From positions 2,542,001 to 2,606,000 of the forward strand of contig JAUJYN010000020.1 of assembly GCA_030737835.1 (NCBI GenBank): 64,000 nt of DNA. Reading direction: 5' to 3'. Of the stretch, positions 1 to 64,000 are shown piece by piece (the first letter of the stretch is position 1; each line of letters starts with the position of its first letter). This DNA is from Acorus gramineus (lineage: Eukaryota > Streptophyta > Magnoliopsida > Acorales > Acoraceae). The notes under the pieces were generated by a model, which saw nothing but the letters and a program-made list of their open reading frames with translations, had not been told where the DNA came from and ran no database searches. Position numbers and translations under genes: made by a program.

Positions 1-1435
1 ACGCAATTAAATACACAACATCCCCAAACAACACCCAACACCCCCTTCCGGCAACCACCCGCGGCCTCGGCAAGCACCCGCGGCCTCGGCAACCACCCGC
101 ACGGCCTCGGCAACCACCCGGGGCCTCGGCAACCGCCCGCACGGCCTCGGCAACCACCGGGTGCACCGCCCGGGGCCCCGCGCGTCCACCGAGCCCAGCC
201 GCGGCAGCCCGCACGCCGTGCGCACGCTCCTCGCCCCGCGCGCGCCCCGCGCGCACCTCCGCAGCTCCGCCGCGCCCCGCGCACGCCTCCGCGCGCGCCC
301 CCGCACCCCGTGCGCTCCGCCCAGCCCTCGGCCAGCACCTCCGCCAGCCCCTCGCGCGTCCAGCACCTCGGCCAGCACCTCCGCGCGCCCTAGCACTTCG
401 GTCAGCACCTCCTCGCGCACCTCGCGCCTCGGCCAGCACCTCCTCGCGCCTAGCACCTCGGCCAGCACCTCCTCGCGCGCCTGAGGCCACCAGCCCACAC
501 TCCGCCCTGCCAGCCCCTCCAGCACACCAGCACGAGCAAGGCAGCCAGCCCCCGACCCGCGCACGTCCGCGCGCATGCCGCGCGCACGCACGTCCGCGCG
601 CGCACGCGCGCCTGCCCGCGCGCACCCGACCTGCGCGCGGCCTGGGCTGCTGCCGCCGCATGCCTGCTGCCCGGGACAGACCCCCACTTGGTCCGAGCAC
701 CACCACCACCAACCCTCGGCCACCCCTAGCCTCCGACCTCTCCCAACCACCCCGGCAGCCCCTTAACCACCCTCCACACGCCCAAAACCTCCCCTAACAA
801 GCATCTAAACAAAAGAAGCAAAGAGAGGGGACCTTACCCGAGGCTAGGAGAGGAGAAGAGGAAATCCGGAGCTCCTTTCGCACCGAAACTCCTCCCCGAA
901 GGTCTCCACCGACTAGACCTCTTCCCACCTCCGAAATGGGTCCGGGCTGAGGAGAAGAGAGGGTGGAAGGGAGGGCAAAACTCGTCGAAAATCGGATTTG
1001 AGGGTACCCGCGCGTAGATCGGGACCCGATCTACACTTTTCGTGATTTGGGTTTTCGATTTTGAGGGGTGCAAGGGGCTCGAACGTGAGAAAAAGAGAGA
1101 GGGGAGAGAGAGAGATCACGCGGAGGAGATGATGAATAGTGTAGGAAATGTTTGATTTCTTTTATATATAGGGCGCAACTTAAAAACCCGGATACGCCCC
1201 GGAACTACGAAATTTTTGCAAACGATGCCGGAATTCGATGAAATTTTCATGAGTGGCTCAAAATGGCACCAGGACACATAATATGCAGTTAGATTTTCAA
1301 TCGGAGTCCTCTAACTCGGACAATAGCTAACAGTTCAAAATTATTCGGTTCCGATCGAAAAACCCTGAAAATTTTAAAACTGCCAAAAATGCTCCAATGA
1401 TTGCCAATAGGCCAAAAAGTGACACATATATAACA
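1..1435 (-). mobile_element. C-type Gypsy LTR, partial, leftmost part outside the window
   Basis: The right edge reads GTGACACATATATAACA, the reverse complement of the A/C-type LTR start, so this LTR is in minus orientation. Its interior matches the solo LTRs at 36922-40565 and 57558-61084: the block around 1010-1035 (GATCGGGACCCGATCTACAC), the promoter-proximal segment at 1120-1200 and the U3 segment from 1190 to the edge. Positions 40-770 are the very C- and G-rich block that sits in the LTR intron of the other copies, and the donor-like site (GTAAGG in sense) is at 832-837. The LTR lies inside another LTR copy whose sequence resumes at 1436. Nothing here codes for protein. Confidence 0.75.
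1159..1170 (-). promoter_or_regulatory. TATA box of the C-type LTR
   Basis: In sense the bases read TATATATAAAAG, about 265 bp inside the LTR. The same place in the other C-type LTRs also carries a TATA-like run, followed by a shared segment (ACTATTCATCATCTCC in sense) that would be the start of the transcript. It is likely the Pol II core promoter of the element; this is inferred from position and conservation only. Confidence 0.4.
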
Positions 1436-2089
1436 CCCCCAAACACAAAAACCCCCCCTAGCAATCATCTAGACAAGAAAAAAAGAGGAAAAGAAGCTTA
1501 CCGAGGGGGAGGAAGGGGTGACCGGGTGCTCTCCACGCGCTGAAACCCTTCCCAAAAGCCTTCTCACGCCCCGATCTATCACGGCCCTCGATTTGGCTCG
1601 AAACAGAGGAGAGAGAGGGGAGGTCGGGGAGGCTAGGATCGTCGGAATTCGGATTTGAAGACACCGGAGCGTAGATCGGGACCCGATCTACACTTCCCGT
1701 GCTTTAGGTTTTCGATTTTGAGGGGTCTAGGGGGCTTGAAAGGAAGAAAAACGGAGAGGGGAGAGAGAGATCTCGACGAGGAAGACAATGAACAGTGAAA
1801 AGATATTTTTTTGATTCCTTTTAAGTAGAGCGCGACTTAAAAACCCGGATACGCCCCGGAACTGCGAAATTTTGGGAACGTTGCCGGAATTCGATGAAAT
1901 TTTCGTGAGAGGTCTAAAATGGCACCAGGACACCAAATATGCAGTTAGATTTTCAATCGGAGTCCTCTAGCTCAGACGATAGCTAACAGTCTGAAAATAA
2001 GCGGTTCCGATCGAAAACCGTAAAAATTTTTAAAACTGCCAGGACGCTCTAACGGTTACCAGCAGGCTAAAAGTGACACAAGTATAACA
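1436..2089 (-). mobile_element. C-type Gypsy LTR fragment interrupted by the LTR at 1-1435
   Basis: From about 1455 the sequence repeats the order seen at 785-1435: a CT/GA-rich exon-like stretch with a donor-like GTAAGC in sense at 1496-1501, the GATCGGGACCCGATC block near 1675, and the U3 part ending in AGTATAACA at 2089. The rest of this LTR lies left of the window, beyond the inserted copy. The two pieces are clearly diverged, so this is the older LTR. Confidence 0.7.
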
Positions 2090-2169
2090 TAGGCACTCCC
2101 AGAGTTGGTATGAGTGATCACATAGGGTCCTCCCATGTGGATTGCAGCTTGCCTTTCGGATGGGGCTAT

Positions 2170-2340
2170 CTTGATGGCATGATTTGCTTAAGTACCATCT
2201 CCCCAATTTTAAATTTTCTCTCTATTACTTTCTTTTCAAATTCCCTTGCCACCCTCCTTTGGTAGGCCTGGGCATGGTCTGCAGCCTTTAACCTCTTTTT
2301 TTTTTTTTTTTTTTTTTGGATCTTTGTTTTGTGGTTCTTT
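2170..2340 (-). pseudogene. Integrase C-terminal tail of the Tat-like fossil
   Basis: A short minus-strand peptide contains AYQRRVAREFEKKVIERKF followed by KIGEMVLKQIMPSR. This matches the pattern of plant Gypsy integrase ends, where a basic AYxxRV segment is followed by xxGxxVLRxI. The catalytic core is not present next to it; the tandem array at 2350-3222 lies there instead. It is a fossil remnant with no expected activity. Confidence 0.55.
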
Positions 2341-2349
2341 TCCCTTCTC

Positions 2350-3222
2350 TCTTTTTGTTTTAAGAAAGCATGCAAACAAATATATACAGGAGTTTGAAAT
2401 GAAAGCTAATTGACAAATGTTTTGGATTTTTTTTTGTTTACGAAAGCATGGAAACAAATATTTACAGGAGTTCGGAATGAAAGCTGATTAGCAAATCCCT
2501 TTTTTGTGTTGTTTTTTTTTGTTTAAGAAAGCATGGAAACAAATATTTACAGGAGTTCGGAATGAAAGCTGATTAGCAAATCCCTTTTTTACGTTTTTTT
2601 TTTTGTTTAGGAAAGCATGAAAACAAATATTTACAGGAGTTTGAAATGAAAGATAATTGACAAATGTTTTGGATTTTTTTTTGTTTGTTTAGCAAAGCAT
2701 GAAAACAAATATTTACAGGAGTTTGAAATGAAAGTTTACTTGACAAATGTTTTGGATTTTTTTTTTGTTTGTTTAGGAAAGCATGAAAACCAATATTTAT
2801 AGGAGTTTGAAATGAAAGCTAATTGACAAATGTTTTGGATTTCTTTTTTTTTTGTTTAGGAAAGCATGAAAACAAATATTTACAAGAGTTTGAAATGAAA
2901 GCTTACTTGACAAATGTTTTGGATTTTTTTTTGTTTGTTTAGGAAAGCATGAAATCAAATATTTATAGAAGTTTGGAATGAAAGCTATTTAGCAAATCTT
3001 TTTTTTTTTTGTTTAAGAAAGCATGGAAACAAATATTTACAGGAGTTTGAAATGAAAGTTGATTAGCAAATACCCTCTTTTTTTTGTTTAGGAAAGCATG
3101 AAAACAAATAGTTACAGGAGTTTGAAATGAAAGCTTACTTGACAAATGTTTTGGATATTTATTTTTTGTTTAGGAAAGCATGAAAACAAATATTTACAGG
3201 AGTTCGGAATGAAAGCTTACTT
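2350..3222. repeat. Tandem array, 11 units of about 74-85 bp
   Basis: The word AAGCATG recurs at 2366, 2444, 2529, 2613, 2695 (as AAGCAT), 2779, 2862, 2945, 3019, 3094 and 3176. Each unit has a poly-T run, GTTTAGGAAAGCATG, AAACAAATATTTACAGGAG, and TTGAAATGAAAGC. Length differences come mainly from the poly-T run and from a TTGACAAATGTTTTGG segment that some units lack. The array lies inside the Tat-like fossil between its protease part and its integrase tail. Plant Tat/Ogre elements are known to carry internal tandem repeats that can seed satellites. Confidence 0.9.
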
Positions 3223-3499
3223 GGGTGGATTAGTCCCAGGCTCGCAGATCTAAACTACTTCTTCAAGTCAGCTAGCCTTTATAGGCCAACTCATATCTGG
3301 TGGAGGTTTTGCAAGTTCAGCTTCTTCTTCTTCCCTTGCCCTCTTGGGTTTTCGCTTTTGGCCGAGCATGTCTTCGGGTGAGTAGTTTTTCATGTTGTAT
3401 GAGTACATCTCCCACTTAATGTACATGGCGCAGATGGTCCAACTGCGGACTCGTGTTCTATTAAATAGCGCATCTCCCCAAATAAATATGACTTCTCAG

Positions 3500-3840
3500 T
3501 GGTACGGGAAGCGGAGGCATTGATGTCGGGTAGACGAGACAGCTTTGATGTTGTCGAGCCATGTCCTTCCGACAATAAGGGGGTGAGGTGATTGGATGTC
3601 CATTACCATGCAGTTGACGATCGTGGCTACTGGGCCGATCTTGAGCGGGAGAGTGACCAATCCGCAGATGTCTTTACGCGTGCTATCAAATGCATAAATG
3701 AACTCGTCCGATGGCTCCAACTTTGGGACTTTTCCCTTAAGTTTTTGGTAAGCGGAATGGGTTAATACGTTGGTTTCCGCTCCCGTGTCGATGAGGATGT
3801 GCTTGAATTCTTTTCCTCCGAGGTCCACGGTGATTGTGAG
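3500..3840 (-). pseudogene. Second retropepsin-like domain of the Tat-like fossil
   Basis: The minus strand encodes an aspartic-protease-like fold: ILIDTGAETNVLTHSAYQKL at the active-site loop, a middle part with GLVTLPLKIGPV, and the distal PLIVGRTWLDNIKA flap-side motif. It ends RHQCLRFPYH. It parallels the first protease-like domain at 4110-4510, which ends in a similar RHQCL stretch. Two such domains in tandem suggest a duplication inside the polyprotein. The reading path between the two is not open. Confidence 0.6.
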
Positions 3841-4109
3841 GGGTGCGGAGCGTGCCCCGGTTTTGGCGACCTCGTGGGGGAGGAAGGCGATTGGATTGGA
3901 CTCCACATCGTTGCTCACCAAGTTCATAGTCCCGGCTGATCCTTCGCAGAAGTGTCCTGTTGCAGTAGGGGGATCTTGGTGGGCTCCTTCCTCTTGATTG
4001 GATACCTGGGTGCAAGGTTAGAGTAAACATGTTATGTAATACCCAGTTATCTTCGTTTTTATACCTTAGGCGTGCTTCCCCCCATATGGTTAATACGTGG
4101 CCCATGAAT

Positions 4110-4510
4110 GGTAAACGAGGCACTGATGTCGTGGAGAGCAGATTGCCTTGATGCTGTCCAACCATGGCCGTCCTAACATCAGCAGGTATCTTGTGTCAAT
4201 GTCGGCCACGAAGCATTCTGCTTCACAAATTAGGGGACCGACGGCCAGTTCAAATAATCTGGGACCGCAAATGACCTTCCCGGAATGGTTAAATGTTTGG
4301 ATGGTGGAGTGCACCAGCTGGACGAAGGGACGGCCTCGCCTGGGTTTCTCCTGGTAGGTGGAGCAAGTCATGATGTTCATTTCTGACCCCGGGTCAATAA
4401 AAATGTTGTTCAGGGGTATGGCCTGGAGTCGCCCGCGAACGTGGAGGGGGTATACTCGCAGCCTTCGATCAGGGAGGTCTTTGTCGGTGAAGGAGATGGT
4501 CATTGGACGG
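4110..4510 (-). pseudogene. First retropepsin-like domain of the Tat-like fossil
   Basis: It follows the acidic gag tail in the same reading frame. The sequence runs PLHVRGRLQAIPLNNIFID, then a SEMNIMTCSTYQ loop, LFELAVGPL, and YLLMLGRPWLDSIKAICS, ending RHQCLVYHSW. The layout matches Tat-type retropepsins, which cleave the Gag-Pol polyprotein inside virus-like particles. It is one part of a broken element. Confidence 0.6.
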
Positions 4511-4519
4511 CAGGGGCCA

Positions 4520-5540
4520 TTAACCGTGTTAGTGCTTTTGGAGGACCCGTTGTCGTCCGTATGGAGATCATCCAAAGTACATTCCCCTTCCTCGGGTCCT
4601 TTGCTTGCTCCTTCGGGAACCTCTTCGAACAGTTCCTCTTCTTCTTCTTCTTCCGGATTACCTTCTTCTAATCCGTTCTCATCCGATTCTATGTTGATGA
4701 CTCCAACCATAGCCGGGGCTACTTGTTCTTCCTCACCATATAGTATGGCGAGGTCATGGTTGTCGAGGTTCAGCTCGAAAGACTCTTTTCGCCTCTCGTC
4801 CTCAGACTCTTCAAACAAACTATTGTCCGTTGAGCTTTCTGAACTACTTGGTACGAGTGACGAATACCCTCCCTTTATAACTGCATTGATAATGTGAACT
4901 CTAGAGGTGGAAGCTTGATTGTGATTTGGCATGGGGTTAGAGTGACTGCCAAGTGGCTTTGCAGTTTGAGGGGGATTGCCCTTACTTAGATGGTCTCTAA
5001 TCATGGTCCAGTCTAGGCGCCTGTCGTCATTTAAATCATAAACAAAGTCATGAAAATGCATGCATTGTTCCGTGGTGTGACCATGTTGTTGGTGATATTG
5101 ACAGTAGCGTGTAGTGTTGGCCCGTGGGAGTGGAGGCCTGGCTGCGGGGAGAGAGATACTATTTGTTTCCACCATTACCTTAAAAAATTTTGTTATGGTT
5201 TCTGGGAGTGGTGGATAAGAGTTCCTCTTACTTAACCATCTTGGGCCATAGGATGAGGGAGGGGAGACTTTGTTGTAAGGGCTTTGTGTGGGCTGCCTGG
5301 GAATTAAATTTTGTGCTCTTGGGGGAGTAGAGTAGGCAAGGGTAGTTCTAATTTGGCCTTGGTTTTGGACTGGAGTGCGTTGGATTATGGGGTTCTGTTG
5401 TATCGGCACGGGGGCGGGCACTGATCGAGAATTGGAATTGTAAGTAGCTTGCCGAGGCGGCGCATATCCGGATGAACCGGGTGTGTACTGTCTCGGAGAT
5501 GGTCCTCGATCAAGGACTCGCGCTCTGTTTGGGTAGAGTG
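4520..5540 (-). pseudogene. Gag C-terminal part of the Tat-like fossil
   Basis: An open minus-strand stretch begins with a proline/glutamine/serine-rich part (YNSNSRSVPAPVPIQQNP), then carries YCQYHQQHGHTTEQCMHFHD, a zinc-knuckle-like nucleic-acid-binding motif typical of Tat-like Gag. After it come a serine-rich stretch and a strongly acidic one (a run of seven glutamates) leading into the protease domain. Gag would coat the RNA in virus-like particles. This part looks unusually well kept for so old an element. Confidence 0.65.
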
Positions 5541-5559
5541 CCAAGACTTGTGGTGTAAT

Positions 5560-5891
5560 CCCCTCTACCGTGGGGGTTTATGCCTTTCGCGGCGATGGTC
5601 CAACCCTATGGTTGATAGGTGGGGACTGGGTCTGGACTACTGGGGCTCCACAACAGGAAATCCTGTTGTGGCGGTCAATTAGAAGCTGGTACGTGGTGCA
5701 GTCCCCGTACGAAAGACTCGTACGAAGTTCTGGACTCAGGCTTTGTAACATCATGTCAATTTTCTTGACATTCCATTAGTTGCATGCTAGTTCTATAGAC
5801 TAGGGTGCGCCACCTAGACACGTACTGTTCAAATTCCTCCAGAGGCCTCATTCTTTCTACGGTTAGGTCTGAGATAGATAGAGGGGATCCT
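5560..5891 (-). pseudogene. Gag middle part of the Tat-like fossil
   Basis: Near 5800-5890 the minus strand reads SDLTVERMRPLEEFEQYVSR, followed by WRTLVYR. This matches the Tat-type Gag signature in which a basic L-x-x-x-x-Q/R segment leads to E-x-x-x-x-F-I-x-R-W-R. The remainder up to 5560 is low in recognisable motifs. A B-type LTR begins at 5892, directly next to it. The gag fragment at 9486-9699 is the part expected just upstream, which suggests the LTR landed inside this gag. Confidence 0.55.
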
Positions 5892-8800
5892 TGTCATGCC
5901 CCAAGGCTGCCGTCCCTGAGACGCAACAATATATAAGGTATCAACTGTCCAGTACAAGAGGTCAATAATGACTCCAATAAATAACACACAAGCTAGCAAA
6001 GCAATGATAACTAATAACTCAACTGAAAAGCGGAAGCAAAAATATCAATAAGTCTGTAAACCAAAAATATCATTAGAGACGCGAATACACAATCAATGTC
6101 CTGTGAGAGCCAAGTCTAATCCAAAAAAAATACAACCTGTGCCACATGCACGATAAACAATACATAAAATGACTCTAGGACTGCTGACAGCCTCGCACCT
6201 GCCACCCGCCGGACAGAACGTTCCACGCACATAAGACCATGCCACAGGGAAGCTCCATCTCCACGCCAAATAGTGCCCCTATAAAAGAAACAGTTTGCGA
6301 GGGGGTGAGCTACAAGCTCAGTGAGTGGCTAGAAACCAATCACCAATACAACAGTTCAATACTAAGGCAATTTCCTTTCAAGGAAAACATGGGTGGAAAC
6401 CCAATGGATAACAAGGTCACGCGGCGGCGCGACCAACCTCCCCTCACCCTCACTCCCGGAGGAAGTGTCTTGGGACTTTTGGGGAGAGACCATACCGTTG
6501 GTCGAAGAGACGCGGAATTACTGGTCTACACAACACTACTGGATCATCTACATCAAGATAACTACCCAACGATGTCTCTGAACATCGACATGTAACCGTA
6601 CCCAACAACTATGGGAATGGATGAAAACTGAATGGGTCACGTGGCGACGTGACTTCACTTCATCCTCACCCTCACCACTAAGGGTGACACAGGACTGTTG
6701 GAAGAAAACCTTTTGTTCTACACCCTTCGTCATCCGGCAGCCCTCTCCCGAGTAGCCTCTACCCGATATACTCCCATGATCAGTACATCTGCCGAACGCA
6801 TCGGTAGTACCTACTGGTGGGAGCCCTCTGTCACGACAGCTTTAACGTCGGGTAGCTTCAACGCCGATTCGAAGAAGGGGAGAACGATTCCACGCTCGCA
6901 AAATCATCCGGTAGCCCTCTCCCGCGTAGCCTCTACCTGTCGGCCTTCCATGATCGGTACATCAGCCAGATGCGTACCGCGATACGCATCAGTAGCACCT
7001 ACAAGTGGTTGCACCCAAACAGGACAGCTTCGACGTTGGGGTGTTCGACGCACGACGATGTCGGGAGGAAGCACCCCACGTTCGCAAAGCGAACCCTATG
7101 GGAAAGTCAACTACGCTCGATAATCACATATCGATGATAACGAATACTCTTGGACTCCCACATGAGTGCATCGCTCAGACGCGAGGGGTTACCTCTGCTC
7201 TCACGCAGAAATAAGCCCAAGGCATATAACCCAACAAGCGGTTCATATACGCGCCTAGCACAGGTAGGCCTAACTTAATGCCAAAGCTACCGGTTTAACA
7301 AAACCGATACAACAAATGAATTCTCCTGAATTCCATTCAAGTGCATCCCACGGATGCAGGGGCGATTACATCGCTCGCGCACTAACTAATGAGGTACATC
7401 TCGACAGCGGGTCGTACCCATGCCTATTTCAGATATGCCTAATTGGTTTTAACAGGTGCATATATATATAACAAGAGAATCATATCACAGCTATGTCCAT
7501 GAACCATATGCACGATCATCTAATAATTGACTATAAGGGTATCCCCTAACATGGATTTACATCATAAACAACAAATCATACAACATGCATACAAGGTATG
7601 GCCCACTTAAACATGCATACAAGGCAATTAATCATATAAACATACCAGGTACAACTTAAGCATGCATTGGATATCACCAACTTAAAAGGGAAGGGTCAAG
7701 CGCGATCTCGCACACTAACAGGTGCATGCCAATATTCCAAACGAACCTGAGTCGAGTAGGAAATCGCATCTACTTACTCAGTTCGTGCAGAGGGAGAGGG
7801 CGAGAGAGAGCTCATCATCTCTTGAAGTTGGTCATAGCTTTGCCCCATTAGCATGGGCGCAACAACTACACCACGCCCTCGAGTCTTATCGCAAGGGAAT
7901 ATTAGGCATGTGCTCGTTATTAACCCAGACTTAATCATGCTGGATATTCCAATTAATATGGTAGTATTACTCATAGGGACTACCTAAGGCATGCTTATTC
8001 TATACATTCATGAAAACCCACATCACACATGCCCATACATGAAGGGCGCATGCATAAATAATAATTCACACATGACTATACATAGGCAAGTATATGGTAG
8101 AAAAGGGGGTTCTACGCAATATACGAGCTATACAAGCCTAGCATGCAAATATCTAACATATTTAGGGTGCAAAGAAGCCCCATGGATGTGAGATGCACGA
8201 CTACGTGCATGAAGCGCATCCCAAAGGTTGGATCGAACCACTCACCGCAACCCGGGACCTCGCGCATCCCATCCGACGAGATCTGCAAGGCAAGGACATC
8301 AAATTTGGTGAGTAACATCACATTATAACACTTAGAAATTACTAGGAAAAACAAAAGACTTAGACATGCACACATATGGGCTCGCATGCATGCGAGCACG
8401 CACGTACGCACACATGCCCGGGTGCCTCACCACCTACCCGAGCCCTCGGGCAGCCTCGTGCGTGCCTTGCACGCACTGGCGCCCTGCCGCATGCCCAGGC
8501 ACGCCCAGACTCACTGCACCGTGCCACGCGCCCTACCAGCGCCTGCGCAAACCTGTGCGCTGGCTCAGCGTGCACCAGCGCGCCCGCCTGCGCCCTCCAG
8601 CGCCACGCTCGCAAACAGATCCGCGCGCGCGCCCAACACTCTTTAACCCCTCCTCCACACTCCTCACTCACCCTAACCCATTCATCTAACATGCATGACT
8701 TCCCTAACCCCCAAACATGCATAAAAACAAACTAAAGAAGAGGGAAGACTTGCCAAAAGAGAGGGGGAAAGGAAGGGGGAGATGTAGGGGAGATGTAGGG

Positions 8801-9485
8801 GCTCGCAAGCGCCTTGACCACCTCGACCACCACCACCACTACCACCACCTCCATCCTTGCTTCTCTTCTACTTGGCTGACCAGAGGGAGAGGGGAAAAAG
8901 CAAGGATCCACCATGGGAGGAGGAGAGGGAAGAGAAACAATCAACAACACAAGCACACACACTCACCTAGTCTTGCACTTGCACCTCCTCTTCTTGCTCC
9001 ATCTTCTTCTCCTTGGCATAAAATCAAACACTTGGGGAGTGTGTGAAAGAGAGAAAGAGAGCCAAAAAAAAGAGGGAGACGTAGGGAGAGGGAGAGAAAA
9101 GTTCTCATTTGGGGGGGGGGGGTGAGAACAAGATTGGGAGAGGGGGGTGAACCTAAGCCTATTCTCACCCTCTAACAAACAAAATAACCAATGGTTTCTT
9201 CATCACTAAGCAAGGTGGGGGTAAGGTTACCAAAGGTCACCACATCCTCAAAATATCTCACACTATTCGACCAACCAAACCAGGAACTCTCAAAACCCGG
9301 ATACAGTTCGGAACTGCATATTTTTTAAAACGTTACCGGAATTTGATGAAATTTTTATGGGTAGTATAAAACGGTACCAGGACCCATAATATGCAGTTAA
9401 ATTTTCAATCAGAGTACTCCAACTCCCGCAGGTAGCTAAAAGCCAAAATTTTAGCGACTCCGATCGAAAAAGAAAAAGGCCCTAA
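5892..9485 (-). mobile_element. B-type Gypsy LTR, minus orientation
   Basis: The edge TGTCATGCCCCAAGGCTGCC at 5892 is a decayed form of the shared terminus TGTCACGCCCCAGGGCGG. Inside are the 178-bp-type repeats (6720-7100), the GAATTC-CC-GAATTC-like palindrome near 7319, the exon-2 segment (8246-8282), an intron with a short CpG-rich core (8380-8640), a GGT-repeat exon (about 8754-8870) and the U3 part up to about 9485. Beyond that the usual LTR end is replaced by Tat-like gag sequence. The long reading frames in 8366-9178 are products of the CpG-rich and CCA-repeat composition. Confidence 0.7.
8283..8753 (-). other. Putative LTR intron 1, GC-AG type
   Basis: In sense the block runs from TTTTG|GCAAGTC at 8753 to CTTGCAG|ATCTCGTCGG at 8283. 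All other copies have GT at the donor, so this copy would use a GC donor or has lost splicing. The middle (8380-8640) is the CpG-rich core, here rather short. The exon behind the acceptor is the conserved 37-nt unit. Assignment rests on the shared layout and on the intron-less copy at 42773/42774. Confidence 0.5.
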
Positions 9486-9699
9486 ATGACCCTCTGGTAG
9501 CCGTAGCGGCCTAAACATTTCTCGCTTACAGCCAAGAAATCCGACAGATGGTCTACAGGGAGTGTGGAGAACCATTGTAGTGCTTCTCCTACCAATGATT
9601 TCTGGAAAAGGAAGAGTAATAGAGGTTGATTATCTAGAAATGGTTGAGCATCTAGATAAAAGGCAGTTAAATGAATGTCTGGGTCTCCACGACCGTTGT
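9486..9699 (-). pseudogene. Stray gag fragment of the Tat-like fossil
   Basis: The minus strand encodes GRGDPDIHLTAFYLD, then FLFQKSLVGEALQWFSTLP. This is the Gag capsid core signature (GDP-x-x-H-L ... F-x-x-S-L-x-G-x-A-x-x-W-F) of Gypsy elements. In order it belongs upstream of the gag part at 5560-5891, so the B-type LTR between them is probably an insertion into that gag. No clear target duplication is visible. Confidence 0.6.
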
Positions 9700-9968
9700 T
9701 GTTATGCCTGTATCATTTGGAGCCATTTCGATTAAGCCTTGGTCAGATCTGGGTCATTCAGAGCCTTTTTCTTTTTTCAATCGGAGTCGCTAAAATTTTG
9801 GCTTTTAGCTAACTGCGGGAGTTAGATTTTCAATCAGAGTACTTCAACTCCCACAGGTAGCTAAAAGCCAAAATTTTAGCGACTCCGATCGAAAAAGAAA
9901 AAGACCCTAAATGACCCAGATGTGACCAAGGCTTAACCGAAATGGCTCCAAATGACACAGGCATAACA
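9700..9968. repeat. 270-bp imperfect palindrome of two B-type LTR ends
   Basis: The left arm (9700 to about 9825) is the start of a plus-orientation B LTR (TGTTATGCCTGTATC...). The right arm (about 9843-9968) is the same sequence in minus orientation, ending in GGCATAACA. The arms agree at roughly nine positions in ten, with a spacer of only some 15-20 bp. The right arm abuts the polypurine-tract complement of the internal region at 9969. Such head-to-head LTR ends do not arise from simple integration. Confidence 0.8.
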
Positions 9969-11680
9969 TTCTCCCCCCCCCCCCTAGGGAAATTTAGTCC
10001 TCAAAATTTAAGGAAACCCAAAGGGAAGACCGAATGTAGCAAGTATCACGCATAGACCTTTTGCTTCCAAGTGGTCTATGCACCAGACTGGCGCTACCGA
10101 CACACTCTAATCAAAGGAACGGTCTTAGCGTGGAGCCTCTTCTCACGTTGGTCCCTAACCTCGATCCACTGCTCCACGAACGACAAATCCAGCTCGATGA
10201 TGAGGTGGTCGAACGGAATGACATGAGCAGGATCGTGGACATAACGCCTCAGCCATGAGACAAAGACGACGTCGTCAGCATGAGCCAGCTGTGGGGGAAA
10301 GGCTACATGACAAGCCACCTCCCCACTCCACTCAAGGACGTGAACCGGTCCGATGAAGGCCGACTCAACTTGCCCCGAACGTCGAAACAAGGAATGCCCT
10401 TAAACTAGGACACCCTCAGGAAAAACATGGTCGCCAAACCCGAAGGTAAGCTCCTGGCGACGATGACTTGCGTAGCCCTTCAATCGGTTTCGAGAGGTGC
10501 AGATGCACACACGAACCATCTTGGCTACTGCAAGGTCAAATAATAAACTTGTGGCCCCTCCAACTGGCGCTCTTCAACCGTCCCAACAAAAGGGAGGTAT
10601 AAAACTGTGCCCGTAGACTTCAGGTTTAAAGTAGCATCAGGATGCTCGAATGGCAGTTGTCTTGCATGAAAACCAAACCAAATGGGCGATGCCTCTCCAA
10701 CTAACACTTAATCGAGCACGCAGGCATTTAGCATGTCGTCCAAGATCTAAATCATCCTCTTTGCCTGGTTGTCCATCAGCGGCGAAATGCTGTACTTAAA
10801 TGGAGGCACGCTCCAAAGCCTGCTGAAGGCTACGCCAGCACCCCAAAGTAACCCTCGCATCTCAACCCGAAATAGCGCCGACCGGAGTGCCATGTAGACG
10901 AACAATCACGAAGGCAAATACCCGCGTCAAGGCGTCCAGAGACTCAGTCAGTCAGATAGGGAGGGAAACGCAGACTTAGTCAGTCGGTCAATGATCACCT
11001 AGAAGGCGTCGCAACCCGAACGTGACTTTAATGAGCCCACAACAATCCATGATAACCCACTCCCACGTCCACTGAGGAATCTCGATGGACTGACGCTTTC
11101 CAACGTGATGATGATTCTCAAACTTTGCCCGAGAGAATGCCAACCTGGGGAAACAAAGTTACCCATCGCTTTTACATCTCGTAACAAGCAACCCGATGAA
11201 GAATACCTCAAATAGTCCACGGAGGCCCAATTAACTTATGAGATCCCTGAAGGCGTCCGACGCATTCGTCAACATCGACGACAGTACTTTAAACTCGTAG
11301 TGCCCGAAAAGATCACGAAAGGCCATCTACGGGGTGTCCAACTCCGGAATCGCCAATTAGTGGTACCCTACGCGAAGATCAATCTACAAGCAGACACTTG
11401 CTCCCAGAGAAGGTCAAGCAGATCATCAATTCATTGCAAGGGGTACCTGATCTTCAACCCTTACGGGAAGATCAAAACAACACCTCGAACAATTAAGTTC
11501 AGATTCTGCTCCTCGAGCATGGCTGGCACTCATGATGATACTTACACGCTTGGTAAGCCGCGCAACCGCACTTAATCCACAAGACACGCAATAAGGGTTC
11601 GTCAAACCTCGACAATGCCTATGCAATGTCATCTATCTGATAGGGCAGTTGAGTCCCATCATGAATGCTAGCATCGCGTC
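9969..11680 (-). mobile_element. Worn B-type Gypsy internal region, copy 1
   Basis: It begins with the polypurine-tract complement TTCTCCCCCCCCCCCCCTAG and shows, on the minus strand, remnants of an integrase tail (VSWLRRYVHDPAHVIPFDHL at about 10190-10270) followed by much-worn integrase, RNase H and RT-like stretches towards 11640. It is colinear with the regions at 36491-42102 and 47780-63300 and is far shorter than the intact-length internal region of element A1. It has many breaks; no protein is expected. The right edge is an LTR terminus at 11681. Confidence 0.65.
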
Positions 11681-11716
11681 TGTCACGCCCCAGGGCGGCC
11701 GTCCCCGAGACGCGGC
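11681..11716 (-). mobile_element. 36-bp LTR terminus remnant
   Basis: The bases TGTCACGCCCCAGGGCGG and on to GACGCGGC are the first 36 bp of a minus-orientation LTR. They are followed without a gap by the start of a plus-orientation LTR at 11717. Two opposed LTR beginnings back to back point to an insertion very near the edge of another LTR or to a later rearrangement. Confidence 0.6.
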
Positions 11717-12960
11717 TGTTGTGCTTGTGTCATTTGGAGCGCTCTGTTTGAAAATTTGGGTACATAATTTTTTTTCCTCGAAGTTATGTATTTCCAATTT
11801 GGTATTTGGATTTGATTTTGTTAAAATCCAAGATGAAGAGGTTTAAATATGAGTTTACTATGAGATGTCCAGTTTTGAGTTAGCTTTCGTTCAGAAGTGG
11901 AATTAGATCAACTGGATTCTTGTAGTAAAAGTTATGGGTATTTTTCCAAGTATACCCCGGGGATGGAAATTCTGGCAGCAGCCCTGTTCTATGTTTAGCT
12001 CTAATTTCGGAATATCTGGAGAGATTATTTGATCTTGGCATGAACATGAAAGTTGTAGATAATCTTCTTAGATTTCCAACGGACTTGGAATTGTGCAATT
12101 CGGAGCTATATCGAGGAAGTTATGGCTGTTCCAGTGAAGCATGCGCAGAATTTCTAGTCAAAGGGCGACTAGGTCTTTTCTCCTTAGATATTTGTGATAA
12201 ATATCTTTCTCATCTCTCTCTCTCCCCTCCCAATCGTCCACGCCATTTGTTTTCTTGTCTCTCTTTCTTTCATTCAAGCCCCTAGGTGTTTGTGGAAATG
12301 CCACAATGAGAATGAGATGGTGGTGGAGGAAGTGTTGGTGAGGGTTGTCCAAGTGTTGTTGATCCTTCTCTCTCAAGCCCTTACATGGATTTCCCCCCCT
12401 CTGATTTGCAGCCATTAGAGGAGGCTGAGGAGAGGCCGAGGAGGTGGTGGTGGCGGTTGAGGTGGTCGCGGGTGCATCGAGGGCCCCCGAACCTCCCCCT
12501 TTCGTTCCCCCTCCAAGGTGAGCTCCGCCCCTTCGTTTCTTGATTTTTATGGCTTAAGGGGTTTTGGGAAAGTCATGCATGCTAGGTAGATGGGTTAGGG
12601 TGTGTGTGAGGGGTTGGGGAGGGTTAAAATGAGGTTAGGACGGGCTGGGCGCGCGCTGGCAGGAGCTGTCGGGCGCGCAGACCAGCGCGGGCGCGTGCTC
12701 GCGGGTGCGCGGGTGTGTGCGCGGGTGAGTGGGTGCGCGCGAGAGTGCGTCCGGGTGCGCGTGGGTGCTGGCGCGAGCGGGGGTGCGCGCGAGGGGCAGT
12801 GCGCCTGGGCATGTGCCTGGGCGCGGGGCAGTGGACCAGTGTGCGCGCGTGCATGCGCGTGCTGGGGCGTGCGCGGGGTGCTGCGCGAGGGTGCGGGCTG
12901 GACGTGCACCCAGACACGCTGTCGCGCGCGCGCGCATGCTCGCGAGCGCCTGCGCGCATC
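11717..12960 (+). mobile_element. B-type LTR fragment, plus orientation
   Basis: It starts TGTTGTGCTTGTGTCATTTG, the B-type LTR start, and runs through the U3 part (11717-12180), CT-rich leader, a GGT-repeat exon (12411-12517) and a donor (CCAAG|GTGAGC at 12518) into the CpG-rich intron core. Near 12960 the sequence changes to minus-orientation A-type LTR material, so the LTR is incomplete. Confidence 0.65.
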
Positions 12961-13016
12961 GCGCGTCCAGCCCTGAATCTACCCGCGCGTACTGCGCCAC
13001 TGCGCAGCACCCCGTG

Positions 13017-13182
13017 CGCACCCCCGCGCGCACCGCTCGCACTGCGCCCCCGCGCAGCACTCCGCGAGCACGCCCCCGCGCACCGCGCACGCGTACGCGC
13101 GCACCCCCGCGCGCACCGCTCGCACTGCGCCCCCGCGCAGCACTCCGCGAGCACGCCCCCGCGCACCGCGCACGCGTACGCG
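13017..13182. repeat. Two perfect 83-bp tandem copies in the CpG-rich core
   Basis: CACCGCTCGCACTGCGCCC occurs at 13031 and again at 13114. The 83 bp between the two starts is repeated without a visible difference, including the GCGTACGCGCGCAC stretch. A perfect copy in an otherwise worn LTR fragment means the duplication is recent compared with the host fragment. Confidence 0.85.
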
Positions 13183-13736
13183 CGCACGCCCCCAGTGCGC
13201 TCGACTGCGCGCGCCTGCTTTGCCTGCTCGCGCAGACTCGCGCGCAAGCGCTCGGATGACCCCCACGTGCGCTCGAGTCCTTCCCACCACCTCCCTCAGC
13301 CCTCCCACACCCCTAACACACATGCATACCATGGACACCCAAATACACACCCTAATCAAGCATCTAAACAAGAATAGGGAGGAGGAAAGCTTACCCAAAG
13401 AGAGGAAGGGAAGGGGAGGAACTCGGGTGCCCTTCGCGCACCGAAACGCCACCACCAAGACCACCACCACTAAGATCTCTTCTCAGCCCAAGAATGGCTG
13501 AAAACAGAGAAGAAAAGGAGCCAAGAGAGGAGGTCAACATAGGGGAAATCCAAAAACAAAACCATGGAAAGGTAGATCGAGACCTCACCTTCCTTTTCTC
13601 CTTCAATGGCTTTCCATTTCCACCTCTTCTACTAGATCAAAAAGGGGGATTCAAAGAGAGGGAATGAGATATTTGTGTGTGACTGTGAGAGAGAGAAGAA
13701 GAAGAACTATTGGTGGGCGTGGACCTCACTTGGTTG

Positions 13737-13759
13737 CACACACACACACACACACACCA
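13737..13759. repeat. (CA)n microsatellite
   Basis: An uninterrupted run of about eleven CA units lies in the U3-proximal part of the A-type LTR fragment. Related LTRs carry shorter or broken CA/TG runs at the same place (for example 25505-25545 and 48659-48692). Confidence 0.9.
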
Positions 13760-13925
13760 CTTAGGGCACTTAGGGTATTTTGTGAACTTTGACCTCAAGT
13801 CAACCTAGCCACACTAACAAACAAAACCCATTGACCAAGTCAAGGGTCAAAATTGACTTGGTCAAAGCCATCTTTGACTTGGTCAAGTCTCCCAATGACT
13901 TTTCGCTTTGTCAAAACCCGGATAC

Positions 13926-14989
13926 GGTATGGTCTCTCCCCAAGAGACGCAAGAGTCTCCCTCCGGGAGTGAGGGTGAGGGTGAGGTTGGTGATTCAGTA
14001 GTGTTGTGTGGACCAGTAATTCAGCGTCTCTTTTAACCCCTTTAACCCCTCCCCCACACTTCTCACTCACCCTAAACCAATTACCTAGCATGCATGACTT
14101 CCCAACAACCCCTAAGCCATGAAAAAACCAAAGAAAAGAAGGGGAAGAGCTCACCTTGGGAGGGGGAATGAAAGGGGGAGATTCGGGGGCCCTAAATGCA
14201 CCCGCGACCACCTCAACCACCACCACCACTACCACCACCTCCACAGCCCTCCTCAGCCTTCTTTGGCTGCAAAACAGGGGGGGGGGGAAGACATGAAAAG
14301 GGAGCTAGAGAGAGGAGGATCAACAACAACAACACCTACACAAACCTTGCTCTTCCTCCTTCACCTTCTCCTTCTCTTCTCTTTGAGGCATTAACACAAA
14401 CACATGGGGGGGATTGAAAGAGAGAAAGAGAGACCCAAAGAGAGGTCCACGTAGGGAGTGAGAGGGAGAGAGAGAGAGATTTTTTTCTCACTTGGGGGGG
14501 GGGTGAGAACAAGATTGGGAGAGGGGGGTGAACCTAAGCCTATTCTCACCCTCTAACAAACAAAATAACCAAGTGATTGCTTCACCACTAAGCAAAGGGG
14601 GGTAAGGTTACCCAAGGTCACCACATCCTCAAAAATATCTCACACTATTCGACTAATCAAACCAGGAACTCTCTCAAAACCCGGATACAGTTCGGAACTG
14701 CATATTTTTCAAAACATTACCGGAATTCGATGAAATTTTTATGGGTAGTACTAAACGGTACCAGGACCCATAATATGCAGTTAGATTTTAAATCAGAGTA
14801 CTCTAACTCCCGCAGGTGGCTAAAAGCCAAAATTTTAGCGACTCCGATCGAAAAAAAGAAAAGGCCCTGAATGACCCAGAAGTGACCAAGGCTTAACCGA
14901 AATGGCTCCAAATGACACAAGCACAACAAAGGGTGTGCTTGCGAGCCCCTACATCTCCCCCTTCCCTCCCCCTCTCTTTTGGTGAGTTT
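13926..14989. mobile_element. Patchwork of three B-type LTR pieces in alternating orientation
   Basis: Positions 13926-14035 match plus-orientation B LTR intron-2 sequence (compare 20985-21080). Positions 14036-14928 are a minus-orientation B LTR piece running to its terminus GCACAACA. Positions 14929-14989 match, in plus orientation, the exon-1 end of a B LTR with a donor-like TTTTG|GTGAG. None is complete. The joins lie in CT- or GA-rich stretches. Confidence 0.6.
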
Positions 14990-15061
14990 TGTTATGCCTG
15001 TGTCATTTGGAGTGCTCTGATTGAAAATTTGGCTACATAATTTTTTCTCCTAGAAGTTATG
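14990..15061 (+). mobile_element. Left part of a split B-type LTR
   Basis: It begins TGTTATGCCTGTGTCATTTG and reaches CTAGAAGTTATG. The same LTR resumes at 18038 with TTACGTATTTTCGATTTGG, matching the uninterrupted form at 11717 onwards. The solo LTR 15062-18037 lies between, flanked by TTATG (15057-15061) and TTACG (18038-18042), a 5-bp target duplication with one transition. Confidence 0.85.
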
Positions 15062-18037
15062 TGTCACGCCCCAGGGCGGCCGTCCCCGGGACGCGGTAAG
15101 GGTATACATGATATCAGCAGTCAATACAGGAGATCAATAATATACCATAAACAACAGCTAAAAAGACAACAAAAGGGCTGACATGATGTATACACAGAAA
15201 GCGGAAGCTAAAAAGACTGAGTCTGTAAATCAACAACACTTTACAAACTCGATACATAATCATATGTCCTGTGAGAGCCAATATATCCACAATACATCCA
15301 AATACAATCCATACTGGGTGCCCAAGCACAGAAATATATACATACAATGAGAAGGAAGGATGCTGATGGCCTCAAAACTCGAGGGACGTGGCGCTACTCC
15401 GCTACTGGTGCAGTCGCTCGGGAAGCTCCTCCTTCAAGTCCGCCTCGGTAATCACTGAAAAAAATAATTATGCGAGGGGTGAGCCACACGCTCAGTGAAT
15501 AGCACAACCCATGCATCACAGTTTATATTAACCACATTTAATCAAGTCACTAGCCTCAAAGTGGCATAAACAACACAAATCCGGGGGTTCGTTACATCGC
15601 CGAACCACCACACCCTCACCCTCACCCTCACCCCTCAATAGGTGACAAAGGATATTGGGACTTAGTAGGCTGATAATCATCCTCACACAATCCAGTGGGT
15701 CGCCACATCGCCGGCCCACCACAACCTCACCCTCACCCCTCAATAGGTGACATAGGCTCTTGGGACTGACTAGGCTGTTGGTCACCCTTGGTCCACCGAT
15801 AGTCTCTCCCCACTCCGTAGGCCGTTTGGCCACTCCCACATTCAGCACAGTCCGTCCCAAATCAGGAGGTGCCTACTGATGGGAGCCCTTTCACGGGACG
15901 ACCTTTCTCACGCTGAGGTAATCTCTACACGGATCCAACGAAGGGAACAGAACAGCCTATCCATCGCATATGATCCACTCGGATCCGCTGACAACACATC
16001 TCTACAACTCTAATGTCTTGAATTCTTCAGAATTCCTCCAGCGTGCATAACCAAGATGCGGGGAATACATAAGATAATAATGAGGAAAAGAGACCTTGGG
16101 AGGGCAACCTGAGGTCCCGATGTAGGACATCCCGCCAACCAAACAAGGAACACGGAGTACCCTAGCCCGGGTCTCCATGTTGACCTCGCAAGGTCCCCCT
16201 TAATATTCCCCAAGGCATGCTAAAAATATCTTAAGTCTGCATTTAATTTAATAAATCAAACTAATAGAACGCATGCATAGGTCGAGGCTTTCCTAGCATG
16301 ATAACGAGGTGACAGGATGCACGGCTCATACACATATCCTAAGGGTGCAAGTCCCTAACATACAAGTCTAGGGTGGCATGCAATGTACACATAAATCATG
16401 CTTGCATGGATTACAATATAACAGTTAATATTAACTATGCTGCCCCAGGGGAGGACGGTACACGCCCAAGTGCATGTAGCACCTCCCAATTGGGTTGGGT
16501 TGTCCCACTCACCGGTAACCGGGTCATCGCGCGACCGTCCGTCAAGATCTGCAAGACAGGGTAATCAACCCGGTGAGTAAAATACACAAATACTACAAAA
16601 TACTCAAAAATACACAAATAAATACCCAACACTCGGGCAAACGTACATACGGCCCGTACGCACGTTAGCCCGAGCACCCCGACTCACTCCCGCACCCCCG
16701 GCAACCACCCGCACGGCCACCCGCCCCCAGGTGCACCGCCGCGCCCCAGCCCGCGCACCCAGGCGCCCTGCCGAGCCCCTGCCCGCACGCCAGGACACGC
16801 CGCCGAGCTCCCCGGGTGCACCGCGCGCTCACTGCGCCCCAGCGCAGCAGCCCGCGCGCACACCGCACGCCCCGCGCCCAGCGCCTCGCCCCACGCGCAC
16901 AACCACGCGCATCACCGCGCGCGCACACCGCGCGCACCACCGCTGGCCTCACCGCGCACCCTGCGCGCACCACCGCTCGCATCACCCACTCGACCAGCAC
17001 CCCCAGCACGCCCAGCGCCCAGCACGTCCAGCACGCCCAGTACACTCGCGCCTGCGCCACCCGATCGCACGCCCGCGCGCACGCGCGCGCGCACCCTGCT
17101 ACTGCATGCCTGATGCGCTGCCTGCTGCGCCTGTGCTGCCATCCTGCCCGGGGCAGACTACCACCCTGCCCGAGCACCTCTACCACCGGCCACCAATGGC
17201 CTCCGACCGCCCCCCAACCCCACCCTCCACACTCAACCCCACCCTCCTAACATGCATCTAGACATGAAAAAGAAGGAAGGAACCCTTACCCAAGGGAAGG
17301 AGAGGAAAGGAAGGGAACCGGAGGATCTTCGTGCACCGAAACGCCTCCCAACGGATCTCCACCACCAAGACCTCCTCCTACCTCAAAAGGGGCTGAAAAT
17401 AGGGGAGAATAGAGGGGGTTAGAGGGGGCCAAACTTGTCGGAACTCGAATCCGAGAACACCGGGGGATAGATCGGGACCGGATCTAACCTTTCTATGTTT
17501 TGAGTTTTAAGGTTCAAGCACCCTAGGTGGCTCAAAATCAAGAAAAAGAGAGAGGGGGAGAGAGAAATCTCATTTGAGAAGATGATGAATAGTGGGGGAG
17601 ACTTTTAGATTCACTTAAATATAACCCTCACTTAGATTAGGGTTAAGCAAGGTTAATTAGGCTTAAGTGAGGCTTTAAGTGGGATTTGACTTGGGTCAAC
17701 CCAACCACACAAAAAAACAAAAAGGGTTGACCAAGTCATGGGCCCACTTTGACCGAGTCAACTCTCCCAATGACTTCTCGCTCGGTCAAAACCCGGATAC
17801 GCCCTGGAACTGTGAAATTTTGGAAACGTTACCGGAATTCGATGAAATTTTCGTGAGTGGCTTAGAATGGCACCAGGACACATAATATGCAGTTAGATTT
17901 TCAATCGGAGTCCTCAAACACAGGACGATAGCTAACAGTCCAAAATTTTGCGGTTCCGATCGAAAAACGAAAAAACTCAAAAACTGCCAAAATGCTCCAA
18001 TGGTTACCAGCAGGTAAAAAGTGACACATATATAACA
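15062..18037 (-). mobile_element. Solo A/C-type Gypsy LTR with 5-bp target duplication
   Basis: It begins TGTCACGCCCCAGGGCGG and ends GTGACACATATATAACA, so both termini are whole. The flanks TTATG/TTACG are the target duplication. Inside, in sense order from the right, are the U3 part (17600-18037), an exon with GGT-type repeats, intron 1 (16549-17289), the 36-nt exon, and an intron-2 part with CACCCTCACCCT runs near 15605-15630. The lack of any internal region means recombination between two LTRs removed it. No coding capacity. Confidence 0.9.
16549..17289 (-). other. Putative LTR intron 1 with CpG-rich core
   Basis: In sense it starts CCTTGG|GTAAGG at 17289 and ends TTGCAG|ATCTTGACGGACGG at 16549. 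The core 16660-17110 is nearly all G and C, with dense CpG and no evident long open unit of biological sense. The next exon (16513-16548) ends before GTGAGTGG. Same boundaries as in the other A/C-type LTRs. Confidence 0.6.
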
Positions 18038-18618
18038 TTACGTATTTTCGATTTGGTATTTGGATTTAATTTTGTTAAAATCCAAGATGAAGAGGTTTAA
18101 ATATGATTTTATTATGAGATTCTCAGTTTTGAGTTAGCTTTCGTACAAAAGTGGAATTAGATCAACTGGATTCATGTAGTAAAAGTTATGGGTATTTTTT
18201 CAAGTATACGCCGGGGATGAAAAATTCTGGCAGCAGCCCTATTCTATGTTTAGCTCTAATTTCGGAACAGCTAGAGGGATTATTTGATCTTGGCATAAGC
18301 ATGAAAGTTGTAGATAGGCTTCTTAGCTTTCTAGCGGACTTTGAATTTTGCAATTCGGAGCTATATTGAGGAAGTTATGGCTGTTCGAGTGGAGCATGTA
18401 CAGAATTTCTAGTCAAGGACGACTTAGTCATTTGATCCCTCTTTAGGATATTTATTTGCCCAAAATATCTCTCTCCCTCTCTCTCCCACTCCCCACGTCA
18501 ACATTCTAGGGTCTCTCTTCCTCTCTTTCAAAGACCCCCCCCCCCCCATGTGTTTGTATTAATTCCTCCAAGAGAAGAGAAGGAGAAGGAGAAGGTGCAA
18601 GTGCAAGAAAAGTTTTGT

Positions 18619-18696
18619 GTAAGTGTTGTTGTAGTTGTTGATCTCCCCTCTCTCAAGCACCTTTTCATGAACTTCCCCCCCCCCCCTGATTTTCAG
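18619..18696 (+). other. Candidate short leader intron (intron 0)
   Basis: A donor-like TTTTGT|GTAAGTG is followed 78 nt later by a C-tract and TGATTTTCAG|CCAAG. In element A2 the same place has ATG|GTAAGG and CTGTTTCAG|CCATT, 91 nt apart in both LTRs. The LTR at 42103-44506 lacks the C-tract and acceptor and goes straight into the exon at CCAAG. The donor choice is uncertain because the upstream exon is not well conserved. Confidence 0.45.
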
Positions 18697-18810
18697 CCAA
18701 GAAGGAGGCTGAGGAGGGCTGTGGAGGTGGTGGTAGTGGTGGTGGTGGTTGAGGTGGTCGCGGGTGCATCGAGGGCCCCCGAATCTCCCTCTTTCATTCC
18801 CCCTCCCAAG

Positions 18811-19396
18811 GTGAGCTCTTCCCCTTCTTTTCTTGATTTTTCATGGCTTAGGGGGTTGTGGGGAGGTCATGCATGCTAGGTAATTGGTTTAGGGTGAGTG
18901 AGAAGTGTGGAGGAGGGTTAAAAGAGGGTTAGGGAAGGCTGGGCGCACGCTGGGGGCTGTCTGCAGCGCGAGCAGGCGCGCGCGCAGGAGGGTGCTGGCA
19001 GGCGCAGGCGGGCGCGCAGACGCGTGCAGGCGAGTGCGCGCGAGCGCGTGGGTGTGCGCGGAGTGGGCGCGCGGGTGCACGTGGGCGCTGGCGCGAGCGG
19101 GGGTGCGCGTGGGGCGTGCGTGCTGGCGTGCGCGAGCGTCCGCACGCGCGGGGTATGCATCTGGGGGCTGGGCTGGGGGTCAGCGGGCGCGAGCACGTGC
19201 GTGCGTGTGCTGGGGCATGCGTGGGGCTGCCCAGGGTCTCGGGTAGGTGCTGGGGCACCTAGGCATGCGTGCGTACGCGCGTGCTCGCATGCGTGCGAGC
19301 CCGTATGTGTGCATGTCTAAGTCTTTGGTATTTCTAATGTTTTCTAAGTGTTAAATTGTGATGTTACTCACCCAATTTGATGCCCTTACCTTGCAG
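18811..19396 (+). other. LTR intron 1 (586 nt) with CpG-rich core
   Basis: The donor is CTCCCAAG|GTGAGCTC at 18811 and the acceptor CCTTGCAG|ATCTCGTC ending at 19396. The closely related LTR at 42103-44506 carries CCATCCCAAG directly followed by ATCTCGTCGG, so exactly this interval, from GT to AG, is missing there. That is the expected product of splicing followed by reverse transcription. The core 18940-19320 is CpG-rich and full of GCGCG and CGTGCG runs. Confidence 0.75.
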
Positions 19397-21560
19397 ATCT
19401 CGTCAGAAGGGATGCACGAGGTCCCGGGTAATGGTGAGTGGTTCGATCCAATCCCCTCCCTCTCGGGATGCGCTCGACTCGCGTAGACGCGCGTCGCACA
19501 TCGGTGGGGCCCCCCCCCCCCTAGCTATACTACTTTTGTAGATAAGTAGTATGGCCATGCTTAAGCTATAATATGTAGATATCTTGCATGCTAGGCTTAT
19601 ATACATGTATTGTATTCATGTATGAATGATTGTGTTGCATGAGCCCCTCTAGTATGGGCAATGTGTGTTGTAAATGTGTATGGATGTATAGAATATGGCA
19701 TGTCTTAGGTAGTATGGTAATACTACTCCCACCATACTAATGGGAATATAGAGTATGAGTAAGTCTGGGTTAATAACGGGCACCTACCTAATATTCCCTT
19801 GCGATAAGACTCGAGGGCGTGGTGTAGCTGTTGCGCCCATGCTAATGGGGCAAAGCTATGACCAGCTTTATGAGATGATGATCTCTCTCGCCCTCTCCCT
19901 CTGAACGAACTGAGTAAGTAGATGCGATTTCCTACTCGACTCAGGTTCGTTTGGAATATTGGCATGCACCTATTAGTGCGGGAGACCGCGCTTGACCCTT
20001 TCTTTAAGTTGGCAATATACAATGCATGCATGTTGCTTATGTGATTAATGACCCTGTATACATGTTGTATGATTTATTATGATGTGATCCATGTTAGGGA
20101 GTGTCCCTATAATTATTAAATGATTCTGCATACGGTTCATGCAAATAGCTGGATATATTTATATGCGCATGTTAAAAACTGATAGGCCTATCTGAAATAG
20201 GCATGGGTATGACCCGCTGTCGGGTTGTACCTTAATAATTAGAGCGCTAGCGATATAATCGCCCCGTGCATCCGGCGATGCACTCGTTTGGAATTCAGGA
20301 GAATTCAGTAGCTTATGGGATTATTTCTATGTGAGAGCATAGGTAACCTCTTTGTGTCTGAGCGACGCAACGGTGTGGGAGTACAGTAGTATTCGATATC
20401 TCGATAAGTGATTATCGAGAGTAGTTGTTTTCCATTGGGTTCGCTTTGCGAACATGGAATGTTTACTCCCAATGTCGTCCGTGTTGAAGAGGCCCGGGTT
20501 GTAGCTGTCCTGACAGAGGGCTCCCATCCGTAGGTACCACCGATGCATTCAGGAGCGTACTGATCGTGGGAGTATACCAGGTAGAGGCTACCCGGGAGAG
20601 GGTTAACGAATGATATTGCGAGCGTGGAATCGTTCTCCCCTTCGTTGGATCCGATGTAGGAACTCCCCGGCGTTAAAGCTGTCCTGACAGAGGGCTCCCA
20701 TCCATAGGTACCACCAATGCGTTTGGAAGCATACTGATCGTGGGGGTATACCAGGTAGAGGCTACTTGGGGAAAGGGCTACCAGTGGAACAAGGGTGTAG
20801 AGCAGTCTAAGTCTCTTCCAAAAGTCCTATGTCACCCCTAAAGGGTGAGGGTGAGGATGAGGTGAAGACACATCGCCGCGTGACCCATTCGTTGTTCGTC
20901 CGTTCCCATAGTTGTTGGGTCCGGTCTCGTGTCAATGTTCAAAGACATCGTTGGGTAGTTACCTCGATGGAGATGATCCAGTAGTGTTGTGTGGACCAGT
21001 AATCCCGGGTCTCCTCGACCAACGGTATGGTCTCTCCCCAAAAGTCCCAAGAGTCTCCCTCCGGGAGTGAGGGTGAGGTTGGTCGCGCTGCCGCGTGACC
21101 CTGTTATCCATGGGTTTCCACCCATGTTTTCCTTGAAAGGAAAGTGCTTATGTATTGAACTGTTGTATGGTGATTGGTTTCCAGCCACTCACTGAGCTTG
21201 TAGCTCACCCCTCGCATACTGTTTCTTTTCAGGGGCAGTGTTGGGTGTGGAGTTGGAGCTTCCCTGTGGCGTGGTCTTATGGGCGTGGAGCGTTCTTCCG
21301 GCGGGTGGCGAGTACGAGGCTGTCAGCAGTCCTAGAGTCATTGTATGTATTGTAAATCGTGCATGTGGCACAGGTTGTATTTTCTTTGGTCTAGACTAGG
21401 CTCTCACAGGACAGTGATTGTGTATTCGAGTCTGTAATAATGTTTTTGGTTTACAAACATGGTTTATATATTATGCTTCCGCTTTTCAATCAGTTATCAT
21501 TATCCTTGCTTTGCCACCTTGTGTGTTGTTGTTGGAGTCTTTATTGACCTCAGGTATTGA

Positions 21561-22467
21561 TGGCCCCGCGCGTGCGCCCAAACCCCTTCCACCCCCTCCT
21601 CAGTCCTCCCACACACCCTACCACATATGCATGGCATGCATGAACACCTAAGAGCCCTAACAACCATTTAAAACAAAGATAAGGGAGGAGGAGAGCTTAC
21701 CAAAGGAGGGGAAAGAAAAGGGGGGTACTCGGGTGCCCTTGGCGCACCAAAACCACCGCAACCGCCACCACCAACACCACCACCTCCTCAGCCACTCCCC
21801 AAGCCTTTATTGGCTGAAATCAGGGGTGGGGAAGAGGCATGAGAGGGAGTTAGAGAGAAGGGAATCAAGCACAACAACAACACCCAAAGCTTGCACACAC
21901 ATACCTTCTCTTTTCCTTTTAAGTCTTTCTTCTTCTCCTTCTTTTTCTACTTCGATTTAGCACAAAAAAAGAAGAGGGAGTGAAGGAGAGAGTGAGAGGG
22001 AGAGGAGAAGAAGGGGACGCCCACATCAAACACACACACACACTCACACACTTAGGCATTTATTTGTGAAAAAGGGGGTTGGTGGGGGATTAACTTGAGT
22101 CAACCTAACCAAACAAAAAAACAAAACCCATTGACCTAGTCAATGGTCTTCTTTGACTTGGTCCAAATCTACTTTGACTCGGTCAAAGTCACCCTTTGAC
22201 AATCCAGTAACGACCAAACCCAGATGTGTTTCAGAACGACATAATTTTCTAAAATGTTACCGGAATTCGATCAAATTTTTATGAGTAGCACAAAATGGCA
22301 CCAGGACTCATAATATGCAGTTAGATTTTCAATCAAAGTACTCGAACTCACGCAGATAGCTAAAAGTCTAAAATTTTAGCGGCTCCGATCGAAAAATGAA
22401 AAATTGGAAAATGGCCAGAAATGACCCAAATGTGACCAAGAGGCTAAAAAGTGACACATATATAACA
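21561..22467 (-). mobile_element. A-type LTR fragment, minus orientation
   Basis: It starts abruptly in the CpG-rich intron core (GCCCCGCGCGTGCGCCC) and continues through the donor-like GTAAGC, exon 1, the CA/TG-rich and GGTCAA-rich U3 part to the whole terminus GTGACACATATATAACA. Only the U3 half remains. The right neighbour is a B-type LTR piece starting CCTACGG. Confidence 0.75.
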
Positions 22468-23220
22468 CCTACGGATGGGAGCCCTCTATCAGGAAAGCTT
22501 TTCCAACGCCGGGGAGTTCCTACACGGATCCAACGAAGGGGAGAACGATTCCACGCTCGCAATATCATTCGTTAGCCCTCTCCCGGGTAGCCTCTACCTG
22601 GTATACCCCCATGATCAGTACATCTTGCCGCATGCATCGATAGTACCTACAAGTGGGGGCCCTCTATCAGGACAGCTACAACCCGGGCCACTTCAACACA
22701 GACAACATTGGGAGGAAACACTCCATGTTCGCAAAGCGAACCCAATGGAAAAACAACTACTCTCGATAATCACCTATCGATGATGTCGAATACTATTGTA
22801 CTCCCACACGATTGCGTCACTCGGACACAAGGGGGTTGCCTCTGCTCTCACGCAGAAATAATCCCAAGGCACATAACCCAACAGGCAGTTCATATATAGC
22901 CTAGCATGGGTAGGCCTAGCTTAATGCCACAACTACCGGCTTAACAAAACCAATAAGATAATGAATTCTTTTGAATTCCAAACGAGTGCATCGCTTGGAT
23001 GCACGGGAGCGATTACATCGCTAGCGCTCTAACTAATAAGGTACAACTCGACAACGGGTCATAACCACGCCTATTTCAGATAGGCCTAATCAGTTTTAAC
23101 ATGCGCATATATATATCCAGGAGAATTATATCTAGTTATGTACATGAACTACATGCACGATAACCTATCAAATAATTATAGGGATACTCCCTAACATGGA
23201 TTTACATCATAAACAACATG
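22468..23220 (-). mobile_element. B-type LTR piece, near-duplicate of 33651-34395
   Basis: From CCTACGGATGGGAGCCC to CATCATAAACAACAT it follows the B-type LTR at 33651-34395 almost base for base, including shared oddities such as a CATGCATCGATAGTACC stretch. The two pieces flank the A1 element and its extra LTR. The likeness is high enough to suggest that one is a duplicate of the other made around the A1 region. Confidence 0.7.
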
Positions 23221-23287
23221 CCAGGACTCATCTCTACGAAAAAGAAAACAATTGGCTCTGACAAGACCAGGCTCTGATACCAACTTT
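23221..23287 (-). mobile_element. Remnant of a second A-type internal region with primer-binding site
   Basis: These 67 bp match the stretch at 30822-30890 next to the 5' LTR of element A1. They include the initiator-Met primer-binding site (GGCTCTGATACCA, 23270-23282). They lie on the outer side of the LTR at 23288-25947, where a simple element would have host flank. So this LTR has internal sequence on both sides, the mark of a tandem, LTR-sharing arrangement. Confidence 0.8.
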
Positions 23288-25947
23288 TGTCACGCCCCAG
23301 GGCGGCCTTCCCCGAGGCGCGGCAATAGTATATATGATATTAGCAGTCTATACAGGAGGTCAATAACATACTCTAAACAACATCAAAATGACAACACAGA
23401 CAACAATGAGGCTGACATAATATATACACAAATAGCGGAAACTAAAAGACTGAATCTGTAATTCAAAGACATTACAGACTCGATACATAATCAACTGTCC
23501 TGTGAGAGCCAATATATACAACGACATCCAAATATAATACAAACGTGTGTCCAAGCAGGCAATACAATACATACAACCAAAGGGGGGGATGCTGACTGGC
23601 CTCTCACACTCAGAGCGTGACGCTGCTCCGCTACAGCTGATGCGCCTCGGGGAGCTCCTCCTTCAAATCCGACTCAAATATAACTGGAGAAAAATATATG
23701 CGAGGGGTGAGCCACACGCTCAGTGAATAGCACAACCCATGCATCACAATTCATATTAACCTCAAATTATTCATAGCCTCTAAGTGGCAGTAACTACACA
23801 ATCCAGTGGGTCGCTACATCGCCGACCCACTACACCCTCACCCTCACCCTCAAGGGTAACATGGTCTTTTGGGACTGACTAGGCTGTTAATCACCCTTGG
23901 TCCACCGATAGTCTCTCCTCCACTCCGTAGCTTGCCTGGTCTACTCCCACGATCAGCACAGTTCAACGCATCGGAGGTGCCTACAGATGGGAGCCTTCTG
24001 TCAGGACAGCCTGTCTAACGCTGAGGAGTCCCTACATGGATCCAACGAAGGGAAGAGAAACAGCCTACCGACACGGATACGATCCTCTTGGATCCACCGA
24101 CACCGATTGCAACTCTACAAATGTCATGAATTCTTCAGAATTCCACCAGGGCGCATAACTAAGATGCGGGGAGACACATATTATAACAACGAGGTTATAA
24201 TATTCTCTAAGGCATGCTAATAACCATAAGCTCGCATTTGATTTAAATAAATTAAACTAAATGGGACACATGCATAGGTCGAGGCTCTCCTAGCATGAAA
24301 ACATGGTATCAGGATGTATAGGCCTCTATCCACAACATAAGGGTGCATATTCCTAGCATACAAAGCCTAAGGTGGCATGGATACGACATAATGATCATGC
24401 ATAGCACACATTACACTTATTACAAATTAATACGCAATTATGGTGCCCCAGGGGAGGGCAATGCACGACTACGTGCATCGAACGCCTCCCTACTGGGTTG
24501 GATTGTCCCACTCACCAATACCCGGGTCGTCGCGTGACCGCCCGTCAAGATCTGCAAGACATGGGAAACCAAAATGGTGAGTAAAATACACAAATACACA
24601 AGAAATATGCTAGAAATACCCAACACTCGGACAAGCATGCATACGGGCCCGTACGCACGCGAGTCCGAGTGCCCTGACACACTCCCGCACCCCCGGGCAG
24701 CCATGCGCACGGCCACCCGCACGCGCACGCACGGGTGCGCACGCACGCACGCACACCCGCGCCCCGGGCGCACTGCCGCGCCCCTGCCCGCTCGCCCAGA
24801 CACGCCGCACGCTCGCGCGCGCCCGCGCGCACCACGCCTTCAGCCCTGCGCCTACCCGCGCGTACTGCGCCCCTGCGCAGCACCCCGCGCGCACCGCACG
24901 TACTGCGCCCCTGTGCAGCGCTCCGCGCGCACGCCCGCGCGTACACGTGAACTCGCCCAGTGCCCCCGACAGCGCGCGCCTGCTCTGCCTGCGTGTGCAG
25001 ACTCGCGTGCACTCACGCGGATGACCCCGCACGCGTGCTCGAGCCAACCCCACCACCTCCCTCAGCCCTCCCACACCCCAAACACTCATGCACACCTTGC
25101 ACATCCATAAACACATCCTAAACTTGCATCTAAACAAGAAATAGGGGGGAGGAAAGCTTACCCAAAGTGAGGAAGGGAAGGGGAGGAACTCGGGTGCTCT
25201 TCGCGCACCGATTCGCCACCACCAAAGCCACCACTACCAAGACCTCTTCTCAGCCTAAGAGGGGCTGAAAACAGAGGAGAAAAGGGAGCTAAGAGAGGAG
25301 GAAAACAAAGGGGAATGGAAATCCTAGACCATGGAAAGATAGATCGGGTCCTCACCTTCCGTTTCTCCTTCTAGGGTTTCTCAATCCAACACCTTCTACT
25401 AGGTCAAAAGTGGAAAACAAAGAGAGGAGATGAGAGAGCTTGAGAGAGATGGAGAAGAAGATGAATAGGGGGGGACACTATTCTTGGGCGTGGACCTTAA
25501 GTCACCACACACACACCACACACACTCACACACTCACACACTTAGAATTAATTAGGTTAAGCTAGGTTAGGTGAACTTTGACTTGGGTCAACCTAACCAC
25601 ACTAGAAAACAAAAGATTTTGACCAAGTCAAGGGTCAAACTTGACTGGGCCAAAGTCATCTTTGACTTGGTCAAGTCTCCCAATGACTTTTCGATTGGTC
25701 AAAACCCGGATACGATTCAGAACTGTGAAATTCTGAACGTTACCGGAATTCGATGAAATTTTTGTGAGTGGCTTGGAATGGCACCAGGACACATAATATG
25801 CAGTTACATTTTCAATCGGATCCTTAGGCTCAGGATGATAGCTAAAAGTCTGAAATTTTAGCGGTTCCGATCGAAAAAGAAAAAGTTAAAAAACTGCCAG
25901 AATGCTCCAATGGTGACCAGAAGGCAAAAAGTGACACATATATAACA
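23288..25947 (-). mobile_element. 3' LTR of element A1 (shared with a second internal remnant)
   Basis: Termini are TGTCACGCCCCAGGGCGG and GTGACACATATATAACA. In sense order: U3 with GGTCAA repeats (25550-25947), exon 1, intron 1 (24552-25161), 36-nt exon, then an intron-2-like part with the GAATTC pair near 24128. It abuts the polypurine tract on its right and a primer-binding site on its left. Confidence 0.9.
24552..25161 (-). other. Putative LTR intron 1 of the A1 3' LTR
   Basis: Sense donor CTTTGG|GTAAGC at 25161 and acceptor GTCTTGCAG|ATCTTGACGG at 24552, 610 nt. The core 24640-25020 is CpG-rich with repeats of a GCGCACTGC type. It is alignable with the core of the other A1 LTR (32240-32710) but with several length differences. 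Confidence 0.6.
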
Positions 25948-25961
25948 TTCTTCCCCCCTTA
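25948..25961 (-). other. Polypurine tract of element A1
   Basis: In sense it reads TAAGGGGGGAAGAA directly before the LTR start TGTTATATATG. This is the RNase H-resistant primer for plus-strand DNA synthesis in Ty3/Gypsy elements. The same tract occurs at 55655-55668 in element A2. Confidence 0.85.
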
Positions 25962-25999
25962 GGAAATTTTGTCCTCAAAATAAATACAAAAACATCTAG

Positions 26000-26380
26000 G
26001 AAGGGAAAAGATGCGGATACGCGTCACGCATGGCGTCCTCGAGCTCCCAAGTGGCCTCGGCACCGGAACGGTGCTGCCATCGCACCTTGACCAACTGGAC
26101 GGTCTTGGTGCGGAGCCTCTTCTCGCGACGGTCCAGGATCTCGATCGGCTGCTCGACGAATGACAAGTGCGGCTCGAACGGGATGACGTGAGCAGGATCG
26201 TGGACGTAACGCCTCAGCTGCGAGACATGGAAGACGTCATGGGCCTGAGCCAACTATGGGGGCAGAGCTATGCGATAGGCCACCTCCCCAACTCGCTCGA
26301 GGATGAGGAACGGCCCAATGAAACGCGGACTCAGCTTGCCCCGCACACCGAAACGGAAGATGCCCTTCATCGGGGACACC
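26000..26380 (-). pseudogene. Integrase C-terminal part and chromodomain-position tail, A1
   Basis: The minus strand shows [20 protein letters not shown] (the GPY/F-type module), then HDVFHVSQLRRYVHDPAHVI and a tail with DRREKRLRTKTVQLVKVRWQ and ATWELEDAMRDAYPHLF. In chromoviruses this tail is the chromodomain, which steers integration to heterochromatin. The wording matches the Tekay/Del lineage. Confidence 0.75.
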
Positions 26381-27250
26381 TTCAGGAAGACATGGTCACC
26401 AACCTCGAAGACGAGCTCACGGCGACGACGGTCGGCGTAGCTCTTCTGACGGCTCTGAGCGACTCGGATACGCTCGCGAATCGTCTTGACCATCTCTGAG
26501 GTCTGGTGGATGATCTCTGGTCCCTCCAACTGGCGCTCTCCGACCTCGTCCCAACACAAGGGGGACCTGCAGCTGCCATAGAGCGCCTCGTATGGAGCCA
26601 TCCTGATACTCGAGTGGTAGCTGTTGTTGTAGGCAAACTCCACCAACGGAAGATGCCTCTCCCAACTGCCCCCAAAATCGAGAACGCAAGCTCGCAGCAT
26701 GTCCTCCAGGGTCTGAATCGTCCTCTCTGACTGGCCGTCCGTCTGCGGATGAAACGCTGTACTGAAGTGGAGGTTCGTACCAAGGGCGTGCTGGAGGCTA
26801 CGCCAGAACCTCGAAGTAAATCGCGCGTCTCGATCAGAAATGATGCTGACGGGAGTGCCATGGAGACGAACAATCTCGGAGACAAACAACTGCGCCAGGG
26901 TGTCCAGAGAATCGGTGAGTCGGATGGGGAGGAAATGAGCGGACTTCGTCAGTCGGTCGACGATTACCCAGATGGCATCGCGACCCGAATGTGACCTCGA
27001 CAAACCCGAAACGAAGTCCATGGTGATCTGCTCCCACTTCCACTGAGGAATCTCAATGGACTGCAGCTTCCCCGCAGGACGCTGATGCTCCGACTTCACC
27101 TGCTGGCATACCAAGCAACGGGCAACGAAACGGGCAATATCCGTCTTCATCCCGCGCCACCAGTAGCCACGACGAAGGCCCCTGTACATCTTCGTGCCAC
27201 CAGGATGCACTGTGTACCTCGAACGATGGGCCTCGTCCAAGATCTTCTGC
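26380..27250 (-). pseudogene. Integrase core of element A1
   Basis: The zinc-binding HHCC module is visible (H near [15 protein letters not shown], then [14 protein letters not shown]). The catalytic core has [19 protein letters not shown], the second acidic site in [15 protein letters not shown] and the third in [20 protein letters not shown]. These fit the DDE integrase that joins the DNA copy to the host chromosome. It lies downstream of RNase H, the Gypsy order. Confidence 0.85.
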
Positions 27251-27499
27251 TTCAGCTCTGCGTCGTCAGGAATGCATACTGATCCCGCAGGATCCCGTCC
27301 TTGCGAATCTGGTAGTCCGGACGCTCGCCCCGGGCGACGCCTTCAGAGAGGACTAGAAAGTTAGGATCCTGCCCCTGAGCCGTGCGGATCTCGTCGAGAA
27401 CGGGCTGCACCACTAGCCTGGCCAAAAAGCCACCCGCAGGAGTCTCTCGAACGCTGATCCAGCAAGCGGCCTCCTCCAGAAGCCTCCAACGACGTACAG

Positions 27500-27960
27500 C
27501 CATGTGGGCGGCCATGCCCAAGGGCTGCCTGCTGAGAGCAGTTGCCACGACATTCGCCTTACCCGGATGGTAAGCGATGTCACAATCATAGTCCTTCAGG
27601 AACTCGACCCAACGTCTCTGACGCATGTTGAGCTCCGGCTGGGACTGCAGATAAGTCAAGCTCTTGTGATCAGTAAAGAGCTCGAACTCCTCGCCATAGA
27701 GGTAGTGCCTCCACATCTTCAGCGCAAAGATGATCGCTGCCAACTCTAAGTCGTGGGTGGGGTAATTCTGCTCATGGGGCTTCAACTGACGCGACGCGTA
27801 AGCCACAACCTTACCGTGCTGCATCAGGACGCAACCCACACCCAACCGCGATGCATCGGAGTAAACTGCGAACCCACCACTCCCAGACGGAAGGGTAAGA
27901 ACTGGCGCTGAGGTGAGCCTTCGCTTCAACTCCAGGAAGCTCTCCTCGCAAGCCGGGGAC
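27500..27960 (-). pseudogene. RNase H domain of element A1
   Basis: The minus strand carries [20 protein letters not shown], then [50 protein letters not shown] and [17 protein letters not shown]. These are the ordered acidic motifs of the Ty3/Gypsy RNase H, which removes the RNA strand during reverse transcription. The stretch between this domain and the integrase is the usual linker. Confidence 0.85.
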
Positions 27961-28019
27961 CACTCGAACCGGACATCCTTCCGAGTGAGGCGGGTAAGAG
28001 GAACAGCTATCTTCGAGAA

Positions 28020-28600
28020 ACCCTCGACAAACCTCCTGTAATAACCCGCCAAGCCCAGGAAGCTCCGAATCTCTGTGGGGTTCGACGGTCGACGCCAATT
28101 CGACACGGCGAGCGTCTTGTCCGGGTCCACAGATATGCCCTCGCCGGAAATCACGTGGCCCAGAAAGGCCATACGCTCCAACCAAAACTCGCACTTACTG
28201 AACTTGGCGAACAACTGATGTCGGGCCAAAGTCTCCAAGACAGTGCGGAGATGGTGAGCGTGCTCCTCAAGACTCCTCGAGTACACCAGAATATCATCGA
28301 TGAAGACTACTACGAAGGAGTCGAGGAAGGGCCGAAACACCCGGTTCATCAGATCCATGAAGGCCGCCGGCGCATTCGTCAACCCAAACGGCAGTACTCT
28401 GAACTCGTAGTGCCCATAACGGGTACGAAAGGCCGTCTTCAGAATGTCTGACTCCCGGATCTTCAGCTGATAGTAGCCCGAACGGAGATCGATCTTAGAA
28501 AAGACACGCGCTCCCTGGAGCTGGTCAAACAGATCGTCAATCCGTGGCAAGGGGTACTTGTTCTTCACGGTCCGCTTGTTCAGCTGCCTGTAATCAATAC
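28020..28600 (-). pseudogene. Reverse transcriptase domain of element A1
   Basis: Recognisable RT motifs are [69 protein letters not shown], and the catalytic [13 protein letters not shown]. Then come [20 protein letters not shown] and [16 protein letters not shown]. This is a typical Tekay-type RT. Confidence 0.9.
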
Positions 28601-28989
28601 AAAGCCGCAGCGAACCGTCCTTCTTCCGACGAACAGAACAGGGGCTCCCCACGGAGAAACACTCGGACGTGCGAAGCCCTTCTCAAGAAACTCCTCCAAC
28701 TGCTCCTTGAGCACCTTCAGCTCTATTGGGGCCATCCGGTACGGAGCTCTCAAAATCAGCTCGGTCCCCGGAATCAGATTAATCTCAAACTCGATCGCGC
28801 GATCCGGCGGTAATCCCGGAAGATCATCGGGGAAAACCTCAGGATACTCTGTTGCGACCGAAGTCTGACTGATATCTGCCCGCAGCGGTGCGTCCTCCTC
28901 AGCAATATACGCCAGAAAGCCCTCGCATCCTCCCTGAAGGAGTCTCCACGCCTGGATGGACGACACGAACCCCAAAGGGGCTATGTCAC

Positions 28990-29360
28990 GATCACCCACG
29001 AACTGGAAGGACCTCCGACCCGGAAGGTGGAAAGACACCGACTTGGCAAAACAGTCGATGCTGGCGTGACTAGCTGAAAGCCAATCCATTCCCAGGATGG
29101 CATCGAAGTCCGTCATGGCGAGCTCTACCAACTCCCATGGAAACTCATGCTCCGCAATCACCACAGTACACCCTCGGTACACAGAACGGAGGAGAATACG
29201 GTCTCCGACGGGCAATGATATCTCCAGCATAACATCAAGAGGGGCGGACGCCACGCCCATCCGTCTCGTAAAAGCGGGAGACACGAACGAGTGCGTGGCT
29301 CCGGAATCAAATAACACATATGCAGGGAGCTGGGAGATCTGAACAATACCTCGGACCACG
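28990..29360 (-). pseudogene. Aspartic protease of element A1
   Basis: The minus strand has [18 protein letters not shown] at the active site, a middle part with [18 protein letters not shown] and the distal [26 protein letters not shown] and LGMDWL are the usual retropepsin marks of chromoviruses. It would process the Gag-Pol polyprotein. It is encoded between gag and RT. Confidence 0.85.
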
Positions 29361-29589
29361 CTACCCGAAGCCTGCGCCTCCTCGGCCGAAAGTGCTGCAA
29401 CTCGGCCCTGAACAAACTGCGGCTGAGGAGCAGGGGCACGCCTCGCAGGCTGCGCTGGCTGCCTCCTCTGGTCAACACGGCCACCCTGTGGCTGCTGACG
29501 CTGAGGCTGCTGCTGCAGCTGGCGCTAAGGCTGCTGCTGCTGGCGCTGAGGCTGCTGCTGCTGGTACGGCTGCTGCTGCTGCTGCGGAG

Positions 29590-30770
29590 GCAGCACGCGG
29601 GGTCGGCCAGCATCAGGGCAATTATAAAATATGCCCGATGCGCTGACAATGGTAACAGCGCCGCGTCTCCGGTCACCTGGACTGGACTGGTACTGCTGCA
29701 ATGGGTGCTGGACCTCGCACTGGCACCACATCAACTGGAATAGCGACAGCCGCTGACTGATCAAAGCGGGGCCGCTTCTTCTTGCGCTGTCCCTGGTCCT
29801 GGCTCCTGGGAGGTCTCTGATCTACAGAAGGGGTTGGAACCCCCATGGAGGCCCCGAGGTCTCGCTCGACTGTCTTCGCCCGAGACACCAAGTCCGAGTA
29901 CCTCGTAAACGCCTGGGAAGAGACATGCACCCGAATGGTGCTGATGAGACCCATCTCAAAGTGACGACACCGCGTCTCCTCATCCATCACCAAGGCTGGG
30001 GCGAACCTGGAAAGCCTCGTGAAGCGTGTGGAGTAGTCCGCGACTGACATGGAGCCCTGCGTCAGCTGCTCAAACTCCCGCATCACGATCTGGCGCGTCG
30101 AAAACGGGAAGTACTCCTCCAGGAAATACTTCCGGAACCCCACTCATAATAGCTGCTTCACTCCCTCGGGAAGGTCCACCGATCGGGTAGCCCACCAGTC
30201 TGCGGCGCTACCCTTCAGCATGAAGGTGGCCAGGGAGACACGCTGGCGATCGGTGCAGTGCATGGTCGAGAAGATCTTGTCCACCTCCATCAACCATCGC
30301 TCAGGGGCAAGGGGGTCCGCCGTCTGTCCATGGAACTCGGGAGGGTGGAGCTTCAGAAAGGCAGTGAGGCCACTCTGATGCACTCGCGCTGCAGCCTCTA
30401 GCTCCACCTCCCTCTCCAGGGGATCCTGAACTCCCACCGCTGGAATCACCACGGGAGCACGGGGTACATCGGGTACCACAGGCGAATCTGCCACCAAGGG
30501 GACCTGTGGAACTGCCTCACGGGCCGCCCTCAGCTCCTGAATCTCTCTAGCCTGCTCAGCTAATGCCCTCGTCTGGGCCTCTAATGCTCTGGTCTGAGTC
30601 TCCACCAGATCTGCTATCCGAGCGTAAGCACGCTCCCATGCAGGAGGCTCCTGCGCCAGTCCTGGCCCCATAGCCGAGGACTCTCCAGTAGCATCCTCAC
30701 CTCTGGTAGGTCCGGGAACCTCCAAAGGTCGAGAGGGACCACGTCCACGCATTCCTCTGCGAGGAGGCAT
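29590..30770 (-). pseudogene. Gag of element A1
   Basis: The start codon is at 30768-30770 in a context shared with A2 (MPPRRGMRGRGPSRPLEVPG). A coiled-coil-like stretch (TQTRALEAQTRALAEQAREI) precedes the capsid core FLKLHPPEFHGQTADPLAPE with RWLMEVDKIFSTMHC, then EYFPFSTRQIVMREFEQLTQ and GSMSVADYSTRFTRLSRFAP. A CCHC-type knuckle region lies near 29600-29660. A run of CAG-type codons (about 29490-29590) makes a glutamine-rich link towards the protease. Confidence 0.85.
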
Positions 30771-30872
30771 ATCAGCAACTAAAGAAAACCAGACACTAGG
30801 ATCAGAATACTCATATAGAAATCCTAGGACTCATCTCTACGAAAAAGAAAACAATTGGCTCTGACAGGACCA

Positions 30873-30885
30873 GGCTCTGATACCA
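30873..30885 (-). other. Primer-binding site of element A1 (initiator tRNA-Met)
   Basis: In sense it reads TGGTATCAGAGCC, five bases after the LTR end TGACA. This is complementary to the 3' end of plant initiator tRNA-Met, the usual primer of Tekay-type elements. The same arrangement is at 50794-50806 (A2) and 23270-23282. Confidence 0.9.
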
Positions 30886-30890
30886 ACTTT

Positions 30891-33466
30891 TGTCACGCCC
30901 CAGGGCGGCCGTCCCGAGGCGCGGCAATGGTATATATGATATCAGCAGTCTATACAGGAGGTCAATAACATACTCTAAACAACATCAAAATGACAACACA
31001 GACAACAATGAGGCTGACATAATATATACACAAATAGCAGAAGCTAAAAGACTGAATCTGTAATTCAAAAACATATTACAGACTCGATACATAATCAACT
31101 GTCCTGTGAGAGCCAATATATACAACGACATCCACATATAATACAAACGTGTTCCGAAGCACGGAATACAATACATACAATCAAAGGGGGGGATGCTGAA
31201 TGGCCTCTCACACTCAGAGCGTGACGCTGCTCCGCTACTGCTGACGTGCCTCGGGGAGCTCCTCCTTCAAATCCGACTCAAATATACCTGGAGAAAAATA
31301 TATGCGAGGGGTGAGCCACATGCTCAGTGAATAGCACAACCCATGCATCACAATTCATATTAACCTCAAATTATTCATAGCCTCTAAGTGGCAGTAACTA
31401 CACAATCCAGTGGGTCGCTACATCGCCGACCCACCACACCCTCACCCTCACACTCAAACTGGTGACATGGTCTTTTGGGACTGACTAGGCTGTTAATCAC
31501 CCTTGGTCCACCGATAGTCTCTCCCCCACTCCGTAGCTCGCCTGGTCTACTCCCACGATCATCACAGTCCGATGCATCGGAGGTACCTACAAATGGGAGC
31601 CCTCTGTCAGGACGGCCTGTCTAACGCTGGGGAGTCCCTACACGGATCCAATGAAGGGAAGAGAAGCAGCCTACCCACACGGATACGATCCTCTTGGATT
31701 CGCCGACACCGATTGCAACTCTACAAATGTCATGAATTCTTCAGAATTCCACCAGGGCGCATAACTAAGATGCGGGGAGACACATATTATAACAACGAGG
31801 TTATAATATTCTCTAAGGCATGCTAATAACCGTAAGCTCGCATTTGATTTAAATAAATTAAACTAAATGAGAAACATGCGTAGGTCGAGGCTCTCCTAGC
31901 ATGAAAACATGGTATCAGGATGTATAGACCTCTATCCACAACATAAGGGTGCATATTCCTAGCATACAAGCCTAAGGTGGCATGGATACAATATAATGAT
32001 CATGCATAGCACAGATTACACTTATTACAAGTTAATACGCAATTATGGTGCCCTAGGGGTGGGCAATGCACGACTACGTGCATCGAACACCTCCATGCTG
32101 GGTTGGATTGTCCCACTCACCAATACCCGGGTCATCGCGTGACCGCCCGTCAAGATCTGCAAGACATGGAAAACCAAAATGGTGAGTAAAATACACAATT
32201 ACGCAAGAAATACGATAGAAATACCCAACACTCGGACAAGCATGCATACGGGCTCGTACGCACGCGAGTCCGAGTGCTCCGACACACTCCCGCACCCCTG
32301 GGCAGCCATGCGCACGGCCACCCGCACGTGCACGCACGCATGGGTGCGCACGCACGCACGCACCCCCCGCGCCCCGGGCGCACTGCCGCGCCCCAACCCG
32401 CGCGCCCAGGCACACTGCCGCGCCCCTGCCCGCTCTCCCAGACACGCCGCATGCTCGTGCGCACGCTCGCTCACACCCGCGCACACCGCGCGTCCAGCCC
32501 TGCGCCTACCCGCGGGTACTGCGCCCCTGTGCAGCACCCCGCGCGCACCCCTGTGCGCACCGCACGCACTACTCCCCTGCGCAGCGCTCCACGTGCACGC
32601 CGGTGCGCCTGCGCGTACGCGCACACTTCCCCAGCGCCCCCGACTGCGCGCGCCTGCTCTGCCTGCGCGTGTAGACTAGCGCGCACGGGCGCGGATGACC
32701 CCGCACGCGCACCCGAGCCAACCCTACCACCTCCCTCAGCCCTCCCACACCCCAAACACTCATGCACACCTTGCAATGCCATAAACACATCCTAAACATG
32801 CATCTAAACAAGAAATAGGGGGAGGAAAGCTTACCCAAAGAGAGGAAGGAAGGGAGGGAAACTCGGGTGCTCTTCGTGCACCGATTCGACACCACCAAGA
32901 CCATCACTACCAAGACCTCTTCTCAGCCTAAGAGGGGCTGAAAACAGAGGAGAAAAGGGATCTAAGAGAGGAGGAAAGCAAAGGGGAATGCTAATCCAAG
33001 ACCATGGAAAGATAGATCGGGCCACACACACACAACACACTCTCACACACTCACACACTTAGAATTAATTAGGTTAAGCTAGGTTAGGTGAACTTTGACT
33101 TGGGTCAACCTATCCACATAAGAAAACAAAAGATTTTGACCAAGTCAAGGGTCAAACTTGACTTGGTCAAAGTCATCTTTGACTTGGTCAAGTCTCTCAA
33201 TGACTTTTCGCTTGGTCAAAACCCGGATACGATTCAGAGCTGGGTAATTCTGAACGTTACCGGAATTCGATGAAATTTTTGTGAGTGGCTTGAAATGGCT
33301 CCAGGACACATAATATGCAGATAGATTTTCAATCGGAGTCCTTAGGCTCAGGATGATAACTAAAAGTCCGAAATTTTAGCGGTTCCGATTGAAAAAAGAA
33401 AAAGTTGAAAAACTGCCAGAATGCTCCAATGGTTACCAGAAGGCTAAAAGTGACACATATATAACA
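30891..33466 (-). mobile_element. 5' LTR of element A1
   Basis: Termini TGTCACGCCCCAGGGCGG and GTGACACATATATAACA; 2576 bp. It holds the same modules as 23288-25947, with an intron-1 block at 32157-32834, the GAATTC pair near 31736, and a CACCCTCACCCTCACACTC run near 31437. By-eye divergence from the 3' LTR is about 5% near the terminus. Confidence 0.9.
32157..32834 (-). other. Putative LTR intron 1 of the A1 5' LTR
   Basis: Sense donor CTTTGG|GTAAGC at 32834 and acceptor GTCTTGCAG|ATCTTGACGG at 32157, 678 nt. This is 68 nt longer than its sister in the other A1 LTR although the two began identical; the extra length is in the CpG-rich core (32240-32710). Confidence 0.6.
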
Positions 33467-35085
33467 CAACGAATGGGTCACGAGGCGACGCGTCTTCGCC
33501 TCATCCACACCCTCACCCTTTAGAGGTGAAATAGGACTTTTAGAGAGATTAGACTCCAATACACCCTTGGTCCACGGGTATCGCTTTCCCCGGGTAGCCT
33601 CTACCTTCTATACTCCCACGATCAGTACACTTCCGAACGCATCGGTAGTACCTACGGATGGGAGCCCTCTGTCAGGAAAGCTTTTCCAACGCCGGGGAGT
33701 TCCTACACGGATCCAACGAAGGGGAGAACGATTCCACGCTCGCAATATCATTCGTTAGCCCTCTCCCGGGTAGCCTCTACCTGGTATACCCCCATGATCA
33801 GTACATCTTGTCGCATGCATCGATAGTACCTACAAATTGGGGTCCTCTATCAAGACAGCTACAACCTGGGCCGCTTCAACACGGACGACATTGGGAGGAA
33901 ACATTCCATGTTCGCAAAGCGAACCCAATGGAAAAACAACTACTCTCGATAATCACATATCGATGATATCGAATACTATTGTACTCCCACACGGTTGTGT
34001 CGCTCGGACACAAGGGGGTTGCCTCTGCTCTCACACAGAAATAATCCCAAGGCACATAACCCAACAGGCGGTTCATATACACGCCTAGCACGGGTAGGCC
34101 TAGCTTAATGCCACAACTACCGACTTAACTAAACGATAAGATAATGAATTCTCCTGAATTCCAAACGAGTGCATCGCTCGGATGCACGGGGGCGATTACA
34201 TCGCTAGCGCTCTAACTAATAAGGTACAACCCGACAACGGGTCATACCCACGCCTATTTCAGATAGGCCTAATCAGTTTTAACATGCGCATATATATCCA
34301 GGAGAATTATATCTTAGTTATGTACATGAACTACATGCACGATAACCTATCAAATAATTATAGGGATACTCCCTAACATGGATTTACATCATAAACAACA
34401 AATCATACAACATGCATACATGGCCATTAATCACATAAGCACACAAGGCATAACTTAAGCATGCGTTGGATATCACCAACTTAAAAGGGAAGGGTCAAGC
34501 GCGATCTCGCACACTAATAGGTGCATGCCAATATTCCATACGAACCCGAGTCGAGTAGGAAATCGCCTCTACTTACTCAGTTCGTGCAGAGGGAGAGGGC
34601 GAGAGAGAGATCATCATCTCTTGAAGTTGGTCATAGCTTTGCCCCATTAGCATGGGCGCAACAACTACACCACGCCCTCGAGTCTTATCGCAAGGGAATA
34701 TTAGGCAGGTGCCCATTATTAACCCAGACTTAATCATGCTGGATATTCCAATTAATATGGTGGGAGTAGTATTACAATACTACCTAAGGCATGCCATATT
34801 CTATACATCCATACACATTACAGAATACATGCCCATACTAGAGGGGCGCATGCGATACAATCATTCATACATGGATACAATACATGCAATATAAGCCTAG
34901 CATGCAAGATATCTAACATATTATAGTTTAAGCATGGCCATACTACTTATCTACACAAGTAGTATAGCTAGGATGCCCCATCGATGCGCGACGCACGACT
35001 ACGCGCGTCGAGCGCATCTCGAGGGGGGGGATTGGATCAAACCACTCACAGATACCCGGATCGTCGCGCGTCCGGTCTACGAGAT

Positions 35086-35604
35086 CTGCAAAACACAACC
35101 AATGATCCACAATTAAAATATGGAACCTCCTATCACACATATAAGCCTACTTCATGAAGGCCCTAACCCCTGATACTTCCATATTATCACCCAAGACACA
35201 TGCAAACAACTCCTTGACACTCAATCAAGCAAAACTGCCAAACCTGCTGCAACCAGCCCTACTAATTGGTCTCCACAGCACCCAATACACTTCCAAAAAT
35301 TATGAAATAAATCATGCACATTCTCTGATATGCTGGGATCATAATCCATGAAGACATTAGAACCTAATTTTGCCTCTACAAGCCCGAAACAAATTATTTC
35401 CAGAAGCAGGTCAATTCCTACGCGAATCTGGACAGGCCATGCAAAACTGGTTCTAACTTACACCACAGATATCATAATGACCCCAAATTTCATATATAAT
35501 AACTAGACACATAGATGATCATATCATATGAAGACATAATCCTAGAAATGTGCCTCTAAATACTAGATTCACTGAGATCTTTAAAATACAGAGTGCTGCC
35601 TTAC
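35086..35604 (-). other. Putative LTR intron 1, AT-rich variant
   Basis: The boundaries are as in the other copies (sense GTTTCG|GTAAGG at 35604; acceptor TTTTGCAG|ATCTCGTAG at 35086), but the 519-nt body is ordinary AT-rich sequence with no CpG-rich core. It holds short stretches such as CAGAAGCAGGTCAATTCC and ACACCACAGATATCATAATG that resemble LTRs of other plant Tekay elements as I recall them. It may be the ancestral form of the intron, or a separate module. No coding potential is seen. Confidence 0.5.
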
Positions 35605-35765
35605 CGAAACAGGGGGAGGGAAATGGGGAGATGCGGGGTTCTCGACACACCTACGACCACCTCAACCACCACCACCACTACCACCACCTCATCAGCATCT
35701 CCTCAAGCCCTTCATGGCAGAAAACAGGGGTGCAAGGGCATGAGAAGGGGATTGAGAGAAGAGAA

Positions 35766-35792
35766 ACAACAACAACAACAACAACAACAACA
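35766..35792. repeat. (CAA)n microsatellite
   Basis: About nine CAA/ACA units in the exon-0/leader region of the B-type LTR. Other B-type LTRs have shorter ACAAC runs at the same place (for example 14320-14335). Confidence 0.9.
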
Positions 35793-36490
35793 CATACTCA
35801 CCTTTTCTCACTCTTTCTTGTGCTTCTTCTTCATCTTTTCCTCCATTAACAACACACACACAACCAAAAAAAACAGAGAGGGAGAGGGAGACGAGAGTGA
35901 GAGAGAGTGAGAGGTTTCCACAAAAAGGGGGCTTTAAATGGAATTAAAGTGAGTTGGTGGGGGGGAACAAGACCAAATCGTCCCTGACCAGAAATTCTGG
36001 ACGGGCTTCACTAGAACAGCCATAACTTCCACGATATAGCTCCGAATTGCACAATTCAAAATCCTTTGGAAAGCCAAGATGATTATCTACAACTTTTATG
36101 TTTATGCCAAGATCAAATATTCCCTCCAACTATTCCGAAATGAGAGCGAAACATTAAACAAGGCTGCTGCCAGAATTTTCTCATCCCCGTGGTATACTTG
36201 GAAAAATACCCATAACTTTTACTACATGAATCCAGTTGATCTAATTCCACTTTTGTATGAAAGCTAACTCAAAACTGAGCATTTCATGATAAAATCATAT
36301 TTAAACGTCTTCATCGTGGATTTTAACAAAATTAAATCCAAAACACCAAATCGGAAATGCATAACTTCTAGGAGAAAAATTATGTAGCCAAATTTTCAAT
36401 CAGAGCACTCTGACTCCTGCAGGTAGCTAAAAGCCAAAATTTTAGCAACTCCGATAGAAAAATAAGGCTCCAAATGACACAGGCATAACA

Positions 36491-36921
36491 TTCTCCCCCC
36501 CTTAGAAAATTTAGTCCTCGAAATTTAAGGAAACCCAAAGGGAAGACCGAATGTAGCAAGTATCACGCATAGACCTTTTGCTTCCAAGTGGTCCATGCAC
36601 CAGACTGGCGCTACCGACACACTGTAATCAAAGAAACGGTCTTAGCATGGAGCCACTTCTCATGCTGGTCCTTGACCTCGATCCACTGCTCCACGAACGA
36701 CAAATCCAGCTCAAGGATGAGGCGGTCGAACAGAATGACATGAGTAGGATCGTGGACATAACGCCACAGCCATGAAACAAGGACGACGTCGTGGGCATGA
36801 GCCAGTTGTGGGGGAAAGGCTAGATGACAAGCCACATCCCCAATCCATACAATGACAAGAAACAAGTCCGATTGAAGAGCCAACTCAGCTTGCCCCGAAC
36901 GTCGAAACGGACGGTGCCCTT
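36491..36921 (-). mobile_element. Worn B-type internal region, copy 2, left part
   Basis: It starts with TTCTCCCCCCCTTAG and shows minus-strand traces of an integrase tail (LDLSFVEQWIEVKDQHEKWL). It is colinear with 9969-10400. It ends at CCCTT (36917-36921), the left copy of the target duplication of the solo LTR, and resumes at 40566. Many breaks. Confidence 0.75.
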
Positions 36922-37469
36922 TGTCACGCCCCGGGCGTCCCCGAGACGCGGCAAGTGTATATAAAATATCAGAATCTACACAGGACGTCAATAATATATC
37001 ATACACAAGCAACCAGAATGACACACAGACAACAAAAGCAGGGCTGACATGATATATACACCAAATGCGGAAAACTAAAGACTGAATCTGTAATCAAAAC
37101 ACACTACAGACTCCATACATAATCACATGTTCTGTGAGAGCCAATATACATACAAAGACATCCAGATACAACACAAACGCGTGCCCAAGCACGGAAAATA
37201 ATACATACAGGCACAAGGGATGCTGATAGCCTCTGATACTCGCGGGACGTGGCGCTACTCCGCTACTGATGAAGTCCCTCAGGGAGCTCCTCCTCCGGAT
37301 CCGACTTAGATGACACTGAAGAAAAAATATTGTGCGAGGGGTGAGCCACACGCTCAGTGAACGGCACAACCCATGCATCACAGACAATATTGACCACAAC
37401 CAGATAATTCTTAACATCCACAACCACATTACCATAGCCACAAATAACAACAATTCCTCAAACTAGTAG

Positions 37470-37690
37470 GTCGCTAACGCCAACCCACTACACCCTCACC
37501 CTCACCCTCAATAGGTGACCAAGGATATTGGGACTAATCAACACAAAACCAGCGGGTCGCTACCGCCAACCCGCTACACCCTCACCCTCACCCTCAATGG
37601 GTGACCAAGGATATTGGGACTTACAATCCAGTGGGTCGCCACATCGCCGGCCCACCATACCCTCACCCTCACCCTCAACAGGTGACCTAG
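37470..37690. repeat. Three tandem units of about 90 bp with CACCCT runs
   Basis: Each unit has GGGTCGCTA-like sequence, CCAACCCRCTA, two to three CACCCT repeats, and GGGTGACCWAGG followed by TATTGGGAC or CTTGGGAC. The complementary strand has GGGTGAGGGTGAGGGTG, a candidate G-quadruplex. Sister copies lie at 58100-58340; single-unit forms occur in the A- and B-type LTRs. Confidence 0.8.
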
Positions 37691-38080
37691 GCTCTTGGGA
37701 CTGACTAGGCTGTTGGTCACCCTTGGTCCACCGATAGTCTCTCCCCACTCCGTAGGTCGTTTGGCCACTCCCACGTTCAGCACAGTCCTTCTACCAAATC
37801 AGGAGGCGCCTACTAATGGGAGCCCCTGCACGGGACAACCTGTCTAACGCTGAGGTAGTCTCTACACGGATCCAACGAAGGGAACAGAACAGCCTATCCA
37901 TCGCATATGATCCACTCGGATCCGCAGACAGCACATCATAACAACACTAATGTTCTGAATTCCTCAGAACCCACCGGGGCGCATAACTACGATGCGGGGA
38001 ACATGCATAAGGTTATAACAAGGGTGGAATATCATTGGGGGAAAGAAACTCGGGAGGGCAGCGTGAGTTCCCATTATAGG

Positions 38081-38931
38081 TAGGCCTGTCAACGGGTCGG
38101 GTCCGGGTCGGGTCGGGGTGGACCCGGACCCGACCCGTGACAGGACCCGACGGGTCCGGGTCCAACCCAAGACCCGGCGGGTCCGGGGAAATGTGGACCC
38201 GGACCCGGACCCGGACCCGTCGGACCCGGGTCGGGTCCAGGTCCGACCTGACCCGGATGGTTGGGTAAAAAAAAAAAAAAAAAAGCTCATGTATTTGTTT
38301 GCCTTATCATTTTATTTGAAATTTTTGTAATAAAACATTATTGTTAATGAGACTATGTTTGAATATAATTTTATACAATTCAAAAGAAGTAAATGAATTA
38401 TTAAACAACATCCAAAACAATAATCACTAACATAAAAAACATATTAACCTAAATAATAAACATAACTAACCTAAACAACATTCAAAACAATATTAACCTA
38501 AACAACATTCAAAACAATAAACACTAACATATTAATCTAAATAATAAACATAAATCATGCAACAAACTAATTAATCATACAAATTAAAAAGTTAATAAGT
38601 TAATTGTCCAAAACAAACCGATTTATAGGCTTGTTATGATTATGATTTATGAACTTGTAGATAAAAAAATAAGTTAAATAAGAAATAAAATTATGTATCA
38701 ACTAATATTAATCGTCTTATAATATATGAGCATATATTAAAAAAAACAGTCGGGTCCAACGGGTCCAACGGGTCGGGCGGGGTGGACCCGGACCCGACCC
38801 GTTTGTTTGTTCGGGTCCGCCGGGTCGGGTCCAACTCGGGTCGGGTCCAAATCGGGTCGGGTATATTACACGTGTAATCGGGTCCGGGTCGGGTCGGGTC
38901 CGGGTATGGACCCGACCCGTTGACAGGCCTA
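38081..38931. mobile_element. Non-autonomous hAT DNA transposon
   Basis: The ends are perfect terminal inverted repeats of at least 24 bp beginning TAGGCCTGTCAACGGG. An 8-bp target duplication ATTATAGG lies at 38073-38080 and 38932-38939. The sister LTR has the unfilled site GTTATAGG at 58716-58723. Both arms (about 180 bp) are packed with CGGGTC/GACCCG repeats; the middle is AT-rich and has no transposase. Length 851 bp. Eight-base duplications and this end type fit the hAT superfamily. It landed after the solo LTR was in place. Confidence 0.9.
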
Positions 38932-39363
38932 ATTATAGGACACCCCGACAACCAAACAAGGAACACGGTGTACCCTAACCCGGGTCTCACCGCTGTCCTC
39001 GCAAGGCCCCTCCCCTATAATATTCACTATAACATGCAATTTAACATTTACTAGCATTTAATTTAATAAATAAACTAGTAGGGCACATGCATCGGTCGGG
39101 CTTCCTAGCATGGAAACAGGGGACATGGTGCACGGCTCATACACATATCCTAAGGGTGCAAGTCCCTAACATGCAAAGTCTAGGGTAACATGCATTCTAC
39201 AATTAAATCATGCTCGCATGATATACAAATTACAACATGCCAATATTCATCCATGGTGCCCCAGAAGAGGTCGGTATACGCCCAGTGTGTAGAACACCTC
39301 TCTACTGGGTTGGATTGTCCCACTCACCGAAATCCAGGTCGTCGCGCGACCGTCCGTCAAGAT

Positions 39364-39976
39364 CTGCAAGACAGGCATTTATACGGTGAGTAAAATCCAC
39401 AATTACCCCAAAATACCCAAAAATACATTAAACATACTCTAAAAATACCCTATACTCGGGCAAACGTACATACGGCACGTACGCACGCTAGCCCGAGCAC
39501 TCCGGCTCACTCCCGCACCACCGGCAACCACCCGCACGGCCACCCGACCCCTCGGGTGCGCCGCCGCGCCTCAGCCCGCTCACCCAGGCGCCGTCGGGCC
39601 CCTGCCCGCCGCCCTGGACCCGCAGCCGAGCCACCCGGTGCACCGCGCCCACTGCGCCCCGCCGCAGCAGCCCGCGCCCACCCCCGCGCTCCCCGAGCAC
39701 ACCACACGAGCACGCCGCACGCCCCGCGCGCACCCCGCGCGCACCGCCAGCTCCGCCCCGAGCGCACCCCGCGCGCACCGCCAGCTCCGCCTCGCGTGCA
39801 CCCCGCGCGCACCGCCAGCTCCGCCCCACGCGCACTCTGCGCGCACCACCAGCTCCCACACCGCGCGCACGCCTGCCTCTGCCCAGCGCCCCGCGCGCAC
39901 GCCCCACAGCGGTGCCCAGCGCCCAGCACCCTCCTAGCATACATCTAAGCAAGAAAGAGAGGAAAAAGAGGCTTAC
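39364..39976 (-). other. Putative LTR intron 1 of the C-type solo LTR
   Basis: Sense donor CCCCTTG|GTAAGCC at 39976; acceptor TGTCTTGCAG|ATCTTGACGG at 39364; 613 nt. The CpG-rich core (39450-39930) holds three tandem copies of a roughly 36-bp unit (GCGCACCGCCAGCTCCGCC) where the sister intron at 59149-60497 has one, but lacks about 790 bp present in the sister. Confidence 0.65.
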
Positions 39977-40290
39977 CAAGGGGAGGAAAGGAAATCCGGT
40001 TGCTCTCCGCGCACCGAAACCTCTCCCAAAAGGTCTCCAACGCCCGGATCTACCTCCACCACCGAGATGGCTCAAAACAGAGGAGAAGAGAGGGCGGACG
40101 GAGGGGAAAATCTCGCCGGAAAAGGGATTTGAAACCACCGGGGTGTAGATCGGGACCCGATCTACACTTCCTAGGTTTTAACTTTTAAGGTTTGAGGGGT
40201 CTAAGGGGCTCAAAAGTGAGAAAAACTGAGGAGAGGAGAGAGGGGGCTCAAGGTAGGAGATGATGAATAGTGCCAGGCACTTTTTAGCTT

Positions 40291-40302
40291 TCACTTATAT
40301 AG
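40291..40302 (-). promoter_or_regulatory. TATA box of the C-type solo LTR
   Basis: In sense CTATATAAGTGA, about 265 bp from the LTR start, at the same place as TATA-like runs in the other C-type LTRs. Likely core promoter; no experimental evidence. Confidence 0.4.
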
Positions 40303-40565
40303 TAAGCGACTTAAAAACCCGGATACGCCCCGGAACTGCGAAATTTCAGAAACGTTACCGGAATTCAACGAAATTTTCGTGAGAGGCTTAAAATGGCACC
40401 AGGACACCAAATATGCAGTTAGATTTCCAATCGGAGTCCTCTAACTCAGGACGATAGCTAACAGTCCAAAAATTAGCGGTACCGATCGAAAACCGAAAAA
40501 AAACGAAAAACTGCCAGAATGCTCCAACGGTTACCAGCAGGCTAAAAAGTGACACATATATAACA

Positions 40566-42102
40566 CCCTTAAACCCGGACACCTTCACGAAAACATGGTC
40601 GTCAAACCTAAAGGTAAGCTTCTGGCGACGATGACTTGCATAGCCCTTCTATCAGTTCTGGGAGGTGCAGATGCACACATGAACCAACCTGGCCATTGCA
40701 AGGTCAAAATAATTAACTTGTGGCCCCTCCAACTGGCGCTCCTCAACCGTCCCAACACAAGGGAGGTATAAAACTGCGCCTGTAGAGTGCCTTTTTCAGG
40801 TCCATCTGGATGCTCGAATGGCAGTCGTCTTGCAGGCATACCCCAACAAATGGGTGGTGCCTCACCAAACTGCCCTTATCATCGAGCACGCAGGCACTTA
40901 GCATGTCCTCCAAGGTCAGAATCGTCCTTTTGCTTGGCCATTCGTCGGCGGTGAAACATCGCACTTAGATGGAGGCTCGCGCCAAAGCCTTCCAAGGCTG
41001 CGCCAAAACCTCAAAGTAACCCTCGCGTCTCAACCTGTAATAGCGCCGACCGGAGTGCCATGAAGACGAACAATCGCGAAGGTGGAAACCCACGTCAAGG
41101 AGTCCAGAGACTCAATCAGTCAGATTAGGGAGGGAAGCGCGGACTTAGTCAGTCGGTCATTGATCACCTAGACGGCGTCGCGACCTGAACGTGACTTTAG
41201 CGAGCCCGCAACAATCCCTGATAACCCACTCCCACGTCCACTGAGGAATCTCGATGGACTGACGCTTTCCACTCAATGATGATTCTCGAACTTGCTTGAG
41301 GGCATGCCAACCTGGGGAAACAAGGTCACCCATATCGCCTTTTCAACGCACCACTAGCAATCTCAATGAAGACTACCTCAAAGTAGTCCACGGAGACCCA
41401 ATAAAACTTTTGAGATCCATGAAGGCATCCAGCGCATTCGTCAACCCCGACAGCAGTACTTAAAACTCGTAGTGCCTGAAACGGTCACGAAAGGCCATCT
41501 ACGGGATGTCCAACTCCCGGATCTCCGACTTGTGGTACCCTTGTGCGAAGATTGATCTAACAGAAGACACTCGCTCCCAGAGCTGGTCAAATAGATCATC
41601 AATTCATAGCAAGGGGTACCTGATCTTCAACCCTTACGGGAAGATCAAAACAACACCTCGAACAATTAAGTCCAGATTCTGCTCCTCGAGCATGGCTAGC
41701 GCTCATGATGACACTTACACGCTTGGTAAGCCGCTCAAAAACGGGGGGTCGTCGTCAAACCTCGACAATGCCTATGCGATGTCATCTATCTGATAAGGCG
41801 GTTGAGTCCCATCACGAACGTTAGCATCGCGTCTCCTCATTTGCGACCAATGTGGGGCAAAACGCGACAGTATCCACAACTGTGCTTCACATGCCGCCAG
41901 AGATAGGTCGCTCAACTATAACCATTGAAACTCCAGCATCCTGCACTCCATGGGCAGATTCATCACAGGGAGTCCATGCTCTCGACATCATCCAGTAGCA
42001 CTCTCCCGGTGTGGCCTCTACCTGGTAGCCTCCCAAGCCCACTATCTCTGCCATATGGGCGCACCAACAAGCATAGTATCTGGGAGCACCTCACAGGGCT
42101 CT
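40566..42102 (-). mobile_element. Worn B-type internal region, copy 2, right part
   Basis: It continues 36491-36921 after the solo LTR, starting with the second CCCTT. Its sequence runs parallel to 10398-11680 and 61765-63275, with minus-strand traces of integrase (40740-41340), RT-like stretches (41400-41650) and an unrecognised part (41860-42100). It stops at CACAGGGCTCT where a plus-orientation B LTR begins; the uninterrupted form is at 63262-63280. Many breaks. Confidence 0.7.
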
Positions 42103-44506
42103 TGTTATGCCTGTGTCATTTGGAGCCATTTTGGTTAAGTCTTTGTCACATCTGGGTCATTCACGGCCTTTTTCTTTTTGGATCGGAGTCGCTAAAATTT
42201 TGGCTTTTAGCTACCTGCAAGAGTTAGATTACTCCAATTTGAAATCTAACTGTATATTATGGGTCCTGGTTCCGTTCTGTACTACCCATATAAATTTCAT
42301 CGAATTCCGGTAACATTTTGAAAAGTATGCAGTTTTGAATCGCATCCGGGTTTGGCCGTTACTGGATTGAGAGGTGAGAATTGTTTGTGCACGTCTAAGT
42401 GGGGATTTGATGTATTTTGACCAAGTGATGAAGCTCCTTTGTTTGTTTGTGTTGGTGAGGGTTGACAAGCCAACCTCACCTAACACCTTTTTCTCCATTT
42501 AAAGCCCCCAAAATGTGTGTGTGTGTGTACACTTCCCTCTCTCTCTCCCCTCTCAAGCCATCCGTGGCTTTCTTTTCTCCTCTCCCTCTCATTTGTGTGT
42601 ATTGGGTGGAGAAGAAGAAGGAGAGGGTTCATGAAGGAGGAAATGGAGGTGCTTGTAGAAGCCAAGAAAACATGAGGAGGGCTGTGGAGGTGGTGGTAGT
42701 GGTGGTGGTGGTTGAGGTGGTCGCGGGTGCATCGAGGGCCCCCGAATCTCCCCCTTTCATTCCCCATCCCAAGATCTCGTCGGATGGGATGCGCGAGGTC
42801 CCGGGTTGCGGTGAGTGGTTTGGTCCAATCCCCCCCCCCCCCTCTCGAGATGCGCTCGACGCGCGTAGTCGTGCGTCGCGCATCGATGGGGCATCTTAGC
42901 AATACTACTTGTGTAGATAAGTAGTATGGCCATGCTTAAGCTATAATATGTTAGATATCTTGCATGCTAGGCTTATATACATGTATTGTATCCATGTATG
43001 AATGATTGTGTTGCATGCGCCCCTCTAGTATGGGCATGTATTTTTGGTAATGTGTATGGATGTATAGAATATGGCATGCCTTAGGTAGTATTGTAATACT
43101 ACTCCCACCATATTAATTGGAATATCCAGCATGATTAAGTCTGGGTTAATAACGGGCACCTGCCTAATATTCCCTTGCGATAAGACTCGAGGGCGTGGTG
43201 TAGTTGTTGCACCCATGCTAATGGGGCAAAGCTATGACCAACTTCATGAGATGATGATCTCTCTCGCCCTCTCCCTCTGAACGAACTGAGTAAGTAGATG
43301 CGATTTCCTACTTGACTCAGGTTCGTTTGGAATATTGGCATGCACCTTTTAGTGCGTGAGATCACGCTTGAACCCTTTCTTTTAAGTTGGTGATATCCAA
43401 CGCATGCTTAAGTTATGCCTTGTGTGCTTATGATTAATGGCCACGTATGCAGGATTAAGTGGGCCATACCTTGTATGCATGTTGTATGATTGCTGTTTAT
43501 GATGTAAATCCATGATTAGGGAGTATCCCTATGATTAATTGATATGTGATCGTGCATATGGTTCATGCACGTAGCTAAGATTTAATTCTCCTATAAAATA
43601 TATGCGCATGTTAAAACTAATCAGGCCTATCTGAAATAGGCGTGGGTATGACCCGTTGTCGGGTTGTACCTTATTAGTTAGAGCGCTAGCGATGTAATCG
43701 CCCCCATGCATCCGAGCGATGCACTCATTTGGAATTCAGGAGAATTCATTATCTTATCGGTTTTGTTAAGCCGGTAGTAGTGGCATTAAGCTAGGCCTAA
43801 GGCGTGTATATGAACCGCCTGTTGGGTTATGTGCCTTGGGATTATTTCTGCGTGAGAGCAGAGGCAACCCCCTTGTGTCCGAGCGACGCAACCGTGTGGG
43901 AGTACAATAGTATTCGATATCATCGATATGTGATTATCGAGAGTAGTTGTTTTTCCATTGGGTTCGCTTTGCGAACATGGAGTGTTTCCTCCCAATGTCG
44001 TCCGTGTTGAAGTGGGCCGGGTTAAAGCTGTCCTGACAGAGGGCTCCCATCCGTGGGTACCACCGATGCGTTCAAAAACGTACTGATCGTGGGAGTATAC
44101 CAAGTAGAGGCTACCCGGGAGAGGGCTAACGAATGATATTGCGAGCGTGGAATCGTTCTCCCCTTCGTTGGATCCGATGTAGGAACTTCCCGGCGTTGGA
44201 AAAGCTGTCCTGACAGAGGGCTCCCATCCGTAGGTACCACCGATGCTTTCGGAAGCGTACTGATCGTTGGAGTATACCAGGTAGTGACTACCCGGGGAAA
44301 GGGCTACCGGTGGACCAAGGGTGTAGAGGAGTCTAATCTCTCCAAAAGTCCTATGTCACCTGTAAAGGGTGAGGGTGAGGATGAGGTGAAGACACGTCGC
44401 TGCGTGACCCATTCATGGTTCGTCCGTTCCCATAGTTGTTGGGTCCGGTTACGTATTGATGTTCAAAGACATCGTTGAGCAGTTATCTCGATGTAGATGA
44501 TCCAGT
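42103..44506 (+). mobile_element. B-type LTR lacking intron 1 (processed LTR copy)
   Basis: It starts TGTTATGCCTGTGTCATTTG and is cut at 44506 (GATGATCCAGT) by the next element; the rest lies beyond the window. The U3 part, a TG run (42515-42528), exon 1 with the GGT repeat (42662-42773) and the 37-nt exon (42774-42810) are all present, but exon 1 and the 37-nt exon are fused at CATCCCAAG|ATCTCGTCGG. The donor-to-acceptor interval of the other copies is missing exactly. The upstream short intron with its C-tract also appears absent (junction near 42661/42662). The region after 42811 (GTGAGTGG, repeats, GAATTC pair near 43733) is kept. Confidence 0.85.
42662..42810 (+). other. Fused LTR exons, spliced-form junction at 42773/42774
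   Basis: The left part (42662-42773) matches exon 1 of the LTR at 18697-18810 nearly base for base; the right part (42774-42810) matches its 37-nt exon at 19397-19433. In that copy a 586-nt GTGAGC...TTGCAG interval separates them. The join here falls exactly at the predicted splice site on both sides, with no extra or missing base visible. Confidence 0.8.
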
Positions 44507-45359
44507 TGTCACGCCCCAGGGCGGCCGTCCTTGAGACGTGGCAATAATAAATATTAGCTATCAATACCTGAGGTCAATAAAGACTCCAACAACAACACAC
44601 AAAGTGGCAAAGCATGGATAATGATAACAGACTGAAAAGCAGAAGCATAATATATAAACAATGTCTGTAAACCAAAAATATTATTACAGACCCGAATACA
44701 CAATCACTGTCCTGTGAGAGCCAAGTCTAGACCAAAGAAAATACAACCTGTGCCACATGCCCGATTTACGATACATACAATGACTCTAGGACTACTGACA
44801 GCCTCGCACTCGCCACCCGCCGAAAGAACGCTCCACGCCCATAAGACCATGCTATAGGAAACCTCCAGCTCCACGCCCAACACTGCCCCTGAAAAGAAAC
44901 AGTATGCGAGGGGTGAGCTACAAGCTCAGTGAGTGGCTGGTAACCAATCACCATACAACAGTTCAATACATAAGCACTTTCCTTTCAAGGAAAACATGGG
45001 TGGAAACCCGTGGATAACAGGGTCACGCGGCACCGCGACCAACCTCACCCTCACCCTCACTCCCGGAGGGAGACTCTTGGGACTTTTGGGGAGAGACCAT
45101 ACCGTTGGTCGAGGAGACCCGGGATTACTGGTCTACACAACACTACTAGATCATCTACATCGAGTTAACCACTCAACAATGTTTTTCAACATCAATTCAC
45201 AACCGGACCCAACAACTATGGGAACGGACGAACAACGAATGGGTCACGCGGCGATGTGTCTTCACCTCATCCTCATCCTCACCCTCACCCCTTAGAGGTG
45301 ACATAGGAATTTTGAAAGAGACTTAGACTGCTCTACACCCTTGGTCCACCGGTAGCCCT

Positions 45360-45715
45360 TTTCCCCGCGTAGCCTCTACCTGGTATACTCCCACGATACG
45401 TACGCTTCCGACCGTGTCGGTGGTACCTACGGATGGGAGCCCTCTGTCAGGACAGCTTTAACGCCGGGGAGTTCCTACATCGGATCCAACGAAGGGGAGA
45501 ACGATTCCACGCTCGCAATATCATTCGTTAACCCTCTCCCGGGTAGCCTCTACCTGGTATACTCCCACGATCAGTACGCTCCCGATGCATCAGTGGTACC
45601 TACGGATGGGAGCCCTATGTCAGGACAGCTACAACCCGGGCCCCTTCAACACGGACGACATTGGGAGTAAACATTCCATGTTCGCAAAGCGAACCCAATG
45701 GAAAATAACTACTCT
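45360..45715. repeat. Two tandem units of about 178 bp inside the B-type LTR
   Basis: GTAGCCTCTACCTGGTATAC recurs 178 bp apart (near 45367 and 45545), each followed by CACGATCAGTACGCT-like sequence, GGTACCTACGGATGGGAGCC and CAGGACAGCT. The same pairs or triplets occur in the other B-type LTRs (6720-7090, 20435-20800, 33590-33900, 43975-44300), and single copies in A/C-type LTRs. Confidence 0.75.
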
Positions 45716-47262
45716 CGATAATCACTTATCGAGATATCGAATACTACTGTACTCCCACACCATTGCGTCGCTCAGACACAAAGGGGTTGCCTCTGCTCTC
45801 ACATAGAAATAATCCCATAAGCTAATGAATTCTCCTGAATTCCAAACAAGTGCATCGCTCGGATGCACGGGGCGATTACATCGCTAGCGCTCTAACTAAT
45901 AAGGTACAACCTGACAGCGGGTCATACCCACGCCTATTTCAGATAGGCCTAATTAGTTTTAACATGCGCATAATATTTTAGAGGAGAATTTAATCTTAGT
46001 TGTGTGCATGAACCATATGCACGATCACATATCAATTAATCATAGGGATACTCCCTAATCATATATTTACATCATAATAAATCATACAGCATGCATACAT
46101 GGTCATTAATCACATAAACATACAAAATATACTCTAATATCCGTTGGATATTGCCAACTTAAAAGAAAGGGTCAAGCGCGATCTCGCGCACTAACAGGTG
46201 CATGCCAATATTCCAAACGAACCTGAGTCGAGTAGAAAATCACCTCTACTTACTCAGTTCGTTTAGAGGGAGAGGGCGAGAGAGATCATCATCTCATGAA
46301 GTTGGTCATAGCTTTGCCCCATTAGCATAGGCGCAATAGCTACACCACGCCCTCGAGTCTTATCGCAAGGGAATATTAGGTAGGTGCCCGTTATTAACCC
46401 AGACTTAATCATACTGTATATTCCCATTAATATGGTGGGAGTAGTATTACAATACTACCTAAGACATGCCATATTCTATACATCCATACACATTTACAAC
46501 ATAGATGCCAATACTAGAGGGGCTCATGCAACACAATCATTCATACATGAATACAATACATGTATATAAGCCTAGCATGCAAGATATCTACATATTATAG
46601 CTTAAGCATGGCCATACTACTTATCTACACAAGTAGTATAGCTAGGGGGCCCCATCGATGCGCGACGCGCGACTACGCGCGTCGAGCGCATCCTGAGAGG
46701 GGGGGGGATTGGATCGAACCACTCACCATACAACCCGGGACCTCGCGCATCCCATCCGACGAGATCTGCAAGGTAGGGGCATCAAATTTGGTGAGTAACA
46801 TCACAATTTAACACTTAGAAATCATTAGAAATACCAAAGACTTAGACATGCACGCATACGGGCTCGCACGCATGCGAGCACGCGCGTACGCACGCATGCC
46901 CGGGTGCCCCAACACCTACCCGAGACCCTGGGCAGCCCCGCGCATGCCCCAGCACGCGCACGCACGCGCGGGCACCTCAATGAAAGTGGGAGATTCGGGG
47001 GCCCACGATGCACCCGCGACCACCTCAACCACCACCACCTCCTCAGCCCTCCCTCAGCCTCCTTGGCTGCAAATCACGGGGGGGAGAACAAGATATGAGA
47101 GGGTGCTTGGGAGAGAGGAGATCAACAACTACAACACATGCACAAACACTCACCATCACTTCCTCCTCCACCTTCTCCTTCTCTTTGAGGAAATAACACA
47201 AACACTTGGGGGATGTGTGTGAAAGAGAGAAAGAGAGCCCAAGATGGTAGACGTGGGGAGTG

Positions 47263-47285
47263 AGAGGGAGAGAGAGAGAGAGAGA
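47263..47285. repeat. (GA)n microsatellite
   Basis: A run of about eleven GA units in the leader part of the B-type LTR; shorter GA/CT runs mark the same place in the other B-type LTRs. Confidence 0.9.
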
Positions 47286-47779
47286 TATTTTGGCCAAATA
47301 AATATCTAGAGGGATAGAAATGACCAATTCATCCCTAACTAGAAATTCTTTACATGCTTCACTATAACAGCCATAACTTTCTCCATATAGCTCCGAATTG
47401 CACAATTCAAAATCCGTTGGAAAGCCAAGAAGATTATCTACAACTTTCATGTTTATGCCAAGATCAAATAATCTCTCCAGCTATTCCGAAATGTGAGCTA
47501 AACATTGAACAGGGCTGCTGCCAGAATTTTTCATCCCCGGGGTATACTTGGAAAAATACCCATAACTTTTACTACATGAGTCCAGTTGATCTAATTCCAC
47601 TTTTGTATGAAAGCTAACTCAAAACTGAGCATCTCATAATAAAATCATATTTAAACCTCTTCATCTTGGATTTTAACAAAATTAAATCCAAACACCAATT
47701 CGGAAATACATAACTTCTAGGAGAAAAATTATGTAGCCAAATTTTCAATCAGAGCGCTCCAAATGACACAGGCATAACA

Positions 47780-48256
47780 TTCTTCCCCCCTTAGGAAATT
47801 TAGTCCTCGAAATTTAAGGAAACCCAAAAGGGAAGACCGAATATAGCAAGTATCACGCATAGACCTTTTACTCCCAAGTGGTCTATGCACCAGACTGGCG
47901 CTACCGACACACTGCAATCAAGGGAACGGTCTTAGTGTGGAGCCTCTTCTCCTGTTTGTCCTTGACCTCGATCCACTGCTCCATGAACGACAAATCCAGC
48001 GCGAGAATGAGACAGTCGAACGGAATGACATGAGCAGGATCGTGGACGTAACGCCTCAGCCATGAGACAAGGACGACGTCGTGGGCATGAGCCAGCTGTG
48101 GGGGAAAGGCTACATGACAAGCCACCTCCCCAATCCACTCAATGACGAGAAACGGTCAGATTAAGGGCCAACTCAGCTTGCCCCAAACGTCGAAACAGAG
48201 GATGCCCTTAAACTGGAAAACCTTCACGAAAACAAGGTTGCCAAACCCAAAGGTAA
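47780..48256 (-). mobile_element. Internal region of the right-hand B element, left piece
   Basis: Starts with the polypurine-tract complement TTCTTCCCCCCTTAGG and has minus-strand traces of VSWLRRYVHDPAHVIPF from an integrase tail. Ends at AAAGGTAA, where A2 begins at 48257; the unfilled form is CCGAAGGTAAGCTCCTGGCG near 10441. Confidence 0.75.
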
Positions 48257-48658
48257 TGTTATATATGTGTCACTTTTAGCCTTCTGGTCACCTTTGGGAC
48301 ATTTCTGGCAGTTTTTCAACTTTTTCTTTTTTCGATCAGAACCGCTAAAATTTTGGACTTTTAGCTATCATCATGAGCTTGAGAACTCCGATTGAAAATC
48401 TAACTGCACATTATGTGTCCTGGTGCCATTTCAAACCACTCACAAAAATTTCATCAAATTCCGGTAACGTTTCAGAATTTGACAGTTCCGAATCGTATCC
48501 GGGTTTTGACCGAGTGGGAATGTCAAAGGGGGGACTTGACCAAGTCAAAGAAGACTTTGACCAAGTCAAGTTTGACCATTGACTTGGTCAATTGGTTTTG
48601 TTTTTTTTGTGTGGTTGGGTTGACTCAAGTCAATCCCCACCAAAAGCAAGTGTTCCAA

Positions 48659-48692
48659 GTGTGTGTGTGTGTGTGTGTGTGAGTGTGTGTGC
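48659..48692. repeat. (TG)n microsatellite, with sister at 56071-56106
   Basis: A TG run with one GA break. The sister run in the 3' LTR has a different break pattern, showing that it has changed since insertion. Confidence 0.9.
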
Positions 48693-48838
48693 ACTAGTCT
48701 TGGGCGTCCACCCCTATTTCCCCTTCTCTTCATCTTCTTCATCTCTCTCACACACTCCATCTCATCCCCTCTTCTTTATTTTCCCCCATTAGAGGTAGTA
48801 GAAGAAGAAAAGGAAAACCCTAGAAGGGAAAAAGAATG

Positions 48839-48929
48839 GTAAGGTTGTGATCTACCTCTCCATGGTTTTTGTTTTGATTTCCCCTTTCTCTACCTCCCTC
48901 TCATGGCTTCCCCTCCCCCCCTGTTTCAG
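48839..48929 (+). other. Candidate intron 0 of the A2 5' LTR (91 nt)
   Basis: Donor GAATG|GTAAGG and acceptor CCCTGTTTCAG|CCATT with a pyrimidine-rich stretch before it. The 3' LTR has the same pair at 56256-56346, also 91 nt. In the processed LTR at 42103-44506 the matching acceptor side is missing, which supports real use. Confidence 0.45.
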
Positions 48930-49033
48930 CCATTGTTAGGGCTGAGAGTGGCTGAGGTGGTGGTGGTCTTGGTGGTGGCGATTTGGTGCGCGAAGGGCAC
49001 CCGAGCTTCCTCCCTTGTTCTTCCTCTCTTTGG

Positions 49034-49526
49034 GTAAGTCTTCCTCCTCCCTTAGCTTGTTTAGATGTTTGTTTAGGGTGTGTAAATGGTTATGCATGCT
49101 ATGCATGGGTGTTAGGGGGTGTGGGAGGGCTGAGGAGGGGGTGGAAGGGGCTCGGGCGCGCGCGCGTCTGCGCGCACAGACAGGCGCTGGCGCGCGCAGA
49201 CGGGCGTGCTGGCGGGCGCGCACGCGTTTGCGCAGACGCGCGGGTGTTCGCACGGGGTGCTGCACGGGCGGGCAGTGCATGCGGGTAGGTGTTCGCGCGG
49301 TGTGCGCGGGTACGCGCTGGCTTGGCGCGCGGTGCGCGCGGGCGCGCGCGAGGCAGCGCGTCTGGGCGTGCGGGTTGGGGCACGTGCGCGCGTGCGCATT
49401 CGTGCGTGCGCGTGCTCGCATGCGTGCGGGTCCGTATGCATGCTTGTCCGAGTATTGGGTATTTCTAGTAAATTTCTTATGTATTTGTGTAGTTTACTCA
49501 CCATATTGAATGCCCATGTCTTGTAG
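49034..49526 (+). other. LTR intron 1 of the A2 5' LTR (493 nt)
   Basis: Donor TCTTTGG|GTAAGTCT (close to the plant consensus) and acceptor GTCTTGTAG|ATCTTGACGG. The CpG-rich core is 49140-49440. The sister intron at 56451-56970 differs strongly inside the core but is nearly the same outside it. Confidence 0.65.
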
Positions 49527-49562
49527 ATCTTGACGGACGGTCACGCAACGACCCGGGTTTTG

Positions 49563-50401
49563 GTGAGTGGGACAACCAGTAGGGAGGCGTTCGATGCACG
49601 TAGGCATGCATTGCCCTCCCCTGGGGCACCATAATTGTGTATTAACTTGTAATAAATGTAAAACTATGCAATGCATGATTAATATGATGTATCCATGCCA
49701 CATTAGACTTTGTATGCTAGGGATATGCACCCTTATATCATGTATAGAGGCCTATGCATGCCTAGTCACCATGTCCCTTGATTGGAAAGCCCCGAACTAT
49801 GTATGTTCCCATCTAGTTTAATCTAATTAAATCAAAATGAGAGCATATAGTTGTAAGCATGCCTTAGAGAATATTATAACCTTGTTGTTATAATATATGA
49901 TTCCCCACATCTTAGTTATGCGCCCTGGAGGAATTCTTGAGAATTCATGACATCAGTAGCGTTACAAATCGGTGTCGACGGATCCAAGAGGATCGTATCC
50001 GTGTGAGTAGGCTGTCTTCTCCTTTTGGTTGGATCCGATGTAGGGACTCCCCGGCGTTGGAAAGCTGACCTGACAGAGGGCTCCCGTCCGTAGGTACCTC
50101 TGATGCGTCGGACAGTACTGATAGTGGGAGTATACCAGGTGGAGGCTACGGAGTGTGGGAGAGGCTACCGGGTGGACCAGGGTGGAGAGCGGTCTAGTAT
50201 GCCCCAAGAGGCCCATGTCACCCCCAGTAAAGGGTGAGGGTGAGGGGGGGAGGTGGGTTGGCGATGAAACGACCCACTAGAATGTGTAGTTGCTCCCGTT
50301 TTAGGGACTATAAATTATTTAAGGTTAATATGAATTGTGATGCATGGATTGTGCTATTCACTGAGCGTGTGGCTCACCCCTCGCATATTCTTTTCCTCCA
50401 G
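49563..50401 (+). other. Candidate LTR intron 2 of element A2 (839 nt)
   Basis: Donor TTTTG|GTGAGTGG follows the 36-nt exon; the acceptor TTCTTTTCCTCCAG|TTATATC at 50401 is preceded by a good pyrimidine tract. All LTRs keep both sites (B-type: CTGTTTCTTTTCAG at 21232). The interval holds the 178-bp-type repeat, the GAATTC pair and the G-rich block. No intron-2-less copy is in the window, so splicing is not shown. Confidence 0.35.
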
Positions 50402-50793
50402 TTATATCTGAGTCGGATCTGAAGGAGGAGCTTCCCGAGGCACCACAGCAGTAGCGGAGCAACGTCATGTTCTGCGAGTGAGAGGCCATCAGCATCCCCT
50501 TTTTATTGTATGTATTGTTATCCGTGCTTGGGCACACACTTGTATTTGGATGTCATTGTGTATATTGGCTCTCACAGGACAGTTGATTATGTATTCGGGT
50601 CTGTAATATGTCTTTGAATTACAGACTCAGTCGTTTAAGCTTCCGCTATTTGTATATATTATGTCAGCTACATTATTGTCTGTGTTGTCATTTTCGATGT
50701 TGTTTAGAGTATTTTATTGATCTCCTGTATAGACTGCTGATATTATATAATTGCCACGTATCGGGGACGGCCGCCCTGGGGCGTGACAAAAGT

Positions 50794-50806
50794 TGGTATC
50801 AGAGCC
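50794..50806 (+). other. Primer-binding site of element A2 (initiator tRNA-Met)
   Basis: TGGTATCAGAGCC, five bases after the 5' LTR, complementary to the 3' end of plant initiator tRNA-Met. It primes minus-strand DNA synthesis. Confidence 0.95.
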
Positions 50807-50881
50807 TGGTCCTGTCAGAGCCAATTGTTTTCTTAGAGATGAGTCCTAGGATTTCTATATGAGTATTCTGATCCTAGTGTC

Positions 50882-50893
50882 TGTTTTCTTAGG
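50882..50893 (+). other. Candidate splice acceptor just before the gag start codon
   Basis: TGTTTTCTTAG lies nine bases before the gag ATG at 50902 (GTTGCTGATATG). It could take the spliced leader in the LTR straight to gag. In A1 the matching sequence is less clear. Inference from sequence only. Confidence 0.25.
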
Positions 50894-50901
50894 TTGCTGA
50901 T

Positions 50902-52080
50902 ATGCCTCCTCACAGAGGAATGCGTGGACGTGGTCCCCCTCGGCCCTTGGAGGTTCCCGGACCTACCAGAGGCGAGGAGTCTACTGGAGAGTCCTCGGCT
51001 ATGGGGCCAGGACCGGGGCAGGAGCCTCCTGCATGGGAGCGTGCTTACGCTCGTATCGCAGATCTGGTGGAGACTCAGACTAGGGCACTGGAGGCCCAGA
51101 CTAGGGCGTTAGCTGATCAGGCACGAGAGATCCAGGAGCTGCGGGCGGCCCGCGAGGCAGTTCCACAGGTCCCCTTGGTGGCAGATCCACCGGTGGTGCC
51201 CGACGTACCCCCTGTCCCCGTGGTGATTCCGGTGGTGGGAGTTCAGGATCCCTGGAGAGGGAGGTGGAGCTAGAGGCTGCAGCACGAGTGCATCAGAGCG
51301 GCCTCACTGCCTTTCTGAAGCTCCACCCTCCCGAGTTCCATGGCCAGACGGCGGACCCCCTTGCCCCTGAGCGTTGGTTGATGGAGGTAGACAAGATCTT
51401 CTCGACCATGCACTGCACCGACCGCCAGCGTGTCTCCCTGGCCACCTTCATGTTGAAGGGTAGCGCCGTCGACTGGTGGCTACCCGATCGGTGGACATCC
51501 CCGAGGGAGTGGAGCGACTTCTATGGGCTGGGTTCCGGAGATACTTCCTGGAGGAGTACTTCCCGTTTTGACACGCCAGATCGTGATGCGAGAGTTCGAG
51601 CAGCTGACGCAGGGCTCCATGTCAGTCGCTGACTACTCCACACGCTTCACGAGGCTTTCCAGGTTCGCCCCGCCATGGTGATGGATGAGGAGACGCGATG
51701 CCGTCGTTTCGAGATGGGTCTCATTAGCACCATCCGGGTGCATGTCACTTCTCAGGCGTTCACGAGGTACTCAGACTTGGTGTCTCGTGCGAAGACAGTC
51801 GAGCGAGACCCCCTTTGGGGGTTCCAACCCCTTCTGCAGACCAGAGACCCCCCAGGAGCCAGGACCAGGGACATCGCAAGAAGAAGCGGCCCCGCTTTGA
51901 TCAGTCAGCGGCTGCCGCTACTCCAGTCGATGTGGTGCCAGCGCGAGGTCCAGCACCCATTGCGGCAGTACCAGTCCAGGCCAGGCAGCCGGAGAGGCGG
52001 CGCTATTTCCATTGTCAGCGCGTCGGGCATATTTTATATAATTGCCCTGATGCTGGCCGACCCCGTGTGCTGCACCCGCG
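50902..52080 (+). pseudogene. Gag of element A2
   Basis: Starts MPPHRGMRGRGPPRPLEVPG, then the repeated TRALEAQTRAL coiled-coil-like part, the capsid core (FLKLHPPEFHGQTADPLAPE, RWLMEVDKIFSTMHC), DEETRCRRFEMGLISTIRVH and a basic stretch, with a CCHC-type knuckle near 52010-52060. Same layout as Gag of A1. Broken in several places. Confidence 0.85.
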
Positions 52081-52229
52081 ATCGAGGCAGAAATCAAGCA
52101 GCAGCCACAGGGTGGCCGAGTTGACCAGAGGAGGCAGCCAGTGCAGCCTGCGAGGCGTGCCCCTGCTCCTCAGCCGCAGTTTGTTCAGGGTCGAGTTGCA
52201 GCACTTTCAGCCGAGGAGGCGCAGGCTTC

Positions 52230-52600
52230 GGGTAGCGTGGTCCGAGGTATTGTTTTGATCTCCCAGCTCCCTGCATATGTGTTATTTGATTCCGGAGCCA
52301 CGCACTCGTTCGTGTCTCCCATTTTTGCGAGACGGATGGGCGTGGCGTCCGCCCCTCTTGATGTTATGCTGGAGATATCATTGCCCATCGGAGACCGTAT
52401 TCTCCTCCGTTCTGTTTACCGAGGGTGTACCGTGGTGATTGCGGAGCATGAGTTTCCAGTAGAGTTGGTAGAGCTCGCCATGACGGACTTCGATGCCATC
52501 CTGGGAATGGATTGGCTCTCAGCTAGTCACGCCAGCATCGACTGTTTTGCGAAGTCGGTGTCTTTCCACCTTCCGGGTCGGAGGACTTTCCAGTTCGTGG
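52230..52600 (+). pseudogene. Aspartic protease of element A2
   Basis: [20 protein letters not shown] marks the active site, with [20 protein letters not shown] and [17 protein letters not shown] downstream. It runs on in the same frame towards the RT domain, as usual for chromoviruses. Nearly the same protein as in A1. Confidence 0.85.
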
Positions 52601-52959
52601 GCGATCGTGACATAGCCCCTTTGGGGTTCGTGTCATCTATCCAGGCGTGGAGACTCCTTCAGGGAGGATGTGAGGGCTTTCTGGCGTATATTGCTGAGGA
52701 GGACGCACCACGGGCAGATATCAGTCAGACTCCGATCGTGGCGGAATATCCAGAGGTTTTCCCCGATGATCTTCTGGGATTACCGCCGGATCGCGCGATC
52801 GAGTTTGAGATTAATCTAATTCCGGGGACCGAGCCGATTTTGAGAGCTCCGTACCGGATGGCCCCAGCAGAGCTGAAGGTGCTCAAGGAGCAGTTGGAGG
52901 AGTTGCTCGAGAAGGGCTTCGCACGTCCGAGTGTTTCTCCGTGGGGAGCCCCTGTTTTG

Positions 52960-53590
52960 TTCGTTCGGAAGAAGGACGGTTCGCTGCGTCTTTGTATTGA
53001 TTACAGGCAGCTGAACAAGCGGACCGTGAAGAACAAGTACCCCTTGCCACGGATTGACGATCTGTTTGACCAGCTCCAGGGAGCGCGTGTCTTTTCTAAG
53101 ATCGATCTCCGTTCGGGCTACTATCAGCTGAAGATCCGGGAGTCAGATATTCTGAAGACGGCCTTTCGTACCCGTTACGGCACTACGAGTTTCGAGTACT
53201 GCCGTTTGGGTTGACGAATGCGCCGGCAGCCTTCATGGATCTGATGAACCGGGTGTTTCGGCCCTTCCTCGACTCCTTCGTAGTAGTCTTCATCGATGAT
53301 ATTCTGGTGTACTCGAGGAGTCTTGAGGAGCACGCTGACCATCTCCGCACTGTCTTGGAGACTTTGGCCCGACATCAGTTGTTCGCCAAGTTCAGTAAGT
53401 GCGAGTTTTGGTTGGAGCGTATGGCCTTTCTAGGCCACGTGATTTCCGGCGAGGGCATATCTGTGGACCCGGACAAGACGCTCGCCGTGTCGAATTGGCG
53501 TCGACCGTCGAACCCCACAGAGATTCGGAGCTTCCTGGGTTTAGCGGGTTATTATCGGAGGTTTGTCGAGGGTTTCTCGAAGATAGCTTC
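52960..53590 (+). pseudogene. Reverse transcriptase domain of element A2
   Basis: [77 protein letters not shown] and [19 protein letters not shown] are in order. Very close to the A1 RT, so the two elements belong to one lineage. Confidence 0.9.
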
Positions 53591-53689
53591 CTCTGACCCG
53601 CCTCACTCGGAAGGATGTCCGGTTCGAGTGGTCCCCAGCTTGCGAGGAGAGCTTCCTGGAGTTGAAGCGAAGGCTCACCTCAGCGCCAG

Positions 53690-54070
53690 TTCTTACCATT
53701 CCGTCTGGGAGTGGTGGATTCGCAGTCTACTCCGATGCATCGCGGCTGGGTGTGGGTTGCGTCCTGATGCAGTACGGTAAGGTTGTGGCTTACGCGTCGC
53801 GTCAGTTGAAGCCCCATGAGCAGAATTACCCCACCCACGACTTAGAGTTAGCAGCGATCATCTTTGCGCTGAAGATGTGGAGGCACTACCTCTATGGCGA
53901 GGAGTTCGAGCTCTTCACTGATCACAAGAGCTTGACTTACTTGCAGTCCCAGCCGGAGCTCAACATGCGTCAGAGACGTTGGGTCGAGTTCCTGAAGGAC
54001 GATGATTGTGACATCGCTTACCATCCGGGTAAGGCGAATGTCGTGGCCGATGCTCTCAGCAGGCAGCCCT
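53690..54070 (+). pseudogene. RNase H domain of element A2
   Basis: [78 protein letters not shown], and [20 protein letters not shown]. The ordered acidic positions of Ty3/Gypsy RNase H are recognisable. Confidence 0.85.
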
Positions 54071-54329
54071 TGGGCATGGCCGCCCACTTGGCTGTACGTC
54101 GTTGGAGGCTTCTGGAGGAGGCCGCTTGCTGGATCAGCGTTCGAGAGACACCTGCGGGTGGATTTTTGGCCAGGCTAGTGGTGCAGCCCGTTCTTCTCGA
54201 TGAGATCCGCACGGCTCAGGGGCAGGATCCTCACTTTCTAGTCCTCTCTGAAGGCGTCACCCGGGGCGAGCGTCCGGACTACCAGATTTGCGAGGACGGA
54301 ATCCTGCGGTTCAGAGGTCGAGTATGCAT

Positions 54330-55200
54330 TCCTGACGACGCAGAGCTGAAGCAGAAGATCTTGGACAAGGCCCATCGTTCGAGGTACACAGTGCATCCTG
54401 GTGGCACGAAGATGTACAGGGGCCTTCGTCGTGGCTACTGGTGGCGCGGGATGAAGGCGGATATTGGCCGTTTCGTTGCCCATTGCTTGGTATGCCAGCA
54501 GGTGAAGTCGGAACATCAGCGTCCTACGGGGAAGCTGCAGTCCATTGAGATTCCTCAGTGGAAGTGGGAGCAGATCACCATGGACTTCGTTTCGGGCTTG
54601 CCGAGGTCACGTTCGGGTAGCGATGCAATCTGGGTAATCGTCGACTGACTGACTAAGTCCGCTCATTTCCTCCCCATTCGACTCACCGATTCTCTGGACA
54701 CCCTGGCGCAGTTGTTTCTCTAAGATTGTTCGTCTCCATGGCACTCCCATCAGCATCGATTCTGATAGAGATGCGAGATTTACTTCGAGGTTCTAGCGTA
54801 GCCTTCAGCACGCCCTTGGTACGAACCTCCACTTCAGTACAGCGTTTCATCCGCAGACGGACGGCCAGTCAGAGAGGACAATTCAGACCCTGGAGGACAT
54901 GCTGCGAGCTTGCGTTCTCGACTTTGGGGGCAGTTGGGAGAGGCATCTTCCGTTGGTGGAGTTTGCCTACAACAACAGCTACCACTCGAGTATTCGGATG
55001 GCACCATACGAAGCGCTCTATGGCCGCAGCTGCAGGTCCCCCTTGTGTTGGGATGGGGTCAGAGAGTGCTAGTTGGAGGGACTAGAGATCATCCACCAGA
55101 CCTCAGAGATGGTCAAGACGATTCGCGAGCGTATCCGAGTCGCTCAGAGCCGTCAGAAGAGCTACGCCGATCGTCGTCGCCGTGAGCTCGCCTTCGAGGT
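54330..55200 (+). pseudogene. Integrase core of element A2
   Basis: The zinc-binding part ([17 protein letters not shown], then [16 protein letters not shown]) is followed by [19 protein letters not shown] and further core sequence like that of A1. Broken; no activity expected. Confidence 0.8.
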
Positions 55201-55620
55201 TGGTGACCATGTCTTCCTGAAGGTGTCCCCGATGAAGGGCATCTTCCGTTTCGGTGTGCGGGGCAAGCTGAGTCCGCGTTTCATTGGGCCGTTCCTCATC
55301 CTCGAGCGGGTTGGAGAGGTGGCCTATCGCATAGCCCTGCCCCCACAGTTGGCTCAGGCCCATGACATCTTCCATGTCTCGCAGCTGAGGTGTTACGTCC
55401 ACGATCCTGCTCACGTTATTCCGTTCAAGCCGCTCGTCTTCGAGCCGGACTTGTCATTCGTGGAGCAGCCGATCGAGATCCTGGACCGACGCGAGAAGAG
55501 GCTCCGCACCAAAACTCCAGCTGGTTAAGGTGCGATGGCAGCACCGTTCTGGTGCCGAGGCCACTTGGGAGCGAGAGGACGCCATGCGTGGCGCATATCC
55601 GCATCTTTTTCCCTTCCTAG
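55200..55620 (+). pseudogene. Integrase C-terminal part and chromodomain-position tail, A2
   Basis: [80 protein letters not shown]. Same Tekay/Del-type tail as in A1, ending shortly before the polypurine tract. Confidence 0.75.
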
Positions 55621-55654
55621 ATGTTTTTGTATTTATTTTGTGGACAAAATTTCC

Positions 55655-55668
55655 TAAGGGGGGAAGAA
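55655..55668 (+). other. Polypurine tract of element A2
   Basis: TAAGGGGGGAAGAA directly before the 3' LTR start at 55669. Confidence 0.9.
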
Positions 55669-57557
55669 TGTTATATATGTGTCACTTTTAGCCTTCTGGT
55701 CACCTTTGGGACATTTCTGGCAGTTTTTCAACTTTTTCTTTTTTCGATCGGAACCGCTAAAATTTTGGACTTTTAGCTATCATCATGAGCTTGAGAACTC
55801 CGATTGAAAATCTAACTGCACATTATGTGTCCTGGTGCCATTTCAAACCACTCACGAAAATTTCATCGAATTCCGGTAACGTTTCAGAATTTGGTAGTTC
55901 TAAATCGTATCCGGGTTTTGACCGAGTGGGAATGTCAAAGGGGGGACTTGACCAAGTCAAAGAAGACTTTGACCAAGTCAATTTTGACCATTGACTTGGT
56001 CAATTGGTTTTGTTTTTTTGTGTGGTTGGGTTGACTCAAGTCAATCCCCACCAAAAGCAATTGTTCCAAGTGTGTGAGTGTGTGTGTGTGTGTGTGAGTG
56101 TGTGTGCACTAGTCTTGGGCGTCCACCCCTATTTCCCCTTCTATTCTCTTCTCCATCTCTCACACTCACTCCATCTCATCCCCGCTTCTTTATTTTCCCC
56201 CATTAGAGGTAGTAGAAGAAGAAGACGAAGAAAACCCTAGAAGGGAAAAAGAATGGTAAGGGTGTGATCTATCTTTCCATGGTTTTTGTTTTGATTTCCC
56301 CTTTCTCTACCTCCCTCTCATGGCTTCCCCTCCCCCCCTGTTTCAGCCATTGTTAGGGCTGAGAGTGGCTGAGGTGGTGGTGGTCTTGGTGGTGGCGATT
56401 TGGTGCGCAAAAGCTACCCGAGCTTCCTCCCTTGTTCTTCCTCTCTTTGGGTAAGTCTTCCTCCTCCCTTAGCTTGCTTAGATGTTTGTTTAGGGTGTGT
56501 AAATGGTTATGCATGCTATGCATGGGTGTTAGGGGGTGTGGGAGGGCTGAGGAGGGGGTGGAAGGGGCTCGGGCGCGCGCGCGGAGCCATCCGCGCGCGT
56601 GCGCGCGCGTCTGCGCGCGCAGACAGGCGCGCTGGCAAGCACGCGCTCGTACGCGCGGACACGCGGGCGTGTGCGCGGGGTGCTGTGCGGGCGCGCAGTG
56701 CGCGCAGGTACGAGCTGGCTGGGTGCGCGGTGCGCGCGGGCGCGCGCGAGCGTGTGCGCGTGCGCATTCGTGCGTGCGCGTGCGGGGGGCCATGCGTATG
56801 GCTGCCCGAGGGTTCGGGAGGGTGTCGGGGCACTCGAACTCGCGTGCGTACGCGCGTGCTCGCATGCGTGCGGGTCCATACGCATGCTTGTCCGAGTATT
56901 GGGTATTTCTAGTAAATTTCTTATGTATTTGTGTAGTTTACTCACCATATTAAATGCCCATGTCTTGCAGATCTTGACGGACGGTCACGCAGCGACCCGG
57001 GTTTTGGTGAGTGGGATAATCCAACCCAGTAGGGAGGCGTTCGATGCACGTAGGCGTGCATTGCCCTCCCCTGGGGCACCATAATTGTGTATTAACATGT
57101 AATAAATGTAAAACTATGCTATGCATGATTAATATGTTGTATCCATTCCACATTAGACTGTATGCTAGGGATATGCACCCATATATCATGTATAGAGGCC
57201 TATGCATGCCTAGTCACCATGCCCCTTGATTGGAAAGCCCCGAACTATATATGTTCCCATCTAGTTTAATCTAATTAAATCAAAATGAGAACATATAGTT
57301 ATAAGCATGCCTTAGAGAATATTATAACCTTATTGTTATAATATATGTCTCCCCGCATCTTAGTTATGCGCCCTAGAGGAATTCTTGAGAATTCATGACA
57401 TTATTAGCGTTACAAATCGGTGTCGACGGATCAAAGAGGATCGTATCCGTGTGAGTAGGCTGTCTTCTCCTTTTGGTTGGATCCGATGTAGGGACTCCCC
57501 GGCGTTGGAAAGCTGACTTGACAGAGGGTTCCCGTCCGTAGGTACCTCCGATGCATC
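55669..57557 (+). mobile_element. 3' LTR of element A2, left part
   Basis: Starts TGTTATATATGTGTCAC; same modules as the 5' LTR. It ends at GATGCATC, where the solo LTR 57558-61084 lies, and resumes at 61085 with GCGTCGGACAGTACTG. The uninterrupted form is TGATGCGTCGGACAGTACTG at 50101. Confidence 0.95.
56451..56970 (+). other. LTR intron 1 of the A2 3' LTR (520 nt)
   Basis: Donor TCTTTGG|GTAAGTCT and acceptor GTCTTGCAG|ATCTTGACGG. The core 56560-56890 is CpG-rich but aligns only patchily with the core of the 5' LTR (49140-49440), while the flanking 100-400 bp on either side differ at only a few positions. Confidence 0.65.
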
Positions 57558-59148
57558 TGTCACGCCCCGGGCGTCCCCGAGACGCGGCAAGTGTATATAA
57601 AATATCAGAATCTACACAGGAGGTCAATAATATATCATACACAAGCAACCAGAATGACACACAGACAACAAAAGCAGGGCTGACATGATATATACACCAA
57701 ATGCGGAAGCTAAAGACTGAATCTGTAATAAAAACACACTACAGACTCCATACATAATCACATGTCCTGTGAGAACCAATATACATACAAAGACATCCAA
57801 ATACAACACAAACACGTGCTCAAGCACGGAAAATAATACATACAGGCACAAGGGATGCTGATAGCCTCTGATACTCGCGGGACGTGGCGCTACTACGCTA
57901 CTGATGAAGTCCCTCGGGGAGCTCCTCCTCCAGATCCGACTCAGATGACACTGAAGAAAAATATTGTGCGAGGGGTGAGCCACACGCTCAGTGAACGGCA
58001 CAACCCATGCATCACAGACAATATTGACCACAACCAGATAATTCTTAACATCCACAACCACATTACCATAGCCACAAATAACAACAATTCCTCAAACTAG
58101 TGGGTCGCTAACGCCAACCCACTACACCCTCACCCTCACCCTCAATGGGTGACCAAGGATATTGGGACTAATTAACACAAAACCAGCGGGTCACTTCCGC
58201 CAACCCGCTACACCCTCACCCCTCAATGGGTGACCAAGGATATTGGGACTGACAATCATCCATAGACAAATCCAGCGGGTCGCTCATCGCCAACCCACTA
58301 CACCCTCACCCTCACCCTACAACGGGTGACATAGGCTCTTGGGACTGACTAGGCTGTTGGTCACCCTTGGTCCACCGATAGTCTCTCCCCACTCCGTAGG
58401 TCGTTTGGCCACTCCCACGTTCAGCACAGTCCTTCTACCAATCAGGAGGCGCCTACTACTGGGAGCCCCTGCACGGGACAACCTGTCTAACGCTGAGGTA
58501 GTCTCTACACGGATCCAACGAAGGGAACAGAACAGCCTATCCATCGCATATGATCCACTCGGATCCGCAGACAACACATCATAACAACACTAATGTTCTG
58601 AATTCCTCAGAACCCACCAGGGCGCATAACTATGATGCGGGGAACATGCATAAGGTTATAACAAGGGTGGAATATCATTGGGGGAAAGAAACTCGGGAGG
58701 GCAGCGTGAGTTCCTGTTATAGGACACCCCGACAACCAAACAAGGAACACGGTGTACCCTAACCCGGGTCTCACCGCTGTCCTCGCAAGGCCCCTCCCCT
58801 ATAATATTCACTATAACATGCAATTTAACAAATACTAGCATTTAATTTAATAAATAAACTAGTAGGGCACATTCATCGGTCGGGCTTCCTAACATGGAAA
58901 CAGGGGACATGGTGCATGGCTCATACCCATATCCTAAGGGTGCAAGTCCCTAACATGCACAGTCTAGGGTAACATGCATTCTACATTTAAATCATGCAAG
59001 CATGGATTACATATTATTGCAGGTTAATATACATCCATGGCGCCCCAGGAGAGGTCGGTATACGCCCAAATGCGTATAACGCCTCTCTACTGGGTTGGAT
59101 TGTCCCACTCACCGAAGTCCGGGTCGTCGCGCGACCGTCCGTCTAGAT

Positions 59149-60497
59149 CTGCAAGACAGGGTATTATATGGTGAGTAAAATCCACAAACACTCCAAAATA
59201 CCCAAGAATACATTAAAATACTCTAAAAATACCCAACACTCGGACAAGCGTACATACGGCCCGTACGCACGCTAGCCTGAGCACTCCGGCTCACTCCCGC
59301 ACCACCGGCAACCTCCCGCACGGCCACCCGACCCTTCGGGTGCGCCGCCGCACCTCAGCCCGCGCGCCCAGGCGCCGCCGGGCCCCTGCCCGCCGCCCTG
59401 GACCCGCAGCCGAGCCACCCGGTGCACCGCGCCCACTGCGCCCCGCCGCAGCAGCCCGCGCGCACCCCCACGCTCCCCGCGCACACCACGCGAGCACGCC
59501 GCACGCCCCGCGCGCACCCCACGCGCACCTCGCGCGCACCGCCAGCTCCGCCCCACGCGCACCCCGCGCGCACCACCAGCTCCCACACCGCGTGCACGCC
59601 TGCCTCTGCCCAGCGCCCCGCGCGCACGCCCCACAGCGGTGCCCAGCGCCCAGCGCCCCAGCGCCCAGTGCCCAGCACCCTCGGCCAGCACCCGGTACCC
59701 GCGACCCAGCGCCCAGCGCTCTGCGCCCAGCACCCGGGACCCTCACCCAGCGCCCACGCGCACGCCAGCGCAACACGCGCCCAGCGCGCCTGGCAGCACG
59801 CGCCCAGCGCGCCTGCTAGCCTGCCCACCCTGCTGCCCGCGTTGCCGGCCTGCGCGCGTCGCCGAGTGGCCCGAGCACCGCTCGCCTGCACGCCCGGGGC
59901 ACTGCCCGCCTGATGCCCGAGCGCCCCTGCCCTGCTCGCCTGCGCGCCCAGCCTGCCAGCCGGCCTGCCAGCGCGCACAACCACTGCCCGCAACCAGCTG
60001 CACCGCACACTTCCATCTGCACCCCCCGAGCGCAAGCCCGCGCGGGCACCCGCGCGCACGCGCTCGCGCACCCAGCAAATTGGTGCACCTGCTCCCAGCC
60101 TACCTGAGCTAGCCCTGCCAGCCTGCCCAGCGCGCACGCCCAGCCCTGCTGGCCCCCAGCGCCAGTCGAGCGCCCGCACACCCAGCCCTGCTGGCCCCCA
60201 GCACCGCCCGAGCGCACGCACTCGCGCACGCCCGCGCGAACGCGCGCGCGCGCCCGCACCAACCACTGCGCCTGCACCACCCAGCGCTGCTGCCCTGCCC
60301 GAGACAGCAGCCTGCCAGCCCGAGCTGCAAGCCTGCCAGCCCGAGCTCCCCTACCACCCACCTCCAACCTCCACCACAGCCTCCGACCGCCTCCCACAGC
60401 CCTCCGACGGCCACCCACCGCCGCCAACCTCCACCCAACCCCATTTCCACCCTCCTAGCATACATCTAAGCAAGAAAGAGAGGAAAAAGAGGCTTAC
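59149..60497 (-). other. Putative LTR intron 1, longest form (1349 nt)
   Basis: Sense donor CCCCTTG|GTAAGCC at 60497; acceptor TGTCTTGCAG|ATCTAGACGG at 59149. The CpG-rich core 59250-60430 contains about 790 bp (near 59660-60450) that is absent from the sister at 39364-39976. Inside are GCGCCCAGC-type short repeats and two copies of an AGCCCTGCTGGCCCCCAGC stretch near 60143 and 60185. The long alanine/arginine-rich reading frames here are by-products of composition. Confidence 0.65.
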
Positions 60498-60814
60498 CAA
60501 GGGGAGGAAAGGAAATCCGGTTGCTCTCCGCGCACCGAAACCTCTCCCAAAAGGTTTCCAACGCCCGGATCTACCTCCACCACCGAGATGGCTCAAAACA
60601 GAGGAGAAGAGAGGGCGGACGGAGGGGAAAATCTCGCCGGAAAAGGGATTTGAAACCACCGGGGTGTAGATCGGGACCCGATTTACACTTCCTAGGTTTT
60701 AACTTTTAAGGTTTGAGGGGTCTAAGGGCCTCAAAAGCAAGAAAAACGGAGGAGAGGAGAGGGAGGGCTCAAGGTAGGAGATGATGAATAGTGCCAAGCT
60801 ATTTTTAGATTTCA

Positions 60815-60823
60815 CTTTATATA
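60815..60823 (-). promoter_or_regulatory. TATA box of the C-type solo LTR
   Basis: In sense TATATAAAG, about 265 bp from the LTR start, at the same place as in the sister at 40291-40302. Followed in sense by CACTATTCATCATCTCC, the probable transcript start area. Confidence 0.45.
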
Positions 60824-61084
60824 GCAAGCGACTTAAAAACCCAGATACGCCCTGGAACTGCGAAATTTTGGAAACGTTACCGGAATTCAACGAAATTTTT
60901 GTGAGGCTTAAAATGGCACCAGGACACCAAATATGCAGTTAGATTTCCAATCGGAGTCCTCTAACTCAGGACGATAGCTAACAGTCCAAAAATTAGCGGT
61001 ACCGATCGAAAACCAAAAAAAAACGAAAAACTGCCAGGACGCTCCAACGGTTACCAGCAGGCTAAAAGTGACACATATATAACA

Positions 61085-61764
61085 GCGTCGGACAGTACTG
61101 ATAGTGGGAGTATACCAGGTGGAGGCTACGGAGTGTGGGAGAGGCTACCGGGTGGACCAGGGGTGGAGAGCGGTCTAGTATGCCCCAAGAGGCCCATGTC
61201 ACCCCCCAGAAAGGGTGAGGGTGAGGGGGGAGGTGGGTTGGCGATGAAATGACCCACTAGAATGTGTAGTTGCTCCCGTTTTAGGGACTATAAGTTATTT
61301 AAGGTTAATATGAATTGTGATGCATGGGTTGTGCTATTCACTGAGCGTGTGGCTAGCATATTCTTTTCCTTCAGTCATATCTGAGTCGGATCTGAAGGAG
61401 GAGCTCCCCGAGGCACCACAGCAGTAGCGGAGCAGCGTCACGTTCTCCAAGTGAGAGGCCATCAGCATCCCCTTTTTTATTGTATGTATTGTTATTCGTG
61501 CTTGGGCACACACTTGTATTTGGATGTCATTGTGTATATTGGCTCTCACAGGACAGTTGATTATGTATTCGGGTCTGTAATGTGTCTTTGAATTACAGAG
61601 TCAGTTGTTTAAGCGTTCGCTATTTGTATATATTATGTCAGCTACGTTATTGTATGTGTTGTCATTCTCGATGTTGTTTAGAGTATTTTATTGATCTCCT
61701 GTATAGACTGCTGATATTATATATATTTGCGACGTATCGGGAACGGCCGCCCTGGGGCGTGATA
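61085..61764 (+). mobile_element. 3' LTR of element A2, right part
   Basis: Continues the LTR from GCGTCGGACAG through the acceptor-side exon to GGCCGCCCTGGGGCGTGATA. The last bases are a decayed form of the usual terminus TGACA. The B-type internal region resumes right after (TAAACTCCTGGCGACG). Confidence 0.9.
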
Positions 61765-64000
61765 TAAACTCCTGGCGACGATGACCTGCGTAGCCCTTCT
61801 GTCGGTTCTGGGAGGTGCAGATGCACACACGAACCGACCTGGCGCATGCAAGGTCAAATAAATAACTTATGGCCCCTCCTCCTGGCGCTCCTCAACCGTC
61901 CCAACACAAGGGAGGTATAAAACTGCGCCTGTAGAGTGCCTTTCACAGATCCATCTGGATGCTCGAATGGCAGCCGTCTTGCAGGCATACCCCAACAAAT
62001 GGGTGGTGCCTCACCCAACTGCCCTCATCATCGAGCACGCAGGCACTTAGCATGTCCTCCAAGGTCTGAATCGTCCTCTTTGTCTGGCTGTCCATCGGCG
62101 ATGAAACGCTATACTTAAATGGAGGCTCGCGCCAAAGCCTGCCAAGGCTGCGCCACAACCTCAAAGTAACCCTCGCGTCTCAACCTGTAATAGCGCCGAC
62201 TGGAGTGCCATGAAGACGAACAATCGCGAAGGTGAAAACCCACGTCAAGGCGTCCAGAGACTCAATCAGTCAGATAGGGAGGGAAGCGCGGACTTAGTCA
62301 GTCGGTCATTGATCACCTAGACGGCGTCGTGACCCGAACATGACATTAGCGAGTCCGCAACAATCCCTGATAACCCACTCCCACGTCCACTGAGGAATCT
62401 CGATGGACTGACGCTTTCCACTCAATGATGATTCTCGAACTTTGCCTGAGGGCATGCCAACCTGGGGAAACAAGGTCACCCATATCGCCTTTTCATCGCA
62501 CTACTAGCAATCTCAATGAAGACTACCCCAAAGTAGTCCACGGAAGCCCAATAAAACTTTTGAGATCCACGAAGGCATCCTACGCATTCGTCAACTCCGA
62601 CGGCAGTACTTAAAACTCGTAGTGCCTGAAACGGTCACGAAAGGCCATCTACAGGATGTCCAACTCCGGGATCTCCAACTTGTGGTACCCTGGTGCGAAG
62701 ATCGATCTAACAGAAGACACTCGCTCCCAGAGCTGGTCAAATAGATCATCAATTCACAGCAAGGGGGTAATTGATCTTCTACCTCCACGGGGAGATCAAA
62801 ACAACACCACGAACAATTAAGTCCAAATTCTGCTCCTTGGGCATGGCTGGCGCTCATGATAACACTTACACGCTTGGTAAGCTGCTCAACCGCACTTAAT
62901 CCACAAGACACGCAATAAGGGGTCGTCGGACCTCGACAATGCCTATGCGACGTCATCTATCTGATAAGGCGGTTGAGTCCCATCACGAACGTTAGCATCG
63001 CATCTCCTCATTTGCGACCAATGTGGGGCAAAATGCGACAGTATCCACAACTGTGCTTCACATGCCGCCACCGACAGGTCGCCCTATCATAACCATTTCA
63101 ACTCCAGCATCCTGCACTCAATGGGCAGATTCATCACGGGGAGTCCACGCTCTCGACATCATCCAGTAGCACTCTCCCGGTGTGGCCTCTACCTGGTAGC
63201 CTCCCAAGCCCACTATCTCTGCCATATGGGCGCACCAACAAGCATAGTATCTGGGAGCACCTCACAGGGCTCTGGCCTCAACCGGGCAGCTACAACGCAC
63301 AATGATATATCGAAGCGACTCCAGATGCCACTATGGAACCCTGTCCACAAGCAATCACCCACCAAGCTGTAATAGGACTCACCCAATCCCGATCGTATGC
63401 GTCACAACTCGCTACAGCACCTTCCAAGTGAGAGGAAAAATCCATCATCAATTTGATGCATCAAAGGTATTCCTTGACTGGGAAAAGAAACCTTGGGAGG
63501 GCACCATGAGGTCCCGATATAGGATATCCCAACAACCAAACAAGGAACACGGAGTACCCTAGCCCGGGTCTCAACGCTGACCCTGCAAGGCCCCTTATCC
63601 TGAGTAGGAAGGCTGGAAGAAGACATCATCCCTTAATGAACAATACACCATATCCTCGACACTTGAAACTGGCGCCGCACGTGAACTCAATGGTTAACAG
63701 CAATACCGATGCACGGGAAAGAAGCTCCATTATCGAGACGCAATCTATACCTTAGAAATTGCAACCAATTCATCACTATCATATTACTGGGCTGAAATCT
63801 CCTATCCAAGCCTTAATCCCACAACAAGAGATCCAACAACTGACCCTAACCAGTCGACCCAGTCGACAACTTAAGGGTGGGTCCAGGGGGTCACGTCCAC
63901 GTCAACGGATGCGAGGAGGCATGTCAGCAACCTAAGATAACTTCTAAAACAAGAGTACTCAGATGACAATCCTACGACTCATCATCTACATGACTAGACT
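61765..64000 (-). mobile_element. Internal region of the right-hand B element, right piece
   Basis: Colinear with 40597-42102 and 10440-11680: minus-strand integrase- and RT-like traces, then the part shared with 41860-42100 (63010-63275). From about 63480 to 63595 there is a short stretch matching LTR sequence at 16085-16200. The last 110 bp resemble the gag start and leader of A1/A2. Many breaks. Confidence 0.65.

Follow-up and report, generated by a model that had tools for sequence, protein, structure and literature searches.

According to the available sections of a 2025 review, the LTR retrotransposons of plants are generally intron-free, with exceptions that include Ogre and EVADE (PMC12786077). 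Ogre, a plant LTR retrotransposon of the Tat lineage of Ty3/gypsy, contains an intron that is partly spliced. In the Ty1/copia elements BARE1 and EVADE, short-Gag splicing separates the translated from the genomic RNA, and the intron is located within the coding part, as far as the accessible text of both sources describes it (PMC3735527; PMC12786077). Attempts to amplify DNA copies of this spliced RNA of BARE1 from barley failed, as stated in the accessible part of the barley study (PMC3735527). Spliced transcripts are also described for sunflower Tyran and Varan as well as for Bagy2 and CRR; in the accessible parts of these reports splicing alters the encoded proteins, and no intron is placed in the LTR (PMC7730604; PMC3735527). 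In Ogre, BARE1, EVADE and the others, splicing takes place in or between coding parts, in the sections of the literature available. No description of an intron lying wholly inside a plant LTR was found in the literature searched, which comprised the accessible text of PMC7730604, PMC12786077, PMC6317226, PMC3735527, PMC5838962, PMC7010299 and PMC3694450.

Two further systems show single features of the arrangement reported here. In an experiment of 1985 an intron-marked Ty1 lost its intron through an RNA intermediate, but this was an engineered intron and not a natural one of an LTR (PMC12786077, accessible part). The major splice donor of foamy virus resides inside the LTR and precedes the poly(A) signal; according to the available text, nothing but the donor is located in the 5′ LTR (PMC3694450). 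In the elements of the present study, in contrast, a single LTR contains both the donor and the acceptor of each of three predicted introns. The foamy virus acceptors are situated outside the LTR.

The window, i.e. the whole 64 kb stretch of Acorus gramineus DNA that was analysed, is a stack of retrotransposons that are nested in one another and lie in either orientation. Copies c1 to c8 belong mostly to family B and copies A16 to A59, numbered by their kilobase position, to family A; mixed family features exist in c8 and c1. LTRs of both families begin with TGTTAT and end with GGGGCGTGACA, and a primer-binding site (PBS), TGGTATCAGAGC, directly follows the LTR end of A-type copies. An A-type element on the minus strand (29524–26254) encodes RVP_2, RVT_1, RT_RNaseH and Integrase_H2C2 in that order (Pfam), which corresponds to the pol order PR-RT-RH-IN, rve itself being under the Pfam cut-off. 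By pol order, TG...CA LTR and tRNA primer site the family is a Ty3/gypsy LTR retrotransposon, the domains having been assessed in the A-type element with the body of c1 itself outside view. The internal piece adjoining B-type LTRs is about 70% alike to A-type internal DNA. The lineage may be Tekay/Del chromovirus; when six reading frames were scanned with Pfam no chromodomain was reported, and the integrase frame stops inside an SH3_Tf2-1 match. In a protein search with 8000 candidates scored, those among the 120 matches listed that carry an organism name come from flowering plants. Searches of viral contigs with the RT protein and with an LTR pattern, and of plasmids with megablast, found no relatives.

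Several other structures were seen in the window. At 23207–23300 (minus strand) primer-site sequence comes after a 3′-position A-type LTR, and behind it lies sequence of another LTR in place of a target duplication, an arrangement that is perhaps due to ectopic recombination. A 495-codon open frame at 4090–5577 (minus strand) has no Pfam match and looks by eye like the gag-protease of a different element, and an array that resembles tandem repeats, with a spacing of about 82 nt between the copies, occupies 2343–3223.

The LTR of main interest, c1 (42103–44506, plus strand), is a 5′ or a solo LTR. It starts with TGTTATGCC at 42103, and the sequence flanking it on the left agrees with an uninterrupted relative as far as 42102. 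At 44506 it is interrupted by the end (TGTCACGCCC) of the opposite-strand LTR c3 (44507–47779, minus strand), whose nested insertion removed the 3′ part of c1. As read from the alignments, LTRs of this kind would consist of a short U3 promoter followed by a transcribed leader with three spliceosomal introns: intron 0 of 74–91 nt in those copies with a recognisable donor, intron 1 of 471–1349 nt and intron 2 of 832–2012 nt. Exon 1 measures about 94–122 nt and exon 2 36–39 nt, somewhat more than the 36–37 nt first given for the latter. The c1 copy lacks predicted introns 0 and 1 and consists of exon 0 (42530–42661, its start placed by a TATA-like ATTTAAAG near 42497), exon 1 (42662–42773, 93–94% identical to c2 and c6), the 37-nt exon 2 (42774–42810) and a kept intron 2 (42811–44506) with the donor GTGAGTGG, all on the plus strand; the acceptor side of intron 2 is gone with the nested insertion.

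Exon 2 was found by blast in 12 copies in the window, among them c1. TTG(C/T)AG precedes 11 of these, and CCCAAG precedes c1 alone, which is the only intron-1-free copy (1/12). Both intron ends are held by ten copies, in agreement with the preliminary description, which had counted about ten blocks of 470–1350 nt ending usually in TTGCAG (TTG(C/T)AG in 10/10). The GT(A/G)AG start that it gave applies to nine of these ten; c5 (8753, minus strand) reads GCAAG. In c2 the intron spans 18811–19396 (plus strand, 586 nt, AAG/GTGAGC ... TTGCAG/ATCT). The remaining two-ended copies are located on the plus strand at 49034–49526 (A49) and 56451–56970 (A57) and on the minus strand at 8283–8753 (c5, with the GC donor), 16549–17289 (A16), 24552–25161 (A24), 32157–32834 (A32), 35086–35604 (c4, 519 nt), 39364–39976 (A39) and 59149–60497 (A59, 1349 nt). 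The long intron of A59 is full of GC-rich, repeat-like sequence, and its long open frames are unlikely to be genes. Counting one-ended copies as well, donors read GT(A/G)AG in 12 of 13 and GCAAG in one, c3 being left out since its donor is deleted, and acceptors end with AG in 11 of 11. By this conservation intron 1 is a predicted spliceosomal intron of the GT-AG type. Weight matrices gave weak scores to the c5 GC donor, the c3 acceptor and the c4 intron-2 donor. In addition, the branch-site-like TTACTCACC is present upstream of 10 of the 11 intron-1 acceptors (eight by blast, c2 and A39 by reading); c4 is without it.

In c1 the exons 1 and 2 are joined at 42773/42774 (CCCCATCCCAAG/ATCTCGTCGG), precisely where the preliminary description had placed the fusion. 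Its statement that no base was gained or lost in comparison to the predicted splice product of c2 holds apart from a 2-nt ambiguity: because of a shared AG, three placements of the deletion in c1 versus c2 are equivalent.

Furthermore, c1 lacks intron 0, a loss which the preliminary description had missed, and the edge lies at the acceptor (42661/42662, GTAGAAG/CCAAG). In c2 this intron is predicted at 18619–18696 (plus strand, GT/GTAAGT ... TTTTCAG/CC, 78 nt). A pyrimidine tract and AG/CC mark the acceptor in 13 of the 14 other copies, with CTG/CC in c4, in counts that are not blind since these acceptors, like the donors and acceptors of intron 2, were located with patterns that had been taken from alignments and blast hits. 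At the donor place 74–91 nt upstream, a GT(A/G)AG or GTATG candidate exists in 9 of the 14; four of the other five have a weaker GT, and in A32 the place is deleted. Neither tract nor acceptor is found in c1, where similarity to c2, c3 and c6 starts at GTAGAAG/CCAAG. The match covers the acceptor side only, since exon 0 of c1 has just weak matches elsewhere in the window and no close relative there.

With high probability, as judged from these sequences, c1 is best explained by reverse transcription of a partly spliced RNA. The same mechanism had been put forward in the preliminary description, and the exact absences, the conservation of the splice sites and the polarity of the tree given below support it. 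In the RNA of the c1 ancestor introns 0 and 1 would have been spliced out while intron 2 stayed, and reverse transcription would have copied the leader into a new LTR, giving a DNA copy without introns 0 and 1. In retroviral reverse transcription the strong-stop cDNA, which starts from the primer site, copies the leader and is incorporated into the new LTR. The leader would enter the LTR in the same manner here because the primer-binding site is located just past the LTR end. TATA-like boxes are present upstream of all three introns in c1, in A39 (CTATATAAG) and in A59 (CTATATAAAG, 60824, minus strand), and the introns therefore probably belong to the transcribed portion of the LTR, i.e. to R/U5. 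We infer both the splicing itself and the 5′ origin of the copied RNA end. Since the intron-1 acceptor is kept in 11 of the 12 copies of exon 2, spliced RNA seems to be copied seldom.

An RNA-mediated origin may also have followed another route, in which the spliced part was copied from the LTR at the 3′ end of the RNA or resulted from a template switch between an RNA that was spliced and one that was not. The BARE LTR possesses two promoters whose transcripts have different fates, according to the available text (PMC3735527), and c1 is a mosaic which has kept intron 2: exon 1 is closest to c2 and c6, and the downstream part groups with c4 (support only 70). The position of the TATA boxes of A59 and A39 upstream of the three introns speaks against this route, which we regard as unlikely.

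Much less probable is an origin of c1 from two ordinary DNA deletions, or skips of the reverse transcriptase, at 2-nt AG repeats that coincided by chance with exon boundaries. An AG is shared at both c1 junctions, and imprecise deletions do occur nearby: c3 has lost the last ~12 bases of exon 1 together with the 5′ part of intron 1, and in A32 ~156 nt of exon 0 are missing together with the donor of intron 0. In comparison to c5, moreover, c1 lacks a further 38 and 20 nt at places that are not splice sites. However, in the alignment of c1 and c2 (42660–44509, 1.85 kb) the 586-nt intron 1 is the sole internal absence of at least 15 nt in c1. The other gap is an end gap, which arises from the start of the c1 segment at 42660; its edge lies at the intron-0 acceptor and is the same in a longer alignment. 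If both breakpoints could fall with equal probability anywhere up to 100 nt from the splice sites, the intron-1 join would arise by chance with a probability of 3/(201 × 201) = 7e-5, a value that takes no account of c1 having been picked from 12 copies and that becomes lower with the intron-0 edge. Two exact edges in one copy would be hard to explain by chance deletion, in line with the preliminary description, which had called random loss of just this interval unlikely on the strength of 42773/42774; the acceptor side of intron 0 now adds a second junction. A graded series of deletion ends, named there as evidence against splicing, is absent from the window, in which two imprecise deletions lie nearby.

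In a maximum likelihood tree of 12 copies, calculated from the sequence downstream of the intron-1 acceptor, c1 and c4 are neighbours (ultrafast bootstrap 70) within family B, and family A branches outside (100 for the A/B split). All of the 11 copies other than c1 carry the intron-1 acceptor. As c1 is nested among intron-bearing copies, the introns were lost in c1 and not gained elsewhere. Thus c1 is a derived copy with exact intron absence among intron-bearing relatives, for intron 0 on the acceptor side only. That the c1 leader represents an ancestral intronless state and the other copies gained their introns is highly improbable: c1 is the only copy seen without introns and the unrelated intron 1 of c4 suggests that intron turnover occurs, but in the tree c1 lies within B and the outgroup, A, is intron-bearing, and A and B share a homologous intron 1.

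The splice sites are kept across the two LTR families, and the intron between them varies in length. The intron 1 of c4 is without a match to that of any other copy in the window, with exons and splice-site positions unchanged, and seems to have been replaced. In three close pairs of copies exons 1 and 2 contain no gap bases, versus 70, 117 and 852 in intron 1; a fourth, more distant pair has 3 in exon 1 and 163 in intron 1. A low number of gaps is not special to exons, however, since the first 400 nt of intron 2 are also gap-poor in these four pairs (2, 12, 2 and 16). Identity alone fails to separate exons from introns as well (A24/A32: 0.893 in exon 1, 0.916 in intron 1).

Directly after exon 2, GTGAGTGG is found in 12 of 12 copies. 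Near the LTR ends there are ten pyrimidine-rich YAG acceptors, with CTCACCCC just upstream of nine. From position and strand, donor and acceptor of intron 2 are predicted to belong to one LTR. Nine LTRs hold both ends uninterrupted, with 25–68 ATGs in each predicted intron; in c2 it comprises 1799 nt (19434–21232, plus strand, CTCACCCC ... TTTCTTTTCAG). A nested insertion separates the one remaining acceptor (61375) from the A57 donor to which it presumably belongs. In c1 intron 2 is retained up to the point where the copy is interrupted, and among LTRs with both ends no copy without this intron was seen in a search by exon-2 and acceptor matches only.

The first 400 nt of intron 2 contain 188 ATGs in ten copies versus an expectation of 72.9; the latter is based on mononucleotide shuffles, in which dinucleotide content is not preserved. 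The exons hold 5 versus 13.2 (exon 1) and 6 versus 4.5 (exon 2); as a proof of leader function this depletion is weak, exon 2 showing none. In A24/A32 the predicted exons 0–2 are free of ATGs and introns 0–2 have 37, and nine (7 + 2) occur between the intron-2 acceptor and gag. A motif of about 100 nt (GTCCTGACAGAGGGCTCCCAT...TGGGAG) inside the predicted intron 2 is conserved between the families (20502–20775, 44025–44301, 31519–31618 and others), with two tandem copies in several B-type LTRs. It possibly forms an RNA hairpin. In a prediction from 14 sequences, two truncated ones of the 16 motif matches being left out, 2 of 17 pairs had changes on both sides and the covariation term was −0.34, so that a conserved hairpin was not taken as support; Rfam gave no match at gathering scores.

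The RNA that is copied would normally keep intron 2, which may thereby mark genomic RNA. Its removal would shorten the leader, reduce its number of upstream ATGs and make it more suitable for translating Gag. Tentatively, and with more doubt than confidence, the LTR may be regarded as a built-in splicing cassette, in which the ATG-loaded intron 2 with its hairpin motif acts as a switch between translated and packaged RNA; a packaged genome could then lose introns 0 and 1 but not intron 2. If this is true, the length of some plant LTRs would be due in part to removable leader introns, and the genome itself would record which forms of the RNA were packaged.
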